Below are positions 1 through 64,000 of a DNA stretch of 64,000 nt, piece after piece. How positions within the stretch are numbered: the first letter of the stretch is position 1; each line of letters starts with the position of its first letter. Source of the stretch: Gemmatimonadota bacterium (GTDB lineage: Bacteria; Gemmatimonadota; Gemmatimonadetes; Gemmatimonadales; Gemmatimonadaceae); contig JARIFA010000003.1 of NCBI GenBank assembly GCA_031127075.1, positions 1 through 64,000 of the forward strand. Reading direction: 5' to 3'. The position numbers and the translations under genes are program-made. The notes beneath the pieces were generated by a model that was not told the origin of the DNA, made no database searches, and saw nothing but the letters and a program-made list of their open reading frames with translations.

Positions 1-35
1 AGCGCGACGGCGCTCCCGCCCCCTTCGGTTGGCGC

Positions 36-947
36 TCAGGCGCCGGCGAAGATCCGCTGGGCGTCCTGCAGCGTCGCGAATCCAGCGGTGGTCGGCATGA
101 ACTCGTGCGCGACGAATCCGGTAAAGCCGGTGCCGACGATCGCCTGGGCGATCCGCGGATAGTACAGCTCCTGCGTCGCATCGAGCTCGTGCCGGCCGGG
201 AACGCCCGCCGTGTGGTAGTGCCCGATGTGCCGATGATACGTCTCAATCGTACGCACGACATCCCCTTCCATGATCTGCATATGGTAGATGTCGTACAGC
301 AGCTTGAAGCGCGACGACCCGAGGGCCTCGGCGATCGCCACGCCGAAGGGGGTGCGGTCGGCCTGGTAGTCGCGATGGTCGACCTTGCTGTTGAGGAGCT
401 CCATCGTGATGGTGACGCCAAGGCGCTCGGCGAGCGGGAGGATCCGGCGGAGCCCCCGCACGCAGTTCGCGATCCCCTCGCCGTCACTGAGCCCGCGGCG
501 ATTCCCAGAGAAGACGATCATCTGCGGGATCCCTGCGGCGGCGATCTTCGGCAGGAGCCGCTCGCTCTCCGCGACGAGGCGGTCGTGGTTGGCGATGGTG
601 TTCCACCCATCGGAGATGGGGCCGGGGCCGTTGGCGATGGCGCAGGCGAGGCCGTGGCGCGCCGGGACGGCCCACTCATCCTCGCTGAGGAGGTCGATGG
701 CGTGTAGTCCGATCCGCTTCGCCTCGCGGCAGAGGTCGTCGATCGGGGTGCTGCTGAAGCACCAGCGGGCCACGCTCTGCCGGTAGGCGGGGGCGACGGG
801 CGCGAGCGCCGTCTGGGGCGCGGCGTCAGGGCGAGTCGGCGTCGCGGTGGTCGGCGCGGCCTCGGCCACACGCGGGAGCGCGCCGAGCGCGGCACCGGCG
901 GTCGCGCCGAGCCCGGCGCGCAGGACGTCCCGACGGGAGGGGCTCAT
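36..947 (-). CDS. Tat-exported sugar phosphate isomerase/epimerase (hydroxypyruvate isomerase-like TIM barrel)
   Basis: C-terminal part of ORF 36..2405 restarted at ATG 947 (MSPSRRDVLRAGLGATAGAALG, twin-arginine signal). TIM-barrel motifs ITMELLNSK, KLLYDIYHMQIMEGD and HIGHYHTAGVPGRHE. 4-bp overlap with the upstream GMC gene. Confidence 0.85.
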   Translation of the reverse strand: MSPSRRDVLRAGLGATAGAALGALPRVAEAAPTTATPTRPDAAPQTALAPVAPAYRQSVARWCFSSTPIDDLCREAKRIGLHAIDLLSEDEWAVPARHGLACAIANGPGPISDGWNTIANHDRLVAESERLLPKIAAAGIPQMIVFSGNRRGLSDGEGIANCVRGLRRILPLAERLGVTITMELLNSKVDHRDYQADRTPFGVAIAEALGSSRFKLLYDIYHMQIMEGDVVRTIETYHRHIGHYHTAGVPGRHELDATQELYYPRIAQAIVGTGFTGFVAHEFMPTTAGFATLQDAQRIFAGA

Positions 948-2668
948 AGGTCGCCTCGATTCATCCGCTCGACGGCGCCCGCGACGGCGCGCGCGGTGAG
1001 CGCCATATAGGTGATGCTCGGGTTCTGGCACGCCGAGCTGGCCATGCAGGCGCCGTCGGTCACCATCACGTTCGGGACTTCCCAGAGGGCGTTGTTCCCG
1101 TCGCAGACCGAGACGTCGGCGGAGCGTCCCATGCGCGCGCCCCCCATCTCGTGGATGCAGAGGCCCGGCGGGACGTCGGGTCGGTTCTGATAGATGTTCG
1201 TCGCGCCGGCGGCCTCGAGCATCTCGGTGGCCGACGTGACCATGTCCTTCATCATCGCGCGCTCGTTGTCGCCCCAGCGGCAGGTGATGCGCAGCGCGGG
1301 GATCCCCCACTTGTCCGTGACGTTCTGATCGAGTGCGAGCTGGTTCTCCGCCGCCGGGAGCATCTCGCCCCACCCGTTGATGCCCACGCCCCACGGGCCG
1401 AGCTGGGTGAGGACCTTCTGCTTCCAGTCGGCGCCGTAGCCGGGCCCCGACCAACGCCCGCGCCCGCCGGCGCCTCCCTGCATGCCGTAGCCGCGGAGGA
1501 AGTCGCGGCTCGGTGCGGCGCCGTTCGTGTTCCGGAAGCGCGCGACGTACATCCCGTTCGGACGGCTCCCTGAGGTCGTGTAGTCCTCGAAGCCGGGGAT
1601 GATGCCACCGGCGCCGTGGAGCATATGGTGATCCATGATGTACTTCCCGAGGGTACCGCTGCCGTTCCCCATGCCGTCCCGATGGGTGGCGCTCGTGGAG
1701 TGCATCAGGATCCGGGTCGACTCGAAGGCCGAGGCGCAGAGGAAGATCATACGCGCCTCGTAGACGGTCTCCTGCTTCGTCCGCGCGTCGATGACGCGCA
1801 CGCCCTTGGCGCGACCGGTGCGCGCGTCGAGCACGACCTCGCTGACGACGCTCCACGGCCGCAAGGTGAGCCGGCCGGTGCGCTCGGCCGCCGGCAGCGT
1901 CGAACCGTTGCTCGAGAAGTACGAGTGGGTGATGCACCCGCGCTCGCACGGACCGCAGTAGTGGCAGGCGGCGCGACCGTTGTGGTCCTTGGTGAGGATC
2001 GCCGCGCGCCCGATCGTCCAGACCCGCTCGCCGTTGAAGGCCTTCAGCACCTTCTCGCGGACGTGCCGTTCGGCGATGGTCATTTCCATCGGCGGGAGGA
2101 ACTCGCCGTCGGGGAGCTGGGCGAGCCCTTCGGGTTGCCCCGTGACGCCGATGAAGCGCTCCACGTGTGCGTACCACGGGGCGAGATCGGCGTAGCGGAT
2201 GGGCCAGTCGCAGCCGTGCCCGTCCTTCAGGTTCGCCTCGAAGTCGAGGTCGCTCCAGCGGTAGACCTGCCGGCCCCACATGATCGACCGGCCGCCGACG
2301 TGCCGGCCACGGATCCAGCGGAACGGCGCGTCGTCCGGTGTGGTGTAGGGGTTCTCGCGGTCGTTCACGAAGAACTTCGAGCCCCACTCGTCGCACGCGT
2401 AGCACTCGCGCTGCACCGGTTGGTCGCGTTCGAGGGCGGTACGGTCGCCGTAGCCGCGGAAGCGCATCTGGTCCGGCGGCACGTGCTCGACGTAGTCGCG
2501 GGCCGGATCGATCGGGCCGCCCGCTTCGAGAACCAGCGTACGGAGCCCGCGTTCGGTGAGTTCCTTCGCGGCCCAGCCGCCGCTGATGCCGGAGCCGACG
2601 ACGATGGCGTCGAAGGTACGGCCGCGCTGTGCGTTCGCGCCGAGGAGGGTGGGGAGGCCGTCACGCAT
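944..2668 (-). CDS. GMC family oxidoreductase
   Basis: 574 aa. FAD-binding VVGSGISGGWAAKELTERGLRTLVLEAGG; GRSIMWGRQVYRWSDLDFEAN; C-terminal HEMGGARMG...NPSITYMALTARA. Confidence 0.92.
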   Translation of the reverse strand: MRDGLPTLLGANAQRGRTFDAIVVGSGISGGWAAKELTERGLRTLVLEAGGPIDPARDYVEHVPPDQMRFRGYGDRTALERDQPVQRECYACDEWGSKFFVNDRENPYTTPDDAPFRWIRGRHVGGRSIMWGRQVYRWSDLDFEANLKDGHGCDWPIRYADLAPWYAHVERFIGVTGQPEGLAQLPDGEFLPPMEMTIAERHVREKVLKAFNGERVWTIGRAAILTKDHNGRAACHYCGPCERGCITHSYFSSNGSTLPAAERTGRLTLRPWSVVSEVVLDARTGRAKGVRVIDARTKQETVYEARMIFLCASAFESTRILMHSTSATHRDGMGNGSGTLGKYIMDHHMLHGAGGIIPGFEDYTTSGSRPNGMYVARFRNTNGAAPSRDFLRGYGMQGGAGGRGRWSGPGYGADWKQKVLTQLGPWGVGINGWGEMLPAAENQLALDQNVTDKWGIPALRITCRWGDNERAMMKDMVTSATEMLEAAGATNIYQNRPDVPPGLCIHEMGGARMGRSADVSVCDGNNALWEVPNVMVTDGACMASSACQNPSITYMALTARAVAGAVERMNRGDL

Positions 2669-3242
2669 GGGCGTGCCCTCCCGTCGACGGCGCCGCAGTG
2701 ATGGGGACCGCGCCTCGGAAATGGCCCGGCGTGATGTTCACCTTCAGGACCTCGCGCCGCACGCGCTCGCTCGTCAGATACCCGTGCAGCGCGAGCCCCT
2801 TGAGCCGGCGATACGCCTTCTTGCCGACGTGCGCGGCGTCTTCGGGGCGCTCGGCCCAAGCGAGTTCACCGTTCCGCTGCACCGGGTCGAGCTGCGGCCA
2901 GGCGCGGCCGTAGCCCGCGCGGGCCCGCGTCTCGAGCGCCGCGAGGCCGGCGCGGAATTCGTCGCGCTCGGCGGGCGTCATCCAGTCAGAGACGATCACG
3001 TCGATGAACGCCGGGACACCGACGTCGAGCGCGCCCGGGGTGTCCGTGCGCGGGAGGATGCCATCGGCCATCGCGGCGACGATCGCGCGTTCCTCGGGGG
3101 TGAGGCCCGTGCCGCGCGGCTGTCGCGTGGCGGCGTGGATCTTCTCGGCCCAGGCGTCGAAGGCGGTGTCGTCGGCCTGGGCGAGCGCCGGGAGGAGGGA
3201 GAGGCCGGCCAGCTGCAGGAGTGCGCGGCGGGTGATCGTCAT
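2661..3242 (-). CDS. Gluconate 2-dehydrogenase subunit 3 family protein
   Basis: 193 aa with Tat-like N-terminus MTITRRALLQLAG. Located directly upstream of and overlapping a GMC oxidoreductase; motif MADGILPRTDTPGALDVGVPAFID. Confidence 0.85.
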   Translation of the reverse strand: MTITRRALLQLAGLSLLPALAQADDTAFDAWAEKIHAATRQPRGTGLTPEERAIVAAMADGILPRTDTPGALDVGVPAFIDVIVSDWMTPAERDEFRAGLAALETRARAGYGRAWPQLDPVQRNGELAWAERPEDAAHVGKKAYRRLKGLALHGYLTSERVRREVLKVNITPGHFRGAVPITAAPSTGGHAHA

Positions 3243-3370
3243 CCGGAGGGGCGGTCGGGGGTGAGGGGACGATGCGACGCGCTACGTTCGCACCCGGAGC
3301 GGGAGGCGACAAGGTGGACGCGCCGAGGACTGGCGCACGCGCGGTCCCGCCCATTACTCCTTCGGCACTG

Positions 3371-3452
3371 ACCGCCAGGGGTACTCCGCATCGCGGGGTT
3401 GAGACAGTCCCTTGGAACCTGACCCGGGTAATGCCGGCGGAGGGAGCGCGGT
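3371..3452 (+). ncRNA. TPP (thiamine pyrophosphate) riboswitch, THI element
   Basis: ACCGC-CAGGGGT...GGGTTGAGA...CCCTTGGAACCTGACCCGGGTAATGCCGGCGGAGGGA-GCGGT. Conserved CUGAGA-like and ACCUGA...GGGUAAUGCC...CGGAGGGA core, with closing P1 ACCGC/GCGGT. Confidence 0.93.
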
Positions 3453-3534
3453 GAGCGATGGGCCCGGCGTTGTCCGTGGTCGTCGCGCGCGTGCATCCCG
3501 TCGCCCAACGCCCTCCAATCTGATGGAGCTTCCG

Positions 3535-5574
3535 ATGTCCGGCTTGCACGTTGTCCTGCTCGTCGCCGCCCTCGCGTCACCCCTCGCCGCGCAGGAGACC
3601 GCCCGGGATTCCGCGCGCACCGCGCGTCGTGACACCCTCGACGCCGTGGTCGTGCGCGCGACGCGTGTCGGCGCCGCGCCACCGACGTCGCAGACCCTGA
3701 TCGACCGGGCGACCATCGAGCGCACCTATGTGGGGCAGGACGCACCGCTCGCGCTGCTCGGCACGACCGGCGTCACCGCCGCCTCCGACGCCGGCGCCTT
3801 CAGCGGGTACAGCTCCCTCCGGCTCCGCGGAATCGACCAGACCCGGCTCGCGATCTCCGTGGACGGCGTCCCGCTCAACGACCCCGAAGACCAGGTCCTC
3901 TACTTCTCGAACGTCCCGGATTTCATGCACTCGATGGGCTCGGTGCGCGTGCAGCGCGGCGTCGGCGGTAGCGGCTTCGGTCCGGCGGGGTTCGCCGGCG
4001 CGCTGAGCTTCGAGTCGCTCCCGCTCGCGAGCACCGCGGCGTTCCGCGAGGCCGAGGTGACCGCGGGGAGCTGGGGGACACGTCGGGTGAGCGCGGCCGC
4101 GGCGAGTGGGGTGCGCGGGTCGTTCTCAGCGTACGGGCGTGCCACCGCGCAGACCACCGAGGGATACCGCATCAACTCAGGGAACGATGCGCGCTCCGCC
4201 TTCGGCAGTGCGGCGTGGTTCGGCGACCGCGACGTCGTGAAGGTCACCGGCTTCGCGGGCCGCTCGCAGATGCAGCTCGCCTACTACGCGGCGAGTGAGG
4301 CCGACATTGCCGTCGACCCGCGCACCAACCCGATGTCCCCCGACGAGCGCGACGACTTCTCGCAGTCGATGTTGAGCGTCCAGCATACGCGGAGCCTCGG
4401 GCGCACCGCGGCGGTGACGACGACGCTGTACCGCAACGCGGCGGGGGGGACGTATGACGTGGCGGTGGGCGATGACCGCTGGAACTTCGGGCTCGACCAC
4501 ACCTGGGTCGGCCTCCTCTCGACAGCGACGTGGACCGCGGGCGCGATCGACTGGTCGGTGGGGGGACACGCGAGCGACTACGCGCGCGAGCACAGCCTGC
4601 GCATCCGCCCCGTCCTCGCCACCGACGTGTATGCGAACACCGGCCACAAGGGGGAGCAGAGCGCCTTCGCCAAGGCGGTCGGCCGGCACGGCGCGCTCGA
4701 GTGGGTGGCCGACCTGCAGCTGCGGCAGGCGTCTTTCCGCTACGAGCCGAGCGCAGGCGTGGCGATCGGCTCCCCCGTGGTGACGTGGCGCTTCGCGAAT
4801 CCCAAGCTCGGCGCGACGTGGCAGTTGGGAGGCGGGCGGAGCCTGCACGCGTCGGTCGCGCGCGCCTCGCGTGAGCCGACGCGTGTGGATCTCTTCGCCG
4901 GCGCGGATGACCTCGACGCCGCGACGGCGGCTGAGGTGCTCCCGCTGACGCGCGTGCGGCCCGAGCAGGTGAACGATGTCGAGCTTGGAGTGCGACAGGC
5001 GGGGGCGCGTGGGGCAGTCGCGGTGAACCTCTTCTCGATGCGCTTCCGCGATGAGATCGCCGCGATCGGCGCGCTCGCGATCACCGGAAGCCCGCTCCGG
5101 CGGAACGTGCCGCGGTCGACGCGCGCCGGCATGGAACTCGAGGGGAGCTGGACGCCCGCGCCGACGTGGCGCGTCGATGGCAACCTCGTCTGGATGCGCG
5201 CGCGGATCGCCGAATATGCGGACGAGTCGGCGGGGGTCACCTACCGCGACGTGCCCCCGCTCCTGACGCCGGCCGTCACCGCCAACCTCCAGACGACCTG
5301 GGAGGGGCGGGGGGGGCGTTTCGTGACCCTCGGGGCTCGCCACGTCGGGCGCTCGTTCCTCGCGAACGACGGCAACGCCGCCCTCTCGATCCCCGCGTTC
5401 ACCGTGCTCGATGGCGGCGTCACAATCCCCGTGGGGCGGCAGCAGCTGCGGCTCCAGGGGCAGAATCTGCTCTCCGCCACGGCGTACGCGGCGGGGTACC
5501 ACGACGGGACGACGCGCTACCTCTTCCCGGTCGCGCCGGCGACGTTCCTCGCCACGTGGCAGGTGACGTTCTGA
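3535..5574 (+). CDS. TonB-dependent receptor, probably thiamine-regulated
   Basis: Signal peptide MSGLHVVLLVAALASPLAAQ; plug domain LRLRGIDQTRLAISVDGVPLNDPEDQ; C-terminal barrel ending in ATWQVTF. GGAG 7 bp upstream of the ATG; TPP riboswitch in the leader. Confidence 0.9.
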   Translation: MSGLHVVLLVAALASPLAAQETARDSARTARRDTLDAVVVRATRVGAAPPTSQTLIDRATIERTYVGQDAPLALLGTTGVTAASDAGAFSGYSSLRLRGIDQTRLAISVDGVPLNDPEDQVLYFSNVPDFMHSMGSVRVQRGVGGSGFGPAGFAGALSFESLPLASTAAFREAEVTAGSWGTRRVSAAAASGVRGSFSAYGRATAQTTEGYRINSGNDARSAFGSAAWFGDRDVVKVTGFAGRSQMQLAYYAASEADIAVDPRTNPMSPDERDDFSQSMLSVQHTRSLGRTAAVTTTLYRNAAGGTYDVAVGDDRWNFGLDHTWVGLLSTATWTAGAIDWSVGGHASDYAREHSLRIRPVLATDVYANTGHKGEQSAFAKAVGRHGALEWVADLQLRQASFRYEPSAGVAIGSPVVTWRFANPKLGATWQLGGGRSLHASVARASREPTRVDLFAGADDLDAATAAEVLPLTRVRPEQVNDVELGVRQAGARGAVAVNLFSMRFRDEIAAIGALAITGSPLRRNVPRSTRAGMELEGSWTPAPTWRVDGNLVWMRARIAEYADESAGVTYRDVPPLLTPAVTANLQTTWEGRGGRFVTLGARHVGRSFLANDGNAALSIPAFTVLDGGVTIPVGRQQLRLQGQNLLSATAYAAGYHDGTTRYLFPVAPATFLATWQVTF

Positions 5575-5641
5575 CGAGGCGGGTCACCGGGGCACAACGG
5601 CCTCGCGGGCGGTGCCGGGGGCCATCGCGTGTCCCCGGGGC

Positions 5642-7087
5642 TTACCGCACCCTACGGATCGAGCGGATGCGATCGCCTTCGAGGATCCCGTCCACGACGT
5701 CGATGCCGGTGATGACCTCGGCCCAGACGGTGTAGTCGGCGTCGAGGCGTGCGTTGTCGCGCAGGTTGACGAACCACTGCGCGTCCCCGGTATCGTGGCC
5801 GCGGGTGCTCATCCCGACGGTGCCGCGGCGATGCGAGACGGTGCCGAGCTCGTCGCGCAGCGTCTCCCGCCACCCGACGTACTCGTTCGCGCCGGGACTC
5901 CCGCCTTGGATCACGAAGTCGGGCTCGACGCGGTGCCAGGTGAGGCCGTCGTAGAACCTCGCCTCCGCGAGGGCGAGGAGGCGGGCCGCCATCATCGGGG
6001 CCACGTCGCCACGCAGGCGCACGTCGAAGCGTCCGCCGCCACTCGCGCTCGCCATCGTCACCCTGAGCACGACCGTATCGCCGAGGGCGAGGCGGATCGC
6101 GTCGCGGGGCAGAGATGCGCGCTCGACTGGTGGGCGGTCCTCGCTCGCTGGCCGGCCCTGCACGGCGAGGAGCGCGATCCGCGCGTCGCGGGCCGAGGCG
6201 TCGTCGCGCGCGACGAACCGATCGAACGCCTGCCGTGCGGTCGGCGCCGCCGCGGCGAGTGAGGTCCCGCGCAGAGCGAGGGCCGCCGCGCGGACGACCT
6301 GCGCGCCGTCGCGCCGGAGCGCCGCGAGGTAGCGCGCGTCGTCAGCGTGTCCCGTGCGGGACGCCAGCGCCTCGATCGCCATCTCGGCGACGTTGTCGTC
6401 GAGGTCCTCGAGCATCGCGCGCAGCGCGGTCGTATCTCCGAGGATCGCCGCGGCCTGTGTGGCAGAGCGACGAAGTTCCGGCTGCCGGTGTCGGAGGAGG
6501 TCGGGGAGATACCGGCGCGCGGCATCGGGGCGCAGGCGCGCGAGCGCGACGAGGCCGTGCGCGCCAGCGTGCCACGAGACGTCGCCCCGCCGACGCGACG
6601 ACGTCTCCGACGGGAGGCGCTCGATCCAGCGGGTGATCGTCTGCACGAGGGCGTCGTCCCCCGCGCAGCTGGCGCGGGCGAGGTCGGCGGCGCGGAGGCG
6701 CACGGCCCACGCGCTGTCCATCAAGGCGAGGCGCAGCGCGGGGCAGTCGTCTCGCAGCCCGGTGAGCGCGCGAAAGCGGAGCCGCCATGCGGGCTCCACC
6801 CAGAGCGGTGCCTGTGGGATCTCAGGCAGCGCCGTGCGCGCGGCGAACTTCGGATCACGGATGCGGCCGAGTCCGCGGAGCGCGATCGCGCGCAGCCGGG
6901 CGTCGGGGTGTACCGCCGCCTCGGTGAACGCGACATCGGTCGAGTCACGACGGTCCTCCGCGAGGAGGACGCGCCCCACCAACGCGGAGTCGGCACGGGA
7001 GAGGCCCTGGGCGTCGAGGGCGCGCGGCGCCGCGAGGACGGCGGCGGCAAGGAGGACGGTCAGGGTGGTGTGGGCGTGTTGCGGCAT
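5642..7087 (-). CDS. HEAT-repeat protein with C-terminal cyclophilin-type peptidyl-prolyl isomerase domain
   Basis: Signal MPQHAHTTLTVLLAAAVLAAPRALDAQ; repeated ALRGLGRIRD/AAILGDTTALRAMLEDLDDNVAEMAIEAL motifs; cyclophilin FYDGLTWHRVEPDFVIQGGSPGANEYVG...GTVGMSTRGHDTGDAQWFVNL. The start may be 7102. Confidence 0.87.
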   Translation of the reverse strand: MPQHAHTTLTVLLAAAVLAAPRALDAQGLSRADSALVGRVLLAEDRRDSTDVAFTEAAVHPDARLRAIALRGLGRIRDPKFAARTALPEIPQAPLWVEPAWRLRFRALTGLRDDCPALRLALMDSAWAVRLRAADLARASCAGDDALVQTITRWIERLPSETSSRRRGDVSWHAGAHGLVALARLRPDAARRYLPDLLRHRQPELRRSATQAAAILGDTTALRAMLEDLDDNVAEMAIEALASRTGHADDARYLAALRRDGAQVVRAAALALRGTSLAAAAPTARQAFDRFVARDDASARDARIALLAVQGRPASEDRPPVERASLPRDAIRLALGDTVVLRVTMASASGGGRFDVRLRGDVAPMMAARLLALAEARFYDGLTWHRVEPDFVIQGGSPGANEYVGWRETLRDELGTVSHRRGTVGMSTRGHDTGDAQWFVNLRDNARLDADYTVWAEVITGIDVVDGILEGDRIRSIRRVR

Positions 7088-7171
7088 CGGGCGATCGGCC
7101 ATACGTGCGCTCGGCGTCAGGGTCCTGCCCGGGATTCTACTACCCACGCGCGGGCGACGCGTTGAGATTGC

Positions 7172-7690
7172 GTGCGTATGCTCATCCTCAAATTCCTCCA
7201 GACGCTCTTCAAGGCGCTCGCCTCTGATGGGACGCCGGGGCAGGTGGCTGCCGGGATGGCGCTCGGCCTCGCGCTCGGCCTCACCCCGATCGCCAGCCTT
7301 CATAACCTGCTCGTCGTGCTTCTCGCGATGTGCACCACCGTCTCGATGCCGGGGTTCATGCTCGGTTGGGCGGTCGGCGTCCCGCTCGGCTTCGCGCTCG
7401 ACCCGCTCTTCCACGCGGTGGGGATGGCGATCCTGCTCGACGACCGCGCCGCCCCGTTCTTCGTGTGGGCGATGAACACGCCGATCGTCTCCCTTGCGCG
7501 GCTCAACAACTCGATCGTGATCGGCAGTCTGGTGGTGTGGCTCGTGGCGATCCTGCCGGCGTATGCGCTCTTCCGGGTCGGGGTGGCCCGCTACCGCGAG
7601 CGCATCCACGCGCGGTTCGAGCAGGCGCGGTTCTTCCAGGCGCTCAAGGCTTCGAAGCTCTGGACCCTCTATCAGTGGTTCGCCCCGTGA
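7172..7690 (+). CDS. TIGR03546/DUF2062-like membrane protein
   Basis: 172 aa, hydrophobic. LILKFLQTLFKALASDGTPGQVAAGMALGLALGLTPIASLHN. Followed at 4-bp overlap by a TIGR03545-like ORF. Confidence 0.75.
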   Translation: MRMLILKFLQTLFKALASDGTPGQVAAGMALGLALGLTPIASLHNLLVVLLAMCTTVSMPGFMLGWAVGVPLGFALDPLFHAVGMAILLDDRAAPFFVWAMNTPIVSLARLNNSIVIGSLVVWLVAILPAYALFRVGVARYRERIHARFEQARFFQALKASKLWTLYQWFAP

Positions 7691-9621
7691 GCGCGGCCGG
7701 TCAGACACCGCCATCCGGCGCGCCGTCGCCCGAGACGGCACCGACCGCGCGCTCGGACGCCGCCCCGACGCCAGGGAAGCACGCCACGGGATGGATTCGA
7801 TGGTCCGCCGTGCTGCCGATGGGGGTCCTCCTCGGCGCGATCCTGATCATTGGATGGTGCTTCCTCGACGCTCTCGTGCGGCGTGCGATCGAGGCGGGCG
7901 GGACCGCCGCCGTCGGCGCGAAGGTCGATGTGGCACGGGCGCGGGTCCGCGTGCGCGGCGGGGAGGTCCGCGTCACTGGTCTCGAGGTCACCGACCCTGA
8001 CGCCCCGATGCGGAACCTGGTGGAGGCGGAGGAGATCGTCGTCGATCTCGGGCTCCGCGCCGCCCTCGAAGGCAAGGTCGTCATCGACACGATGGCGGCG
8101 CGCGGGCTCCGCTTCGGCACCCCACGCCGCACCTCCGGCGCGTTGCCTGCACCCGACGGTCCGGTGGCGCCGGAATCGCCCGGCGCGATGCGGCAGGTGG
8201 TTGATGCCTGGCTCGCCGAGGTGCGCGTGCCGTCGCTCGACCTCTCGACCCTCACGCGGACGGTGAACGTCGGCGCGATCTCCGCCGAGAGTCTCGCCAC
8301 CGTGCGCGCCGCGCGGGAGGCGCAGACCTACGCCGACACCGTGGAGGCGCGCTTCACGACGGGGCTCCGTGCCGCCGACCCGCGACCGTCGCTCGACTCC
8401 GCCGAGGCGCTCCTCACTCGGCTCCGGGGCGCCGACCTCCGATCCCTCGGGCTCGCCGGCGCGCGCACCGCGGTGCGTGACATCCGCCGTACGATCGCTG
8501 ACCTGCAGCGGATCGACGATCGGTTCAAGGCGTTCGAGCGCGGGAGCCGCGCATCGATCGATACGCTCGTCCAACGGGTGCGCGCGGTCGGTGCGGCGCG
8601 GACGGGCGACTACGCGTATGCGCGATCGCTCGTCCAGCTCCCGACCGTCGAGATCCCCGCCATCGGCCCTCAGCTCTTCGAGCCGGTCATCGCGGAGAAG
8701 GTCGGCGCCCTGATGTATTGGGTGGAGGTGGCGGAGCGCTACGTGCCGCCGGGGCTCGAGCGGCAGCTCCGTGCCGGCCCGTCTCGGGTGCGGGCCTCGG
8801 GCACCGACGTGCTCTTCCCGGTCGCGACCACCGCGCCGACCTTCCTCGCGCGCGTCGCGGAGCTCTCGCTCGCAATCGGCGGGGCGGAGGCGGCGGCGGG
8901 GAATTATCTCGCGCGGCTCGAGGGCGTGACGACGCAGCCGGCCGTCTATGGTGCGCCGACGACCTTCGAGGTCCGCCGCTCCGCGGCCGCCGTCGGGCCG
9001 CGCGACATCCGCATCCGTGGCTCACTCGACCATCGGGCCGCCCCGGTACGCGACCGGCTCGAGGCGCGGCTCGTCGGCGTCCCGCTGCCGACCCTCCCGC
9101 TTGGCGGCCTCGGGGGGACGGTCGCGCTCGGCGATGGCCTCTCCGTGCTCGAGGTCGCGCGGACCGGGGATCGCTGGGACGGCACGTGGCTCTGGCGGAC
9201 GACGGCAGTGCGCTGGGCCCGCGACACGGTGGCCCACCCGCCGTCGACGAATGCGCGGACGCGCCTCGTGGAGGACGCGCTCTGGCGTGCGCTGGCGCGG
9301 ATCGACTCCGTGGAGATCGAGGCGCGCTTCACCGGCGCGGTGCGCCGGCCGACCTTGACCATCCGCACGAACATCGCCGACGCGGTCGCGGCGGCGCTCG
9401 AGGCGCAGGTGGGCGATGAGGTCCGTCGGGCTGAACGGGAGATCCGCGGGCGCGTCGATGCGCTCGTCGCGGATGCCGAGCGGCGCGTGCGGAGCGAAGC
9501 GGACCGGGTGCGCGGGCAGGCGGAGTCGCGCTTGGCGGAGGAGCGGGCCCGACTCGAGGCGCAACGCGCCGCGTTGGAGCAGCGGCTACGCGAGCTGGTG
9601 CGGATCCCGGGGCTCGGCTGA
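7687..9621 (+). CDS. TIGR03545-like protein (AsmA-like N-terminus with TM anchor)
   Basis: GTG start at 7687 overlapping the previous stop; one TM segment (AVLPMGVLLGAILIIGWCFLDALV). VDVARARVRVRGGEVRVTGLEVTDPDAPMRNLVEAEEI; C-terminal charged coiled coil. Confidence 0.75.
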   Translation: MSAAGQTPPSGAPSPETAPTARSDAAPTPGKHATGWIRWSAVLPMGVLLGAILIIGWCFLDALVRRAIEAGGTAAVGAKVDVARARVRVRGGEVRVTGLEVTDPDAPMRNLVEAEEIVVDLGLRAALEGKVVIDTMAARGLRFGTPRRTSGALPAPDGPVAPESPGAMRQVVDAWLAEVRVPSLDLSTLTRTVNVGAISAESLATVRAAREAQTYADTVEARFTTGLRAADPRPSLDSAEALLTRLRGADLRSLGLAGARTAVRDIRRTIADLQRIDDRFKAFERGSRASIDTLVQRVRAVGAARTGDYAYARSLVQLPTVEIPAIGPQLFEPVIAEKVGALMYWVEVAERYVPPGLERQLRAGPSRVRASGTDVLFPVATTAPTFLARVAELSLAIGGAEAAAGNYLARLEGVTTQPAVYGAPTTFEVRRSAAAVGPRDIRIRGSLDHRAAPVRDRLEARLVGVPLPTLPLGGLGGTVALGDGLSVLEVARTGDRWDGTWLWRTTAVRWARDTVAHPPSTNARTRLVEDALWRALARIDSVEIEARFTGAVRRPTLTIRTNIADAVAAALEAQVGDEVRRAEREIRGRVDALVADAERRVRSEADRVRGQAESRLAEERARLEAQRAALEQRLRELVRIPGLG

Positions 9622-9634
9622 GTGCGGCGCCGCC

Positions 9635-10915
9635 TCAGGGCGGCGTGACCTTCCAGAACGCGATGCCGCTCGCCTGCGGGCCGATGTCGGCGGTGCCGAC
9701 CTTCGTCCGGGCGCGCAGGTCGATGACGTCGACCTTCCCCGGTGCGGCGCCGATCCCCTCGCTCGTCACGAAGGCGTAGCGCGAGTCCGTCGACATCGCG
9801 ACGCCGTGCGCGAGCGTCGTGCTCGAGGGGATCCGGGCCACCGACCGTCCGCTCGCGAGGTCGAAGAGCTCGATCTGCGAGCCCTGTTTGAGGCTCGCCA
9901 CGAGGAGGGTGCCGTCCGGCGTCACGCCGAGGTTGTAGGGGCCGCGGCCGGTGGCGAAGCGGCGCGAGACGCTCCACGTGTCACGGTCAATCTCGAGGAT
10001 CTCATCTCCCTTGTTGCATGCCACGTAGATGCGCTTGCTGTCCGCGCTCGGCTGGGCCCAGGTGGGCGAGCAGGTGGCCGGCGTCATCGCGTGCTGGTGC
10101 CCGGCCATCGCCGGATATCCGACCTCGGCCGGGTCCCCCGTGCGGCCAGCGGAGACGCGACGGGCGCCGTCGATCCACATCCGGAGCATCTCGCCACCGT
10201 CGGCGGGGAGGGGCCCTTCGCGGCCGCGCGCGAGATGGAAACGCCGCGCGACCTGCTGGGTGCGCGTATCGATCTCCACGAGCTCGTCATCCATCATGCA
10301 GGCGCTGTAGTGGAAGCGCCCGTCGGGGGAGAGGCGACTGCCGTGCGGCATCGTGCAGGTGACGATCCGCGCGACCTCTGCGAGGTTCGCGACGTGCACG
10401 ACGGAGACGGACGATGGGACCATGTCGCCGTGCAGGTTGAAGTTCACCGAGTAGGTGTAGCGGCCATCCGGCGTGGCATCGATGGAGGCGGGGAAGGTCC
10501 CGAGGAGGAGACCAGGACCGGCGAGGGTGTCGGGGCCGAGGACGAACTGCCAGTACTTCCCGTCGGGGAAGCCGTGTCCCGTGGTCAGGTGCAGGAAGCG
10601 ACCGTCGGCGGAGATCGCGAGGCCGTGCGGCCCCTCCATCTCCGCGGGGAGCTCGCCGATCGGGATCTCTCGCTCGACCGTCGCCACGCGACCATCGAAG
10701 CGGATGCGGTAGATCTTATCCGCGCTCTCCGCGCCGGCGTAGACGTGGTATGTGGGGCCGGCGGGCGTGGACGCCGTGGCGGGCGCGGAGCTGGCGTTCC
10801 CGGGGCGCGCGGCGGAGACGGGGCGCTGTTGGGCCCCGAGGGGCAGGAGCGTGGGAAGGGCGAGGGCGACGACGAGCGTCCCCGTGGCATTGCGTGCGCT
10901 GCGTCCGACCTGCAT
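9635..10915 (-). CDS. YVTN/YncE-type beta-propeller protein
   Basis: 426 aa with signal peptide. Repeated propeller motifs such as GPYNLGVTPDGTLLVASLKQGSQIELFDLASGR and LAHGVAMSTDSRYAFVTSEG. Confidence 0.8.
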   Translation of the reverse strand: MQVGRSARNATGTLVVALALPTLLPLGAQQRPVSAARPGNASSAPATASTPAGPTYHVYAGAESADKIYRIRFDGRVATVEREIPIGELPAEMEGPHGLAISADGRFLHLTTGHGFPDGKYWQFVLGPDTLAGPGLLLGTFPASIDATPDGRYTYSVNFNLHGDMVPSSVSVVHVANLAEVARIVTCTMPHGSRLSPDGRFHYSACMMDDELVEIDTRTQQVARRFHLARGREGPLPADGGEMLRMWIDGARRVSAGRTGDPAEVGYPAMAGHQHAMTPATCSPTWAQPSADSKRIYVACNKGDEILEIDRDTWSVSRRFATGRGPYNLGVTPDGTLLVASLKQGSQIELFDLASGRSVARIPSSTTLAHGVAMSTDSRYAFVTSEGIGAAPGKVDVIDLRARTKVGTADIGPQASGIAFWKVTPP

Positions 10916-10963
10916 CGTCCCCTCCGACTGAAGGCGTCCTCGACCCTCGACCCCACGACCGCG

Positions 10964-13003
10964 ATGCAGAGTCTAACCGCGCGCCGCCTCGGCGTCACCG
11001 CCGCACTCCTCCTCTCCCTTCCCGCCGGCCTCTGGGCCCAAGGGGCTGGCGACGTCCCCGTGGCGCGGCTCGTCGCGGAGCCGGCGGCGATCGTGCTCAA
11101 GGCCGGGGAGTCGGCGGTGTTCCGCGTACGCGCGTACGCGGCGGACGGCCGCGAGATCCCGAACCCCTTCGTCCGGGTGACGGCGGGGACACGCGCGGTC
11201 CGGTTCTCCGACACGACGGTCACCGCCACCGCGGCGGGCCGCTTCGAGGCGACCGCGACGGCCCAGGGCACGGAGGGGCGTACGGTCACGCTCGCGATCC
11301 CGGTCACCGTCACCTGGCCGGCGCTCACGGCGCTCACCGTCTCGGGCCCCGCCGGGACGCTGTATAGCGGCCTCACCGTGCCCCTCCGGGCGAAGGGGAC
11401 GCACGCGGATGGTTCCGAGCGGCCGAACCTCCTCACCACGTGGGCGAGCGCGAACCCGCGGGTGGCGACGGTGAACCGCTTCGGCGACGTCACCGCCGTC
11501 GCGCCCGGCACGACGACCATCACCGCGACCGCGGAGGGGGCGACCGCGCGGCTCACCCTCACCGTCGTCGCGAATCCGATCGCGCGGCTCGAGATCACCG
11601 TCGCGGAGGCGCAGGTCCGCACCGGCGACGTGGTGCGGCTCACCGCACTGGCCAAGCGGGCGAACGGGAGCGTCGTCGCCGATGCGCCGATCACCTGGAG
11701 CTACACCTACACCCCCGATGATTCGATCGCCCCGGCGGGGATGCCGGGCGGCGCGGGGATCGTCCAGTTCGGCCGCTTCGCCGGCAACTATCCCGGGCGG
11801 TACACGCTGCTCGCGCAGGCGGCCGGCGTGACCGCACAGACGACGCTGCAGGTGACGCCGCGTGACGTCCGGCAGCGGATCCAGGTGACGAGCCGCGGGA
11901 GCATCACCACCTCGCACACCTCCGACCTCTGGCCGTGGACCGGGCGCGATGGGCGCGACTACGTCCTCGTCGGCACCTGGGGCGGGGACGGGTACGCGCT
12001 CGTCTTCGACATCACCGATATGGACCGAATCGTGAAGACCGATTCGGTGAAGGTCGACGCGCGGACGATCAATGACGTGACCGTCTCGCCCGACGGGCGC
12101 TACGGCGTCCTCTCGCGCGAGGGGGCCTCGAACCGGCAGAACGGCGTCGTCATCCTCGACCTCGCCGATCCGGCCCACCCGAAGATCGCGAGCACCTTCA
12201 CGCAGGAGCTCACCGGTGGCGTGCACAACATGTTCGCCACCAACGAGCATCTCTTCGCCGTCTCGGGCGGGGCCAAATACGTCATCATCGACGTGAAGGA
12301 CATCTATCAGCCGCGGTACGTCAGCGAGTACCGCCATCCGAACGCGCGACTGCACGATCTCTGGGTGCGCGACGGCATCGCCTACTCGGCGCAGGGTGGC
12401 GTCGGCGTCGTGGTCGTCGACGTGGGGAACGGGAAGTACGGCGGCACCATCGAGCAGCCGAAGCTGATCACCACGTATCCGGTGAACTCTGGCCACGAGA
12501 TCTATCCGTACGTGCAGCAGCGGACCGGCCGGACGTACCTGTTCATCGGCGACGAGGAGATGAGCCGGCGCGGGCGCACCTGGGAGGGGACCGGCTACTC
12601 GCTCTCGGGCCCCGACGGGAAGCCGCCGCGGAACGGGATCGCGCAGACCTCCGGGGGCTACACCCATATCGTGGACTTCACCGACCCGATGCGGCCGATG
12701 GCGGTGGGGCGCTATCACCTCGAGGACTACGGCGCGCACGACATCATCGTCGAGGATGATGTGCTCTACCAGGCGTACTACGACGGCGGCGTGCGCGTCG
12801 TGGACGTCTCCGGTGAGCTGTTGGGGAACCTCTACGACCAGAACCGCGAGATCGCGGTCTTCAAGCCGTACGACCCGGACGCCTACACGCCGAACGCCCC
12901 GTTCGTGATGAACGCGATGCCGTGGAAGGGGCGCGTCCTCTTCACGGACTTCAACTCGGGGCTCTGGGCGGCGAAGTTGCTCCCGAAGCCGCCGGTCCCC
13001 TGA
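10964..13003 (+). CDS. Secreted Big_2-like Ig-domain plus LVIVD-repeat protein
   Basis: Restarted at ATG 10964 (MQSLTARRLGVTAALLLSLPAGLWAQ). Ig-like VTAVAPGTTTITATAEG, then HIVDFTDPMRPMAVGRYHLEDYGAHDIIVEDDVLYQAYYDGGVRVVDVSG. Confidence 0.82.
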   Translation: MQSLTARRLGVTAALLLSLPAGLWAQGAGDVPVARLVAEPAAIVLKAGESAVFRVRAYAADGREIPNPFVRVTAGTRAVRFSDTTVTATAAGRFEATATAQGTEGRTVTLAIPVTVTWPALTALTVSGPAGTLYSGLTVPLRAKGTHADGSERPNLLTTWASANPRVATVNRFGDVTAVAPGTTTITATAEGATARLTLTVVANPIARLEITVAEAQVRTGDVVRLTALAKRANGSVVADAPITWSYTYTPDDSIAPAGMPGGAGIVQFGRFAGNYPGRYTLLAQAAGVTAQTTLQVTPRDVRQRIQVTSRGSITTSHTSDLWPWTGRDGRDYVLVGTWGGDGYALVFDITDMDRIVKTDSVKVDARTINDVTVSPDGRYGVLSREGASNRQNGVVILDLADPAHPKIASTFTQELTGGVHNMFATNEHLFAVSGGAKYVIIDVKDIYQPRYVSEYRHPNARLHDLWVRDGIAYSAQGGVGVVVVDVGNGKYGGTIEQPKLITTYPVNSGHEIYPYVQQRTGRTYLFIGDEEMSRRGRTWEGTGYSLSGPDGKPPRNGIAQTSGGYTHIVDFTDPMRPMAVGRYHLEDYGAHDIIVEDDVLYQAYYDGGVRVVDVSGELLGNLYDQNREIAVFKPYDPDAYTPNAPFVMNAMPWKGRVLFTDFNSGLWAAKLLPKPPVP

Positions 13004-13017
13004 TGGGGACCGGCGGC
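12988..13017 (+). terminator. Strong hairpin GCCGCCGGTCCCC-TGAT-GGGGACCGGCGGC, with the stop codon in the loop
   Basis: Perfect 13-bp inverted repeat read directly. TGA stop 13001-13003 lies in the 4-nt loop. No U-tract. Confidence 0.6.
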
Positions 13018-13023
13018 CGCCGT

Positions 13024-13071
13024 TCCGACGCCCGCTCCGACGCCCGCTCTGACTCCCGCTCCCACGCCCCC
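13024..13071 (+). repeat. 12-bp tandem repeat, 4 units (TCCGACGCCCGC-like)
   Basis: TCCGACGCCCGC/TCCGACGCCCGC/TCTGACTCCCGC/TCCCACGCCCCC, directly abutting the start codon at 13073. Confidence 0.75.
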
Positions 13072-13072
13072 G

Positions 13073-13900
13073 ATGGACGCTCTGATCGCTTACTTCGCCG
13101 GCATCCCCTCCAGTCACCGCGCCCTGATCCTCGCCGGTGGGATCGCCCTCTTCTGGCTCTGGGAGACCGCCGAGCCGCTCCTCCGGTCCGACTACCGGAA
13201 GGGGCGGCATGCGCTCGTGAACCTCTTCTTCACCGGCACGACGATCATCGTGAACTTCCTCCTCGCCTTCCTGCTCCTCCGCGCGTCGGAGTGGGCCGTG
13301 GCGCGCGAGGTGGGGGTGCTCTTCCTGTGGCCGGGGCTCCCGATCGTGGTCCAGCTTTTGGTCGGCCTGCTCATCCTCGACCTCGTCTCGGCGTGGGTCG
13401 CGCACTGGGTGCAGCACAAGACGCCGATGCTGTGGCGGCTCCATCTCGTGCATCACTCGGATCGGCACGTCGACACCACGACGGCCAACCGGCATCACCC
13501 TGGCGAGAGCGTCGTCCGGTTCGGCTTCACGCTGGCCGCGGTCGTCCTGACCGGCGCGCCGATGTGGATGGTCTTCCTGTATCAGTCGCTGAGCGTGGTG
13601 CTCAGTCAGTTCAACCACGCCAACATCGCGTTGCCCGCCGCGCTCGACCGGGCGATCAGCTGGGTGCTCGTCTCGCCCGACATGCACAAGGTCCACCATC
13701 ACTACGTGCTGCCGCACACCGACTCGAACTACGGCAACCTGTTCTCCGTGTGGGATCGGCTCTTCGGGACCTTCCGGACAATCGACCGGGCGCAGCTGAC
13801 GTACGGGATCGATACGCATCTCGCGGACGCCGAGCACGCGAGTGTCGGCGCCCTGCTGACGATGCCGCTGCGGAAGGGGACGCGCCGGCTGGTGGATTGA
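13073..13900 (+). CDS. Sterol desaturase/fatty acid hydroxylase family protein
   Basis: 275 aa with TM segments and histidine boxes HLVHHSD, NRHHP, HKVHHHY. Confidence 0.92.
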   Translation: MDALIAYFAGIPSSHRALILAGGIALFWLWETAEPLLRSDYRKGRHALVNLFFTGTTIIVNFLLAFLLLRASEWAVAREVGVLFLWPGLPIVVQLLVGLLILDLVSAWVAHWVQHKTPMLWRLHLVHHSDRHVDTTTANRHHPGESVVRFGFTLAAVVLTGAPMWMVFLYQSLSVVLSQFNHANIALPAALDRAISWVLVSPDMHKVHHHYVLPHTDSNYGNLFSVWDRLFGTFRTIDRAQLTYGIDTHLADAEHASVGALLTMPLRKGTRRLVD

Positions 13901-13904
13901 CCGC

Positions 13905-15725
13905 CTACTGGGCGATCGCGACGCCGTCGCGGCGCGGGTCCGCGGCGCCGATGCGCCGCCCGTCCGGCCGCACGAGGATGGTGTGCACCCCGCCGAACTG
14001 GATGTCGGCGACGCGGCTCACGGGCTTGTAGCCCCGCGCGACGAGGGTGGCGTAGACCTCGCTCCCGAACCCGGGCTCCACCTCGACCTCGCGCCGCGTC
14101 GGCGACGACAGGATGCGCGGTCCTGCCAGCGCCGTCGCTGGGTCCTCACCGAAAGCGAGCATCCGGATCGTCACCTGCGCCACGGCCGGCTGGATGTACT
14201 GCGATCCCGCGGCGCCGACCACGAGCCGCACCGCGCGGCCGTCGAGGATGAGCGTCGGCGCGATCGTCGAGTTCGTGAACCGGTTGGGGCCGCGTGTGCG
14301 CGCGGTGAGATTCGCCCCGGATGAGTTGAGGAAGAAGCCGCTGGTGTAGACGCCCGAGCCGAAGAGCACGCCGACGGTGGTCGTCGCCGAGACCGCATTG
14401 CCCGCGGCATCGACCACGGCGAGGTGCGAGGTGTGGCTCCCGGCGTACGCGGCGAGCGGGGCGGCCACGTCGGGCTCTGGCTCTGGTGGCGCGACGGCGG
14501 CGGAGCGCGTCGCGACCGGCGTCGGATAGGCCGCGCACGAGGTCGGCGCCGCATCGGCCTCGAAGGCCCAGGGGTCCCCCGCCCGGACGGTGTCGGCCGC
14601 GGCCCCGGACACCCCGTTCGCCCGCAGTCGAGCGTACGTCGCGCTCGCGAGGCCCCGGATGGGCACCGGCATCACGTTCGGGTCCCCGTGCCACGCCGCG
14701 TCGGCGTTCGCCGCGCGGATGATCCCCGCCATCGTCGCCACGGCGTCGCCGTGTTCGGTGAAGCCGTCGGCGCGCGTGAGCCCGACCGTCTCCGCCATCG
14801 TGAGCATCTGCACGACCGGCACGCCGCCGGTCGGCGGCGGCGCCGAGAGCACCGTGAGCCCTCGCCACGGGATGCAGACCGGTGCGGGCGTCGTCAGCGT
14901 GTAGGCCTCGACATCGCGCACGGTGATCAAGCCGCCGCGCGCCCGCACCGCCGCCGAGAGCCGGTCGGCCACGGAGCCACGATAAAACGCGTCACGCCCC
15001 TCGGTCGCGATCCGCTCGAGGGTCGCGGCGAGCTCGGGCTGCACGAGCCGTTCGCCCGGGAGCAGGGGCTCGCCGCCGGGGAGGAAGCGGCTCGCCGCGG
15101 CGGGGTCCTCGAGGAGCCTGGCGCGTGCACTCGCGATGGTGCGCGCGAGCAGCGGCGTGACGACGAATCCGTCGCGCGCGAGCCGGATCGCCGGCGCCAT
15201 CACGCGGGCCAACGGCAGGACGCCGAAGCGCCGATGCGTCTCGAGCAGCCCGGCGACCATCCCCGGCACCGCCGCCGCGCGCCCGGCTCGCCGACCTGCG
15301 GGCGTCGTATCCTGGACCCCCCAGAGGGAGTCCGCGCCGGTCCGTGGATAGAACGAGAGATGTTCGGCGCGTCCCTCCGTGGCGTCATAGTAGGTGAGGG
15401 CGCCGCCGCCACCGAGGCCGGTCTGCGACACATCCGTCACGCTGAGCGCGAAGGCCGTCGCGACGGCCGCGTCGGCCGCGTTGCCCCCCGCACGGAGGAT
15501 CTCGACGCCCGCCGCCGCGGCATCAGGCTGCGAGGCCGCCACCATCCCCTGGGCCCCTTCGGCGCGCTTGCCGCTCATCGCCGCGATCGCGCCCGGCGGC
15601 GGGCTCGTCGCGGGCTGACAGCCGATGGCGACGAGCGCTAGGAGGGCGAGGGGGGCGCGCGCGCGGGCCGTGATCGACCGCGTCGGGCGCCGGGATGATT
15701 CGGAACGGTGAGAACCGGGGCGCAT
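13905..15725 (-). CDS. ggt: Gamma-glutamyltransferase family protein
   Basis: GMVAASQPDAAAAGVEILRAGGNAADAAVATAFALSVTDVSQTGLGGGG; small-subunit threonine region SHTSHLAVVDAAGNAVSATTTVGVLFGSGV. The upstream start 15758 is possible. Confidence 0.9.
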   Translation of the reverse strand: MRPGSHRSESSRRPTRSITARARAPLALLALVAIGCQPATSPPPGAIAAMSGKRAEGAQGMVAASQPDAAAAGVEILRAGGNAADAAVATAFALSVTDVSQTGLGGGGALTYYDATEGRAEHLSFYPRTGADSLWGVQDTTPAGRRAGRAAAVPGMVAGLLETHRRFGVLPLARVMAPAIRLARDGFVVTPLLARTIASARARLLEDPAAASRFLPGGEPLLPGERLVQPELAATLERIATEGRDAFYRGSVADRLSAAVRARGGLITVRDVEAYTLTTPAPVCIPWRGLTVLSAPPPTGGVPVVQMLTMAETVGLTRADGFTEHGDAVATMAGIIRAANADAAWHGDPNVMPVPIRGLASATYARLRANGVSGAAADTVRAGDPWAFEADAAPTSCAAYPTPVATRSAAVAPPEPEPDVAAPLAAYAGSHTSHLAVVDAAGNAVSATTTVGVLFGSGVYTSGFFLNSSGANLTARTRGPNRFTNSTIAPTLILDGRAVRLVVGAAGSQYIQPAVAQVTIRMLAFGEDPATALAGPRILSSPTRREVEVEPGFGSEVYATLVARGYKPVSRVADIQFGGVHTILVRPDGRRIGAADPRRDGVAIAQ

Positions 15726-15767
15726 ACCCCGAACGCTAGCGCGTCGGGGGCCGTTCACAAGCCGCGG

Positions 15768-16232
15768 TCAGTCGGTCCGCGAGCGGCGTGGGAAGACGAG
15801 GACCTTCCGGTCGAGCTGCCGGTTGGCGAGCGCGCCCACGACATCCGACGTCGAGACGATGCCGACGAGCCGGGCTCCGTCCAGCACCGGGAGCCGATGC
15901 AACCCGTCCCGGCTCATGATGTCCGCGGCCAGCGGGACCGTCAGATCCGGGGGCACCGTCCGCAGCGGGGTCCGCGACATCGCCTCCTCCACTGTGTGAT
16001 CGTCGAGGATGCCGCGCGCCGTCCGGTCGCGCACCTCGTCCGGCTCGGCCGGGAGCGAGGCCATGAAGTCGAGGAGATCACTCGCACTCACCATCCCGAC
16101 CAGTTCCCCGTGCAGCATCACCGGCGCCCCGCCGACCCCCTCGGCCACGAGCACCTCGGCGGCCTCGCGGATGCTGATGTCGGGGTCGAAGGTGACGACC
16201 GGCGCCGTCATGATGTCGCGAAGTGTGACCAT
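15768..16232 (-). CDS. Two-CBS-domain protein
   Basis: MVTLRDIMTAPVVTFDPDISIREAAEVLVAEGVGGAPVM...VGMVSASDLL...DIMSRDGLHRLPVLDGARLVGIVSTSDVV. Confidence 0.9.
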   Translation of the reverse strand: MVTLRDIMTAPVVTFDPDISIREAAEVLVAEGVGGAPVMLHGELVGMVSASDLLDFMASLPAEPDEVRDRTARGILDDHTVEEAMSRTPLRTVPPDLTVPLAADIMSRDGLHRLPVLDGARLVGIVSTSDVVGALANRQLDRKVLVFPRRSRTD

Positions 16233-16257
16233 CGGAATCTCTGGAGTGGGGGAGGGT

Positions 16258-17367
16258 TCAGCGGGGCGATGGGACGAGCGAGGGGATCGGGAAGCGGAGG
16301 CCGGCGATGACGCCATCGGCGTCGCCGTCGAGCACCGCGCCCGGGGCGCGATCCATCTGCACCGCCGCGCCGCTCAGCAACGCCTGTTCAACGAGCTGCT
16401 CGATCGCCGCCGGGTGGTCCTGCCAGGCGCGCTCGGAGAAGATCAGCTCCGCGAGGGCCCCGAAGGTCGCGGCGGCCTGTGCGGGACCGAGGCCAACCGC
16501 CGCCCGACCGTGCGGATGCGCGTCCTCGCGTAGACTCGCGATCCGCTGCTCGCGCTGGGCGGCCGTCCGCTCCATCATCGCGTGCTGCAACGCGACGGCG
16601 AGCGTGCCCCCATCACTGTCGAACCGGGCGCCGGGCACCACCTGGCACCGGTTCCGCAGCTCCGGAGTCAGGCTGTGCAACAGGATCGTCGTCGCTTCGG
16701 TCGCCCCGCCGACGAGAATCGGCTCGCCGGAGTGCGCGAGGATCGGGAGCTTGTGGCGGACCTGACTCAGGAGGCGGTCCATCATCTCCAAGTGGATGCG
16801 CTGCGCCTCGTCAGCGCCAGTGACGCCACGCGTCCCCGAGTGGAAGCCCGGTTTCGGTGGGCGCGAGGTATGCGGAGCGATTCCCACCACCGGCTCGGCG
16901 GTGAGTGTCGCCAGCGGCTCGAAGGTCAGGTCATGCCAGCGTCCGAGGCGCGCGTGCTCCCGGTCGAGGAGCACCACGAGCGCGCTCGGCTCCGTCGCGA
17001 CGCGAAGGTACGGGACCATCCGGACGCCGCGGCCCCACGAGACGAGGCTCGAACGGATCTCCGGCATCGCGCGCGCGACCACGTCACCGTCGGCGGCGCA
17101 GAAACAGGCCCACCCCGAGGTCGCGGGGGGCGTGTCGCCATCGGGGATGCGCGCCAACACCTCCGTCGCGCACCGCTCGAACGCCTCCCGCTCGTCGCGC
17201 GGCGCCGGCGCGAGCCGCTTCCGCTCGAGATGGATCCCCTTCTTCAGGTGGACGCGCCACGCGCGTCGGCTCGCCGGGTCGTGCGGCGCCGCCTCCACGT
17301 AGACGCTGAGCGTCGGGTCATCATGATGCGCGCGGACGAACCGCAGCAGGTCGTCGGGGATGAGCAT
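16258..17367 (-). CDS. Bacterial archaeo-eukaryotic release factor (BaeRF)-like protein
   Basis: 369 aa eRF1/Pelota-like architecture: GWACFCAADGDVVARAMP, PYLRVATEPSALVVLLDREHARLGRW, ...HLEMMDRLLSQVRHKLPILAHSGEPILVGGATEATTILLHSL. Confidence 0.7.
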   Translation of the reverse strand: MLIPDDLLRFVRAHHDDPTLSVYVEAAPHDPASRRAWRVHLKKGIHLERKRLAPAPRDEREAFERCATEVLARIPDGDTPPATSGWACFCAADGDVVARAMPEIRSSLVSWGRGVRMVPYLRVATEPSALVVLLDREHARLGRWHDLTFEPLATLTAEPVVGIAPHTSRPPKPGFHSGTRGVTGADEAQRIHLEMMDRLLSQVRHKLPILAHSGEPILVGGATEATTILLHSLTPELRNRCQVVPGARFDSDGGTLAVALQHAMMERTAAQREQRIASLREDAHPHGRAAVGLGPAQAAATFGALAELIFSERAWQDHPAAIEQLVEQALLSGAAVQMDRAPGAVLDGDADGVIAGLRFPIPSLVPSPR

Positions 17368-17469
17368 GGCGCCTCCTGGCGTCCGGGGATCCTGTGCCCG
17401 GAGGGTCGCCTCGTGCGGGGGCGCGTTCCATCGGGCTTCCCCTGCGCCCGCGCCGGAGAATCGCCGACC

Positions 17470-19617
17470 TCAGCTCCCCGTGAGGAGCCGGACCACCTGC
17501 GTGACGACGAAGCACACGCTGAGGCCGAGGCCGACCGGCAGGAGCGTTGCGACCAGCGTCCAGCGCGCGCTCCCCGTCTCCTTCCAGATCGTGTGAATCG
17601 TGGTCGAGCAGGGATTATGGAGGAGGCTGAAGAGCATGAGGTTCACGCCCGTCAGCGTCGTCCACCCATCGGCGCGGAGGAGCGTGCCGACCGCGGCCGG
17701 GTCGAGCTCGAAGAGCACGCCGGCCCCTGCGCCCGCCTCGGGGACGCCCCCCGCGAGCACGGTCAGCATCAGCACGGTCGGGACCACGATCTCGTTCGCC
17801 GGAATCGCGACGACGTAGGCGAGGAGGATGACGCCGTTGAGCCCGAGCAGAAGCCCCACGGGGTCGAGTCCTCGGATGAGATGCACCGCGATCGGCGCCC
17901 CCGCGACCTCCACGTTCGCGAGCAGCCAGATCGCCGCGCCCGCGGGGGCCGCGAAGACGATCGCCCGCCAGAGCACGATCAGCGTCCGGTCGATCACCGA
18001 CGTGTACAGCGTCTGCCAGAGCCGGGGCGGGCGATAGGGCGGCAGCTCGAGACTGAAGCTCGTCGCCTCGCCGCGCAGCACCGTGCGCGTGAGCGCCCAC
18101 GAGGCGAGGAACATCGCCGCGACGCCGAGGAGCGTGACGCCCACCACGGCGCCGGCCGAGACGAGGCCCGCGAGCGCCGGCGGGGCGAGCACGCCGACGA
18201 AGAGCGAGGCCATGAGGATCTGCGTCGGCCAGCGGCCGTTGCAGAGCGAGAAGTTGTTCGTGATGATGGCGACGAGCCGCTCGCGCGGGCTGTCGATGAT
18301 CCGCGTGGCGACCACGCCGGCGGCATTGCACCCGAACCCCATGCACATCGTGAGTGCTTGCTTCCCGTGCGCGCCCACGCGGCGGAACGCGCCGTCGAGG
18401 TTGAACGCGACGCGAGGCAGGTAGCCGAAATCCTCGAGCAGCGTGAAGAGCGGGAAGAAGATCGCCATCGGCGGGAGCATCACCGCGACGACCCACGCCG
18501 TCGCGAGGTAGACGCCGTCGACGAGCAGCCCGCGGAGCCAGTCCGGGGCGTGCAGCGCCGCGGCCAAGGTCCCGAGCCAGGCGTGCCCGCGGTCGACCAG
18601 CAGGTCCGCAAGCATCGCCGACGGCACATTGGCGCCCGCGATGGTCAGCCAGAAGACCACGGCGAGCAGCGCGATCATCAGCGGGAGCCCGGTCGCGGGA
18701 CTCGTCAGCCAGCGGTCGAGTCGCTGGTCGACCGCCGCGCCGAGCGCTGCCACGGCGGTCGGGCGCGCCGCACGGGCGATGCGCTCGGCGAGCGCGAACC
18801 GACCCGCGGCGAGCTGGTCCTGGAAGTCGGCGGGGAGCCGCCAGCGGATCGCGTCGATCGCGGACACCAGCGCCGGCGGCATCGTGGCGGCGACCCGTTC
18901 GTCACCGTCGAGCAGGCGCAGGGCGATCCAGCGCGCGTTCGGTCGCGTCGGCTCGGTGGCACGCACCGCATCGGCGGCCTCACGAACGAGCGCTTCCACG
19001 GCGGGCGCGAAGGGGGCGGGGGGCGTCGGACGCGGGACGACCTCCCCGCGCGCCACCTGGCGGATCATCGCGCGCAGCGCCTCGACCCCCTCGCCGCCAC
19101 GCGCCGCCGCCGGCACCACGGGCACGCCGAGCACCGCGGCCAGCGCCTCGGGGTCGACGGCGATGCCGCGCCGCCGCGCCTCGTCCATCAGGTTGAGGCA
19201 GATGACGACCGTCGGGGTGATCTCGAGGACCTGCAGCGCGAGGTTCAGGTTCCGTTCGAGTGACGTCGCATCGAGCACGAGCACCGTCACGTCGGGGGCG
19301 CCGAAGAGCAGGAAGTCGCGCGCGACCTCCTCGTCCGTGCTCGCCGCCTGGAGCGAGTAGGTGCCGGGCAGATCGACGACCTTACACCGATCGCCGCCCA
19401 CCGTGAACCGCCCTTCCGCGCGCGTGACCGTCTTGCCGGGCCAGTTCCCCGTATGCTGGCGAAGGCCCGTCAGCGCGTTGAAGACGGTGCTCTTGCCGGT
19501 GTTCGGATTCCCGGCGAGCGCGACGAGATGATCGAACCCGTCCGAGCGGACGCCCAGCTGGATGAACGACTCATCGCGCGCCGGGAGGCGCGTGCGCATC
19601 GAGGTCGTCGGGGTCAT
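17470..19617 (-). CDS. feoB: Ferrous iron transport protein B
   Basis: G1 GNPNTGKSTVFNALTG, VVDLPGTYSL, NLMDEARRRGI; Gate and core TM domains. Starts at ATG 19617 (MTPTTSMRT), overlapping the upstream stop by 4 bp. Confidence 0.95.
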   Translation of the reverse strand: MTPTTSMRTRLPARDESFIQLGVRSDGFDHLVALAGNPNTGKSTVFNALTGLRQHTGNWPGKTVTRAEGRFTVGGDRCKVVDLPGTYSLQAASTDEEVARDFLLFGAPDVTVLVLDATSLERNLNLALQVLEITPTVVICLNLMDEARRRGIAVDPEALAAVLGVPVVPAAARGGEGVEALRAMIRQVARGEVVPRPTPPAPFAPAVEALVREAADAVRATEPTRPNARWIALRLLDGDERVAATMPPALVSAIDAIRWRLPADFQDQLAAGRFALAERIARAARPTAVAALGAAVDQRLDRWLTSPATGLPLMIALLAVVFWLTIAGANVPSAMLADLLVDRGHAWLGTLAAALHAPDWLRGLLVDGVYLATAWVVAVMLPPMAIFFPLFTLLEDFGYLPRVAFNLDGAFRRVGAHGKQALTMCMGFGCNAAGVVATRIIDSPRERLVAIITNNFSLCNGRWPTQILMASLFVGVLAPPALAGLVSAGAVVGVTLLGVAAMFLASWALTRTVLRGEATSFSLELPPYRPPRLWQTLYTSVIDRTLIVLWRAIVFAAPAGAAIWLLANVEVAGAPIAVHLIRGLDPVGLLLGLNGVILLAYVVAIPANEIVVPTVLMLTVLAGGVPEAGAGAGVLFELDPAAVGTLLRADGWTTLTGVNLMLFSLLHNPCSTTIHTIWKETGSARWTLVATLLPVGLGLSVCFVVTQVVRLLTGS

Positions 19618-20432
19618 GCCGCGCGCCCCGGGCCGTCGATCTCGATCCAGGCCGCCTGGTGCCGTCGGAGCGCGATGAGCGCGCCGCGGATACGGTACGC
19701 GACGGGGTCGCCGCCGGGGCTCGAGAGCTCCGCGGTGATCGTGGTGCCGGGCACCACGCCGAGGTCGAGGAGCCGACGGCGCTGCGGGCCGCGGCAGGCG
19801 CCGGTGAGGCGGCGCACCCGCACCGTCTCGCCGGGCGTGGCATCGGCGAGGGTGCGTTCGGGGGGTGGACCGTCGGGGCGGATCGTCGTGACGGGGAGCG
19901 TCCCGTCCGCCGTGGGGATGGGCTCCCCGTGCGGATCGAAGCGTGGCTGGCCCAGCCGCGACGCGAGGGCTTCGGCCTCCTCCGGCGTGAGGTCGTGCTC
20001 CGCCTCCTCCGCCAGCGCGTGCCAGTCCTCGGGTTCGACCCCGGTCCGGTCCGCGAGGTACTGCTCGAGGAGGCGGTGGGTGCGGACGACACGCAGCGCC
20101 TCCTGGCGACCGCGTGCGGTCAGCGCATGCGTCGCGCCGGCCGTGGCGACGAGCCCCGCGGCGCTGAGCCGGTCGAGGAGATCGCGTGCGGCGGTCGGCC
20201 GGATGCCGAGTGCCCCGGCGATCGCGTCGGGGTGGACGGCAAGTCCTTCGCTCTCCCGGTGGAAGAGATACTTGAGCGTGTCCTCGATGCCGATGCGGCG
20301 CGCGTCGCGTCGGGCGCGTCGGAGGCGGGCCCACAGACCGTGCTCGGGCCACGCGATGCCGGCGGCGAGGAGCAGGAGGAGCGCGAAGAGGAGGAGGGCG
20401 GGGCCAGGGGCGATCACGGCAGAGTATGTCAA
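19614..20432 (-). CDS. Membrane-anchored DtxR-family HTH/metal-binding regulator fused to a FeoA-like domain
   Basis: N-terminal TM PALLLFALLLLLAAGIAWP; winged HTH AIAGALGIRPTAARDLLDRLSAAGLV; metal-binding region EALRVVRTHRLLEQYLADRTGV...EEAEHDLT; FeoA-like LLDLGVVPGTTITAELSSPGGDPVAYRIRGALIALRRHQA. TTG start uncertain (alternative GTG at 20417). Confidence 0.82.
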   Translation of the reverse strand: MTYSAVIAPGPALLLFALLLLLAAGIAWPEHGLWARLRRARRDARRIGIEDTLKYLFHRESEGLAVHPDAIAGALGIRPTAARDLLDRLSAAGLVATAGATHALTARGRQEALRVVRTHRLLEQYLADRTGVEPEDWHALAEEAEHDLTPEEAEALASRLGQPRFDPHGEPIPTADGTLPVTTIRPDGPPPERTLADATPGETVRVRRLTGACRGPQRRRLLDLGVVPGTTITAELSSPGGDPVAYRIRGALIALRRHQAAWIEIDGPGRAA

Positions 20433-20434
20433 AG

Positions 20435-20448
20435 TTAGGACGTCCTAA
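20435..20448. promoter_or_regulatory. Putative DtxR/MntR-type operator TTAGGACGTCCTAA
   Basis: Perfect 14-bp palindrome between the divergent regulator-feoB operon and an APC permease. The TTAGG...CCTAA half-sites match the DtxR/IdeR box ends. Confidence 0.65.
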
Positions 20449-20517
20449 AACAGCGCCCGCGACGCGGGACGCGTCAAGTGCTTGCGGCCCGCCGCACGCG
20501 GGCGATTGCTTTCCGCC

Positions 20518-21996
20518 GTGACCGCACGCCCCGCCCTCGCCCGCGAGCTCGGCCTCCTCGGCCTCACCGCCACCGGCATCTGCTCGATGGTGGGAGCCTC
20601 GATCCACATCATGCCCTTCCTGGTGCAGCTCGCGGTGCCAGGCATCGGGCCCTGGGTCCTGCCGGCCTTCGCCTTCGCGGCGGTCCCCGCCTTCCTCGCC
20701 GCGCTCGCCTACGCCGCGCTCGCCTCCGCGATGCCGCGCGCCGGCGGGAGCTATCTCTTCGCGAGCCGCGGGCTGCATCCCTCGCTCGGGTTCGTCGCCT
20801 CGTTCTCGCAGTGGGTCGGACTCTCCGTCGTGATCGGGGCGGTGGCGTATGTGATCCCCGTCTTCCTCGCCGGCGTGAGCGAGGCGTTGGGCGGCGGGGC
20901 GGTCGCGGCGACGCTCCTCACCGGCCAGGCCCGGCTCGTCATCGCGCTGGGCCTCGTCTGGGGGTTCGTCGCTGTCAACCTCCGCGGCCTCGCGGCGTAT
21001 GAGCGCACCCTCGTCCCGCTGATGCTGGTGATGTTCGCGCTCGGCGCGGTCGTGATCGTCGTCGGGGCGGGGCAGGACCACGCGGGGTTCGCCGCCGCGC
21101 TGCAGGCCGCCGGCGGGACGCTCCCGGCGCCGCGTCCGGCGCCCTTCGACAAGGACACCTTCGTCGCCGCGGCCGCGGTGCTCTTCTCCAGCTTCATCGG
21201 GTTCGATGCCATCGCCCAGGCCGGTGGGGAGGCACGTGACCCGGCGCGCGCCCTCCCGCGCGCCATCCTCCTCACCTTCGGGGTGGTGGCCGCCTTCTAC
21301 TTCAGTTTCACCGCGGCGGTCTATCACGCGGTCCCCTGGGAGTTCGTCGCGGCGATGCCGGCGGATGCCACCCCCACCGCCTCCGGCCTCCTCGCGCCGT
21401 TCCTCTCCCCGATCGGTCGCGCCGCGATCACCGCCGGCGCCGCCGTCGCGCTCATCAACGACCTCCCGGGCATGTTGTTGAGCGTCTCGCGCCTGATGTT
21501 CGCCTGGGCGCGGGATGGTGTCTTCCCCGCGTGGGCCGCGGAGGTGCATCCGACGCGGCACACCCCGCGCGCCGCCCTCGTCGCTAGCGGCGCGATGGCG
21601 ACCGTCGGCGTGCTGTTGAGTCACGGGGCGAAGAGCTTCTCGAAGGGCGTCGACATCATGGTCGTCGCGATGCTCGTGAACTTCCTTCTGATGTGCCTCG
21701 CGTTGCTCGCGCTCCCGCGACGCAATCCGGCGCTCGCGGCGGGGATGACGATGCTGCGCGCGTCGCGCGCCCGGACGGCCGTCGGCGTCGCGGGGGTCGC
21801 CTGCCTCTCGCTCTTCCTCGCCGTGCACGTCCGGCGTGAGCTTGCGGCGGAGGTCACCGTCTGGTACGAGCGGCCCCTCGCGGTGTGGGGGGTGGTGATG
21901 GCGGTCGGGACCCTCGTGCATCTCGTCGAATACCGTCGCCTCGTGGCGCGCGTGGGCGACGCCCGCGCGCGCTTCGCGACCCTGCCGGAGGAGTGA
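20518..21996 (+). CDS. APC family amino acid permease
   Basis: About 12 TM segments; LGLLGLTATGICSMVGASIHIMPF...PRAGGSYLFASRGLHPSLGF...SSFIGFDAIAQAGGEARDPARALPRAI. GTG start at 20518 preferred over TTG 20482. Confidence 0.88.
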   Translation: MTARPALARELGLLGLTATGICSMVGASIHIMPFLVQLAVPGIGPWVLPAFAFAAVPAFLAALAYAALASAMPRAGGSYLFASRGLHPSLGFVASFSQWVGLSVVIGAVAYVIPVFLAGVSEALGGGAVAATLLTGQARLVIALGLVWGFVAVNLRGLAAYERTLVPLMLVMFALGAVVIVVGAGQDHAGFAAALQAAGGTLPAPRPAPFDKDTFVAAAAVLFSSFIGFDAIAQAGGEARDPARALPRAILLTFGVVAAFYFSFTAAVYHAVPWEFVAAMPADATPTASGLLAPFLSPIGRAAITAGAAVALINDLPGMLLSVSRLMFAWARDGVFPAWAAEVHPTRHTPRAALVASGAMATVGVLLSHGAKSFSKGVDIMVVAMLVNFLLMCLALLALPRRNPALAAGMTMLRASRARTAVGVAGVACLSLFLAVHVRRELAAEVTVWYERPLAVWGVVMAVGTLVHLVEYRRLVARVGDARARFATLPEE

Positions 21997-22003
21997 CCGC
22001 GCC

Positions 22004-23458
22004 GTGCCGATGATCAGCCGCCACCGCCTCGCGCCGGACCTCGAGATCAGCCGTGTCCTGACCGGGCTCTGGCAGATGGCCGACCAGGAGCGCGAGGGGC
22101 GCCCGTTCGATCTCGAGCGCGCCGCCGACGCGATGGCACCGTACGTCGCCGCGGGGTTCACCACCTTCGATATGGCCGACCACTACGGCTCGTCGGAGGA
22201 GGTCGTCGGACGCTTCCGCACGCGGCCGGGCGCCCCGCAGACGCAGCTCTTCACCAAGTGGGTGCCCGAACCCGGCCCCCTCACCAGGGACGACGTGCGC
22301 GCCGCGGTGGACCGGGCGCGGCGCCGGATGCGCGTGGAGCGGATCGACCTGCTGCAGTTCCACGCGTGGAGCTACGCCCACCCCGCGTGGCTCGACGCGC
22401 TCGTCGCTCTCGACGAGTGTCGTCGTGACGGGCTCATCGGGCACCTCGGGCTGACCAATACCGACACCGCGCACCTGCGGCTCGTCGTGGAAAGCGGGAT
22501 CCCCATCGCGACGAATCAGGTCTGCTACTCCCTGCTCGATCAGCGCGCCGCGGGGGAGATGGCGTCGTACTGCGCCGCGAAGGGAATCGCGCTCCTCGCG
22601 TTCGGCACGCTCGCCGGCGGGTTCCTCTCCGACCGCTGGCTCGGCGCGCCCGAGCCGGACTGGGCAGCCCTCGCCACCTGGTCGCAGATGAAGTACGGAC
22701 GCTTCATCCGCGTCATCGGTGGGTGGGAGGCGCTGCAGCGGATTCTGCGCGCCGCGCGCGCCGTCGCCGACCGGCACGGTTGCTCGATTGCCAACGTCGC
22801 CTCGCGGTACATCCTCGATGCGCCCGCCGTGGGCGGCGTGATCATCGGCGCGCGGCTCGGCGAGCGCGCGCATCTCGAGGACAACACACGGCTCGATGCG
22901 CTCCGGCTGACCGACGAGGACCGCGCCGAGCTGGCGGCGGCGCTCGCGACAGTGGTCCCCGTGCCCGGCGACTGCGGTGACGAGTATCGGAAGCCCCCCT
23001 TCCTCACGGCGAGCGGCGATCTCTCGCATCACGTGGCGAGTTTCCCCGCGCCCTACGCGGTGGAGGTCGCGCCGGACGGCACGCGGCGGGCCTTCAGCGG
23101 GACGCCGTGGGAGACGTCGGCGGGCTACGCGCGCGCGGTCCGCACCGGGGACCGCATCCTCGTCTCGGGGACCACCGCCACGCACGGGAACCGCGCGATG
23201 GGCGGCCGCGATGCGTATGCCCAGGCGCACCACGTCGTCGACAAGATCGATGGCGCGGTGCAGTCGCTCGGCGGTGCGCTCGCTGATGTGGTGCGCACGC
23301 GGATCTTCGTCAGCCGGATGGAGGACTGGGAGGCGGTCGCGCGAGCGCACGGGGAGCGCTTCGGCACCATCCGTCCCGCGAACACGCTCGTGCGCGCCGA
23401 GTTGATCGGGGCGGAGTACCTGGTGGAGATCGAGGCGGAGGCCGTGGTCCGGGGCTGA
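22004..23458 (+). CDS. Aldo/keto reductase fused to C-terminal RidA/YjgF-like domain
   Basis: N-terminal AKR motifs (GFTTFDMADHYGSSEEVVGR, LLQFHAWSY, GHLGLTNTD, YSLLDQRA); from about 23000 a Rid-like domain RILVSGTTATHG...DAYAQAHHVVDKIDGAVQSLGGALADVVRTRIFVSRMEDWEAVARAHGERFG...PANTLVRAELIGAEYLVEIEAEAV. Continuous frame. Confidence 0.88.
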   Translation: MPMISRHRLAPDLEISRVLTGLWQMADQEREGRPFDLERAADAMAPYVAAGFTTFDMADHYGSSEEVVGRFRTRPGAPQTQLFTKWVPEPGPLTRDDVRAAVDRARRRMRVERIDLLQFHAWSYAHPAWLDALVALDECRRDGLIGHLGLTNTDTAHLRLVVESGIPIATNQVCYSLLDQRAAGEMASYCAAKGIALLAFGTLAGGFLSDRWLGAPEPDWAALATWSQMKYGRFIRVIGGWEALQRILRAARAVADRHGCSIANVASRYILDAPAVGGVIIGARLGERAHLEDNTRLDALRLTDEDRAELAAALATVVPVPGDCGDEYRKPPFLTASGDLSHHVASFPAPYAVEVAPDGTRRAFSGTPWETSAGYARAVRTGDRILVSGTTATHGNRAMGGRDAYAQAHHVVDKIDGAVQSLGGALADVVRTRIFVSRMEDWEAVARAHGERFGTIRPANTLVRAELIGAEYLVEIEAEAVVRG

Positions 23459-23460
23459 GG

Positions 23461-23504
23461 CGCGCCCGGCGCCCCGGCGCGGGACCGCCGGCGCGCCGGG
23501 CGCG
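23461..23504. terminator. Bidirectional terminator-like hairpin between convergent genes
   Basis: Perfect 12-bp arms CGCGCCCGGCGC / GCGCCGGGCGCG between the stops of two convergent genes. Confidence 0.55.
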
Positions 23505-23525
23505 AGGCCCGGTGGCTCCGCTCGG

Positions 23526-25871
23526 CTACCGCACCAGCGCTTGGTAGACCAGCGTGCTGAACCGCGCCCGCGCCTCCGGTGTCCCCGGGAGGTGCTGGAG
23601 CATCAGGACCATCACCAGCCGCTCCGACGGGTCCACCGCGTAGATACTCGCGTACGCGCCGCCCCAGTTGTAGCTCCCCACCGAGGCGAATCCGTTCGCG
23701 CCGAGTCGATCGACGGTGGAGAAGGCGAGCGAGTACCCGTTCCCGTCGGTGCTGTAGCGTGTGCCCACCTGGTTCGTGGTCATCAGCTCGACCGTGCGCG
23801 GGGCGAGGTACCGCTGCCCGTCGATGGTGCCACCCCGACGGAGCATCTCCAGGAAGCGCGCGTAATCGCGGGCCGTCGAGGTGAGTCCAGCGCCGCCCGC
23901 GAAGCTCCGCCGCGGACCGGTGACATAATGCCCTTGGCCGCGCGCGCCGGTGTCGGCGCGCACCGCGCGCCCATCGGTGTCGGTGCGGGACACCGTGACG
24001 AGCCGCGCCGAATCGGATGGGGTGACGAAGAAGCGGGTGTCGCGCATCCCGAGGGGCGCGAGGAGTCGCGTCTCGAGGAAGCGGTCGAGCGAGAGCCCGC
24101 TCGCCCGCTCGACCACGCAGCCGAGGATGTCGGTGTTGTAGCCATAGACGAAGCGCTCCCCCGGCTGCGCGACAAAGGGGAGGGTCCCGAGGCGGTCCAT
24201 CGTCGTGCAGATCGGCTCGTCCTTGTCGGCGGTGTACCAGCCGAAGCCCGCGGCGGGGCCGAGACCCGCCGCGCGATAGCGCGCGGCGACGCTCGCATCC
24301 GTCCCGTAGGAGATCCCCGCGGTGTGCGTGAGCAGGTCGAATATCGTGATCGCGCGGCGCGCGGGGACCGTCGTGCGTCCGGTGTCGGCGGGGTTCGCGA
24401 CCGTCGTACGTGCGAAGCTCGGCAGCCAGCGGCTCACCGGATCGCCCAGCGCGATCCGTCCCTCCTCGACGAGCATCATGACCGCCGTGCTCGTGATCGC
24501 CTTCGATTGCGAGGCGATGCGGAAGATGTGGTCGGGGCGCATCGGGCGGTTCGCCCCGCGGTCGGCCCAACCGACGGCGCGCTCGTAGACGACCTCCCCG
24601 TCCCGGAGCACGATCGCCACGGCGCCGGCGATGCGCGCCGAGTCCACCTGCGCTTGCAGGTACCGGTCGATACGGGCGAGGCGGTCGCCGTCGAAGGCAC
24701 TCCGCGCGTCGAGTTCCTCGAGCCGGAGGCGCGTGCTGAGGATGTACGGCGGCTGACCGGCGTCCCAGTGGCCGTAGGTGGTGGCCACGAACGAGCCGTC
24801 GCCGAGGCGTTCGAGGCCGGGGTAGGCCGAGTCCCATTGGTTCGTGTTGTCCTTGATGCGGACGCGGTACTGGCCGGGCGTCCCCGCGAGCAGGTCCTCC
24901 CATCGGCCGACCCAGGCGACCCAGTCCCCCTTGGTGGGGCTCCCCTCCGCCATGTCGCGGAAGGTCACGACGAGGCGGCCGTCCCGGGCGTACTGGGCCG
25001 TGTGGCGATCGCCGGTGAGTGCGCGGTCCATCTGGCGCGGCGTGCTCCAGGTGCGGCCCTCGTCGGTCGTGACCATCACGTGCGATTCGAGGCGTCGGCG
25101 GTTCTCCCGGAGGAGCAACGCGAGGGTGCGGCCGTCCGGCGACCGGACGGCGCCCGGCTCACAGAGATGGATCTCCGTGCCGCGCCAGATCTCCCGCGGT
25201 GCCTCCCACGTCCGGCCCCCATCACGCGATCGCACCTGGAAGAGTCGAAACGTGCCCTCGGCCCTCCCGCCCGCGCGGAAGAAACGACCATCGTCGTGGA
25301 AGAAGGCGAGGAGCGAGCCGTCCGCCATCGGCACGACCGACCCCATCACGACGATGCCACCCCAGTCGCCGATCGGCGCGAGCGGGGTCCAGGTGCGCCC
25401 CTCGTCATCGCTCGAGGCCATCCGCGCCGGATGCAACCCGGAGAAGAGCAGGATGCGATGCCCCCCCGTCAACGGGTCCGGGACGCGGAAGAGGGTCGGG
25501 GTCTCCTTCGATGTGGCCCAGTTGGCCGGCGTGGGGAGCCGCTCGCTCCAGGTGCGCCCGCCGTCGTCGCTCCGCTTGAGCAGGATGGCGCCCTCGCCGT
25601 GTCCCTTCGGATACGCGGCGAGGATGGTGCGGCCGTCGCCAAGGAGGACGGTGGAGATGTGGCCGAGGTATTGGCCGGCCTCACGGTCGACGACGACGTG
25701 GCGGCCGGCGTCGCGGTCGAGATCGACGAAGCGGGGTGTCTGGGCGTCCGCGCCCCGCGGGGCGGCGGCGAGCCCGACGAGCGTGGCGAGCAGCGTCGCC
25801 GTGCGGAGGGGGTGACGGCCTGAGCGGCCGTGGCGGATCTCGAGCGTGTGGGACGGGGTCGGTGTACGCAT
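23526..25871 (-). CDS. Sialidase-like (BNR) domain fused to serine beta-lactamase/esterase family domain
   Basis: N-terminal Asp-box motifs RSDDGGRTW, SSDDEGRTW, SRDGGRTW, TTDEGRTW; C-terminal RIASQSKAITSTAVMMLVEEGRIALGDPVSRWLP (SxxK) and YGYNTDILGCVVERASG (YxN). Confidence 0.88.
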   Translation of the reverse strand: MRTPTPSHTLEIRHGRSGRHPLRTATLLATLVGLAAAPRGADAQTPRFVDLDRDAGRHVVVDREAGQYLGHISTVLLGDGRTILAAYPKGHGEGAILLKRSDDGGRTWSERLPTPANWATSKETPTLFRVPDPLTGGHRILLFSGLHPARMASSDDEGRTWTPLAPIGDWGGIVVMGSVVPMADGSLLAFFHDDGRFFRAGGRAEGTFRLFQVRSRDGGRTWEAPREIWRGTEIHLCEPGAVRSPDGRTLALLLRENRRRLESHVMVTTDEGRTWSTPRQMDRALTGDRHTAQYARDGRLVVTFRDMAEGSPTKGDWVAWVGRWEDLLAGTPGQYRVRIKDNTNQWDSAYPGLERLGDGSFVATTYGHWDAGQPPYILSTRLRLEELDARSAFDGDRLARIDRYLQAQVDSARIAGAVAIVLRDGEVVYERAVGWADRGANRPMRPDHIFRIASQSKAITSTAVMMLVEEGRIALGDPVSRWLPSFARTTVANPADTGRTTVPARRAITIFDLLTHTAGISYGTDASVAARYRAAGLGPAAGFGWYTADKDEPICTTMDRLGTLPFVAQPGERFVYGYNTDILGCVVERASGLSLDRFLETRLLAPLGMRDTRFFVTPSDSARLVTVSRTDTDGRAVRADTGARGQGHYVTGPRRSFAGGAGLTSTARDYARFLEMLRRGGTIDGQRYLAPRTVELMTTNQVGTRYSTDGNGYSLAFSTVDRLGANGFASVGSYNWGGAYASIYAVDPSERLVMVLMLQHLPGTPEARARFSTLVYQALVR

Positions 25872-25940
25872 GCAGAGAACATCGGTGCGCCGGAGGTCCG
25901 CGTCCACCGCGCGCCGTCCGGCTCAGCAGGCCCAACGCTC

Positions 25941-25969
25941 TTACCACTCCGGCGCGGCCGTGGTAGAGT
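25941..25969 (+). promoter_or_regulatory. Candidate sigma70-type promoter TTACCA-N17-TAGAGT
   Basis: -35 at 25941-25946, -10 at 25964-25969, exactly 17 bp spacer, 31 bp before ATG 26001. Confidence 0.4.
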
Positions 25970-26000
25970 CTGGTCGATTCCACCGCCCACGAGGCCTGCT

Positions 26001-29000
26001 ATGCGATCCGTGCGTCCCCCCGTGCTCGCCCTCCTCCTGCTCGCCATCGCCTCCGGGCTGGCCGCGCAACCGACCCCCACCGCCCCCGCGCGCCCCGCCG
26101 CCGACCAGTGGCGCGGCCTCCATTGGCGCAACATCGGGCCGGAGGGGAACCGCTTCGCCGCCGCCGCCGGCGTCGTGGGTGATCCGCTCACCTATTTCGT
26201 CGGCTCCGCCTCGGGCGGCGTCTGGAAGACCACCGACGGTGGCGTGAACTGGCGTCCGACCTTCGACGCGCACCCGGTGCAGTCGATCGGCGCGCTCGCC
26301 GTCGCGCGGTCCGACCGCAACGTCGTCTGGGCCGGCACCGGCGAGGCGCACATCCGCAGTCACATCTCGGTCGGGCAGGGGATCTACAAGTCCACCGACG
26401 GCGGTGAGAGCTGGCAACTGATGGGGCTCGAGAAGACGGCGCGCATCGCGCGGATCGTCATCCACCCCACCAACCCCGACATCGTGCTGGCCTGCGCGCT
26501 CGGCCACGCCTACGGGCCGCAGCAGGAGCGCGGCGTCTATCGCACCACCGACGGCGGCGCGACCTGGACCCGCGTCCTCTTCGTCGACGAGAACACCGGC
26601 TGCTCCGATCTCGCGATGGACGCGACGAACCCGCGCGTCCTCTTCGCGGGGATGTGGCAGGTCGAGATCCACACCTGGGGGCGCACCAGCGGCGGCCCCG
26701 GGAGCGGGCTCTTCGTCTCGCGCGACGGTGGCGTCACCTGGACGCGCCTCCGCGGCAACGGCCTCCCCACCAAGCCGCACGGCAAGGTGGCGCTCGGCCT
26801 CTCGCCCTCGGACCCGAACCGCGTCTACGTGATGATCGAGACGGGGGACGGGATCCCGTGGAACGGGCAGGAGACGGAGAGCGGGCAGCTCTGGCGTTCG
26901 GAGGATGGCGGCCGGCGCTGGGCGCTCGTCAGTCGCGACCGTAACGTGATGGGACGCGCGCACTACTACTCGCGGATGGCGGTCGCGCCGGATGATCCCG
27001 ATGAGGCCTACTTCCTGACCGCATCGTACGCGAAGACGATCGATGGCGGGCGCACCGTGGAGGTGATCAGCCGCGGTCAGGCCCCCGGCGGCGACCACCA
27101 CGACATCTGGATCGACCCGACGAACGCCGACCGGCAGATTGTCGCGCACGACCAAGGCCTCTCGATCACGCAGAACCGCGGGCGCAGCTGGTACCGTCAG
27201 CGCCTCAGCAACGCGCAGCTGTACCACGTCACGGTCGACAACAACATCCCGTACAACGTGCTGGGGAATAAGCAGGACGAGCCGACGTATCGCGGTCCGA
27301 GCAACTCGCGGCTCGCTGGCGGGCGGATCCTCCGCGGGATGTGGCACGCGGTGGGCGGCGGCGAGAGCGGGTGGGCCACCCCCGATCCGGTCGATCCGAA
27401 CATCATCTGGTCCACCGCCTCGGGCTCGGGGATGGTCGGCGGCATCGTCGTCCGCTTCGAGGAGGATCGCCGGCAGTTCCGCACCGTCGAGGTGTGGCCG
27501 CAGCAGTCGAACGGACCGGCGGATGGCGTGAAGTACCGCTTCGTCTGGGATGCCCCGCTCACCATCTCCCCGTACGATCACAACACGATCTACACGGGGA
27601 GCCAGCACGTGCACCGCACGCGGAACGGCGGGCAGAGCTGGGAGGTCATCTCGCCGGACCTGACGCTCAACGACCGCTCGCGGATGGGGAGCTCGGGCGG
27701 CCTCACGCCTGACAACATCGGGGTCGAGTACGCGGGCGTGGTGTACGCGATCGCCGAGTCGCCGGTGGAGCAGGGCACCATCTGGGTGGGGACGAACGAC
27801 GGGCTCGTCCAGCTCACGCGGGACGACGGAAAGACCTGGACCAACCTCACGCGGAACCTGCCCAACCTGCCGGTCTGGGGCTCCGTGCGGAGCATCCATC
27901 CCTCGAAGTACGACGCGGCAACCGCCTACCTGACGGTGGATTTCCACCAAGTCAACAACCGCGACCCGTTCGTGTATCGCACCACGGACTACGGTCGCAC
28001 CTGGAAGGCGATCACCAATGGCCTGCCGCGTAACAACCTGAGTTACGCGAAGGTCATCCTTGAGGACCCGGTGCGTCGCGGGTTGCTCTACCTTGGGCTC
28101 GAGAACGGCATCTATGTGTCCTTCGACGCGGGGGAGAGTTGGCTCCCGCTGCAGAACGACCTCCCGGCGGCCCCCGTCTCCGGCATCCAGGTCCAGACGC
28201 ACTTCAATGACCTCGTGATCTCGACCTACGGGCGCGGCTTCTATATCCTCGACGATGTCACGCCGCTGCAGCAGCTGACCCCTGAGGTGATGGGGGCGGC
28301 CGCGCATCTCTTCCAGCCGCGGGCCGCGTATCGCTTCCGGAACATCACGGCGCCGTCGAGCACCTACGATGACCCGACGACGGGGGAGGACCCCCAGTAC
28401 GGTGCCTCGCTCAACTATTGGTTGAAGGCGCCGGTGGCGGAGGCGCCCAAGGTCGAGATCCTCGACGCGGCGGGCCGGGTGATCCGCACCCTCCGCGGCC
28501 CGAACGCGGCGGGGATCAACCGGCTCCACTGGGACCTGCGCGACGAGCCCGGGAAGGCGGTCCGGCTCCTCACCCCGCCGATGTACGTGCCCGATGTCGT
28601 CGTGCCCGCGGCAGGGCGCGAGGCCCCCGGCACCGCGCGCGTCTCCCTGCTGATGGCGCCGGGGACCTACACGGTGCGCCTCACCGTCGGTGGCGCGACG
28701 CAGACCCGGAGCCTCGAGGTCCGGAAGGACCCGAACTCGTCGGGCACGGTGGCGGAGATCGAACAGCAGTTGCGGATGACCGCGGCGATCCGCACCGAGA
28801 TGGACCGGGCGGCCGACGCCGTGGCGCGCATCGAGTCGGTGCGGGTGCAGCTCGATGCGCTGGGCCGCGCGGTGACCGACGCCGAGGTGCGGCGGTCGGC
28901 ACAGGCGCTCGGCGCGAAGCTCGTCGAAATCGAGATGAGCCTCGTGGATCTGCGGCTCACCGGGAACGGACAGGATGGCGTCCGCTTCGGTAGCAAGCTC

Positions 29001-29216
29001 ATCGGGAAGCTCGGCTACCTCGCCAACGGGCTCGGCAACGCCGACTTCCGGCCCACCGACCAGCAGGTGGAGGTGCAGGGGATCCTCGGCCAGCAGCTGC
29101 GGGAGCAACTCACGGCGCTCGATGCGGTGCTCGTGGCGGATCTGGGGGCGCTCAACGCGCTGCTGCGGCAGAAGGGGATCTCGCACGTGGGTGGGGCACC
29201 GGCGATCGTGCCCTGA
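26001..29216 (+). CDS. VPS10/sortilin-like BNR glycosyl hydrolase-type beta-propeller protein
   Basis: Signal MRSVRPPVLALLLLAIASGLAAQ; VGSASGGVWKTTDGGVNWRP, YKSTDGGESWQLMGLEKTARIARI, YRTTDGGATWTRVL, THFNDLVISTYGRGFYILDDVTPLQQL. Confidence 0.9.
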   Translation: MRSVRPPVLALLLLAIASGLAAQPTPTAPARPAADQWRGLHWRNIGPEGNRFAAAAGVVGDPLTYFVGSASGGVWKTTDGGVNWRPTFDAHPVQSIGALAVARSDRNVVWAGTGEAHIRSHISVGQGIYKSTDGGESWQLMGLEKTARIARIVIHPTNPDIVLACALGHAYGPQQERGVYRTTDGGATWTRVLFVDENTGCSDLAMDATNPRVLFAGMWQVEIHTWGRTSGGPGSGLFVSRDGGVTWTRLRGNGLPTKPHGKVALGLSPSDPNRVYVMIETGDGIPWNGQETESGQLWRSEDGGRRWALVSRDRNVMGRAHYYSRMAVAPDDPDEAYFLTASYAKTIDGGRTVEVISRGQAPGGDHHDIWIDPTNADRQIVAHDQGLSITQNRGRSWYRQRLSNAQLYHVTVDNNIPYNVLGNKQDEPTYRGPSNSRLAGGRILRGMWHAVGGGESGWATPDPVDPNIIWSTASGSGMVGGIVVRFEEDRRQFRTVEVWPQQSNGPADGVKYRFVWDAPLTISPYDHNTIYTGSQHVHRTRNGGQSWEVISPDLTLNDRSRMGSSGGLTPDNIGVEYAGVVYAIAESPVEQGTIWVGTNDGLVQLTRDDGKTWTNLTRNLPNLPVWGSVRSIHPSKYDAATAYLTVDFHQVNNRDPFVYRTTDYGRTWKAITNGLPRNNLSYAKVILEDPVRRGLLYLGLENGIYVSFDAGESWLPLQNDLPAAPVSGIQVQTHFNDLVISTYGRGFYILDDVTPLQQLTPEVMGAAAHLFQPRAAYRFRNITAPSSTYDDPTTGEDPQYGASLNYWLKAPVAEAPKVEILDAAGRVIRTLRGPNAAGINRLHWDLRDEPGKAVRLLTPPMYVPDVVVPAAGREAPGTARVSLLMAPGTYTVRLTVGGATQTRSLEVRKDPNSSGTVAEIEQQLRMTAAIRTEMDRAADAVARIESVRVQLDALGRAVTDAEVRRSAQALGAKLVEIEMSLVDLRLTGNGQDGVRFGSKLIGKLGYLANGLGNADFRPTDQQVEVQGILGQQLREQLTALDAVLVADLGALNALLRQKGISHVGGAPAIVP

Positions 29217-29278
29217 GCCCCACCGGGCGGGGGTGAGAGCACTCCGCGCTCGGCCCGTCGTAGCAGGCGCATTCCAGG

Positions 29279-29310
29279 CGGCCCCCGTCCCGACTCCGGG
29301 GCGGGGGCCG
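29279..29310 (+). terminator. Terminator-like hairpin
   Basis: CGGCCCCCG-TCCCGACTCCGGGG-CGGGGGCCG, perfect 9-bp outer arms with additional inner pairing, 63 bp after stop 29216. Confidence 0.5.
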
Positions 29311-29317
29311 TCATCTC

Positions 29318-29346
29318 TTGACAGCATTGCTGGACAGCCGCATCGT
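29318..29346 (+). promoter_or_regulatory. Candidate promoter TTGACA-N17-CATCGT upstream of the glycan-binding lipoprotein
   Basis: Consensus -35 at 29318-29323, 17-bp spacer, weak -10; abuts the operator palindrome. Confidence 0.5.
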
Positions 29347-29366
29347 TTGTTCGGTTGTCGAACAAA
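29346..29366. promoter_or_regulatory. Palindromic operator TTTGTTC-N7-GAACAAA (copy 1)
   Basis: TTTGTTCGGTTGTCGAACAAA; same motif and spacing as 41561-41581. Confidence 0.8.
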
Positions 29367-29426
29367 GCAGGGTGTTGGCCGCCCTGCCGGCAGGTGGTGT
29401 CCGGATCCCCTCTCCTGGAGTCCCTC

Positions 29427-32400
29427 ATGCGTTCCCCCCGCCTCTCCGCCGCCCTCCTTGCGGCCGTCCTCTCCCTCTCCGCCTGCGAACGCGAGGGTGG
29501 GACCGGTCCCGCCCCGATGCCGAACGACCCGACGGTCTTCACCGATGGGTTCGGCGAGGGGGTGTCGTGGCAGGCCTTCCAGGGCTCGCTGCTGACCGCG
29601 ATGTCGATCGACAACGCGGTCAAGTACCGCGGATCGGCGTCGCTCAAGATCACGATCCCTGACGCCGGGGACCCGAACGCCGGGTATTCTGGTGGCGCGT
29701 TCGTCTCGGACGTCGCGCGCGACTTCTCCACCTACGACGTCGTGTCGTTCTGGGCCAAGGCGAGCGTCGCCGCGACCCTCAACGTCGCCGGTCTCGGCAA
29801 TGACAACACCGGGACCTCGAAGTACACCGCCGAGCGCACGGACCTCGCGTTGACGACGGCGTGGCAGAAGTACACGATTGCCATCCCGTTGGCGTCGAAG
29901 CTCACGGTGGAGAAGGGCCTCTTCTTCTTCGCCGAGGGCCCCGAGGCGGGGAAGGGGTACACGCTCTGGCTCGATGACATCCAGTTCGAGACGCTGGGCA
30001 CGCTGACCAATCCGCGGCCGGCGATTACCGGCGGGACGTATGAGCAGGAGGTCGGAGACTCTCGGACGATCGTCGGGACGACGCTCACCGTCGCGGTGGG
30101 CGGGGTCGACCAGACCGTCGCCGCGTCGTCGGGCTACTTCACCTTCAGCTCCTCCAACACCGCCGTCGCGACGGTCACGAACGGCGTGATCAGCGTCGCC
30201 GCGCCTGGCGCGGCGACCATCACCGGCAGCTTGGGCGCCGTCTCGGCCGCCGGCAGCATCGCCCTCACCGCAGCCGCCCCGCCGGCGGTCGCCGCGCCGA
30301 CCCCGTCGCGGCTCGCGGCGAACGTGATCTCGCTCTTCAGCGGCGGCTACACGAACCGGACGATCGACACCTGGTCGGCGACCTGGGACGTTGCTGACGT
30401 CGCGGATGTGACGATCGCCGGCAACGCCACGAAGAAGTACAGCAACCTGTCGTACGCGGGGATCGAGTTCACGACGGCGCCGATCGACGCGACGCAGATG
30501 ACCGGCCTCCACCTCGATCTCTGGGTGACGCAGGCCGCCGGCTTCAAGATCAAGCTCGTCGACTTCGGCGCCAATGGCGTCTTCGGCGGCGGCGATGACA
30601 AGGAGCACGAGGTCACGCTGAACAGCAGCTCGTCCCCGGCGATCACCACCGGGGCGTGGAACTCCGTCGACATCCCCTTCTCGGCGTTCACCGGCCTGAC
30701 CACCCGCGGCAAGCTCGCGCAGATGATCATCGCCGGGAGCCCGACGGCGTATCTCGACAACGTCTACTTCTACAAGATCCCGCCGCCGCCGGGCCCGACC
30801 GCTGCGGCCGCGACGCCGACGAATCCGGCCGCTGGCGTGATCTCCCTCTTCAGCAACGCGTACACGGACCGGGTGGGAACCACGTGGTCGACGGTGTGGG
30901 ACCAGGCCGACGTCGCCGACGTGCAGGTGGCCGGCGACGACGTGAAGAAGTACACGAATCTGGTCTTCGCGGGCATCGAGCCCGCATCGCCGATCGATGC
31001 CTCCGGGATGTCGACCCTGAACTTCGACCTTTGGACGCCGGACTCCATCTCCGGGACGTCGTCGTTCAAGGTCAAGCTCGTCGACTTCGGGGCCAACGGG
31101 AGCTTCGGCGGCGGGGATGACACCGAGCACGAGCTCACCTTCACCCCGACCTCCACGCCGGCGTTGACCAACGGCAGCTGGGTGCGGTTCGCGATTCCGC
31201 TGACGAACTTCACCGGGCTCACCTCGCGGGCGAAGCTCGCGCAGATGATCCTCGTGAGCACGATGCCGACGGTGTATCTCGACAACATCTTCTTCTCGGC
31301 CGATGCGCCGGCGGTGGCCGCACCGACGCCGACGAAGGCGGCGGGCGACGTCATCTCGCTCTTCAGCAACGCGTACACGAACCGCACCGTGGATACCTGG
31401 TCGGCGGCGTGGGACCAGGCGGACGTGTCCGACGTGAGCATCGCTGGCAACAGCACGAAGAAGTACTCGGGCCTCGTCTTCGCGGGGATCGAGTTCACCA
31501 CCGCGACGATCGACGCGTCGGAGATGACGCACTTCTCCTTCGACCTCTGGACCCCGGAGGCGACGGCGGCGCCGGCCGAGTTCAAGGTCAAGCTCGTCGA
31601 CTTCGGCGCGAACAATGCGTTCGGCGGCGGGGATGACAAGGAGCAGGAGCTGGTCTTCTCGGCGACGTCCACCCCGGCGCTCGAGACGGGGAGCTGGGTC
31701 ACCTTCGACATCCCGCTGAGCGCCTTCACCGGGCTGACCACCCGACGGAACCTGGCGCAGCTGATCATCGTCAGCGCGCCGAGCGCGCGGACGCTCTTCA
31801 TCGACAACATGTACTTCTATAAGGCGCCGGCGCCGTCGGGACCTCAGGTCTCCGCGGCGGCTCCGACCGGGGCAGCGGCGTCGGTCATCTCGCTCTTCTC
31901 GAACGCGTACACGAACCGGCCGAACACCACCTGGTCGACGGTGTGGGACCAGGCCGACGTCACCGACGTCGCGGTCGGGTCCGACAGCGTCAAGAAGTAC
32001 TCGAACCTCGTCTTCGCGGGGATCGAACCGGCCGCGCCGGTCAACGCCGGGGCGATGACGCACTTCAACTTCGATCTCTGGACGCCGGACGCCGTGACCG
32101 GCACCTCGACCTTCAAGCTCAAGCTCGTCGACTGGGGGGCCGGCGGCTCCTTCGGCGGCGGCGATGACACCGAGCACGAGCTGACCTTCACCACCAGCTC
32201 CTCTCCGGCGCTCGCGACGGGGACCTGGGTCCGCTTCAAGGTCCCGCTTTCGAGCTTCACGGGGATGACGGGCCAGACGAGCATCGCCCAGTTCATCATC
32301 TCGGGTTCGCTCGGGACGGTCTACCTCGACAACATCTATTTCTCGGCGGATGCGCCGGCGATCGCCGCACCGACCCCGACGTATGCCGCGGGTGACGTGA

Positions 32401-32873
32401 TCTCGCTCTTCAGCAACGCCTACACCAATCAGAACGTGAACACCTGGTCGGCGGAGTGGGATTCGGCCGACCTCGCGGACGTGCAGGTGGCCGGGAACGA
32501 CGTCAAGAAGTACTCGAACCTGGTGTTCGCCGGCATCGAGTTCACCTCGTCGACCGTCAACGCGACCGCGATGACGCACTTCTCGTTCGATCTCTGGACG
32601 CCCGAGGCGACGACGGCCGCCTCGGAGGTCAAGGTGAAGCTCGTCGACTTCGGCACGAACAACGCCTTTGGCGGCGGTGATGACAAGGAGCACGAGCTCG
32701 TCTTCTCCACCACCTCCACCCCGGCGCTCGCCGGCGGGGCGTGGGTGACCTTCAACATCCCGCTGGCGCAGTTCACCGGCCTCACGACCCGCGGCAACCT
32801 GGCCCAGCTGATCCTCGTGAGCGCCCCGAGCGCTCGCACCGTCTTCATCGACAACGTCCTGTTCCACAAGTAG
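29427..32873 (+). CDS. Secreted lipoprotein with N-terminal jelly-roll-like domain, Ig-like (Big_2) domain and five tandem glycan-binding-like modules
   Basis: Lipobox MRSPRLSAALLAAVLSLSAC; SSSNTAVATVTNGVISVAAPGAATITG; five VISLFS...DNxxF modules. Confidence 0.85.
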   Translation: MRSPRLSAALLAAVLSLSACEREGGTGPAPMPNDPTVFTDGFGEGVSWQAFQGSLLTAMSIDNAVKYRGSASLKITIPDAGDPNAGYSGGAFVSDVARDFSTYDVVSFWAKASVAATLNVAGLGNDNTGTSKYTAERTDLALTTAWQKYTIAIPLASKLTVEKGLFFFAEGPEAGKGYTLWLDDIQFETLGTLTNPRPAITGGTYEQEVGDSRTIVGTTLTVAVGGVDQTVAASSGYFTFSSSNTAVATVTNGVISVAAPGAATITGSLGAVSAAGSIALTAAAPPAVAAPTPSRLAANVISLFSGGYTNRTIDTWSATWDVADVADVTIAGNATKKYSNLSYAGIEFTTAPIDATQMTGLHLDLWVTQAAGFKIKLVDFGANGVFGGGDDKEHEVTLNSSSSPAITTGAWNSVDIPFSAFTGLTTRGKLAQMIIAGSPTAYLDNVYFYKIPPPPGPTAAAATPTNPAAGVISLFSNAYTDRVGTTWSTVWDQADVADVQVAGDDVKKYTNLVFAGIEPASPIDASGMSTLNFDLWTPDSISGTSSFKVKLVDFGANGSFGGGDDTEHELTFTPTSTPALTNGSWVRFAIPLTNFTGLTSRAKLAQMILVSTMPTVYLDNIFFSADAPAVAAPTPTKAAGDVISLFSNAYTNRTVDTWSAAWDQADVSDVSIAGNSTKKYSGLVFAGIEFTTATIDASEMTHFSFDLWTPEATAAPAEFKVKLVDFGANNAFGGGDDKEQELVFSATSTPALETGSWVTFDIPLSAFTGLTTRRNLAQLIIVSAPSARTLFIDNMYFYKAPAPSGPQVSAAAPTGAAASVISLFSNAYTNRPNTTWSTVWDQADVTDVAVGSDSVKKYSNLVFAGIEPAAPVNAGAMTHFNFDLWTPDAVTGTSTFKLKLVDWGAGGSFGGGDDTEHELTFTTSSSPALATGTWVRFKVPLSSFTGMTGQTSIAQFIISGSLGTVYLDNIYFSADAPAIAAPTPTYAAGDVISLFSNAYTNQNVNTWSAEWDSADLADVQVAGNDVKKYSNLVFAGIEFTSSTVNATAMTHFSFDLWTPEATTAASEVKVKLVDFGTNNAFGGGDDKEHELVFSTTSTPALAGGAWVTFNIPLAQFTGLTTRGNLAQLILVSAPSARTVFIDNVLFHK
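30324..32870 (+). repeat. Five in-frame tandem modules, about 171-178 aa each, in A-B-A-B-A order
   Basis: Module starts at 30324, 30837, 31350, 31884, 32397 (513, 513, 534, 513, 474 bp). A-type: DTWSAxWD/IEFTT/GGGDDKExE; B-type: TTWSTVWD/IEPA/GGGDDTEHELTF. Confidence 0.9.
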
Positions 32874-32912
32874 GCTTCAGGGCATGGCGCCCGCCGTGCC
32901 GCTGGTGAGACG

Positions 32913-34169
32913 ATGACCCGGTCTCCGGGTCCCCGGGTGGGCGCGTCGGACTTCCGTCCGGCGCGCCCACCGTCGTTGGCGGACGCCGTCCTGCGGCTTA
33001 TCTGGGACGAGGAACGCATCTCTCGGGCCGACATCGCCCGGCGGACCGGCCTCTCCCGGTCCACCGTCTCTGAAATCGTGGAGACCCTTCTCGCCACCGG
33101 CCTCGTCTCGGAGGCCGGGGTCGGGGACTCGCGTGGCGGGCGCCGCCCGATCGTCCTCGAGTTCCAGGACGCGGCCGGGGTGGTCCTCGGTGTCGACATG
33201 GGGGCGGCGCATGTCGCGGTGATCCTGACCGACCTTCGGGGACGGATCCTCGCCGCCGAGCGGACGGCGCATCCGGTGCAGGGGGATCCGGACGGGGCTC
33301 GGGCGTTCATCCGTCGCCTCGTCGAGACCTGCCTCGCCGCCGTGGGGCCGCTCTCGGCGCGTCGGCTCATCGGCGTCGGGATCGGCGTCCCCAGCCCGGT
33401 GGACGTCCGGCACCCCGATCGGCTCTCGCCGGTCGCGATGCCCGCGTGGGAGGGGCGGCACGGCCTCGACACCCTCCTCGCGAACCTCGGCGTCCCGATC
33501 CTCGTCGACAACGACGCCAACCTGGGCGCGCTCGCCGAACGCTGGTGGGGCGCGGCACAGGGGCTCGATCACTTCGCCTACATCAAGATCGCCACCGGAA
33601 TCGGGGCCGGGCACGTCATCGACGGCCGGATCCACCGCGGGGCGAGCGGCGTGGGTGGCGAGATCGGACACGTCGCGATCGACCCGCGCGGCGAAACCTG
33701 TAACTGCGGGAATCGCGGCTGCCTCACCACCTTCGTCGGGGCGCCCGCGCTGGCGGCACGGATCCAGGCGCTCCGGCCCGTCTATCCGCAGAGCCTCCTT
33801 GCTGACGGTCCGCCGACCGTCGCGCGGCTCGAGGAGGCGGCACGCGCCGACGATCCGCTCGCCCTGCAGGTGATCCACGAGGTCGCCGAGCACCTGGGCG
33901 TCGCGATCGCCGGGATGCTCAACCTCCTCAACCCGGCGGCCGTCATCCTCGGAGGGCGGATCGCCGGCCTCGGGGAGAAACTCATCGCGCCGCTGCGCGC
34001 CACGGCGCTCCGGCGCACCTTCGTGCCGGCCGCAGCCGCGACGGAGATCCGCGCCAGCACGCTCGGCTCCCACGGAATCGCCCTCGGGGCCGCGACCCTC
34101 GTCCTCGACGCCGCGTTGCGCGATCCGCGACTCTTCCGGCCCGTCGCGCGAGCACGAACCGGCGGCTGA
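32913..34169 (+). CDS. ROK family transcriptional regulator
   Basis: HTH ISRADIARRTGLSRSTVSEIVETLLATGLVSE; ROK sugar-kinase-like fold with zinc/ROK motifs VGGEIGHVAIDPRGETCNCGNRGCLTTFVG. Confidence 0.93.
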   Translation: MTRSPGPRVGASDFRPARPPSLADAVLRLIWDEERISRADIARRTGLSRSTVSEIVETLLATGLVSEAGVGDSRGGRRPIVLEFQDAAGVVLGVDMGAAHVAVILTDLRGRILAAERTAHPVQGDPDGARAFIRRLVETCLAAVGPLSARRLIGVGIGVPSPVDVRHPDRLSPVAMPAWEGRHGLDTLLANLGVPILVDNDANLGALAERWWGAAQGLDHFAYIKIATGIGAGHVIDGRIHRGASGVGGEIGHVAIDPRGETCNCGNRGCLTTFVGAPALAARIQALRPVYPQSLLADGPPTVARLEEAARADDPLALQVIHEVAEHLGVAIAGMLNLLNPAAVILGGRIAGLGEKLIAPLRATALRRTFVPAAAATEIRASTLGSHGIALGAATLVLDAALRDPRLFRPVARARTGG

Positions 34170-34172
34170 GCC

Positions 34173-35711
34173 CTAGGCCGCGGCCCGCCGCCGCTCCAGC
34201 TCGGCGCGGACCTCGTAGGCTTTCGCTTCGGTGAGCGGGTATCCCGCCATCACCCAGATGGCGACGCCCGACGCGAGGAAGGGAATCCAGACGTCAGCGA
34301 CGCGCAGGAGGTAGAGCGTCCGCGCCGACTGGGCGCCACCGAGCGCCACGTCGAACCCCGTCGCGTTGAGCACCACCCCGCCGAGCGCCAGCGCGACCGC
34401 CATCCCGACCTTCACGACCCACCAGAAGATCGAGCCGAACATCCCCTCCCGGCGCTGCCGCGTCGCGAGCTCGTCCGTGTCGACGACGTCGGCCATCATC
34501 GCCCCCATCAGGGTGAAGAGGCCGCCGAGTCCGAAGGCGAGGAAGGGCGCCGGGACGAGGAGGAGCCAGGGGCGCGCCGGGTCGTAGCAGACCCATTTGA
34601 GGGCGTAGCCGACCATCGAGAGGGCGGTGGAGACGAAGAAGGCGCGCTGCTTGCCGATCCGCGTCGCGAGCCAGGTGATCAGGGCGATGACGCCGAAGGT
34701 CGAGATGGCGCCGAGGGTGCCGGCGTAGCCGGTGTAGCGCGCGCCGAGCTCCTGGTTCCCGCCGAAGACGTAGTAAATCACCACGTACGACTGGAACGAC
34801 GAGATCATGATGAAGCCGTTGAACACGAGAAAGGTGGCGATGCAGAGCCGGAGATAGGGCCCCGTGCGCAGCGTCGCGGCGAAGCCGCGGAAGAACTCCC
34901 GGGTGTTCCGCTGGACCGCGGCCCACGCCCCCGCCGTCGCCTGTGCCGCTGGCGCCGCGGCGGTCGCCGCCGCCGTCACCATCCGTTCACGCAGGACGAT
35001 GGCGGGGATCACGCCCACCACGCAGGCCACGATCCCCACGCCGATGGCGAGTCCGCGCGCGCCGTCGGCGGGCGTGGGGAACCACGCCGTGTTCGTCATG
35101 ATCCAGAGGAACCAGGGGGAGACGAGGTAGGCGAGCTGCGCGATGAAGTTCTGCACGCCCATCAGCCGCGTGCGCTCGTGGTAGTCCGGCGTCAATTCGT
35201 AGCCGAGGGCGACCCACGGCGTCGCGAAGATCGTGTACCCGACGTAGAAGATCGTCGAGCCGATCGTGAAGTACCAGAAATACCAGAGCTCGCTCTTCCC
35301 GACGGGGAGGAGCCAGAGGGCGATGAAGGAGAGGCCGGAGAAGAGCGCGCCGATGAAGATGTATGGCCGCCGCCGGCCCCACCGTGAGCGCGTCCCGTCG
35401 GAGATGAATCCCATGATGGGATCCGTCAGCGCATCGGTGACGCGGGGGAGGGCGCTGGCGAGCCCGACCAAGGCGGGGTTCATCCCGAAGCCGAGGTTCA
35501 GGATGATGAGCATCCCGCCGATCGCGGCGGCGAGGGTGTTGTTGACGAAGCCGCCGAGGCCGTACGCCACCTTGTGCGCGAACGGGATCCGGTCGGCCTC
35601 CGGCGTCACGTGCCGCGGTGTCTCGGGCCCGGTCGACGGGCCGAGGCGACGGTGCCACGCGGAGAGAGCGACCCGGAAGAGCCCGATGCGTCGCGGCGAG
35701 GACTGGCTCAT
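34173..35711 (-). CDS. MFS transporter, GPH (glycoside-pentoside-hexuronide):cation symporter type
   Basis: About 12 TM segments; RVTDALTDPIMGFISDGTRSRWGRRRPYIFIGA motif. Start MSQSSPRR at 35711 overlaps the GH16 stop. Confidence 0.9.
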   Translation of the reverse strand: MSQSSPRRIGLFRVALSAWHRRLGPSTGPETPRHVTPEADRIPFAHKVAYGLGGFVNNTLAAAIGGMLIILNLGFGMNPALVGLASALPRVTDALTDPIMGFISDGTRSRWGRRRPYIFIGALFSGLSFIALWLLPVGKSELWYFWYFTIGSTIFYVGYTIFATPWVALGYELTPDYHERTRLMGVQNFIAQLAYLVSPWFLWIMTNTAWFPTPADGARGLAIGVGIVACVVGVIPAIVLRERMVTAAATAAAPAAQATAGAWAAVQRNTREFFRGFAATLRTGPYLRLCIATFLVFNGFIMISSFQSYVVIYYVFGGNQELGARYTGYAGTLGAISTFGVIALITWLATRIGKQRAFFVSTALSMVGYALKWVCYDPARPWLLLVPAPFLAFGLGGLFTLMGAMMADVVDTDELATRQRREGMFGSIFWWVVKVGMAVALALGGVVLNATGFDVALGGAQSARTLYLLRVADVWIPFLASGVAIWVMAGYPLTEAKAYEVRAELERRRAAA

Positions 35712-36499
35712 CGGATCTCCTGATAGACGCGGACCCAATCCACGAGCAGGGTCTGCGGGAACACGGTCGACCCATCCGGCGGACCGATGAAGTTCCCGCC
35801 CACGGCGAGATTCAGAATGATGAAGAATTCGTGGTCGAAGACCCAATCCCCGGGCTGGTCGCCCTTCGCCACGACGTGGTAGAGGGTATCGTCGAGGTAG
35901 AACCGGATGTCCCGCGGGCTCCAGTCGACGCGGTAGACGTGGAAGTCGGTGTCGAGCCGTCCGTCGAGGAGCGTGTACTTCCGTGTGACCGCCGCGCCCC
36001 CCGAGTAGCCCGGGCCGTGCAAGGACCCGTGCACGATGCTCGGCTCCTGCCCGCGATACTCCATGATGTCGATCTCGCCCGACCGCGGCCAGCCCACGGT
36101 CGGGAAGTTCGCGCCGAGCATCCAGAAGGCGGGCCAGAGCCCCTTGCCCGTCGGCATCCGCATCCGGGCCTCGAAGCGCCCGTAGCGGAACTGCTTCCGC
36201 CCGAGGGTCTTCAGACGCGCGGAGGTGTAGCCGCGATTGAGATACGATTCCTGACGCGCGGTGATGGCCAGGTGACCTTCCCCGTCGAGGGCGGAGTTCG
36301 CCCGCCGATCGGTGTCGAATTCGAGTTGCGCGTTCCCCCAGTCGGTGCCGATGTCCGCGATCCAGACCTGCGGGTCGGGTGCCGCGCCGGCCGCTCCCTC
36401 GAACTCATCCGACCAGACGAGTGAATACTCAGGCTCGGTCGCGCCGGAGCAGGCGGCGAGGAGGAGGCAGAGGCTCAGGAGGGCAGGGCGACGGCGCAC
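35708..36499 (-). CDS. GH16 family glycoside hydrolase (beta-glucanase/laminarinase-like)
   Basis: Lipobox LCLLLAACSG; GH16 catalytic motif GEIDIMEYRG; VYRVDWSPRDIRFYLDD; FFIILNLAVGGN. Confidence 0.93.
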   Translation of the reverse strand: MRRRPALLSLCLLLAACSGATEPEYSLVWSDEFEGAAGAAPDPQVWIADIGTDWGNAQLEFDTDRRANSALDGEGHLAITARQESYLNRGYTSARLKTLGRKQFRYGRFEARMRMPTGKGLWPAFWMLGANFPTVGWPRSGEIDIMEYRGQEPSIVHGSLHGPGYSGGAAVTRKYTLLDGRLDTDFHVYRVDWSPRDIRFYLDDTLYHVVAKGDQPGDWVFDHEFFIILNLAVGGNFIGPPDGSTVFPQTLLVDWVRVYQEIR

Positions 36500-36541
36500 A
36501 GGAGGGCGGGTGAGGGGAAGGGGCAGTGCGCGACGCCGCGC

Positions 36542-38362
36542 TCAGCGCGGCGTGAGGCCGTGGCCACGCGGGAACCGGACGGGCGCCCGCCCGTCAGGCG
36601 CGGGCGCCGTGGCCGGCCAGTCGAGCGGGAGCACACCGGTGAACGGGTGGGCGCCGAACAGGACGTCGGCGACCCCGGCGCCCTCCGAACCCGGCAACCA
36701 GCCCGCGATGAACGCCTGTGACGCGGCCAGTTCGCGGTCCACCAGCAGCGGACGGCCGGAGAGGAGGATCGTGACCACCGGGATCCCCTTGGCCCGGATC
36801 GCCTCGATCGTCGCGAGGTCCTCCGGATGCCGCGTCGCAAGCTCCAACGTGGTGCCGTACGGCTCGAGGTTCACGGTGAAGAGCCCACCGGGAAGAGGCG
36901 GAGTGATCCGCCCCCCCGGACGAATGTCCCCCATCCCCTCGGCGTACGGCATCTCGCCGATCACTACCACCGCCACATCGTGCTGCGTCGGGTCGGCCGC
37001 GGACCCATCCATGCTGAGCGTCGCCGCCGGCGCCACGGCACGGATGCCCTGCCAGATCGACGTCCCGCCGACGATCGCATCGTTCCCGTGCGTCCCCTGC
37101 CACGCGGCGCTGAAGCCGCCGCACTGATGGCTGATGTCGTCGGCGTGCTTGCCCGCGACGAGGATGCGCTGTCCAGCGCGCAGCGGCAGCACGTCGCCCG
37201 CGTGTGCGAGCAGCACCTGCGATCGACGCACCGCCTCGCGCGCCACGGCACGATGCGCGGCGCTCCCGAACGTCTCGCTCTCCGCCCACGGGCGCTCCGC
37301 CGGCCGGACGCGGTCGAGGAGGCCGGCCCGCACCTTCACGCGGAGGATCCGCCGCACCGCATCGTCGATGCGGGCCATCGGGATCGCGCCCGACGCGACG
37401 CCGGCGGCGAGGCCGGTGAGCCGCCGACGCCAATCGGCGGCGCACATCAGCATGTCGACGCCCGCGTTCACCGCGAGCACGATCGCCTGGTCGAGATCGG
37501 CCGCCACCTGATCGACGCCGTCCCAGTCGGAGACGACGAGGCCGCTGAAGCCGAGCCGCTCCTTGAGCACCCCGGTCAGCAGCGCACCGTGCGCGTGGCA
37601 CTTCGTCCCGTTGACGCTGTTGAAGGACACCATCACCGTCTGCACCCCGGCGTGCAGTGCGGCACGGTACGGTGGGAGATGCGTGTGTTCGAGGGCCTCG
37701 GGGGAGAGCGCCGCATCCCCCTGGTCGATCCCCTCCGTCGTCGCGCCATCGCCGATCCAGTGCTTGGCGCAGGCGAGGACGCCATCGTCATCGAGGGTGC
37801 CCTGCATCCCACGCACGAACGCCTCGGCGTACGCGGCGACGAGCGCGGGATCGTCGGAGAAACTCTCGTAGGTGCGGCCCCACTGTACGTTTTGCACGAC
37901 GGCGAGCGTCGGGGCGAAGTTCCAGTCGAGTCCCGTGGCGAGAACCTCGCGCGCGCAGATGCGCGCAAGCCGCTCGATGAGCTCCGGATCCCGGGCCGCC
38001 CCGAGGCCGATGTGATGCGGGAAGATCGTCGCGCCGCGCACGTTGGCGTGGCCGTGCACCGCATCGACCGCGTACAGGAGCGGGATCGCGGCGCGGTCGT
38101 CCGTCGGGTCGGTCGAGGCGGCCCAGAGGGCGTCGTTGAGCGCGACCCAGTCGGCCGGGGTGTTGGCGCCGGGCACCGAGCCCGACCCGCTCAAGACGGC
38201 GCCGAGGTGATACGCGCGGACGTCTTCGGGGGTCGTCGATGCGCGCTCGCTCATCATCATCTGCCCGAGCTTCTCCTCGAGCCGCAGGCGGGCGAGGATC
38301 GCCTCGACGCGCTCCTCGACCGCCGCGGGGGCGGTCGGGCGGGGGAGGGTGGGCGCGCTCAC
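36542..38362 (-). CDS. GH3 family beta-glucosidase
   Basis: KLGQMMMSERAST, CAKHWIGDGATTEGIDQGDAAL, LGFSGLVVSDWDGVDQ (nucleophile Asp). GTG start 38362 overlaps the upstream stop. Confidence 0.93.
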   Translation of the reverse strand: MSAPTLPRPTAPAAVEERVEAILARLRLEEKLGQMMMSERASTTPEDVRAYHLGAVLSGSGSVPGANTPADWVALNDALWAASTDPTDDRAAIPLLYAVDAVHGHANVRGATIFPHHIGLGAARDPELIERLARICAREVLATGLDWNFAPTLAVVQNVQWGRTYESFSDDPALVAAYAEAFVRGMQGTLDDDGVLACAKHWIGDGATTEGIDQGDAALSPEALEHTHLPPYRAALHAGVQTVMVSFNSVNGTKCHAHGALLTGVLKERLGFSGLVVSDWDGVDQVAADLDQAIVLAVNAGVDMLMCAADWRRRLTGLAAGVASGAIPMARIDDAVRRILRVKVRAGLLDRVRPAERPWAESETFGSAAHRAVAREAVRRSQVLLAHAGDVLPLRAGQRILVAGKHADDISHQCGGFSAAWQGTHGNDAIVGGTSIWQGIRAVAPAATLSMDGSAADPTQHDVAVVVIGEMPYAEGMGDIRPGGRITPPLPGGLFTVNLEPYGTTLELATRHPEDLATIEAIRAKGIPVVTILLSGRPLLVDRELAASQAFIAGWLPGSEGAGVADVLFGAHPFTGVLPLDWPATAPAPDGRAPVRFPRGHGLTPR

Positions 38363-41300
38363 CAGGCCACCGTCAGGTAGCTGCGGAGCTCCCACTCGCG
38401 CCCGAGCGGGAAGCCGGGGGCACCTGCGTCGCACACGGTGTCGCCGGCGGCATTCGTCGTGGTCGTCGGGCAGTAGCGCGGGGAGTAGCGATCGAGGGTC
38501 CGCCAGGTGCCGCGGATCCCGAACTTCGTCTCGGGGAGGTCGAACCACTGCGGCTTGCCGAAGACGTAGGCGACGTCGGCCATCAGCTGCGTCGGGAAGG
38601 TGAGGTTGAAGTCGCGATGGTAGTCGTAGGGCCCGAAGTCGTTGAACTTGGCGGCACCGATGATCTTGAGCGGGCCCGAGACGAGCCGCAGGTCGCCACC
38701 GGCGCGCGTGACCAGCCGCTGGCTGTCGCCATTCGGTTCGGCCTTCCCGCCGTACGCGTTCACGATGAAGCGGAGGTCGCGGCCCACGCGGGCGATGGTG
38801 CGCGCCCGGATCTCCCAGAGGTCGCGCCCCGGCGTCGAGGCGGGGAAGGCGAATGGGGTGCGGCCGTCGGCGAGGATGCCGATCGCCGCATCCATCCCCG
38901 TCGGCATGTGCTTGTACGTGTAGGCGACGCTCGCCGCGAAGCGTGCGTCCTCGCGGACGTCATTGTCCCACTGATACATCCAGGTCGCGGGCGTCGGATC
39001 CCACGTCAGCAAGAGCTCGCCCGCCGCCATCTCCCGGTTCGCCCGCACGACAAACGGGTCACGCAGTACGTTCCGCAGGCGCGCCGGGGCGGGGGCGCCA
39101 CGCGGGATCGGCCCCACGAGCGGCTGCTGCACGAGAATGTTCGGGGCGATCTGCAGGTTGCCGATGGAATAGGTCAGCCCGGTCATCGCGTTCCACTGAT
39201 TGCTCATCCCCGTGTCGCGGAGCCACCACCCGGTGAAGGTCTGCACCGCGGTGGGCCCGCCATCGGCCACGAGCCCCATCAGGGCGCCCTGCGCATACCA
39301 GTTCACGCGACCGCGAGAGAACGACAGCTTCGCCTTCGCGCCGAACGCATCGCTCGGCCGGATCTCGTCGCCGAGCACCTGGTAGCTCCCGGGTGCGCCC
39401 TCGACGCGCTGGAAGGTCTCGCCGACGCGCGTGGACCCCGCCCAGATGCCACCGACGTCGACGCCCACGCCGAGCAGGGTGGTGGCGAGGTGCAGGGAGA
39501 GGCGCCGCGTGGGCGGCAGCGGGATCGCGAGAGAGCTCGTCGTCGCGCCGGCCGGGATGCGCGCGAGGTCCTCGTGGTAGAGGCCCGTGACATCGATGCC
39601 GGCGATGCGCCGCCGGTACTTGAAGAGCGCGGCGGGGTTGGCGCCCCACCAGAGCTCTGGGCCGATCGCGACCTTCAGGCCCTCGAGGGCGCGCTTCCCG
39701 GCGATCTCCATGCCGAGCGGTGCCACCGCATTGTAGGTGTCGATGTTCCGGCCGTAGTTCGCTTCGCGATAGACGCCGAAGAAGTCGCCCTCGTAGCCCC
39801 AGTGGTAGTGGCCCGAGCGATTGAACGCCTCGAGACGGAAGTTGCGGGCGTCCCAGGTGACGTGCGCGCGGTACACCTTGAGCCGCTCCAGGCCATCGGT
39901 CGCGACGCCGCCGCCGGAGGTCAGCGCGAGCGTCCGTGAGCGGCCGCGGTTCTCGTAGAAGATCTCGTCAATCGGGTTTTCAGGGACGTGGCCGAGCACG
40001 TTCACCGCGAGGGTGGCCTGCAGGCGCTCCGAGGGCTTGGCCTCGAGCTCGACGAAGTACGACTCCATCCGGTCAAAGCCCCGGAAGGCGGGGCGGTCGG
40101 TGGGGCTCGGTGTGTCGGCGCTGGGTGTCCGGATCGCGGAGCCGCCCGTCGCGAAGTTCGTGAGCTCGAGCCGCATCCCCTTCAGGCGGAGGGGGGCCGA
40201 TTCCGCGCCGGCGCCGGCGCGCTCGGCACGCGCCTGCGCGGTGAGCGCGCCGGGGTCGATGGCCGCGAACTGTGCCCGCAGCGAGGCGCGCGTCGTCCCC
40301 GGCGCGTAGGGGTCGAGGGCGTGGATGCGCTGCAGCGCATAGTAGGCGGCGCGCGGGTACAGGTCGAAGAGCCCGCGGGTATCCGGTGGCCCCTTGGCCA
40401 CGATGCCCCACCACTCTTCATTCATGTTGTTCTCGCCGCGCACGAAATCGTGCGGGTAGGCGTCCGCGGGCCACGAGGCATTGACGTCGTGGATGTCGAG
40501 TCGCGATTCCTGGCCGAACTTCCACCAGCCGTCGCTCCACTGGAAGGTGAAGCCGCCGATCGCATTCCCGGGACGTCCCTGACCGGCGGCGTGCCCGTAG
40601 ATCTCCTCCCACTGCGAGATGAGATAGCGCGCCTGCGCCTCCTGATCTTCGCGTCCCTCCCGCTCGTTCCACGCGTCCGCGCCGAACTCGGTGAAGAGGA
40701 CCGGGATCCCGAGCTTCGCCTCGACCACGTCGAAGAAGTCGCGGAAGGAGGCGCCGCGATAGACGTTCGATCCGAGGATGTCGATCCCCTTCGCCTCCTG
40801 CGCGATGAGATCGATGTACTGCAGGTCGCCGTTGGCGTAGGCCACCGGATGCGCCGGGTCCGCCGCCTTCACGGCGCGCGCGACTTCGCCGACGAGCGAG
40901 TAGAGATAGCGCGCCCGGGCCGCGTCCCGCTCACCGACCGGGAGCGCCTCGGTCTCGGCTGAGCGCCAGCTCAGGCCGTAGTTGTTCTCGTTGCCGAGGA
41001 GCCAGAGGAGGAGGCCCGGCGTCCCGCGGAATTCCTGGACCAGCGCCATCACCTCGGCGGTGATCGCCGCCCGGACGCGTGGGTTGGAGTAGTCGGTCTG
41101 CGGCTGGTAAACGCCGTCGATCGTGACGCCGTAGCGTCCCAGCGCGTGGTTCAGGACCGTGTGGATCCCGTACGTCTCATAGATGTACTTGATCCAGCGC
41201 GGCGGGATGCCGGCGTAGACGCGGATCGCGTTGCCCCCCATCCGCCGGACGAGGGACATCTCCCGCTCGAGCGCCTCGATGATGAAGGCATCCGGCTGGG

Positions 41301-41517
41301 TCCAGAGCGCGTACGCGTAGTTCTCCCCAATCGGGATGTAGTCCCAGTTGACGCCGTTGATCATCAGGGGGCGTCCCCCGACGGTGAGCCGGAGTCCGGT
41401 CGAGTCACGGACGACGCGCACTGGCGCGTCCGGGGACTGCGCCGACGACGGCCGGGGGATCGCCCCCACCGCCAGACTGCCGACCAACAGGAACCGCCGC
41501 GCCAGATGCGACCACAT
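38359..41517 (-). CDS. Clan GH-A glycosidase fused to putative C-terminal outer-membrane beta-barrel
   Basis: Signal MWSHLARRFLLVGSLAVGAIPRPSSA; GVNWDYIPIGENY, GGNAIRVYAGIPP, LWLLGNENN (acid/base) and VLFTEFGADAWNE (nucleophile); from about 40200 downward, alternating amphipathic aromatic strands ending WELRSYLTVAW-stop. Confidence 0.8.
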   Translation of the reverse strand: MWSHLARRFLLVGSLAVGAIPRPSSAQSPDAPVRVVRDSTGLRLTVGGRPLMINGVNWDYIPIGENYAYALWTQPDAFIIEALEREMSLVRRMGGNAIRVYAGIPPRWIKYIYETYGIHTVLNHALGRYGVTIDGVYQPQTDYSNPRVRAAITAEVMALVQEFRGTPGLLLWLLGNENNYGLSWRSAETEALPVGERDAARARYLYSLVGEVARAVKAADPAHPVAYANGDLQYIDLIAQEAKGIDILGSNVYRGASFRDFFDVVEAKLGIPVLFTEFGADAWNEREGREDQEAQARYLISQWEEIYGHAAGQGRPGNAIGGFTFQWSDGWWKFGQESRLDIHDVNASWPADAYPHDFVRGENNMNEEWWGIVAKGPPDTRGLFDLYPRAAYYALQRIHALDPYAPGTTRASLRAQFAAIDPGALTAQARAERAGAGAESAPLRLKGMRLELTNFATGGSAIRTPSADTPSPTDRPAFRGFDRMESYFVELEAKPSERLQATLAVNVLGHVPENPIDEIFYENRGRSRTLALTSGGGVATDGLERLKVYRAHVTWDARNFRLEAFNRSGHYHWGYEGDFFGVYREANYGRNIDTYNAVAPLGMEIAGKRALEGLKVAIGPELWWGANPAALFKYRRRIAGIDVTGLYHEDLARIPAGATTSSLAIPLPPTRRLSLHLATTLLGVGVDVGGIWAGSTRVGETFQRVEGAPGSYQVLGDEIRPSDAFGAKAKLSFSRGRVNWYAQGALMGLVADGGPTAVQTFTGWWLRDTGMSNQWNAMTGLTYSIGNLQIAPNILVQQPLVGPIPRGAPAPARLRNVLRDPFVVRANREMAAGELLLTWDPTPATWMYQWDNDVREDARFAASVAYTYKHMPTGMDAAIGILADGRTPFAFPASTPGRDLWEIRARTIARVGRDLRFIVNAYGGKAEPNGDSQRLVTRAGGDLRLVSGPLKIIGAAKFNDFGPYDYHRDFNLTFPTQLMADVAYVFGKPQWFDLPETKFGIRGTWRTLDRYSPRYCPTTTTNAAGDTVCDAGAPGFPLGREWELRSYLTVAW

Positions 41518-41560
41518 GGGGGGACCTCCGCGCGCACGCGGGGGAGGGGAGATGGCAGGC

Positions 41561-41581
41561 TTTGTTCGGTAAGGGAACAAA
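41561..41581. promoter_or_regulatory. Palindromic operator TTTGTTC-N7-GAACAAA (copy 2)
   Basis: TTTGTTCGGTAAGGGAACAAA, 43 bp upstream of the GH-OMP start. Minus-strand TTGACG -35 at 41608-41603. Confidence 0.8.
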
Positions 41582-41655
41582 GTGCAACCGGGCCTCGGAG
41601 CCCGTCAAGATGACGCGGGGACCATCCGCCCGTTCCGCGTCGCCGTGCCATCGGG

Positions 41656-41661
41656 TAGAAT
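41656..41661 (+). promoter_or_regulatory. Candidate -10 element TAGAAT for the DUF305 gene
   Basis: TAGAAT 40 bp before ATG 41702; poor -35. Confidence 0.3.
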
Positions 41662-41701
41662 CTACGGCGTATGATGCGCTTGCTTACGTCCTGTTGATCT
41701 G

Positions 41702-42487
41702 ATGCGGCTCACTGCGTACCGCGTCGCGGTCGTCACCCTCCTCGTCGGCTCGACGGCGTGCCGGGCGCCCGGCGTCGCCACGGGACCGCGTCCGCTGCCC
41801 GCCCCGGCCGCCCCCGCACGCGGTGTCGGAACCGTCGACGCGACCGTACCAACCGAGGTCGCCGCCAGCGACACTCTCACCGGCTTCCCTGAGACCCCGG
41901 TGGTCCCGACCGTCGGCCCCTCCAGCGCCGCCGCGATCGCAGACGCCGTCGCCGATTCCATCCGGCATCCGTACACGACCGCCGACGTTGCGTTCATGTC
42001 GGGGATGATCGGCCATCACGCGCAGGCCATCGCGATGGCGCGTCTCGCCCCGGAGCGGGCGGGGACGGAGGCCATCCGCACCCTCGCCGCCCGCATCATC
42101 AATGCGCAGGTCGACGAGATCCGCACGATGCAGAGCTGGCTCGCCGACCGCCGACAGCCGGTGCCCCCCGCCAATCCGAACGGGATGACGCACGAGATGG
42201 GGGGGATGACCCACACGATGTTGATGCCGGGGATGCTCACGCCCGCGCAGGTGGCGGAGCTCGCCCGCAGTCGCGGCGCCGACTTCGACGAGCGGTTCCT
42301 CCGCTTCATGATCCAACATCACCGCGGCGCCACCGCGATGGTGCGGCAACTCTTCTCCGCCCCCGGGGCCGGCGAGGACGAGCTGGTGTTCAAGTTCGCC
42401 TCCGACGTCAATGTGGATCAGTCCACGGAGATCGCGCGGATGGAGCAGATGCTGGTCGCCGTCGTCCTGCAGCGCGGCCTCCCGTGA
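41702..42487 (+). CDS. DUF305 domain-containing protein
   Basis: VAFMSGMIGHHAQAIAMARLA...FLRFMIQHHRGATAMVRQLF, paired MxxHHxxA motifs. Confidence 0.9.
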   Translation: MRLTAYRVAVVTLLVGSTACRAPGVATGPRPLPAPAAPARGVGTVDATVPTEVAASDTLTGFPETPVVPTVGPSSAAAIADAVADSIRHPYTTADVAFMSGMIGHHAQAIAMARLAPERAGTEAIRTLAARIINAQVDEIRTMQSWLADRRQPVPPANPNGMTHEMGGMTHTMLMPGMLTPAQVAELARSRGADFDERFLRFMIQHHRGATAMVRQLFSAPGAGEDELVFKFASDVNVDQSTEIARMEQMLVAVVLQRGLP

Positions 42488-42555
42488 GCCGCGGCCGGAT
42501 GCCCCTTCACCGTTTCACCCGTTTCACCCGTTCCCCTCGTCCAGGAGTGTCGGAA

Positions 42556-44526
42556 ATGTCGTTCTCGCTCTCCCACCGCTTGCGCGGTGGCCTTCTTCTC
42601 GGGCTCGGTGTTGCCCTCGGGGCCTGCGCCCCCGGTGGCGCCCCGACCCCTGCTGCGGCCCCCTCGCCCGATCCGCGCGTCGGGCTGCGCGCCGGTCTCT
42701 TCAACGCGGCGGAGGCCGCGTGGAACCTGCGGGTGGTGTCGAAGACGCCGTCGCCGGCGCCCTTCGCCGGCGAGACGAACTCCGACCTCGCCTTCACCGG
42801 CAAGTACGCCATCCAGGGCAACTACGCCGGCTACCAGGTGTGGGACCTGTCCAACCCCGCCCAGCCGGTCCTCGCGGCCTCGCTGCACTGCCCGGCGTCG
42901 CAGAGCGACGTATCGGTGTACGGCAACCTCCTCTTCGTCTCCGGCGAGGGGCTCTCGGGCCGTCTCGACTGCGGCACGCAGGGCGTTCGGGACACCGTGA
43001 GCAACATCCGGCTCCGTGGCCTCCGCATCTTCGACATCACGGACATCAAAAACCCGAAGAACGTCGCGAACGTGCAGACCTGCCGCGGGTCGCACACGCA
43101 CACCGTGCTCGAGGACCCGAAGGACAAGGAGAACGTCTACGTCTACATCTCCGGCTCCGCGGGGATCCGCTCGCCGAACGAGCTCCCCGGCTGCGTGCGT
43201 GAGACGCCCGATGTGAACGCGAACTCGGCGCTCTTCCGCATCGAGGTCATCAAGATCCCGCTCGCGAACCCGGAGCGCGCCGCGATCGTGAGCTCGCCGC
43301 GCATCTTCAACGATCTCGTCGCGCCGCCGCGGCACGGCGAGGCGCCGGAGGACCGCGCCAACGCCGAGCGGATGATGGCGGCCGCCAAGGCGTCGGGGGC
43401 GTTCATGCTCGAGATCGAGGGCACGACGATGATCGCCCCGCCGCAGTTCACGCGCCCGTTGCTCGACAGCATCGTGCGTGCCCGCGGTGGGTCCGGCGCC
43501 GCGACGAGCCAAGACAGCGCCGCGCTCCGCGCCAACATCAATGACATCGTCGGGCGGATGGTCGGGATCACCCCGGCGCGCCGCAACGGCCCGCGCCCCG
43601 GCCCGACCCAGTGCCACGACATCACAGTCTACCCGGCGATCGGTCTCGCGGGCGGCGCCTGCGAGGGGTATGGTCTCCTGCTAGACATCACCGACCCGGT
43701 GAACCCGCGCCGCATCGGCGCCGTCGCCGACTCGAACTTCTCGTACTGGCACTCGGCGACCTTCAACAACGACGGGACGAAGATCCTCTTCACCGACGAA
43801 TGGGGCGGCGGCGGCGGCCCGAAGTGCCGGGCCAGCGACCCGATGGCCTGGGGCGCTGACGCGATCTTCACGCTCGAGAACCGCACGATGACGTTCCAGA
43901 GCTACTACAAGCTGCCCGCCGCGCAGACCTCGATGGAGAACTGCGTCGCGCACAACGGGAAGCTCATCCCGATCCCCGGCCGCGACATCATGGTGCAGTC
44001 GTGGTATCAGGGCGGCATCTCCGTCTTCGACTGGACCGACGCCGCGCGCCCGGTCGAGATCGCCTTCCACGACCGCGGGCCGGTCGACTCCACCCGGATG
44101 GTGAGCGCCGGCTCCTGGTCGGTGTACTGGTACAACGGCCTCATCGTGAGCTCCGAGATCGCGCGTGGCCTCGACATCTTCGAGCTCACCCCGAGCGCGT
44201 ATCTCACCAAGAACGAGATCGACGCGGCCAACACCGTGCGGTTCGCGCAGCTGAACCCGCAGGGCCAGCCGCAGATCGTCTGGCCGCCGAGCTTCGCGCT
44301 CAGCCGGGCCTACGTCGACCAGCTCGAGCGGTCGAGCGGGCTCCCGGCGCGTCGCATCGCGGACGTCCGGGCGAAGCTCGCCGCCGCCGAGGGGATGAGC
44401 GGCACGGCGCGGAGTGCGGCGCTGCACGCCCTCGGGGGGTCGCTCGACGCTGAGACCGGGTCGAGTGACGCGGCGAAGGTGAAGCGCCTCGCCGGGTCGG
44501 TCCACGCGCTCGCCTCGGCGAACTGA
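42556..44526 (+). CDS. LVIVD-repeat-like secreted lipoprotein
   Basis: Lipobox LGLGVALGAC; GNYAGYQVWDLSNPAQPVLAAS, LRIFDITDIKNPKNVANVQTCRGSHTHTVLEDPKDKENVYVYISGS, GISVFDWTDAARPVEIAF. Confidence 0.8.
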   Translation: MSFSLSHRLRGGLLLGLGVALGACAPGGAPTPAAAPSPDPRVGLRAGLFNAAEAAWNLRVVSKTPSPAPFAGETNSDLAFTGKYAIQGNYAGYQVWDLSNPAQPVLAASLHCPASQSDVSVYGNLLFVSGEGLSGRLDCGTQGVRDTVSNIRLRGLRIFDITDIKNPKNVANVQTCRGSHTHTVLEDPKDKENVYVYISGSAGIRSPNELPGCVRETPDVNANSALFRIEVIKIPLANPERAAIVSSPRIFNDLVAPPRHGEAPEDRANAERMMAAAKASGAFMLEIEGTTMIAPPQFTRPLLDSIVRARGGSGAATSQDSAALRANINDIVGRMVGITPARRNGPRPGPTQCHDITVYPAIGLAGGACEGYGLLLDITDPVNPRRIGAVADSNFSYWHSATFNNDGTKILFTDEWGGGGGPKCRASDPMAWGADAIFTLENRTMTFQSYYKLPAAQTSMENCVAHNGKLIPIPGRDIMVQSWYQGGISVFDWTDAARPVEIAFHDRGPVDSTRMVSAGSWSVYWYNGLIVSSEIARGLDIFELTPSAYLTKNEIDAANTVRFAQLNPQGQPQIVWPPSFALSRAYVDQLERSSGLPARRIADVRAKLAAAEGMSGTARSAALHALGGSLDAETGSSDAAKVKRLAGSVHALASAN

Positions 44527-44528
44527 CG

Positions 44529-45791
44529 ATGGATAAGCGCGAGTTCCTCCGCACCATCGGGGGGGGCTCGCTCGGGCTCCTGATGGCGCCCGACCTGTGG
44601 GACCGGGTGGCGGGCATTTCGCCCGCCACCCTCGCCGCGGATGACCCGTTCTGGGACGGCATCCGCGCGAGCTACCGGCTCACGCCCGAGTATATCAACC
44701 TCGAGAGCGGGTATTTCTCGATGCAGGCGGAGCCGGTGCTCGAGGCGTTCGTGGGCCGCGTCCGGCGGCTGAACCTCGAGCACTCGCGGTACATGCGCAC
44801 GGTGATGCGCGCCGACAAGGCGCGCGTCGCGGCGAAGCTCGCGGCGATGGCGGGATGCGGCGCCGACGAGCTCATCATCACCCGCAACACTACCGAAGGG
44901 TTGGACACCGTGATCGCCGGCCACGACTGGCAGGCTGGGGACGAGGCGGTGATGGCCTCGCACGACTACGGGGCGATGCTGGACCAGTTCACGCTCATGG
45001 CGCGTCGCCACGGGATCGTGAACCGCGTGGTCCAGATCCCCTTGCACCCACGCTCGGATGACGACGTGGTGGAGGCCTACGCTGCGGCGATCACGCCGCG
45101 AACACGGCTCCTCATGATCTGCCACATCGTCAACCTGACGGGGCAGGTGCTCCCGGTCCGGAAGGTGGCCGAGATGGCGCATGCGCGCGGCGTGGCAGTC
45201 TTAGTGGATGGGGCGCACGCCTTCGCGCAGCTCGACTATCGGATCCCCGACCTCGGGGCGGACTATTACGCCGCGTCGTTGCATAAGTGGCTCGGGGCGC
45301 CCCTCGGGGCGGGACTGCTCTACGTGCGGAAGGACCGCGTGAAGGCCCTCTGGCCGATGTTCGGGGACGAGGGGTTCGCGGACGACGATATCCGGAAGCT
45401 CAACCACACGGGGACCCATCCCTGCCACACTGACCTCGGCATCGAGGATGCGATCGCCTTCCACGAGCGCGTCGGGCTCGCGCGAAAGGAGGCGCGGCTC
45501 CGGTACCTGCAGGCGTACTGGACGGCGCAGGTGCGGGGGCGGCCACGGATCGTGTTGAACACGCCGGCGGATCCGGCTCGAACCTGCGCCATCGCCAACG
45601 TGGGAGTCGAGGGGGTGACGCCGGGGGAGCTGGCGCGGCGCCTCCTCGAGGAGCATCGCATCTGGACCGTGGCGATCGACCGGCCCGAGGCGGGGATTCG
45701 GGGGGTTCGCATCACCCCGCACCTGTTCACGACGACCGCGGAGCTCGATTCGCTGGTGGGGGCGCTCGGGGCGATCGCGGGGCGCGCGTGA
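44529..45791 (+). CDS. Class V aminotransferase family protein (isopenicillin N epimerase-like)
   Basis: ITRNTTEGLDTVIAG; VLVDGAHAFAQLDYRIPDLGADYYAASLHKWLGAPLGAG (PLP lysine). Confidence 0.9.
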   Translation: MDKREFLRTIGGGSLGLLMAPDLWDRVAGISPATLAADDPFWDGIRASYRLTPEYINLESGYFSMQAEPVLEAFVGRVRRLNLEHSRYMRTVMRADKARVAAKLAAMAGCGADELIITRNTTEGLDTVIAGHDWQAGDEAVMASHDYGAMLDQFTLMARRHGIVNRVVQIPLHPRSDDDVVEAYAAAITPRTRLLMICHIVNLTGQVLPVRKVAEMAHARGVAVLVDGAHAFAQLDYRIPDLGADYYAASLHKWLGAPLGAGLLYVRKDRVKALWPMFGDEGFADDDIRKLNHTGTHPCHTDLGIEDAIAFHERVGLARKEARLRYLQAYWTAQVRGRPRIVLNTPADPARTCAIANVGVEGVTPGELARRLLEEHRIWTVAIDRPEAGIRGVRITPHLFTTTAELDSLVGALGAIAGRA

Positions 45792-45802
45792 CAGGTTGGA
45801 CA

Positions 45803-45829
45803 CCCGGTCCGAGCGATGCTCGGGCCGGG
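45803..45829. terminator. Bidirectional terminator-like hairpin between convergent genes
   Basis: CCCGGTCCGAGC-GAT-GCTCGGGCCGGG, 12-bp stem with one wobble pair, 3-nt loop. Confidence 0.5.
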
Positions 45830-45835
45830 CCGTTG

Positions 45836-48526
45836 TCACGGCGCCAACAGGAACCGCAGCGGCGTCTCCACCCGCTGCCGCCAAGCGCGCTCCGTGTGGT
45901 CCGCGCCCTCGAATAGCCGCGTCTGGAGTCGCGGAGCGGTGTACCCCTTCGCGCGGAAGACCGCCTCGGCCTTCGTCTGCAATTCGCCGTACGTGGCGTC
46001 CAATGACAGCGTCCCCCGGTCGAGATAGACGCGATGCGTCGCGGGGTCGGGCAGCTCTTGCCCGAGGTAGTCGATCAGCGCCCCTTCGCCGGCGGGCCAA
46101 TGCGTCGACAGCGCCGCCGCCGCGCCGAACACCTCGGGATACTCGGTCAGTCCGTAGAGGGAGATCACGCCCCCCATGCTCGATCCCATCAGCATCGTGT
46201 CGTCGCGGCCTGGGCGAGTCCGGAAGGTGCGGTCGATGTACGGCTTCAGTTCCATCACAAGGAACCGAAGATAGGCGTCGCCCAGCGGTCGGCCGGTGAT
46301 CGGTGGTAGCTCCGAGCCCATACTGAAAGCGCTGTCGGTCGCCGGAATCGCCTTGGTGGCCATGTACTCCTGCTGGCGACGCGACGAACTCCAGACGGCG
46401 ACCACGATCGCCGGCCGCACCTGACGCTCCGCGATGAGGCGGCCCAACGATTCATCCACGGCCCAGTCGACCCCGCTGGAGGCGGCGGCGGGGTCGAAGA
46501 CGTTCTGACCATCCTGAAGGTAGATGACCGGGTAGCGCGCGGCGGTGTCGCGCCCGTAGCCGGGTGGAAGCCAGACCTCCACATGACGTGACGAGACGTT
46601 CCGCGATGGGAATGCGCGAATCACCCGCCGGTCCCCGCTGACGCCGAGCGCTGGGCCCGGCACCTCACGGGCCGTGATGGGGAAGACGCACCCGGCCCGG
46701 CGCGGCAGCGCCACTACCACGGCATCGCCCTGAGGCTCCGGAGTGGCGCAGATCCCGAGGAGGTCCGCACCGGCGAGGCCGAGCGGGATCCGTAGCGTCG
46801 CGACGGCGGTGTCGTTGTTGATCGCCACCAGGGTGTTGCCGCGACGGTAGACCCACGCCTGTTCGGTCAGGAGGAGGGTCTCCGTTGCCTCGCCACGGAG
46901 GTCGGCCCGGTCGCCCCGGAGCTTCGTCAGGGCCTGCAGATGCGAAAAGAGCTGGTCCTCGTCCGGCGTGCGCCCGGTCGGTTCGAAGGCGTTCCGCGGA
47001 TCATCCGCCCAGCCGCCCGGGAAGTCACGTCGATTGTCCGGTTCGCTGCCGCCGGGCATCCCGATCTCATCGCCGTAGTAGATCAGCGGGGTGCCTCGAG
47101 TCGTCATCAGGACGGTCCACGCGAGCTTCAGCCCGTCGAGGGTGGCCCGGGGATCGCCGGTGAAGCGTGGGACGTTGTGGAGGCCGAGGAAGGTGACCAG
47201 TGCCGCCGGGTCTTTATAGAGGCGGTCGCGGGCGAGCATTTGCGCCACGCCACGGATCGAGCCGCCTTCCTGGAAGGCCGACCGAAGCGAATAGAACAGC
47301 GGGAAATCGAAGAGGGCGTCCACCCCGGTGTCGACCCCGTCGAACTGGGGCACGCCCCCCTGGAAGAAGGCGGTCATCGTCGGGTCGCCGTCGACAACTT
47401 CGCCGACCACCTTGAGCGTCGGGAATTCTCGCTTGATCGCCTTCGTCCACTCGCGCCAGAAGGTGCGCGGCACGTAGGGCCACGTGTCCTGTCGGATGCC
47501 GTCGAGGCCGGTCACCCCGACCCACCAGAGGGTATTCTGAATCAGGTACTGCCGGACCTCTGGATCGTCTTGGTTGAGGTCAGGCAGGACGTCGATGAGC
47601 CAGCCGTCAAGCGTCCCCTCTCGCATCCGCGCCGAGGCGTTCGGGTCGGTGAGGGTCCAGGTCTGCCACACGTTGGCGAGATGGCGCTCGGCGGTGCCGT
47701 GGAACCAGGTCGGCGTCGGCGGGTCGGCGACCCACGGGTGGTACGGCCCCGTGTGATTCGCGACCATGTCCATCACGACTTTGAGCCCCTTCGCGTGGGC
47801 GGAATCGACGAGCGCGCGGTAGCCGCCGAGCGAGCCGAGATGTTCGTCGACCTCGTAGAAATCGACGGCGCCGTAACCGTGGTAGTCGGTGATCGGCTGT
47901 CCGTCGTACGTCTCCTTGCGATTGAGCCCGTCGTGGCTGTCGTAGACGGGGTTCATCCAGAGCGTGGTGACCCCGAGGTCCTTGAGGTAGCCGAGGTGTT
48001 GCTGGACGCCGGCGAGATCGCCGCCGTGGTAGTAACGGCCCTTCGAACGATCGAGGAGGCCGGCGCCACCGGGGTCGTCATTCGACGGGTCGCCGTTCGC
48101 GAAGCGGTCGGGCATCAGCAGGTACATCACGTCGTTCCGGTCGAAGCCGCGGAAGCGGCCGGTCCGGACGAGCGGGGGCAGGACCTCGAACGTCGCGCTG
48201 TCGCGGCCCGCGCTCGTCACGACGGCGAGCGCGTACCGACCGGGCTTCACCGTCGGGCCACCCGGGAGGGTGACGTCCGTGAAGAGGGTGGTCCCCGTCT
48301 CGCTGATCTTCACGTTGGTGCACCGCAGGGCGCCGCACTCGAGCCGGGCTCCGCCGAAATGTTTCCCGCGCATCATCACCCGCACGGGATTGACCGTGGA
48401 GCCCTGCCACCAACTCGGCGGGTCGGTCTGCAGGACCTCGGGCGCCTGGGCGAGGAGCGGCGCCCCGACACTCAGGAGTGCCGAGAGGGCAAGCAGGCGA
48501 CGGAGCAGAGCCTGCGGAACGGTCAT
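45836..48526 (-). CDS. Secreted GH13 alpha-amylase family enzyme fused to C-terminal alpha/beta-hydrolase (esterase D/Fes-like) domain
   Basis: Cyclomaltodextrinase-type N-domain; GH13 MDMVANHTGPYHPW, DGIRQDTWPYV, VVGEVVDGDP; C-terminal VIYLQDGQNVFDP...TMLMGSSMGGVISLYG (GxSxGG). Confidence 0.88.
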   Translation of the reverse strand: MTVPQALLRRLLALSALLSVGAPLLAQAPEVLQTDPPSWWQGSTVNPVRVMMRGKHFGGARLECGALRCTNVKISETGTTLFTDVTLPGGPTVKPGRYALAVVTSAGRDSATFEVLPPLVRTGRFRGFDRNDVMYLLMPDRFANGDPSNDDPGGAGLLDRSKGRYYHGGDLAGVQQHLGYLKDLGVTTLWMNPVYDSHDGLNRKETYDGQPITDYHGYGAVDFYEVDEHLGSLGGYRALVDSAHAKGLKVVMDMVANHTGPYHPWVADPPTPTWFHGTAERHLANVWQTWTLTDPNASARMREGTLDGWLIDVLPDLNQDDPEVRQYLIQNTLWWVGVTGLDGIRQDTWPYVPRTFWREWTKAIKREFPTLKVVGEVVDGDPTMTAFFQGGVPQFDGVDTGVDALFDFPLFYSLRSAFQEGGSIRGVAQMLARDRLYKDPAALVTFLGLHNVPRFTGDPRATLDGLKLAWTVLMTTRGTPLIYYGDEIGMPGGSEPDNRRDFPGGWADDPRNAFEPTGRTPDEDQLFSHLQALTKLRGDRADLRGEATETLLLTEQAWVYRRGNTLVAINNDTAVATLRIPLGLAGADLLGICATPEPQGDAVVVALPRRAGCVFPITAREVPGPALGVSGDRRVIRAFPSRNVSSRHVEVWLPPGYGRDTAARYPVIYLQDGQNVFDPAAASSGVDWAVDESLGRLIAERQVRPAIVVAVWSSSRRQQEYMATKAIPATDSAFSMGSELPPITGRPLGDAYLRFLVMELKPYIDRTFRTRPGRDDTMLMGSSMGGVISLYGLTEYPEVFGAAAALSTHWPAGEGALIDYLGQELPDPATHRVYLDRGTLSLDATYGELQTKAEAVFRAKGYTAPRLQTRLFEGADHTERAWRQRVETPLRFLLAP

Positions 48527-48595
48527 CTGGCGGCGTCGGTGCGGTCGACGAGCACGGCGGTGGGTGCGAAAGCGAGCACGAGAGATAGTCTAGTC

Positions 48596-48605
48596 GAAAC
48601 GATTC
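48596..48605. promoter_or_regulatory. Weak LacI-type operator candidate GAAACGATTC
   Basis: Imperfect palindrome (4 of 5 pairs, central CG) 70 bp upstream of the GH13-esterase start; no LacI gene in the window. Confidence 0.2.
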
Positions 48606-48707
48606 CCGTACGCCGGCCGTTCCCGAGGGCGGCGCTCCGGAGCGTCATCCGCGCGAGTAATCCCAGGGCGGACGCGGCCGAGATGGATGTCACAAAGCAA
48701 CGCCCCC

Positions 48708-50177
48708 CTAGCGCTGATACAGATGAACGAGCTCGCGGAGACGGTCGGCGATGGCTGGTGTCACCTGATCCCACGAGAACCGGAACTGCCAGTTCCCCTC
48801 GGGGCGGCCGGGGCGGTTCATCCGGGCCTCGCTGCCGAGGCCGAGGAGGTCCTGCATCGGGAAGAGCGCCGTGTCGGCCACCGACGCGAGGGCCTCGCGG
48901 ATGAAGCGCCAGTGCACGTCGGTGCCGTCCCAGCCGAGGTAGCGCATCGCGAAGGCCTTCTCGCGCTGGACCTCCTCTGGGGTGCGGGTGGAGTCGCCGC
49001 CCCCGGTGGAGGCCCACCAGCCGACCATCGTGTCGTTGTCATGCGTACCGGTGTAGACGACGCGCTCGCGCGGATAGGTATGCGGCTGGAAATCATTCGC
49101 GCTGCCGTCGGTGCTGAAGGCGAACTGGAGGATGCTCATCCCGGGATACGCGTAGCGTTCGCGGAGGGCCTCCACCGCCGGCGTGATCACCCCGAGGTTC
49201 TCGGCGATGATCGGCACCGGGCCGAGGGCATCGGTGATCGCGTCGAAGAGCGCGTCGCCCGGCGCCTTCACCCAGCGGCCGTTCACTGCCGTCGTATCGT
49301 CGCCCGGGACCTCCCAGAACGACTCGAACCCCCGGAAATGGTCGATGCGGACGACGTCGAAGTTTGCGAACATCGCGCGCATCCGGCGGATCCACCAGCG
49401 GAACCCGTCGGCTTCCATCCGGTCCCACGCGTAGATGGGGTTTCCCCAGCGCTGGCCCGTGGCGCTGAAGTAGTCGGGGGGGACCCCCGCTTGCACGGCC
49501 GGGCGACCATCGGATCGGAGCCGGAACTGCTCGGGATTCGCCCAGACGTCCGCGGAGTCATGCGCGACGTAGATGGGGAGGTCGCCGATGAGCTGGATGC
49601 CGCGGCGGTTGGCCTCCCCCTTGAGGGCGCGGAACTGGAGGAAGAACAGGTGCTGCACCCGCCGGTGGTGCTCGATGTCATCGGCGAGGCGCGCCCGCGC
49701 AGCCGCGAGGGCCTCCGGCTGTCGCTGCGCCAGCGCGGGCTCCCAGTCGGTCCAGGCGACACCGCCGTGGGCCGTCTTGAGCGCCATGAAGAGCGCGAAA
49801 TCGTCAAGCCACCACGCCTCCGCCTCGTAGAAGGCGCGAGCGGCGGCGTCGTCGGGCATCGCGCGCGTGTACTCGCGCAGCATCGCCTGCTTCGTCGGGA
49901 TCACGCGCCCGAAGTCGACGGTGTGCGCCGGGAAGGTCGCGTCGCTCTCGCCAACGTGGACCAACAGCGGATTCCCCGCGAAGGCGCTGAAGCACTGGTA
50001 CGGGGAATCACCATAGCCCGTGGGCCCGATCGGGAGCATCTGCCAGTAGCGCATCCCCGTGTACTGCAGGAGATCGAGGAAGCGGTAGCTGTCGAGTCCG
50101 AGGTCGCCGATCCCGCAGGGCCCGGGGAGCGAGGTGGGATGGAGGAGGACGCCGCCGGCGCGGGGGAGTCGCATCAC
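48708..50177 (-). CDS. malQ: 4-alpha-glucanotransferase
   Basis: RAGGVLLHPTSLPGPCGIGDLG; YWQMLPIGPTGYGDSPYQCFSAFAGNP; VVRIDHFRGFESFWEVP; IIAENLGVITP. Confidence 0.95.
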   Translation of the reverse strand: MMRLPRAGGVLLHPTSLPGPCGIGDLGLDSYRFLDLLQYTGMRYWQMLPIGPTGYGDSPYQCFSAFAGNPLLVHVGESDATFPAHTVDFGRVIPTKQAMLREYTRAMPDDAAARAFYEAEAWWLDDFALFMALKTAHGGVAWTDWEPALAQRQPEALAAARARLADDIEHHRRVQHLFFLQFRALKGEANRRGIQLIGDLPIYVAHDSADVWANPEQFRLRSDGRPAVQAGVPPDYFSATGQRWGNPIYAWDRMEADGFRWWIRRMRAMFANFDVVRIDHFRGFESFWEVPGDDTTAVNGRWVKAPGDALFDAITDALGPVPIIAENLGVITPAVEALRERYAYPGMSILQFAFSTDGSANDFQPHTYPRERVVYTGTHDNDTMVGWWASTGGGDSTRTPEEVQREKAFAMRYLGWDGTDVHWRFIREALASVADTALFPMQDLLGLGSEARMNRPGRPEGNWQFRFSWDQVTPAIADRLRELVHLYQR

Positions 50178-52279
50178 CGGGTCGTGTCGAGCGTTCCCGC
50201 AGTGGCCGCCGCTCCCGGTCGCGGCGATTCCGCGAGCAGGGTGACGGAGCGCGGGGCGAGGGTGAGGATCGGGCTCTCCACGACGGTCGGGGAGTCCGGG
50301 TCGGCGAGACCGGTCGCGCTCTCCAGCACGAGCCGCCAGCGGTGCCCCGGCCGCGCCTCCGGGAGGTGCACGGCGACGGGACTCAGTCCGGGGTGCAGGG
50401 CGAGCAGCACCCGATCGGCGCCGTGGGCATCATCGGCCGTCAGGACGAGGGTCAGGGTCCGCACCTGGCCCTCGGTCCAGTCGCGCTGCTCCATCGGCGC
50501 CCCATCGGGGCGCCGCCAATCCACATCGGGGAGCCCGTCGTGGATGGTCTCGCGCGTCAGCCAGATGTCGGCGTGGATGGCCTGGTGCGCCTGCCGGACG
50601 GCGATCGCGCCGGCGGTGAAGCGCGCGAGGGCGTCGTCCGCCGTGGCCCAGTCGACCCACGTCGTCGCGTTGTCCTGCGCGTAGGCGTTGTTGTTCCCGC
50701 CCTGCGTGCGGCCGAGCTCGTCGCCCATCAGGAGCATCGGGGTGCCGCGCGAGCAGAGCAGGGTGGCGAGGAGGGCGCGGACGTCACGTTGGCGTGCCTC
50801 GCGCACCTCCGGGTCGTCGGTCGGGCCCTCGACCCCGTGGTTCCACGAGCGGTTGTCATCGGTCCCGTCCCGGTTCCCCTCGGCGTTCGCCGCGTTCCGC
50901 TTGTGCACGTAGCTGACGAGGTCGGCGAGGGTGAAGCCGTCATGCGCCGTCACGAAGTTCACCGAATCCGAGGGAGCACGGTGCCGGCCGCGGAAGAGAT
51001 CCGGCGAGCCCACGACACGCGTGGCGAGCGCCCCGATCCCCTCGCCCGCGCCGCGCCAGAAGGTGCGCACCGCGTCGCGGTACGCATCGTTCCACTCCCC
51101 CCATCCCGGGGCGAAGCTCCCGAGCCGGTGTCCACCCGGTCCGATGTCCCACGGTTCGGCGACGTGCCGCAGCTCGCGGAGCAGCGGATCCTGCTGGATC
51201 GCCGCGAAGAGCGGCGCCTCCGCGTCGAACCCCTCGGCCCGCCGTCCGAGCGTCGTCGCGAGGTCGTAGCGGAAACCGTCGACGCCCGCCGCGAGCGCCC
51301 AGTGCCGCAGCGCGTCGAGCGCGAGACGCATCGGGATCGGCCGGTCGAGTGCGACGGTGTTCCCGCACCCGGTGTCATTCACGTAGCGATCGCGGTGCCC
51401 GGGGACGAGGCGGTAATACATCGCGTTGTCGAGGCCGCGCAGGGTGATTGTGGGGCCGTGCGCGTCCCCCTCCCCCGTATGGTTGAAGACGACGTCGAGG
51501 AGCACCTCGAGCCCGGCCGCCTGCAGCGTGGCGACCATCGCGCGCACCTCCGCCATCCCGCCGGGGGCGAGCGTCGGATCGGGGGCGAGCCAGGCGGCGG
51601 CGCTGTAGCGCCAGTAGTTCGTGAGCCCCGCGCGCGCGAGATGCGGCTCGTCGATGGCCGCGGCGAGGGGCATCAGCTCCACCGTCGTCACGCCGAGTTG
51701 CACGAGATGCTCGACGGCGGCGGGATGCGCGAGACCGGCGCAGGTGCCGCGCAGCGCCGGAGGCATCGCCGGATGCGTCGCGGTGAATCCCTTCACGTGC
51801 AGCTCGTACGTCACCGTGTGTTCCGCGGCGAAGCGTCGCGCGCGCCGCGCCGCGATGGCCTGCTCCATCGTCAGCACGCCGGCGGGCTCGACGATCGCCT
51901 TCGGCAGGAGGCGCGCCGAATCGCGCTCGTCCCGCGTGCCATCGGCATGCTGCCCGAGCAGGGTGGGGACGCAGGCGAAGGGGCGGTCGAGCCGCGTGGC
52001 GTAGGGATCCACGAGGAGTTTCGCCGGGTTGTAGCGATGGCCGTCGAGGGGGGCCCACGGGCCGTGCGCGCGGAACCCATACCGCGCCCCGGCGCCGAGG
52101 CCCGCGACCACCCCGTGGTGCACGTCACCGGCACGAGCGGCGAGCGGGACACGCACCACCTCGTCGTGGCCCGCCGCATCGAACACGCAGACCTCCACCC
52201 ACTCGGCGTGCCGCGCCGCGACGGCGAAGGCCACACCGCCCTCGACGACCGTCGCCCCGAGCGGAGGGACCACGGTCAC
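50174..52279 (-). CDS. glgX: Glycogen debranching enzyme
   Basis: YELHVKGFTATHPAMP; DVVFNHTGEGD; VDGFRYDLATTLGR; NFVTAHDGFTLADLVSY; LLMGDELGRTQGGNNNAYAQDN. Confidence 0.93.
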   Translation of the reverse strand: MTVVPPLGATVVEGGVAFAVAARHAEWVEVCVFDAAGHDEVVRVPLAARAGDVHHGVVAGLGAGARYGFRAHGPWAPLDGHRYNPAKLLVDPYATRLDRPFACVPTLLGQHADGTRDERDSARLLPKAIVEPAGVLTMEQAIAARRARRFAAEHTVTYELHVKGFTATHPAMPPALRGTCAGLAHPAAVEHLVQLGVTTVELMPLAAAIDEPHLARAGLTNYWRYSAAAWLAPDPTLAPGGMAEVRAMVATLQAAGLEVLLDVVFNHTGEGDAHGPTITLRGLDNAMYYRLVPGHRDRYVNDTGCGNTVALDRPIPMRLALDALRHWALAAGVDGFRYDLATTLGRRAEGFDAEAPLFAAIQQDPLLRELRHVAEPWDIGPGGHRLGSFAPGWGEWNDAYRDAVRTFWRGAGEGIGALATRVVGSPDLFRGRHRAPSDSVNFVTAHDGFTLADLVSYVHKRNAANAEGNRDGTDDNRSWNHGVEGPTDDPEVREARQRDVRALLATLLCSRGTPMLLMGDELGRTQGGNNNAYAQDNATTWVDWATADDALARFTAGAIAVRQAHQAIHADIWLTRETIHDGLPDVDWRRPDGAPMEQRDWTEGQVRTLTLVLTADDAHGADRVLLALHPGLSPVAVHLPEARPGHRWRLVLESATGLADPDSPTVVESPILTLAPRSVTLLAESPRPGAAATAGTLDTTR

Positions 52280-53742
52280 CGGCGACGTCCCGCGTCGGCG
52301 TGGAGCGCGCGGTAGAGCTCGGCGTAGTGCTGGGCCGGTGTCTCCCAGCCCACTGGCGTGGCCATCGCGCGGCGCTGCATCGCGAGCCAGGTGCGGCCAT
52401 CCCGCCGCAGCCGGAGCGTGCGCTCGATCGCGAGCACGAGGTCGTCCACCGAGTCGGGGGTGAACACGATCCCCGTCCCGGCGCCGGTGGCGAGCGCCAT
52501 CGGGTTCGCGTCGACGACCGTGTCCGCGAGCCCGCCCACCCGCGCGACCACGGGGATCGCGCCGTAGCGGAGCGCGCAGAGCTGCGTGAGACCACAGGGC
52601 TCGAAGCGCGAGGGGACGAGCAAGGCGTCCACCCCGGCCTGCACCTGATGCGCGAGGGCCTCGTCGTAGCCGAGGTGCACGGCGATGCGGCCCGGATGCG
52701 CGGCGGCGGCGGCTTGCAGGGCGCGCTCGAACTCGGCGTCGCCCGTGCCCACCACGACGAGCTGGGCACCGACACGCTCGATGGCGGGGAGCGCGGCGAG
52801 GAGGAGATCGATTCCCTTCTGCCAGGTGAGGCGGCTCACCAGCCCGAGCACGGGGGTCTCGGGGGCGATCGTGAGCCCGAGGCGGCCCTGGAGCGCCGCC
52901 GTGTTCCGACGTCGCGGGGCGATCCCCTTCGGATCATATGGCGCGGCGATGTGGGGATCGGTGCGTGGATCCCAAACCGTCGTGTCGATGCCGTTCAGGA
53001 TCCCGGAGAGGACCGCCGCTCGTTCACGCAGGAGGCCGTCGAGCCCCATCCCGTGCGCCGCGGTACGGATCTCCGCCGAGTAGGTCGGCGAGACGGTCGT
53101 GAGACGGTCGGCGAGCGCGAGCCCCGCCTTGAGACACCCCACCTGCCCATAGTACTCCACCCCGTGCAGGCTGAAGGCCTCCGGCGGGAATCCGAGTGAT
53201 GGGAAGGTGTCGGCGGGGAAGGTGCCCTGGAAGGCGAGATTGTGGACCGTCATCACCGTGCCCGGGCGGTGCTCCCCTGTCCCGAAGGCGAGGTAGGCGG
53301 GCGCGAGGCCCGCCTGCCAGTCGTGCGCATGGACGACGTCGGGCTGCCAGGTGGGGACGAGGCCGCGGCCGATGTCGGCGGCGACGCGGGCGAGCGCGGC
53401 GAAGCGCGCGAGGTTGTCGGGCCAGTCGCGGCCGGTGGCGTCGGCGTAGGGTCCGCCCGCGCGGGCGTAGAGATGGGGTGCGTCGAGGACGAGGAGGTCG
53501 AGGTCGCCGGCCGTCGCCTCGAGGAGCGTCGCCGGCCCGCCGAACCCGTGCGGCAGGCGCGCGACCTCGCGCACGTCGTGCAGCCGGTCGCGCACGGCGG
53601 GGTAGCCGGGGAGGAGCGTGCGCACGCGGATGTCGTGCGGCGCGAGCGCGGCGGGAAGCGCGCCGACGACGTCGGCGAGCCCCCCGGTCTTCACGAGCGG
53701 GAACGCCTCCGAGGCGACGGAAAGGACCTCGAGGACCGTCAC
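52276..53742 (-). CDS. glgA: Glycogen synthase (ADP-glucose type)
   Basis: [66 protein letters not shown]. Confidence 0.95.
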
Positions 53743-55007
53743 GTGGCGAGGCGGTCGAGCATCGGCTGCGTGATCAGGCAGATGCCGTGCGGGGTCCGAC
53801 GGAAACGTGCGGCATCGGCCTCGGGATCCTCGCCGACGATGAGCCCCGCGGGGATGCGTACGCCCTTATCGATCACGACGTCGCGGAGGCGCGCGCCGCG
53901 TGCGATGTCGACGTAGGGCAGCACGACGGCGTTCCGCAGCTGGCTGTGCGAGTGGACCTGCACGCCGGTGAAGAGCAACGAGCGGCTCACCGAGGCGCCG
54001 GAGACGATGCATCCGCCGGAGACGAGGGAGGAGACCGCCATCCCGCGGCGTCCGTCCTCGTCGTGCACGAACTTGGCGGGCGGCACGATCTCCGCGTGCG
54101 TCCAGATCGGCCAGTCGTGGTCGAAGAGGTCGAGGTGCGGCACGACGTCGGTGAGGCCGACGTTCGCCTCCCAGTACGCGTCGAGGGTCCCGACGTCGCG
54201 CCAGTAGGCCTCCGCCTCGCTCGAGGCGCGCACGCAGGAGTCGGTGAAGCGATGCGCGACCGCGTGCCCGTGGCGGACGAGGTACGGGATGATGTCCTTC
54301 CCGAAGTCACGCGAGGAGTGCGGGTCGGCGGCATCGCGGCGGAGCTGCTCGTGGAGGAACTCGCGGCGGAAGGCGTAGATCCCCATCGACGCGAGCGCGT
54401 AGCCCGGACGCGACGGCATCTCGGGCGGGATCGTCGGCTTCTCGACGAAGTCGATGATGCGGTCCTCGGCGTCGACCGCCATCACGCCGAGGCCCGTGGC
54501 CTCCGCGGCGGGCACCTCGATGCAGGCGACGGTGACGTCAGCGCCCGACTCCACGTGCTGCACGAGCATCCGCTCATAGTCCATCTTGTACACGTGATCG
54601 CCCGCGAGGATGAGCAGGTACTCGGGGCCGTAGCCGTCGATGATGTCGATGTTCTGGTAGACCGCGTCCGCCGTGCCGGCGTACCACTGATCCTCGTTGA
54701 CGCGCTGGCTCGCGGGGAGGATGTCGAAGCTCTCGTTGCGCTCCGTGCGGAGGAAGTTCCACCCACGCTGCAGGTGGCGGATGAGACTGTGCGCCTTGTA
54801 CTGCGTGGCGACCGCGAGGCGGCGGATGCCGGAGTTGAGCGCGTTCGACAGGGTGAAGTCGACGATGCGCGACTTGCCGCCGAAATAGACCGCGGGCTTC
54901 GCGCGCCGGTCGGTGAGCTCCATCAACCGGGAGCCGCGCCCGCCGGCCAGCACGTAGGCCATCGTCTGGCGGGCGATCGGGGTGGTGTAGCGGTGCGGCG
55001 TGGCCAT
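53739..55007 (-). CDS. glgC: Glucose-1-phosphate adenylyltransferase
   Basis: [47 protein letters not shown]; start [10 protein letters not shown] at 55007. Confidence 0.95.
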
Positions 55008-55027
55008 CGGGGGCTCCGGGTGGGTGA

Positions 55028-57221
55028 TCAGCAGGGGGCGGGGACGAACCAACAGGTGGCGAGCGGCGGGAGCTGCACGACGGCGGACCACTCGCCGCCC
55101 GGCCACGGCGACGCGACGGCGCGCACGCCACCGGCGTTGCCGACGTTCGACCCGCCATAGACGGCGGCGTCGGTGTTGAGGACCTCGTGCCACTCCCCGC
55201 CGTGCGGGAGGCCGATGCGATGCGCGAGGCGCGGCACCGGGGTGAAGTTCGCGACGACGACGACGGGGCGGTCGTCGGGCCCACCGCGGCGCACCCACGC
55301 GAACACCGAATGTTCGCGGTCATCGACGGCGAGCCATTGGAAGCCGTCGGGCGTGCCGTCGCATCGGTGTAGGGCAGGCTCCGCACGCAGGAGCCGGTTC
55401 AGGTCGCGCACGAGCCGGCGCACTCCGGCCCCCGGCGGGGCGTCGGCGGCGGCCCAGTCGAGCACGCCGTCGTGGTCCCATTCCCGGTCCTGACCGAACT
55501 CTCCACCCATGAAGAGCAGCTTCTTGCCTGGGTGCCCCCACATGAAGGCATAGTACGCGCGGAGCGTCGCGTGCCGCTGCCACGCGTCGCCGGGCGCCTT
55601 GCGGACGAGCGCGCCCTTCCCGTGCACCACTTCGTCGTGTGAGAGGGGCAGGACGAACGCCTCGGTGAACGCGTACACGAGGCCGAAGGTCATCCGGTCG
55701 TGGTGCCAGCGCCGGTGGATTGGATCCTCGTGCAGGTACTGCAGGGTGTCGTGCATCCACCCCATGTTCCACTTGAAGTCGAAGCCGAGCCCGCCATCGC
55801 GTGTGGGATGCGACACCTGCGGCCAGGCGGTGCTCTCCTCCGCGATCAGCAGGACGCCGGGATGCCGCGCATGCACCGTGTCGGTGAGCCGTCGGAGGAA
55901 GTCGACGGCCTCGAGGTTCTCGCGTCCCCCCTGTGCGTTCGGAAGCCACGCGCCGTCGGGCCGCGAGTAGTCGAGGTAGAGCATCGACGCGACGGCGTCC
56001 ACACGGAGCCCGTCGACGTGATACCGCTCGCACCAGAAGAGCGCATTCGCGACGAGGAGGTTCGCGACCTCGCGGCGCCCGAGATTGTAGATCGCCGTGT
56101 GCCAGTCGGGATGGAAGCCGCGGCGCGGGTCCTCGTGCTCGTAGAGCGCCGTGCCGTCGAAGCGCGCGAGCCCGTGCGGGTCGGTGGGGAAGTGCGCGGG
56201 GACCCAATCGAGGATGACGCCGAGCCCCGCCTGGTGGCAGCGGTCGATGAAGCGCGCGAACCCGGCCGGGTCGCCGAAGCGGCTCGTCGGCGCGAAGAGC
56301 CCGACGGGCTGGTAGCCCCACGAGCCGTCGAACGGGTGCTCGCTGACGGGCAGGAGCTCGAGATGCGTGAACCCGAGCTCAGTGACGTACGGGATGAGCG
56401 CGTCGGCGAGCTCGTCATAGGTCAGCCAGCGGCCATCCGCGCCGCGACGCCAAGAGCCGGCGTGCACCTCGTAGATCGCCATCGGCGCGCGGCGCACGTC
56501 CGCGCGCGTCCGGGCGGTCATCCACGCTGCGTCGTGCCACGCAAACTCGGCAAGGTCGCAGACGATCGAGGCGCTCGCGGGACGCCGCTCCGCGGCGAAG
56601 CCGACCGGATCCGCCTTGGCGGGGAGCAGGGTCCCGTCCGCCCCGATGATCTCGTACTTGTAGAGCGCACCGACCCCGACCGCCGGGAGGAAGAGCTCCC
56701 AGACGCCGGTCCCGAGACGGCGCCGCATCGGGTGCCGTCGTCCATCCCACTGATTGAAGTCGCCGATCACCGAGACGCGGTGCGCATTCGGCGCCCAGAC
56801 GGCGAAGCGGGTCCCGGGAATCCCTTCGTGGATGGTCAGGTGCGCGCCGAGCCGGTCGAAGAGCGCCTCGTGCGTCCCCTCGCCCATCAGCCAGTCGTCC
56901 ATCGGACCGAGCGAGGGGCCGAACGCATACGGATCGTGGAATCGCCTCGCGTCGTCGCCGCGCGTCGCCTCGAGCGCGTAGCGGCCCGTGCCGGCGACGG
57001 GGCCCTCGAAGAGCCCCTCCGGGTGCAGGCGACGGAAGGGGCGGGACCGCCCGCCGCGCGGACCGATGGCGCAGAGCGTCTCCGCCCCCGGGACGAAGGC
57101 GCGCACGAGGCGCCCCGCCGCGGTGCGGTGCGGGCCGAGGACGCGGAACGGGTCGTCGTGCGTCCCGGCGACCAGCGCGTCGCGGTCCGCCGCGGCGAGG
57201 GTAGGCGCTCGCGTCGGCGCG

Positions 57222-57241
<20 letters not shown>
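55028..57241 (-). CDS. glgB: 1,4-alpha-glucan branching enzyme
   Basis: [85 protein letters not shown]. The start may be 57259. Confidence 0.95.
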
Positions 57242-59687
<2,446 letters not shown>

Positions 59688-59727
59688 TCTACCGCCGTCG
59701 ACGGACCCCTTCGAGAGGGAAACGCCC

Positions 59728-60828
59728 TCAGCCCATCAGGTCGTCGAGGGCGGTCCGTACCGCGTCGAGGCACGGGCGGAGCGTCCCCGTCGAGTGCTCC
59801 CCCATGTGGCCCAGGCGGAAGGTCGCCGTCCGGAGCGGGCCGTAGCCGTCGCCGAGCGTCCATCCCGCGCTCGCCACGCGGCGCACGAGAGCCTCGGCCT
59901 CGATGCCGTCCGGGACGACGCAGGCGGTGACCGCAGCCCCGCGTGCGTCCTCGGGTGCGACGATCCGCAGGTCGATGCCATCGGCACGGACCTCGTCCAC
60001 CCAGGCCGTCATCGCCGCCCGCATCTCCGCGTGCCGGGTCCAGCGCGCCTCGAGTCCCTCGGCCGCGAGACGGGCGACCTGCGTCTCCGCGGCGTAGAGC
60101 AGCGGGAGGGCCGGGGTCGTCGACGACTGGGAGGCGAGCGCATATCGGTGCGCCCGGAGCGGATCGAGATAGAGCCCGCGCCGTGGGTGCGCCCGCGCCG
60201 CCGCGAGGTACCGATCGCTCGCGACCGCGAAGGCGAGGCCCGGCGGGAGCGCGAGCGCCTTCTGGCTCCCGGTGAAGACGAAGTCGAGGTCCCATGCGTC
60301 CGCGAGCACGGGCTGTGCCCCGACCGAGGTCACGGCATCGACGAGGGTGAGCGCGCCGTAGTGCCGCGCCAGGGCCGCCACCGCGGCGAGATCGCTCGCG
60401 GCCCCCGTGCTCGTCTCGACGTGCACCACCGTCACCGCGCGCACATCGCCGGTCACGAGAGCGGCCTCGAGTTCCGCGAGCGGGACCACCCCGCCGAACG
60501 GCGCGAAGCAGCGCTGCACCGTGTGCCCGCACCCCTCGGCCACCTGCGCGAACCGGTCGGCGAACTCGCCGTTCACGAGCGAGACGACGCGTCCGGGGGC
60601 GAGCCCACGCAGCGCCATCTCCATCGCGCCGGTGGCGGACATCGTGAGGAGCCAGACGGGACGGATCGTCCCGAACACACCCTGCAGCCCCCCAGCGACC
60701 GACGCGTGTAGCGCCTCGTACGCCGCCGACCGGTGCGCGATCATCGGCCGCGTCATCGCCGCCAGCACCTCGGGGCGGACGCCCACGGGGCCGGGTACGA
60801 ACCACCGCTCGAGCGCGGCCGCGCTCAC
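59728..60828 (-). CDS. Class V aminotransferase (alanine-glyoxylate/serine-pyruvate type)
   Basis: ERWFVPGPVGVRPEVLAAM; TMSATGAMEMALRGL; VHVETSTGAASDL; DLDFVFTGSQKALALPPGLAF (PLP lysine). Confidence 0.88.
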   Translation of the reverse strand: MSAAALERWFVPGPVGVRPEVLAAMTRPMIAHRSAAYEALHASVAGGLQGVFGTIRPVWLLTMSATGAMEMALRGLAPGRVVSLVNGEFADRFAQVAEGCGHTVQRCFAPFGGVVPLAELEAALVTGDVRAVTVVHVETSTGAASDLAAVAALARHYGALTLVDAVTSVGAQPVLADAWDLDFVFTGSQKALALPPGLAFAVASDRYLAAARAHPRRGLYLDPLRAHRYALASQSSTTPALPLLYAAETQVARLAAEGLEARWTRHAEMRAAMTAWVDEVRADGIDLRIVAPEDARGAAVTACVVPDGIEAEALVRRVASAGWTLGDGYGPLRTATFRLGHMGEHSTGTLRPCLDAVRTALDDLMG

Positions 60829-60889
60829 GCGGGGCGTCCCCGTCCCGGGCGGCGGACCCGCCGAGCGGCCGCCCGCGCAGACGTCCGGC

Positions 60890-62257
<1,368 letters not shown>

Positions 62258-62283
62258 CTAGCGACGTCAGGAGCGGGAGCGAC

Positions 62284-62646
62284 CTAGGTGGTGTGGACGT
62301 CGGCCATCCGCGTCAGGAGCGCGCGGGTGAGCGCCGCCGCACTGGCGCCCAGGAGCGCCGCGAAGGCAAGGGTCACCCAGACATATCGCTCCGGCGTCAT
62401 CCGGAGGACCGGGGCGATCGTCGCGAGCGTCGCGAGCGTCGTCCCCGCCGCGCGGGAGAGCGTGAATGCGAGGAGCCCCCCCCAGCCGAGCGTGGCCCCG
62501 ACCCCGGCGATGACGGAGGCGAAGCGGTCGTCACGGAGGGCGTACCCGGTCACGGCGCCGACCAGAGGGACGCTCCACCACGCGAGGCTCCACGTGCCGA
62601 GTGCGGTCAACATCGCCACCAGAAGGATCCAGAGGAATCGCTTCAT
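62284..62646 (-). CDS. Small hydrophobic membrane protein of unknown function
   Basis: 120 aa, about 4 predicted TM segments, MKRFLWILLVAMLTALGTWSLAWWSVPLVGAVTGYAL; 4-bp overlap with the upstream acylase stop. Confidence 0.75.
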   Translation of the reverse strand: MKRFLWILLVAMLTALGTWSLAWWSVPLVGAVTGYALRDDRFASVIAGVGATLGWGGLLAFTLSRAAGTTLATLATIAPVLRMTPERYVWVTLAFAALLGASAAALTRALLTRMADVHTT

Positions 62647-64000
62647 CGGGCCGCCGCCGGTCGCAGGGTGAGGGTGCTTCGGGCGGTGCCGAGCGCCTCG
62701 GGGGTGCGCGGGGTCCGCAGCGGGGCCAGTGCGCCGCGCTGCCAATCGGGGAGCCGGTCGGCGTAGCGCGATGAGAAGGGGTTCCCGGACTGTCCGCCGG
62801 GGTAGGTGCCCCACGCCCGGAGGGAGTCGCCGAGCTCGACGACGAAGCGCCAGGAGGCGCCGTGGACGCCACGTCCATCGTTCGGGCTCAACGTGCCAGG
62901 CCCCGACTGCATCGGGATGGATTCACGGCCGAAGCCCGGGAGCTCCAGCAGGTGCCGGATGTTGGCCTGGCGGACGGCGCCCCAGCGCCAGTTCGCGGGG
63001 GAGTCGCCGTACGTGGACCCGGTGCGGAGCCAGGCGCGCTCGAGCGCGGCGATGACGATGTCGTCGCGGGTCTCGACGCGGTCGGTCGTGCGCCGGTCAT
63101 CCCACCAGGCGGCGGTCGGGTCACCGAAGAGCCGCACGAGCATCATCGAGCTCGGCGTCGCCACGCGACGGTCCGTCGTGTCGTCGGGCGCGAGGAACTC
63201 GTCCCAGGTGAGGTCGGTGATCGCCGTGAGCAGCGCGTCGTACAGCACGGCGCCGCTGCTCTCCACGGCGAAGCGACCATCCCACCCATCGTTCAGGACG
63301 CGGAGCGCGTCCTGGGCCGCTGCCGGCGCGTCGGGTCGGACCCCGACCGACGCGCGCACCTGGTTGAGAATCGCCGCCGTCAACGGACTGCGGGGATCGG
63401 TGTGGGTGGCGCTCATCTTCTCCGGCGTCATCGCCGCGTCGGCGCGGAGGACCTCGTTGATCCGCATCGCGCGCCACGGCGTCGGCCAGTCCCAACCGAG
63501 ATAGGTCCGGTCGGTGGCGGGATCGATGGGTTGCTGGTTGGCGCTCGCGAGGTAGCCCTGCGCGGGGTCGCGCACCTGCGGGATCCGCTCGCTGGGGAGA
63601 TCGCCGAGCCAGTCACTCGCGCCGCGCGAGCCATCGAAGACGCGGTCGCCGCGCCCATCGCCGGGCCGGATGGGGAACCGCCCCACGCTCCGGATCGCGA
63701 TGTGCCCCGCGCGGTCGGCGACGAGGAAATTCTGCGCCGGCACGCGGAAGGGGCGCATCGCCTCGTACCAGCTGTCGGTCGAGGTCGCGCGGAGGGCGCC
63801 CCAGAATCCGGCGAATTCGTTGGATGGCTCGAGGGCCGTCCAGCGCATCGAGACCCACCCCATCGGGCTGCGCAGCAGCGGTCCCCGATGCGTGCGATAC
63901 AGCGTGTCGACCGCGAGCGTGTCGCCGCCGCGGTCGAGGAAGGCGACGATCTCCGCGGTGACCGGGCGGTCGACGCCGTCCACGCGGTAGCGCGTCGGGG
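62643..64000 (-). CDS. Penicillin acylase family protein, N-terminus outside the window
   Basis: MRWTALEPSNEFAGFWGALRATSTDSWYEAMRPFRVPAQNFLVADRAGHIAIRSVGRFPIRPGDG; QGYLASANQQPIDP; frame open to the window edge. Confidence 0.88.
   Translation of the reverse strand, partial: PTRYRVDGVDRPVTAEIVAFLDRGGDTLAVDTLYRTHRGPLLRSPMGWVSMRWTALEPSNEFAGFWGALRATSTDSWYEAMRPFRVPAQNFLVADRAGHIAIRSVGRFPIRPGDGRGDRVFDGSRGASDWLGDLPSERIPQVRDPAQGYLASANQQPIDPATDRTYLGWDWPTPWRAMRINEVLRADAAMTPEKMSATHTDPRSPLTAAILNQVRASVGVRPDAPAAAQDALRVLNDGWDGRFAVESSGAVLYDALLTAITDLTWDEFLAPDDTTDRRVATPSSMMLVRLFGDPTAAWWDDRRTTDRVETRDDIVIAALERAWLRTGSTYGDSPANWRWGAVRQANIRHLLELPGFGRESIPMQSGPGTLSPNDGRGVHGASWRFVVELGDSLRAWGTYPGGQSGNPFSSRYADRLPDWQRGALAPLRTPRTPEALGTARSTLTLRPAAAR

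Follow-up and report, generated by a model that had tools for sequence, protein, structure and literature searches.

Gene organization of the locus

The window analyzed here, which means the whole stretch of 64,000 nucleotides from a Gemmatimonadota bacterium, harbors a six-gene locus that is constructed of two converging operons, namely a lipoprotein-ROK operon on the plus strand and a GH-barrel/GH3/GH16/MFS operon on the minus strand. The genes are listed below in the order of their coordinates.

29427-32873, plus strand: large repeat-domain lipoprotein, a probable surface glycan binder (Pfam SGBP_B_XBD, 8e-10; ChiC, 4e-9; start codon assigned by reading)
32913-34169, plus strand: predicted ROK-family repressor with an N-terminal winged HTH (Pfam ROK, 1.3e-55; HTH_24, 4e-9)
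34173-35711, minus strand: GPH/MFS sugar:cation symporter (Pfam MFS_2, 8e-55; TIGR00792, 2e-46, under its cut-off; ATG at 35711 chosen as start)
35708-36499, minus strand: GH16 protein of the laminarinase/lichenase type (Pfam GH16, 4e-25)
36542-38548, minus strand: GH3 beta-glucosidase, start uncertain (Pfam GH3, 2e-78; best NCBIfam match exo-beta-1,3/1,6-glucosidase, 1e-87, under its cut-off)
38359-41517, minus strand: GH158-like catalytic domain joined in one protein to a beta-barrel of the outer-membrane type (AlphaFold2 model, Foldseek matches)

The AlphaFold2 model of the last protein, termed the GH-barrel protein (mean pLDDT 75.5), is composed of a TIM barrel at about residues 33-435 and a beta-barrel at about residues 443-1052. 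GH158 laminarinases were the best Foldseek matches of this model (E 7.9e-15, at 15% identity and a model pLDDT of 75.5), outer-membrane barrels, for example BtuB, MOMP and AlgE, were also listed, and a sequence profile matched 6pal with an E value of 0.0015. Relatives of the GH-barrel protein are encoded in at least 510 stretches of the genome collection, many of which belong to Bacteroidota. The combination of the GH158-like barrel with GH16 and GH3 enzymes suggests beta-1,3-glucan as the probable substrate. No homologue of SusC or SusD turned up in the six-gene set.

Predicted operators and promoters

The two operons are each preceded by a predicted promoter with an embedded inverted repeat, and the features are as follows.

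29318-29323, plus strand: -35 box TTGACA of the lipoprotein-ROK promoter, starting 28 bp before operator 1
29341-29346, plus strand: putative -10-like hexamer CATCGT, 17 bp after the -35 box, its last base being the first base of operator 1
29346-29366, plus strand: predicted operator 1, TTTGTTCGGTTGTCGAACAAA, found at the same place 5' of the lipoprotein gene in other class L loci
41561-41581, minus strand: predicted operator 2, TTTGTTCCCTTACCGAACAAA as read on the minus strand, found at the same place 5' of the GH-barrel gene in other class G loci
41579-41584, minus strand: putative -10-like hexamer CACTTT, 18 bp after the -35 box, its last three bases being the first three of operator 2
41603-41608, minus strand: -35 box TTGACG of the GH-barrel operon, starting 27 bp before operator 2

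A pattern scan of the window for TTTGTTC-N7-GAACAAA returned exact matches at 29346-29366 and 41561-41581, precisely where a first-pass annotation of this DNA had placed them; its description of the pair as marking the outward ends of the locus also holds, with the two operons converging and one operator lying at the 5' end of each. Operator 1 follows the extended form TTTGTTCG-N5-CGAACAAA, from which operator 2 departs by one arm mismatch. When three mismatches were allowed, three matches were obtained in the window against 0.07 expected by chance, and the third of them (40426, 3 mismatches) was dropped as an operator because it falls inside the GH-barrel gene, at a position where the encoded protein is conserved. 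The annotation had noticed only two copies, and in the genome of origin (2.2 Mb, 98 contigs, 81.5% complete) no further place with at most two mismatches was found, three places with 3 mismatches being present outside the window. Outside the locus, the interval 45836-52279 on the minus strand holds genes for alpha-glucan, encoding an alpha-amylase/esterase fusion, a GH77 protein and a CBM48 alpha-amylase-type protein, and carries no operator copy.

The repeats had been described as lying 27-28 bp downstream of TTGACA or TTGACG and over the -10/start region. The distances were determined as 28 bp for site 1 and 27 bp for site 2, and each operator overlaps the end of the putative -10-like hexamer, by one base at site 1 and by three bases at site 2. 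Since these hexamers end inside the operators, RNA polymerase would have to melt DNA covered by the regulator, as read from the sequence.

The ROK protein

The product of 32913-34169 is the sole regulator among the six bracketed genes. Its ROK sugar-kinase-like domain occupies residues 92-399 (Pfam PF00480, 1.3e-55), while an N-terminal winged HTH is indicated at residues 26-74 by matches to HTH_24 and to MarR-type domains, in contrast with the ROK kinases, which lack such a domain. The SRSTVS stretch of the HTH is invariant in 17 orthologues, as are C263, C265, G266, G269 and C270, which fit the pattern CxCGxxGC that we take to be the cysteine-rich zinc motif of ROK family repressors. The predicted operator is likewise of the palindromic kind with T-rich and A-rich arms, as in the ROK family. 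Covariation between the operator and the recognition helix was considered on the basis of L244, where a symmetric GTAC change accompanies ARST in place of SRST in the helix; the signal was set aside as not clean because L265 and L266 also have ARST, yet their genomes retain GTTC sites.

Conservation in the genus and family

As the annotation had proposed, orthologous ROK loci were footprinted. Those of relatives were collected, their genes were located by comparison with the proteins of the window, and both operators were recovered repeatedly. The family footprint, built from 35 sites in 18 genomes (18 on the lipoprotein side and 17 on the GH-barrel side), has the consensus CTTTGTTCG-N5-CGAACAAAG; all 35 sites are within one mismatch of TTTGTTC-N7-GAACAAA (12 exact, 23 with one), in genomes whose ROK and GH-barrel proteins are mostly only 56-68% identical. 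Only loci already known to contain a site contributed to this set, which therefore measures form and position rather than frequency. The orientation of the site in L105, where no lipoprotein match was found, was taken from its promoter. By the GH-barrel protein, the nearest named relative is the Gemmatimonadetes MAG L183 (96% identical).

The promoter spacing is conserved together with the operator. In 31 of the 35 family sites an exact TTGACA box begins 26-29 bp upstream, compared with a random rate of 0.00028 at 26-28 bp, and this would place the operator over the -10 box and the start; a box with one mismatch occurs in 3 more, and the GH-barrel side of G012 is the single site with neither. 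In the 18 class L sites, the exact box starts 28 bp (16 sites) or 29 bp (2 sites) before the operator. Most relatives read TTGACA where the GH-barrel promoter of the window reads TTGACG, and many read CATACT where its lipoprotein promoter reads CATCGT. Among 24 sites from other loci, counted without the Gemmatimonadaceae loci L183-L186 and L226 and without the sites of L194, L214, L219, L228, L239, L244, L245 and L262, the box is exact in 23 and has one mismatch in 1.

Within the genus, a ROK orthologue was found in 6 of 17 genomes, five of which carry exactly two sites, and no site was found in any of the 11 genomes without the orthologue. G004 has a ROK gene without a site, but its contig there measures 5.7 kb and is truncated on either side. 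At the level of the family, the ROK orthologue is present in 16 of 148 genomes and the GH-barrel gene in 15, with both in 14, and a site accompanies the ROK gene in 15 of the 16. The extended motif at two mismatches was counted in 47 of the 148 genomes versus 11 for the reversed control, so that weak matches include background.

One rearrangement distinguishes the window from most of its relatives.

34178-36455, strand not assigned: MFS-GH16 block, in the opposite orientation to that of most relatives (blastn comparison with L046 and L047; gene orders)

The block is inverted in the window and in its nearest relative, and in G012, G004 and most others the two genes follow the ROK gene, so that the inversion transferred them between the two operons with an operator. 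A search for inverted repeats bounding the block found no 10-mer common to its ends. Because both operons have the same operator, the inverted genes should keep the same control.

Distribution across phyla

A profile search with the GH-barrel protein retrieved 80 named loci. The ROK orthologue lies inside 22 of them, and a site with at most one mismatch was found in 20 of these 22 versus 9 of the other 58, with a reversed-pattern control of 0/80. Whole-genome searches of the remaining 58 located the ROK gene elsewhere in 8, and at the genome level, with at most two mismatches, a site accompanies the ROK orthologue in 28 of 30 genomes, whereas 3 of the 50 genomes that lack the orthologue have one. 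In L199 and L224, the ROK orthologue was found with no site on short contigs. As a plain count, the association yields a p value of 6e-16, much of which reflects shared ancestry. On the tree, seven changes are needed for ROK and eight for the site, and the five supported independent pairs (2.7 agreeing on average, 0 disagreeing) give a result that is not significant in a phylogeny-corrected test underpowered by so few pairs.

Exactly two sites were counted in 8 of 16 genomes scanned as a whole, including the chromosome-level records L197 and L215, in each of which the two sites bracket the locus. The motif is retained across genomes of 37-71% G+C, and by their record titles the loci sharing the switch and the repressor are assigned to Gemmatimonadota, Ignavibacteriota, Zixiibacteriota, Krumholzibacteriota, Eiseniibacteriota and Rhodothermota, which is an unusually wide conservation for this predicted regulon. 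In Bacteroidota the GH-barrel gene occurs with neither the operator nor ROK, which would imply that regulator and operator came or went together. We are slightly inclined to a broader reading, in which ROK and a near-invariant TTGACA-operator module would constitute a multi-phylum, single-locus regulon for a beta-1,3-glucan system lacking SusC/SusD homologues in its gene set and endowed with an endoglucanase-barrel fusion, the switch being gained or lost as a unit and gene blocks inverting while staying under ROK control.

A second ROK subfamily

The motif is also associated with a second ROK subfamily (L153-L177), whose members are about 31% identical to the window ROK protein and have GRGMVT as the recognition helix. 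With at most three mismatches, it was found within 450 bp upstream of the gene in 14 of 20 scored members. Without the rows that built the profile the count is 7 of 12, which is given separately because the subfamily was partly picked for the sites of some members. The motif was found upstream of 0 of 8 members of a third subfamily, and the reversed-pattern control upstream of the scored ROK genes gave 0/28; two of the 30 loci (L166 and L170) were left unscored, as their start was not found by pattern.

Comparison with known ROK systems

The closest precedents for the operator come from two characterized ROK proteins. RokB of S. coelicolor binds TTTGTTC-N11-GAACAAA in vitro, at the PnovH site (PMC4856308); its 7-bp arms TTTGTTC and GAACAAA are identical to those in the window, and the spacer is 11 bp there and 7 bp here. 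The same study describes ROK sites as palindromes with T-rich and A-rich arms, shows no perfect inverted repeat for the genomic RokB sites, and links RokB to amino-acid metabolism, unlike the glucan locus of the window (PMC4856308). XylR of P. polymyxa binds a 25-bp site, ACTTAGTTTAAGCAATAGACAAAGT, that was tested by EMSA (PMC9104551). Its length and outer bases equal those of ACTTTGTTC-N7-GAACAAAGT, whereas the inner bases differ, and its targets are xylose genes (PMC9104551), unlike those of the window locus, where no xylose isomerase or xylulokinase occurs among the six bracketed genes.

The annotation had likened the half-sites to the operator of XylR. XylR of Anaerocellum (Caldicellulosiruptor) bescii, which acts on xylan/xylose genes, recognizes TTTGTT-N5-AACAAA (PMC12285236), so the hexamers TTTGTT and AACAAA are indeed shared, but nine bases separate them here and five there; the likeness thus stands for the half-sites and not for the spacing, and the P. 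polymyxa XylR and RokB sites are closer. As regards the targets, BglR of T. maritima is a ROK protein that locally represses a laminarinase/beta-glucosidase operon and responds to cellobiose and glucose (PMC3750489); its operon encodes an ABC transporter and belongs to a different phylum, and the comparison concerns targets rather than operator sequence. The nearest solved ROK relative by sequence is Lmo0178 of Listeria (5f7p, 5f7q and 5f7r; E 8e-44), which is described as a regulator of alpha-glucan decomposition (PMC9104551). Considering the precedents of RokB, XylR and BglR, the kind of system is already known; in the open-access literature, no description of a ROK operator for Gemmatimonadota was found, nor of this operator, target set and breadth.

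Proposed mechanism and alternative explanations

Taken together, the two 21-bp inverted repeats very probably serve as operators for the ROK repressor whose gene lies between them, through which both operons would be controlled. On the sequence evidence we regard the locus as convincingly assigned to a local ROK regulon, probably for the use of beta-1,3-glucan. The first-pass annotation had nominated the ROK gene as an autoregulating candidate, and the conserved sites, the tracking of presence and absence, the promoter geometry and the second subfamily all argue for that proposal. In the proposed mechanism, without the inducing sugar a ROK dimer would sit on each operator and block RNA polymerase at both promoters, keeping off the lipoprotein-ROK operon, which would amount to autoregulation, as well as the convergent GH-barrel/GH3/GH16/MFS operon. 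A breakdown product of beta-1,3-glucan, such as glucose or a short gluco-oligosaccharide imported by the MFS symporter, may then bind the ROK domain and release the protein from the operator. The sequence comparisons establish the sites, their conservation, the promoter geometry and the joint inheritance with the ROK gene; binding, steric repression, inducer and substrate are what we infer here, and a repression loop of 10-14 kb joining both operators was also considered. The motif, promoter architecture and target list form a directly testable set and provide an annotation for a glucan-use locus that many uncultured bacteria possess. With regulator, operator and promoter spacing inherited together in several phyla, the system offers an unusually clean natural case of the carriage and loss of a local regulon.

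The sites might instead be used by a different regulator encoded elsewhere, for instance of the LacI or TetR type, with the ROK gene as a regulated passenger. Seven site-bearing genomes have their ROK orthologue outside the fetched GH-barrel locus, and the fragmented genomes L213, L229 and G125 have sites where the ROK gene was not found, both of which would fit such a regulator. It is nevertheless improbable, given that binding of RokB to these half-sites has been published (PMC4856308), that the second ROK subfamily carries the motif in its own promoters, that site presence tracks the ROK orthologue in the genus, the family and the 80 loci, and that ROK has no competitor among the six bracketed genes. 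A marginally less probable alternative is that ROK binds these sites as an activator or dual regulator rather than as a simple repressor, a position against which the placement of the operator speaks, over the -10 box and start and behind a near-consensus -35 box, as for a repressor. Some ROK proteins have mixed roles, which counts for this alternative. In the RokB study, both deletion and overexpression of RokB lowered novobiocin production (PMC4856308).

Even less credence is given to the palindrome being a dispersed repeat, a terminator-like hairpin or a composition artefact. Two distant genomes would point that way, each having 13 copies of which several lie within or close to genes of unrelated function, but the genome of origin has two copies only, the motif is kept at 37-71% G+C with a fixed -35 distance, and the reversed-pattern controls are near zero.

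Additional copies in two genomes

The annotation had held that a motif frequent across the genome and unrelated to sugar genes would speak against its reading. Such a pattern is not seen in the genome of origin or in most others, but in 2 of the 16 distant genomes scanned as a whole there are many extra copies at unrelated genes. These two, G203 and G205, which from their isolate names we guess to be sponge-type genomes, have about 11 extra copies each. Twelve extra sites in ten stretches (L288-L297) were read, and no TTGACA box was found at any of the twelve. A larger repeat around the extra copies was ruled out, the flanks being unrelated except in orthologous pairs. Several copies lie in or near non-sugar genes, for example those for PurH and an SbcC-like protein, and some are common to both genomes.

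Follow-up and report, generated by a model that had tools for sequence, protein, structure and literature searches.

A beta-1,3-glucan-type locus of Gemmatimonadota without SusC/SusD, in which an enzyme-barrel fusion probably takes the outer-membrane step

How might oligosaccharides cross the outer membrane in a glucan utilisation locus that has no SusC/SusD pair? The question is raised by six genes in a 64,000-nt stretch (hereafter the window) of contig JARIFA010000003.1 from a Gemmatimonadota bacterium, whose genome assembly is 81.5% complete. A sequence-only reading had listed a glycan-binding lipoprotein, a ROK regulator, a GPH symporter, a GH16, a GH3 and an enzyme/outer-membrane protein, and profile searches recovered each of them. 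The genes form two convergent operons, lipoprotein-ROK on the plus strand and GHOMP-GH3-GH16-GPH on the minus strand, GHOMP being our label for the enzyme-barrel fusion; the 4-bp stop/start overlaps described for the latter operon are exact (ATGA at 35708-35711, GTGA at 38359-38362).

The first gene (29427-32873, plus strand) encodes an SGBP-B-like surface glycan-binding lipoprotein (Pfam SGBP_B_XBD, 9.5e-10; CBM_4_9), whose translation shows the lipobox LSAC, the acidic start CERE and an N-terminal CBM4/9-like domain, followed by repeated glycan-binding-like modules of ∼165 aa; a sequence search against the PDB returned chance-level matches only. It is followed by a ROK-family repressor with a winged HTH and a ROK domain (32913-34169, plus strand; PF00480, 1.3e-55). 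On the minus strand, the GH16 gene (35708-36499; PF00722, 4.3e-25) encodes a laminarinase-type endo-beta-glucanase, a lipoprotein with the lipobox LAAC and the catalytic motif GEIDIME, which matches the beta-1,3-glucanase 2hyk in the PDB (3.8e-80). The GH3 (36542-38362; PF00933, 2e-78) is an exo-beta-glucosidase of the barley ExoI/ExoP type, matches the exo-1,3/1,4-beta-glucanase 3rrx (4.2e-142), starts with GTG and is cytosolic as judged by the absence of a signal peptide. The MelB-type GPH cation symporter (34173-35711; PF13347, 7.7e-55) meets the criterion of the MelB/GPH profile with 186.6 bits against a cut-off of 27, scores 158.7 bits with TIGR00792, under the strict cut-off of 231, and is predicted to be an inner-membrane oligosaccharide importer. 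The locus meets the criteria of a Sus-type polysaccharide utilisation locus (PUL) in clustering a surface glycan-binding lipoprotein, a surface endo-enzyme, inner-membrane import and an exo-enzyme, with co-regulation inferred from a shared operator (see below); the criterion of a SusC/SusD pair is not met.

GHOMP (38359-41517, minus strand; 1052 aa) was characterised from a weak PF02836 match, an AlphaFold2 model and an alignment of 62 members with a mean column identity of 59%. It consists of a signal peptide, a TIM-barrel glycosidase, a linker and an outer-membrane beta-barrel, in that order, and the full-length model (pLDDT 81, pTM 0.73) does not resolve how the two domains are placed relative to each other. 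Within the catalytic TIM domain (residues 30-405; 40303-41430, minus strand), N176, E177 and E277 are invariant alignment columns; by family analogy, N176-E177 would provide the acid/base and E277 the nucleophile. The clan GH-A criterion (TIM barrel, N-E acid/base, E nucleophile) is met. A PDB profile search with this domain gave the endo-laminarinase BuGH158 as the best, albeit remote, match (2.7e-7 over residues 128-323), and the best Foldseek matches were also GH158. VIA-align yielded ties among GH2, GH5, GH157 and GH158 at Z ∼26, so that the fold alone cannot decide the family. Assignment to GH2 was rejected: the GH2_C match reached 22.1 bits against a cut-off of 21, and both the profile search and Foldseek ranked GH158 first. 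From profile and model, we therefore describe the domain as a putative, GH158-like member of clan GH-A.

The C-terminal barrel (residues 443-1051; 38365-40191, minus strand) has 24 predicted strands, and modelled on its own it reached a pLDDT of 84.3 and a pTM of 0.82, with short periplasmic turns and long, conserved loops. Structurally it matched porins, as well as 24-strand ushers along its full length; its sequence had no match in Pfam or the PDB. The usher family PF00577 (FimD/PapC) was not matched by any of 64 GHOMP members in Pfam, leaving only size and shape as usher-like; the Plug, TonB_dep_Rec and SusC profiles did not match GHOMP, nor did Pfam give a type V autotransporter match, a class with a 12-strand barrel as opposed to the 24 strands predicted here. 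We found no support for the barrel as a stand-alone protein, since across 200 Gemmatimonadota genomes all matches lay in full-length fusions or at contig ends. The models place the N-terminus of the barrel in the periplasm, and barrel-less, TIM-only lipoproteins of relatives have no acidic surface-export start, whereas SGBPs have one. From these two observations we infer that the TIM domain of GHOMP most likely faces the periplasm.

The locus had been called SusC/D-less, and profile searches bear this out: neither SusC nor SusD was found anywhere on its contig (C33), the window included. Two strong SusC genes are present elsewhere in the genome, on C90 (with an adjoining SusD match) and on C12; it is thus the locus, not the genome, that is SusC/D-less. 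A different kind of TonB-dependent receptor is encoded at 3412-5574, 24 kb from the locus. Co-regulated SusC/D genes just outside the locus would have refuted the claim; neither the search for SusC/D close by nor a scan of whole genomes for the shared operator revealed any. This operator is a palindrome, TTTGTTCG-N5-CGAACAAA, that precedes both operons: operator 1, TTTGTTCGGTTGTCGAACAAA (29346-29366), is an exact palindrome 60 nt upstream of the lipoprotein ATG, and operator 2, TTTGTTCGGTAAGGGAACAAA (41561-41581), lies 44 nt upstream of the GHOMP ATG. We read two -35-like boxes from the sequence, TTGACA (29318-29323, plus strand; 28 nt before operator 1) for the lipoprotein-ROK operon and TTGACG (41603-41608, minus strand; 27 nt before operator 2) for the GHOMP operon. 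The limits that the sequence-only reading had set, 29318 and 41608, are the ends of these TTGAC boxes; it did not mention the operators. A full consensus promoter was not found, and neither the promoter scan nor the terminator scan rose above chance.

Two operator matches were observed in the window against 0.01 expected, and these were the only two in the entire genome (control, 0). Ten relatives, including three with single-contig assemblies, also carried it, nine with two sites and one with three, all at the GHOMP locus, and in none of these eleven genomes was the operator found near any other gene. With up to two mismatches, it was present at 26 of 33 ROK loci compared to 1 of 1720 in the null set. 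The shared operator thus marks a closed regulon limited to the locus. With its HTH and ROK domain, and with palindromic operators close to the target promoters, the protein fits the definition of a ROK repressor; it presumably reads both operators, its binding being inferred.

To see how widely this arrangement is conserved, we compared 90 non-redundant GHOMP loci from Gemmatimonadota, Bacteroidota and other phyla, a gene-neighbourhood comparison that had been proposed as a check. The cassette proved to be a conserved unit, kept across phyla with rearranged gene order: an SGBP-like lipoprotein was present in 71 loci, GH16 in 67 and the GPH symporter in 52, and SusC was found near the GHOMP gene in only one. 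The cassette is not a peculiarity of Gemmatimonadota, as many Bacteroidota carry the same set, likewise without SusC/D. In Flavobacteriaceae with full-length GHOMP, the gene order is sensor-GHOMP-SGBP-GH16-GH149-GH17-GH30-MFS; with free TIM-only homologues, it is sensor-SusC-SusD-SGBP-GH16-GH149-GH17-TIM-GH30-MFS. GHOMP hence occupies the SusC-SusD gene slot in these laminarin loci. The cassette was without SusC in 15 of 20 Flavobacteriaceae GHOMP loci, compared to SusC in 12 of 15 TIM-only loci (Fisher p 0.002); that the latter lack SusC was ruled out once stretches beyond 20 kb were considered. In the other five of the 20, GHOMP and SusC/D occur together, and replacement is therefore not strict.

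These five loci could also indicate that uptake relies on a SusC/D or other TonB-dependent receptor encoded elsewhere, with GHOMP as an extra enzyme, and the genome does encode other TonB receptors besides its two strong SusC genes. We consider this quite improbable, given that 89 of the 90 loci are without SusC and that the operator, in the eleven genomes scanned, marks no distant receptor gene. A different concern is that the barrel is merely an anchor: GH16 and the TIM domain would release oligosaccharides small enough to pass ordinary porins, without any dedicated importer in the outer membrane. Beta-barrel membrane-anchored enzymes exist, for example autotransporter esterases, and small oligosaccharides would be handled by the GPH symporter and the cytosolic GH3. 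However, 24 strands far exceed the 12 of autotransporter anchors, the barrel and its long loops are conserved over several phyla like the catalytic domain (loops 0.70, TIM domain 0.71), and GHOMP occupies the position of the SusC-SusD genes, which leaves an anchor-only role unlikely without dismissing it.

As to the substrate, 29 related loci encode a GH149 beta-1,3-glucan phosphorylase (NF058639, 1784 bits against a cut-off of 1150; PDB 6hq6), and GH17 and GH30 also adjoin GHOMP in relatives. These neighbours point to a beta-1,3-glucan, the exact substrate being inferred. None of the three is present in our own window, and mixed-linkage glucan is also a substrate of GH16 and GH3 enzymes of these types, both linkages being accepted according to the PDB names and to BuGH16 (PMC7157763). 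The target could therefore be a mixed-linkage beta-1,3/1,4-glucan (lichenan, plant beta-glucan) or another beta-glucan instead of laminarin. We regard this as rather unlikely, since the TIM domain is most closely related to GH158 endo-laminarinases and the cytosolic step in the 29 related loci is a beta-1,3-specific phosphorylase.

Our favoured and, we think, probable reading is a dedicated laminarin-type beta-1,3-glucan locus without a SusC/SusD importer, in which the enzyme-barrel fusion takes the outer-membrane step. The ROK protein would repress both convergent operons at the common palindrome until an inducing sugar opens them; the surface SGBP lipoprotein would hold the glucan and the GH16 lipoprotein cut it. 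Oligosaccharides could then enter through the 24-strand barrel and be trimmed at the channel mouth by the GH158-like domain, most likely on the periplasmic side, before the GPH symporter moves short oligosaccharides across the inner membrane and the ExoI-type GH3 frees glucose from them in the cytosol. Transport through the barrel is inferred, as no transport, binding or expression data are available; the barrel may be a mere anchor, or plugged by its own loops or the TIM domain, and the five loci with SusC/D beside GHOMP, together with the incompleteness of the genome (81.5%), also speak against this reading. More tentatively, and with less than even confidence, we propose that GHOMP is an enzyme-gated, TonB-independent, plug-less 24-strand importer, whose inner-mouth glycosidase pulls oligosaccharides in by cutting them, and that beta-1,3-glucan loci in Gemmatimonadota, Bacteroidota and related phyla use it in place of SusC/D.

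Laminarin ranks among the largest carbon pools that bacteria turn over. SusC/D is the marker of Bacteroidota glycan import on which PUL detection, SusC/D trees and 'selfish uptake' models rely. A widespread SusC/D-free cassette doing the same job would be overlooked or filed as a plain CAZyme cluster. Among the closest known systems is the Bacteroides uniformis 1,3GUL, which, like our locus, combines a regulator, SGBP-B, GH16_3, GH158 (here GH158-like) and GH3 in a dedicated, co-regulated beta-1,3-glucan cluster (PMC7157763). It uses a SusC TonB-dependent transporter, SusD (SGBP-A) and a hybrid two-component regulator (PMC7157763), whereas our locus has no SusC/D, carries its GH158-like domain on a 24-strand barrel, relies on a ROK protein and adds a GPH symporter. 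This supports the earlier suggestion that other parts have been assembled here into a functional analogue of Bacteroidota laminarin PULs, the parts being those of 1,3GUL minus SusC/D.

The marine Flavobacteriia laminarin PULs variant B and variant 1 (PMC6298971, PMC10108472) and the Formosa PULs (PMC6246565) share GH16_3 and MFS with our locus; their GH149, GH17 and GH30 match its relatives, not the window itself. In variant 1, an unclassified 'GH0' lies between GH149 and GH30, a position that fits the free TIM-only homologue of GHOMP. These PULs use SusC/D, whereas GHOMP loci have GHOMP in that slot and no free enzyme. The same gene order with either SusC/D and a free enzyme or a barrel-fused enzyme would be a natural experiment, which makes the question of what SusC/D adds directly testable in cultured Flavobacterium species; F. 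degerlachei DSM 15718 and F. petrolei each have a GHOMP locus. A laminarin cluster of Muricauda lutaonensis (LuxR-type sensor, 'GH2 beta-glycosidase', GH16, GH149 or GH3, GH30_1, MFS, GH17; PMC13188888) is very probably a Flavobacteriaceae version of the GHOMP cassette, its 'GH2' gene being a presumed GHOMP; the section consulted describes no outer-membrane barrel on the 'GH2' protein and does not discuss the missing SusC/D. Searches of the open-access literature turned up no account of a SusC/D-less locus in which a glycosidase is joined to an outer-membrane barrel, and this enzyme-porin fusion arrangement, conserved in several phyla, is apparently new. The Formosa FbGH17B-MFS (PMC6246565) likewise fuses a transporter to a beta-1,3-glucan hydrolase, but in the inner membrane and from unrelated families; GHOMP would be its outer-membrane counterpart and would add a new membrane-protein architecture.

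Profile searches confirmed as real all six genes that the sequence-only reading had assigned to a beta-glucan locus without SusC/D, on a 78-kb contig whose first 64 kb make up the window; the contig belongs to a Gemmatimonadota genome of 2.2 Mb that is 81.5% complete. They form two convergent operons: a surface glycan-binding (SGBP) lipoprotein (ATG 29427) and a ROK regulator (ATG 32913) on the plus strand, and GHOMP, a fusion of a TIM-barrel glycosidase to a predicted outer-membrane barrel (ATG 41517, with a GGAGGT ribosome site), GH3 (GTG 38362), GH16 (GTG 36499) and a GPH symporter (ATG 35711) on the minus strand, all starts being read from the sequence. The proposed stop/start overlaps were equally borne out, as GTGA between GHOMP and GH3 and ATGA between GH16 and the symporter. 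The GH16–symporter pair (34173-36499) is inverted here and in the 96% identical relative (L032), whereas in nearly all other Gemmatimonadota it is co-directional with the lipoprotein–ROK operon. VHBO01000036, the nearest relative in the collection searched (GHOMP 96% identical), is a lake MAG, judging by its isolate name. A DUF305 gene (41702-42487) lies directly past the GHOMP promoter and is transcribed divergently; the window also encodes an 896-aa fusion of alpha-amylase and esterase domains (45836-48526) and a fusion of an aldo-keto reductase with a RidA-like (L-PSP) domain (22004-23458).

GH16 is of the laminarinase type (PDB 2hyk, 3.8e-80) and has a lipobox, while GH3 is of the barley ExoI/bacterial ExoP type (PDB 3rrx, 4.2e-142), lacks a signal peptide and is therefore cytosolic. 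The lipoprotein contains repeated modules and matches the SGBP-B xyloglucan-binding domain profile. Direct profile search of GHOMP gave just a weak GH2 TIM match. With a profile from 64 relatives, the best PDB sequence was BuGH158 (2.7e-7, above beta-galactosidases), the endo-laminarinase encoded by the 1,3GUL of Bacteroides uniformis (PMC7157763), and Foldseek on the enzyme domain also ranked GH158 first. The catalytic N176 and E177 (N-E) and E277 are invariant in GHOMP relatives.

For the barrel, AlphaFold2 predicted 24 long strands (full protein pLDDT 81, pTM 0.73; C-terminal part alone pLDDT 84.3, pTM 0.82). Most even-numbered strands are followed by very short turns and odd-numbered ones by long loops, a pattern that would place both barrel ends in the periplasm. 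Structural searches returned outer-membrane barrels only (TonB receptors, AlgE, OprD/Occ porins, maltoporin, ushers), and the full-length match (residues 5-617) was to the 24-strand ushers FimD/PapC (Z about 13). No Pfam barrel family matched any GHOMP member searched, no PDB sequence match to the barrel was found, and GHOMP has no plug domain. Mean conservation of the barrel loops is on a par with that of the catalytic domain (0.70 vs 0.71), which is unusual for a mere anchor. Contig ends excepted, the barrel never occurred without the enzyme domain in 200 Gemmatimonadota genomes.

Strong GHOMP matches were present in 44 of 395 Gemmatimonadota genomes and in >500 stretches of genome_contigs; the 80 stretches kept (52-96% identity) came from Gemmatimonadota, Bacteroidota, Ignavibacteria, Calditrichota, Krumholzibacteriota, Eisenbacteria and others. 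Comparing neighbourhoods, as the sequence-only reading had proposed for Gemmatimonadota, we found that the gene set recurs in 90 non-redundant GHOMP loci: SGBP-like lipoprotein (71), GH16 (67), GPH symporter (52), ROK (34), GH149 (29), ExoI-type GH3 (28), GH17 (26 and 14), a second GH3 (25), a Y_Y_Y sensor-regulator (20), GH1 (13) and GH30 (10 and 7). Since gene order varies between groups of loci, this common content does not merely reflect close kinship. Some loci, mostly Eisenbacteria-type, carry Opp-type (oligopeptide-type) ABC transporter genes beside GHOMP (L090:14035-16335, L074:14996-15985, L085:4025-5008); no GPH symporter was detected in these three. In Longimicrobiales-type loci, an SGBP-like glycan-binding domain is inserted between transmembrane segments of the symporter, as in L048 (4486-6552), where one 688-aa open frame contains MFS_2 as two separate stretches; the same arrangement occurs in L047, L049, L059, L066, L068, L069 and L092.

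SusC was found in only one of the 90 loci, using a profile that scores genuine SusC proteins at 1e-200, and the organisms carrying these loci have many SusC genes elsewhere. Both operons open with TTGAC(A/G), followed 27-28 nt later by the palindrome TTTGTTC-N7-GAACAAA (29346..29366 and 41561..41581; two sites in the window vs 0.01 expected). Allowing up to two mismatches revealed no further site in the rest of the genome (reversed control 0). In ten relatives, of which three are single-contig assemblies, the sites are at the relative's own GHOMP locus and number two, or three in one case; in G249, a relative's genome, a contig end interrupts the GHOMP locus, so that its second site is on a different contig. 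At ≤2 mismatches, the palindrome was present in 26 of 33 ROK-bearing loci (shuffled control 1/1720) and in 11 of 53 without detected ROK, mostly Gemmatimonadota or cut by contig ends. From this confinement, ROK presumably controls only the GHOMP locus, and the operator it shares is not associated with any SusC/D or TonB receptor. A co-regulated SusC/D pair, which the sequence-only reading had named as refuting its claim, was thus sought computationally by genome-wide operator search and not found. The window does encode a TonB-dependent receptor (3412-5574), which is not SusC, lies 24 kb from the locus and lacks the operator.

Among 199 Flavobacteriaceae genomes, 44 had full-length or partial GHOMP and 20 only a barrel-less TIM-domain homologue (~340 aa, often a lipoprotein). 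The latter's gene order is that of a classical laminarin PUL (sensor-SusC-SusD-SGBP/PKD-GH16-GH149-GH17-TIM-GH30-MFS-GH17), that of full-length GHOMP sensor-GHOMP-SGBP-GH16-(PKD)-GH149-GH17-GH30-MFS-GH17. SusC was present in 12 of 15 extended TIM-only loci vs 5 of 20 full-length GHOMP loci (Fisher p 0.002, uncorrected for genome relatedness), being absent from the cassette in the other 15, and none of the full-length cassettes contained the TIM-only gene. When the two orders are compared, GHOMP alone occupies the position of SusC plus SusD, and the free enzyme is missing. The exchange has exceptions: five loci carry GHOMP plus SusC-SusD, and Pfam confirmed the SusD in three of them.

Acidic residues after the lipoprotein cysteine are surface-export signals of Bacteroidota. 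We observed such a tendency in the SGBP and GH16 lipoproteins and not in TIM-only lipoproteins, a heuristic comparison of small numbers. Together with the modelled barrel topology, it suggests a periplasmic position for the enzyme domain of GHOMP. The glucan would then be bound and cut outside the cell; oligosaccharides would cross the GHOMP barrel, be cut at its inner mouth and enter the cytosol through the symporter, yielding glucose via GH3 or, in relatives, glucose-1-phosphate via GH149. The company of GH158, GH16_3, GH149, GH17 and GH30 favours a beta-1,3-glucan substrate; mixed-linkage glucan is not excluded for the locus in the window.

In open-access full text, we found no description of the barrel, the glycosidase-barrel fusion or the SusC/D exchange. 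Gemmatimonadota PULs with SusC/D are already known (PMC10469786), as are clusters without SusC/D, named 'CAZyme clusters' (PMC10108472). By position, the TIM-only gene fits the 'GH0' described in variant 1 laminarin PULs (PMC10108472), and a Muricauda cluster containing a 'GH2' (PMC13188888) is, by analogy, probably a GHOMP cassette. The parts list of the locus is that of the B. uniformis 1,3GUL (PMC7157763) minus SusC/D.

Follow-up and report, generated by a model that had tools for sequence, protein, structure and literature searches.

A single open reading frame in a 64,000-nucleotide stretch of a Gemmatimonadota genome (contig JARIFA010000003.1; hereafter, the window) encodes a glycoside hydrolase (GH) joined to a predicted outer-membrane beta-barrel, and this fusion, P0001, is real and conserved. 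We propose that the protein is an outer-membrane beta-glucan channel that is independent of SusC/SusD and carries its own glucanase, which is the best reading of the data and to which we assign a probability of roughly 0.6.

The frame runs uninterrupted from an ATG at position 41517 to a TGA at 38361–38359 and encodes, in order, a signal peptide, a clan GH-A TIM barrel, a short helix linker, and a predicted outer-membrane barrel of ~610 residues (Table 1). A full-length AlphaFold2 model, for which the input was an alignment of 67 relatives, had a mean pLDDT of 82.3 and a pTM of 0.76; after the TIM barrel it placed two helices (residues 410–418 and 422–435), which lie within the ~44 residues that separate the GH domain from strand 1, and then ~22 long antiparallel strands (443–1051). 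The initial annotation had described one frame containing both hydrolase and barrel, and the open frame, the model and full-length homologues all agree with it; what it had called a short Ala/Gly linker is really a conserved helix motif, reading ARGDKAAL in aligned relatives. Because the same architecture is found at full length in ~110 relatives, we rule out a frameshift, a chimera or chance as the origin of the fusion.

Table 1 Features of the fusion gene and its neighbours, in window coordinates.
Feature	Position	Strand	Basis
GH-barrel fusion protein P0001	38359..41517	(-)	1052 aa, one frame, full-length homologues
Sec signal peptide, residues 1–27 (...IPRPSSAQ)	41437..41517	(-)	Sequence reading; low pLDDT at 19–28
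Clan GH-A TIM barrel, residues 33–398, nearest GH158	40324..41421	(-)	AlphaFold2; Foldseek; hmmsearch; Pfam
Catalytic acid/base Glu177 (GNENN; LLGNENN)	40987..40989	(-)	Invariant in 67 homologues; aligns with BuGH158 GNE motif
Catalytic nucleophile Glu277 (FTEFGAD; LFTEFGADAW)	40687..40689	(-)	Invariant in 67 homologues; aligns with BuGH158 ITEWG
Linker helix 422–435 between GH and barrel	40213..40254	(-)	AlphaFold2 full and barrel-only models; alignment
Outer-membrane beta-barrel, residues 443–1052, ~22–24 strands, C-terminal ...LRSYLTVAW	38362..40191	(-)	AlphaFold2; Foldseek
Long conserved extracellular-side loop 568–628, His/Trp/Tyr/Asp rich	39634..39816	(-)	Mean conservation 0.83
GH3 beta-glucosidase	36542..38362	(-)	Pfam; GTG start overlaps fusion stop (GTGA)
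GH16 beta-glucanase, lipoprotein-type signal	35708..36499	(-)	Pfam; sequence
MFS_2 (GPH-type) sugar transporter	34173..35711	(-)	Pfam; start overlaps GH16 stop (ATGA)
ROK-family regulator	32913..34169	(+)	Pfam
Lipoprotein with several CBM11-like repeats, candidate surface glycan-binding protein	29427..32873	(+)	Resembles family beside most homologues

The initial annotation had also suggested looking for this architecture in other Gemmatimonadota; when 300 of their genomes were searched with P0001, 44 contained matches, and nearly all of the strong ones were full length and in one frame. A wider scan of species genomes found at least 577 places encoding relatives, and the best 80 of these came from Gemmatimonadota, Bacteroidota, Rhodothermota, Ignavibacteriota, Calditrichota, KSB1, Zixibacteria, Eisenbacteria, Krumholzibacteria, Delongbacteria and others. 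These relatives measured 1020–1077 residues by the chosen starts, with contig-cut copies left out, and full-length homologues were ~50–96% identical.

Pfam places the enzyme half in GH2, but by sequence profile and predicted fold it appears nearest to the GH158 endo-laminarinases. GH158 endo-laminarinases ranked first in a Foldseek search with the full model (6PAL, E = 4e-14), and hmmsearch aligned part of the domain with 6PAL at E = 2.7e-9. Both catalytic motifs reported in the initial annotation are intact, as is the TIM barrel that holds them: E177 and E277, which correspond to motif residues E137 and E220 of BuGH158 (PMC7157763), follow beta4 and beta7, respectively, as in the clan GH-A layout of GH158. 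The GH158 enzymes (BuGH158, 6PAL; GH158(Pro), 9ORO) thus resemble the GH half of P0001 in fold, profile, catalytic Glu positions and occurrence in beta-1,3-glucan loci, but they are only ~15% identical to it, and BuGH158 has a C-terminal Ig-like domain and no outer-membrane barrel (PMC7157763). The Pfam match of P0001 to GH2 was marginal (Glyco_hydro_2_C at residues 44–285, 22.2 bits vs a cut-off of 21, E = 9e-5), and a Flavobacterium homologue had no match to the Pfam GH2 TIM-barrel profile at E 0.01. The N-terminal jelly-roll and Ig-like domains of GH2 type are absent, the TIM barrel in the AlphaFold2 model starting directly after the signal peptide. Beta-glucan, the substrate that the initial annotation had named, is the predicted substrate of this half, in keeping with the GH158-like fold and with the gene context.

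The remainder of the protein is predicted to be an outer-membrane barrel, much as first supposed (~600 residues, 16–24 strands). DSSP assigned ~22 long strands, or 24 if the pair 601–607/614–619 is counted, and a barrel-only AlphaFold2 model (pLDDT 83.0, pTM 0.80) had the same strands as the full model. When Foldseek was run with the barrel-only model, the 50 best PDB hits were all outer-membrane barrels, including BtuB, FepA, AlgE, OccAB3, MOMP, OmpF and LptD, with TM-scores to single solved barrels of only ~0.3–0.4, which makes the strand number and the lumen uncertain; with the full model, TonB-receptor barrels appeared below GH158 (PfeA/FepA, E ~8e-9). Residues in the strands alternate, 72% being hydrophobic on one face vs 34% on the other, and P0001 also has the remaining hallmarks of an outer-membrane beta-barrel, namely a Sec signal, a C-terminal aromatic strand, and short turns and long loops on opposite sides. 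A soluble beta-sandwich or CBM C-terminus was ruled out by AlphaFold2 and Foldseek. Judging from these models, the class of the barrel is clear and its family is not: the last 600 residues of P0001 had no match in Pfam, and the barrel had no sequence match in the PDB. The PF00593 TonB-receptor barrel profile, which found 11 other proteins in a scan of the genome, did not match P0001, nor did Pfam detect an N-terminal Plug domain in it, which rules out a canonical TonB receptor and makes a role as a porin plausible.

The fusion gene is part of a putative beta-1,3-glucan operon, in which it is followed on the minus strand by the genes for GH3, the GH16 lipoprotein and the MFS transporter. In the 46 related loci that span 16 kb or more, the most constant neighbours were GH16 (44 loci) and the CBM-repeat lipoprotein (43), followed by MFS (23), GH149 (22; assigned by 6HQ6, 1656 bits), GH3 (17), GH17 (12) and GH30 (9), and SusC/SusD occurred in only one. 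Seven of 22 carrier genomes had no SusD match anywhere, and in only one of the 22 did SusD lie less than 20 kb from the fusion. The window likewise has no SusC/SusD pair in the locus, as the initial annotation had stated, and the single SusD match of the source genome sits on another contig. The only TonB-dependent receptor barrel in the window (PF00593, 4099–5469) is 33 kb from the fusion. The CBM-repeat lipoprotein family varies greatly in repeat number among relatives and matches no Pfam model above the cut-off. A 2308-aa minus-strand ORF chosen by the gene caller (25941–32867) was rejected as antisense to real plus-strand genes. A large ORF on the plus strand beside the lipoprotein gene (25830–29216) has beta-propeller repeats of sortilin/VPS10-like type, and the glucan locus adjoins an 896-aa minus-strand ORF (45836–48526) in which a GH13-type alpha-amylase appears to precede an esterase-like domain.

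This gene company also bears on whether the protein could export glucan or remodel the cell's own exopolysaccharide. BcsC and PgaA consist of a soluble N-terminal periplasmic domain and then a C-terminal outer-membrane barrel, the same domain order as in P0001, and AlgE was among the Foldseek matches. However, BcsC and PgaA have TPR repeats, 16 strands and a chain without a hydrolase, and they export together with synthases, whereas we saw no synthase among the conserved neighbours of the fusion, all of which are catabolic (GH16, GH17, GH30, GH149, GH3 and the MFS importer). We regard an export role as very improbable.

We propose instead that the module replaces SusC/SusD for the uptake of beta-1,3-glucan (laminarin-type) oligosaccharides. 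The surface lipoprotein with CBM-like repeats would hold the glucan while the lipoprotein GH16 cuts it; the plug-less barrel would admit the fragments, its conserved extracellular loops binding sugar; the GH158-like glucanase on the barrel's N-terminus, likelier periplasmic, would shorten the fragments as they arrive; and the MFS importer would take up the products, on which GH3 or GH149 enzymes would then act. Such a module would be like SusC/SusD in its proposed import of glycans across the outer membrane, in the kinds of its neighbours and in a barrel that resembles those of TonB receptors in Foldseek, but unlike it in having no plug, no SusD partner, no match to the Pfam barrel model and a hydrolase of its own. 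The locus could also be supplied by passive diffusion via other porins.

Some relatives consist of the hydrolase alone. Stand-alone GH genes were found in 10 of 396 Bacteroidota genomes, encoding ~430–475 aa where complete and 48–60% identical to the GH half; most adjoin GH149 and MFS genes, two (L144 and L147) lie just downstream of SusC/SusD, and some of the proteins keep the linker helix. In a GH tree, nine stand-alone rows were nested among fused ones, an arrangement that needs at least four changes. Downstream of the stop codon of one stand-alone gene (L149:2037-3626), a barrel remnant of 55 in-frame codons still reads as the barrel start (TTYSNTGIVITTQKE...FDHIQSLYFSIE). Together, the nesting and the remnant indicate that the fused form is the older state within the family and that the barrel was lost several times. 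In 247 Bacteroidota genomes there were no barrel-only homologues other than contig fragments and one remnant. Gain of SusC/SusD is not behind every barrel loss, since two stand-alone GHs (G566 and G657) are in genomes without a SusD match.

That lineages without the barrel keep the enzyme beside the same GH149 and MFS genes indicates that the enzyme can work alone, as it might if the barrel merely anchored the glucanase in the outer membrane and had no part in transport. We consider this unlikely: a lipid anchor would cost less, nearly all loci are without a SusC/SusD importer, and the barrel is conserved almost as well as the GH domain (0.68 vs 0.72). Moreover, mean conservation was 0.70 in the extracellular loops vs 0.66 in the strands, reaching 0.95 in loop 962–972. 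Loops as conserved as strands would be unusual for a mere anchor, and their strong conservation suggests a functional outer face. Loop 568–628, in which H570, H572, W573, D578, W623 and W624 are invariant in 67 homologues, is a candidate glycan-binding or constriction loop.

The side of the membrane on which the hydrolase resides was approached from the topology of the barrel. With the strands even in number and the last of them closing with ...LTVAW at the C-terminus, strand 1 would start on the periplasmic side, where the turns are mostly of 2–4 residues (exceptions, 840–859 and 986–997), the loops on the opposite side having 9–61. The GH domain joins strand 1 via helix 422–435 plus ~7 residues. 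Plain Sec signals, judged by reading the sequence, are present in five of nine stand-alone relatives and also indicate the periplasm. These features make a periplasmic GH domain somewhat the likelier arrangement, unless helix 422–435 threads the pore in the manner of an autotransporter, and the "surface-tethered" hydrolase of the initial annotation was not borne out by strand parity, turn and loop lengths or the signals of the stand-alone enzymes. In 109 non-redundant sequences, coevolution between the GH domain and the barrel favoured neither side for docking: the couplings fell on outer loops as well as inner turns and mainly reflected phylogeny, and the only credible signals were the Cys1016–Cys1029 pair and a weak hairpin signal.

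Surface display, with the helix passing through the pore of an autotransporter-like anchor and the glucanase outside, is in our view somewhat unlikely. It would be consistent with the position of the helix directly before strand 1, as in classical autotransporters, with the usual presence of surface glucanases in such loci, and with the conserved outer loops, which could serve as a docking face; type V autotransporters (EstA, NalP and PlpD types) likewise carry an enzyme passenger N-terminal to the barrel. Classical autotransporter barrels have 12 strands, and those of type V 12–16, whereas that of P0001 has ~610 residues and 22–24 strands, and autotransporter Pfam families had no match at E 1 among 35 members of the fusion family. 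We know of no type V autotransporter with a TIM-barrel GH passenger. The plain Sec signals and the linker helix retained in some stand-alone GHs also argue against display, as does a surface already served by GH16 and the binding lipoprotein.

Few polysaccharides in the sea are as abundant as laminarin, and loci for glucan use are usually found via the SusC/SusD pair. Extending the proposed channel with an attached glucanase beyond this locus, we suggest, more tentatively and as a possibility short of even odds, a class of SusC/SusD-independent importers: plug-less, possibly TonB-free barrels with a glucanase at the mouth and cutting coupled to passage, spread widely across Gemmatimonadota, Bacteroidota and nearby phyla, and unnoticed owing to SusC/SusD-based locus finding and GH2 annotation. 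If the fusion is the outer-membrane step in loci without SusC/SusD, many beta-glucan-using bacteria have been overlooked, and our findings suggest a route, so far neglected, by which many environmental bacteria may take up glucans from algae or fungi. The fusion would then also offer a testable model, in one chain, of hydrolysis joined to outer-membrane passage. A literature search largely limited to open-access papers returned no account of a protein that combines a GH with an outer-membrane barrel. For North Sea isolates, laminarin loci have been catalogued as SusC/SusD-bearing PULs (PMC6298971), and a survey keyed to that pair would miss loci of the fusion type. The available part of a report on Muricauda describes a laminarin locus of LuxR, "GH2", hypothetical/PKD, GH16, GH149, GH17, GH30, MFS and GH17 genes, in which the "GH2 beta-glycosidase" is described as GH2 only and a barrel is not mentioned (PMC13188888); the gene company and order are those of the Bacteroidota loci found here, so this protein probably belongs to the fusion family.

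A parallel at the inner membrane, which counts in favour of the channel-glucanase reading, is the MFS-GH17 fusion of the Formosa laminarin locus, proposed to couple hydrolysis and uptake there (PMC6246565). Like P0001 as we read it, this protein, present in Formosa and other marine Flavobacteriia, combines a transporter with a glucan hydrolase and is encoded in a laminarin locus, but it resides in the inner membrane, has 12 helices and carries its GH17 at the C-terminus; if our reading is correct, the two fusions would be paired in the same pathway. In L149, an MFS protein of 783 aa that is cut by the contig end (L149:8617-10968) exceeds the length of a plain transporter and may be an MFS-GH17 fusion as in Formosa.
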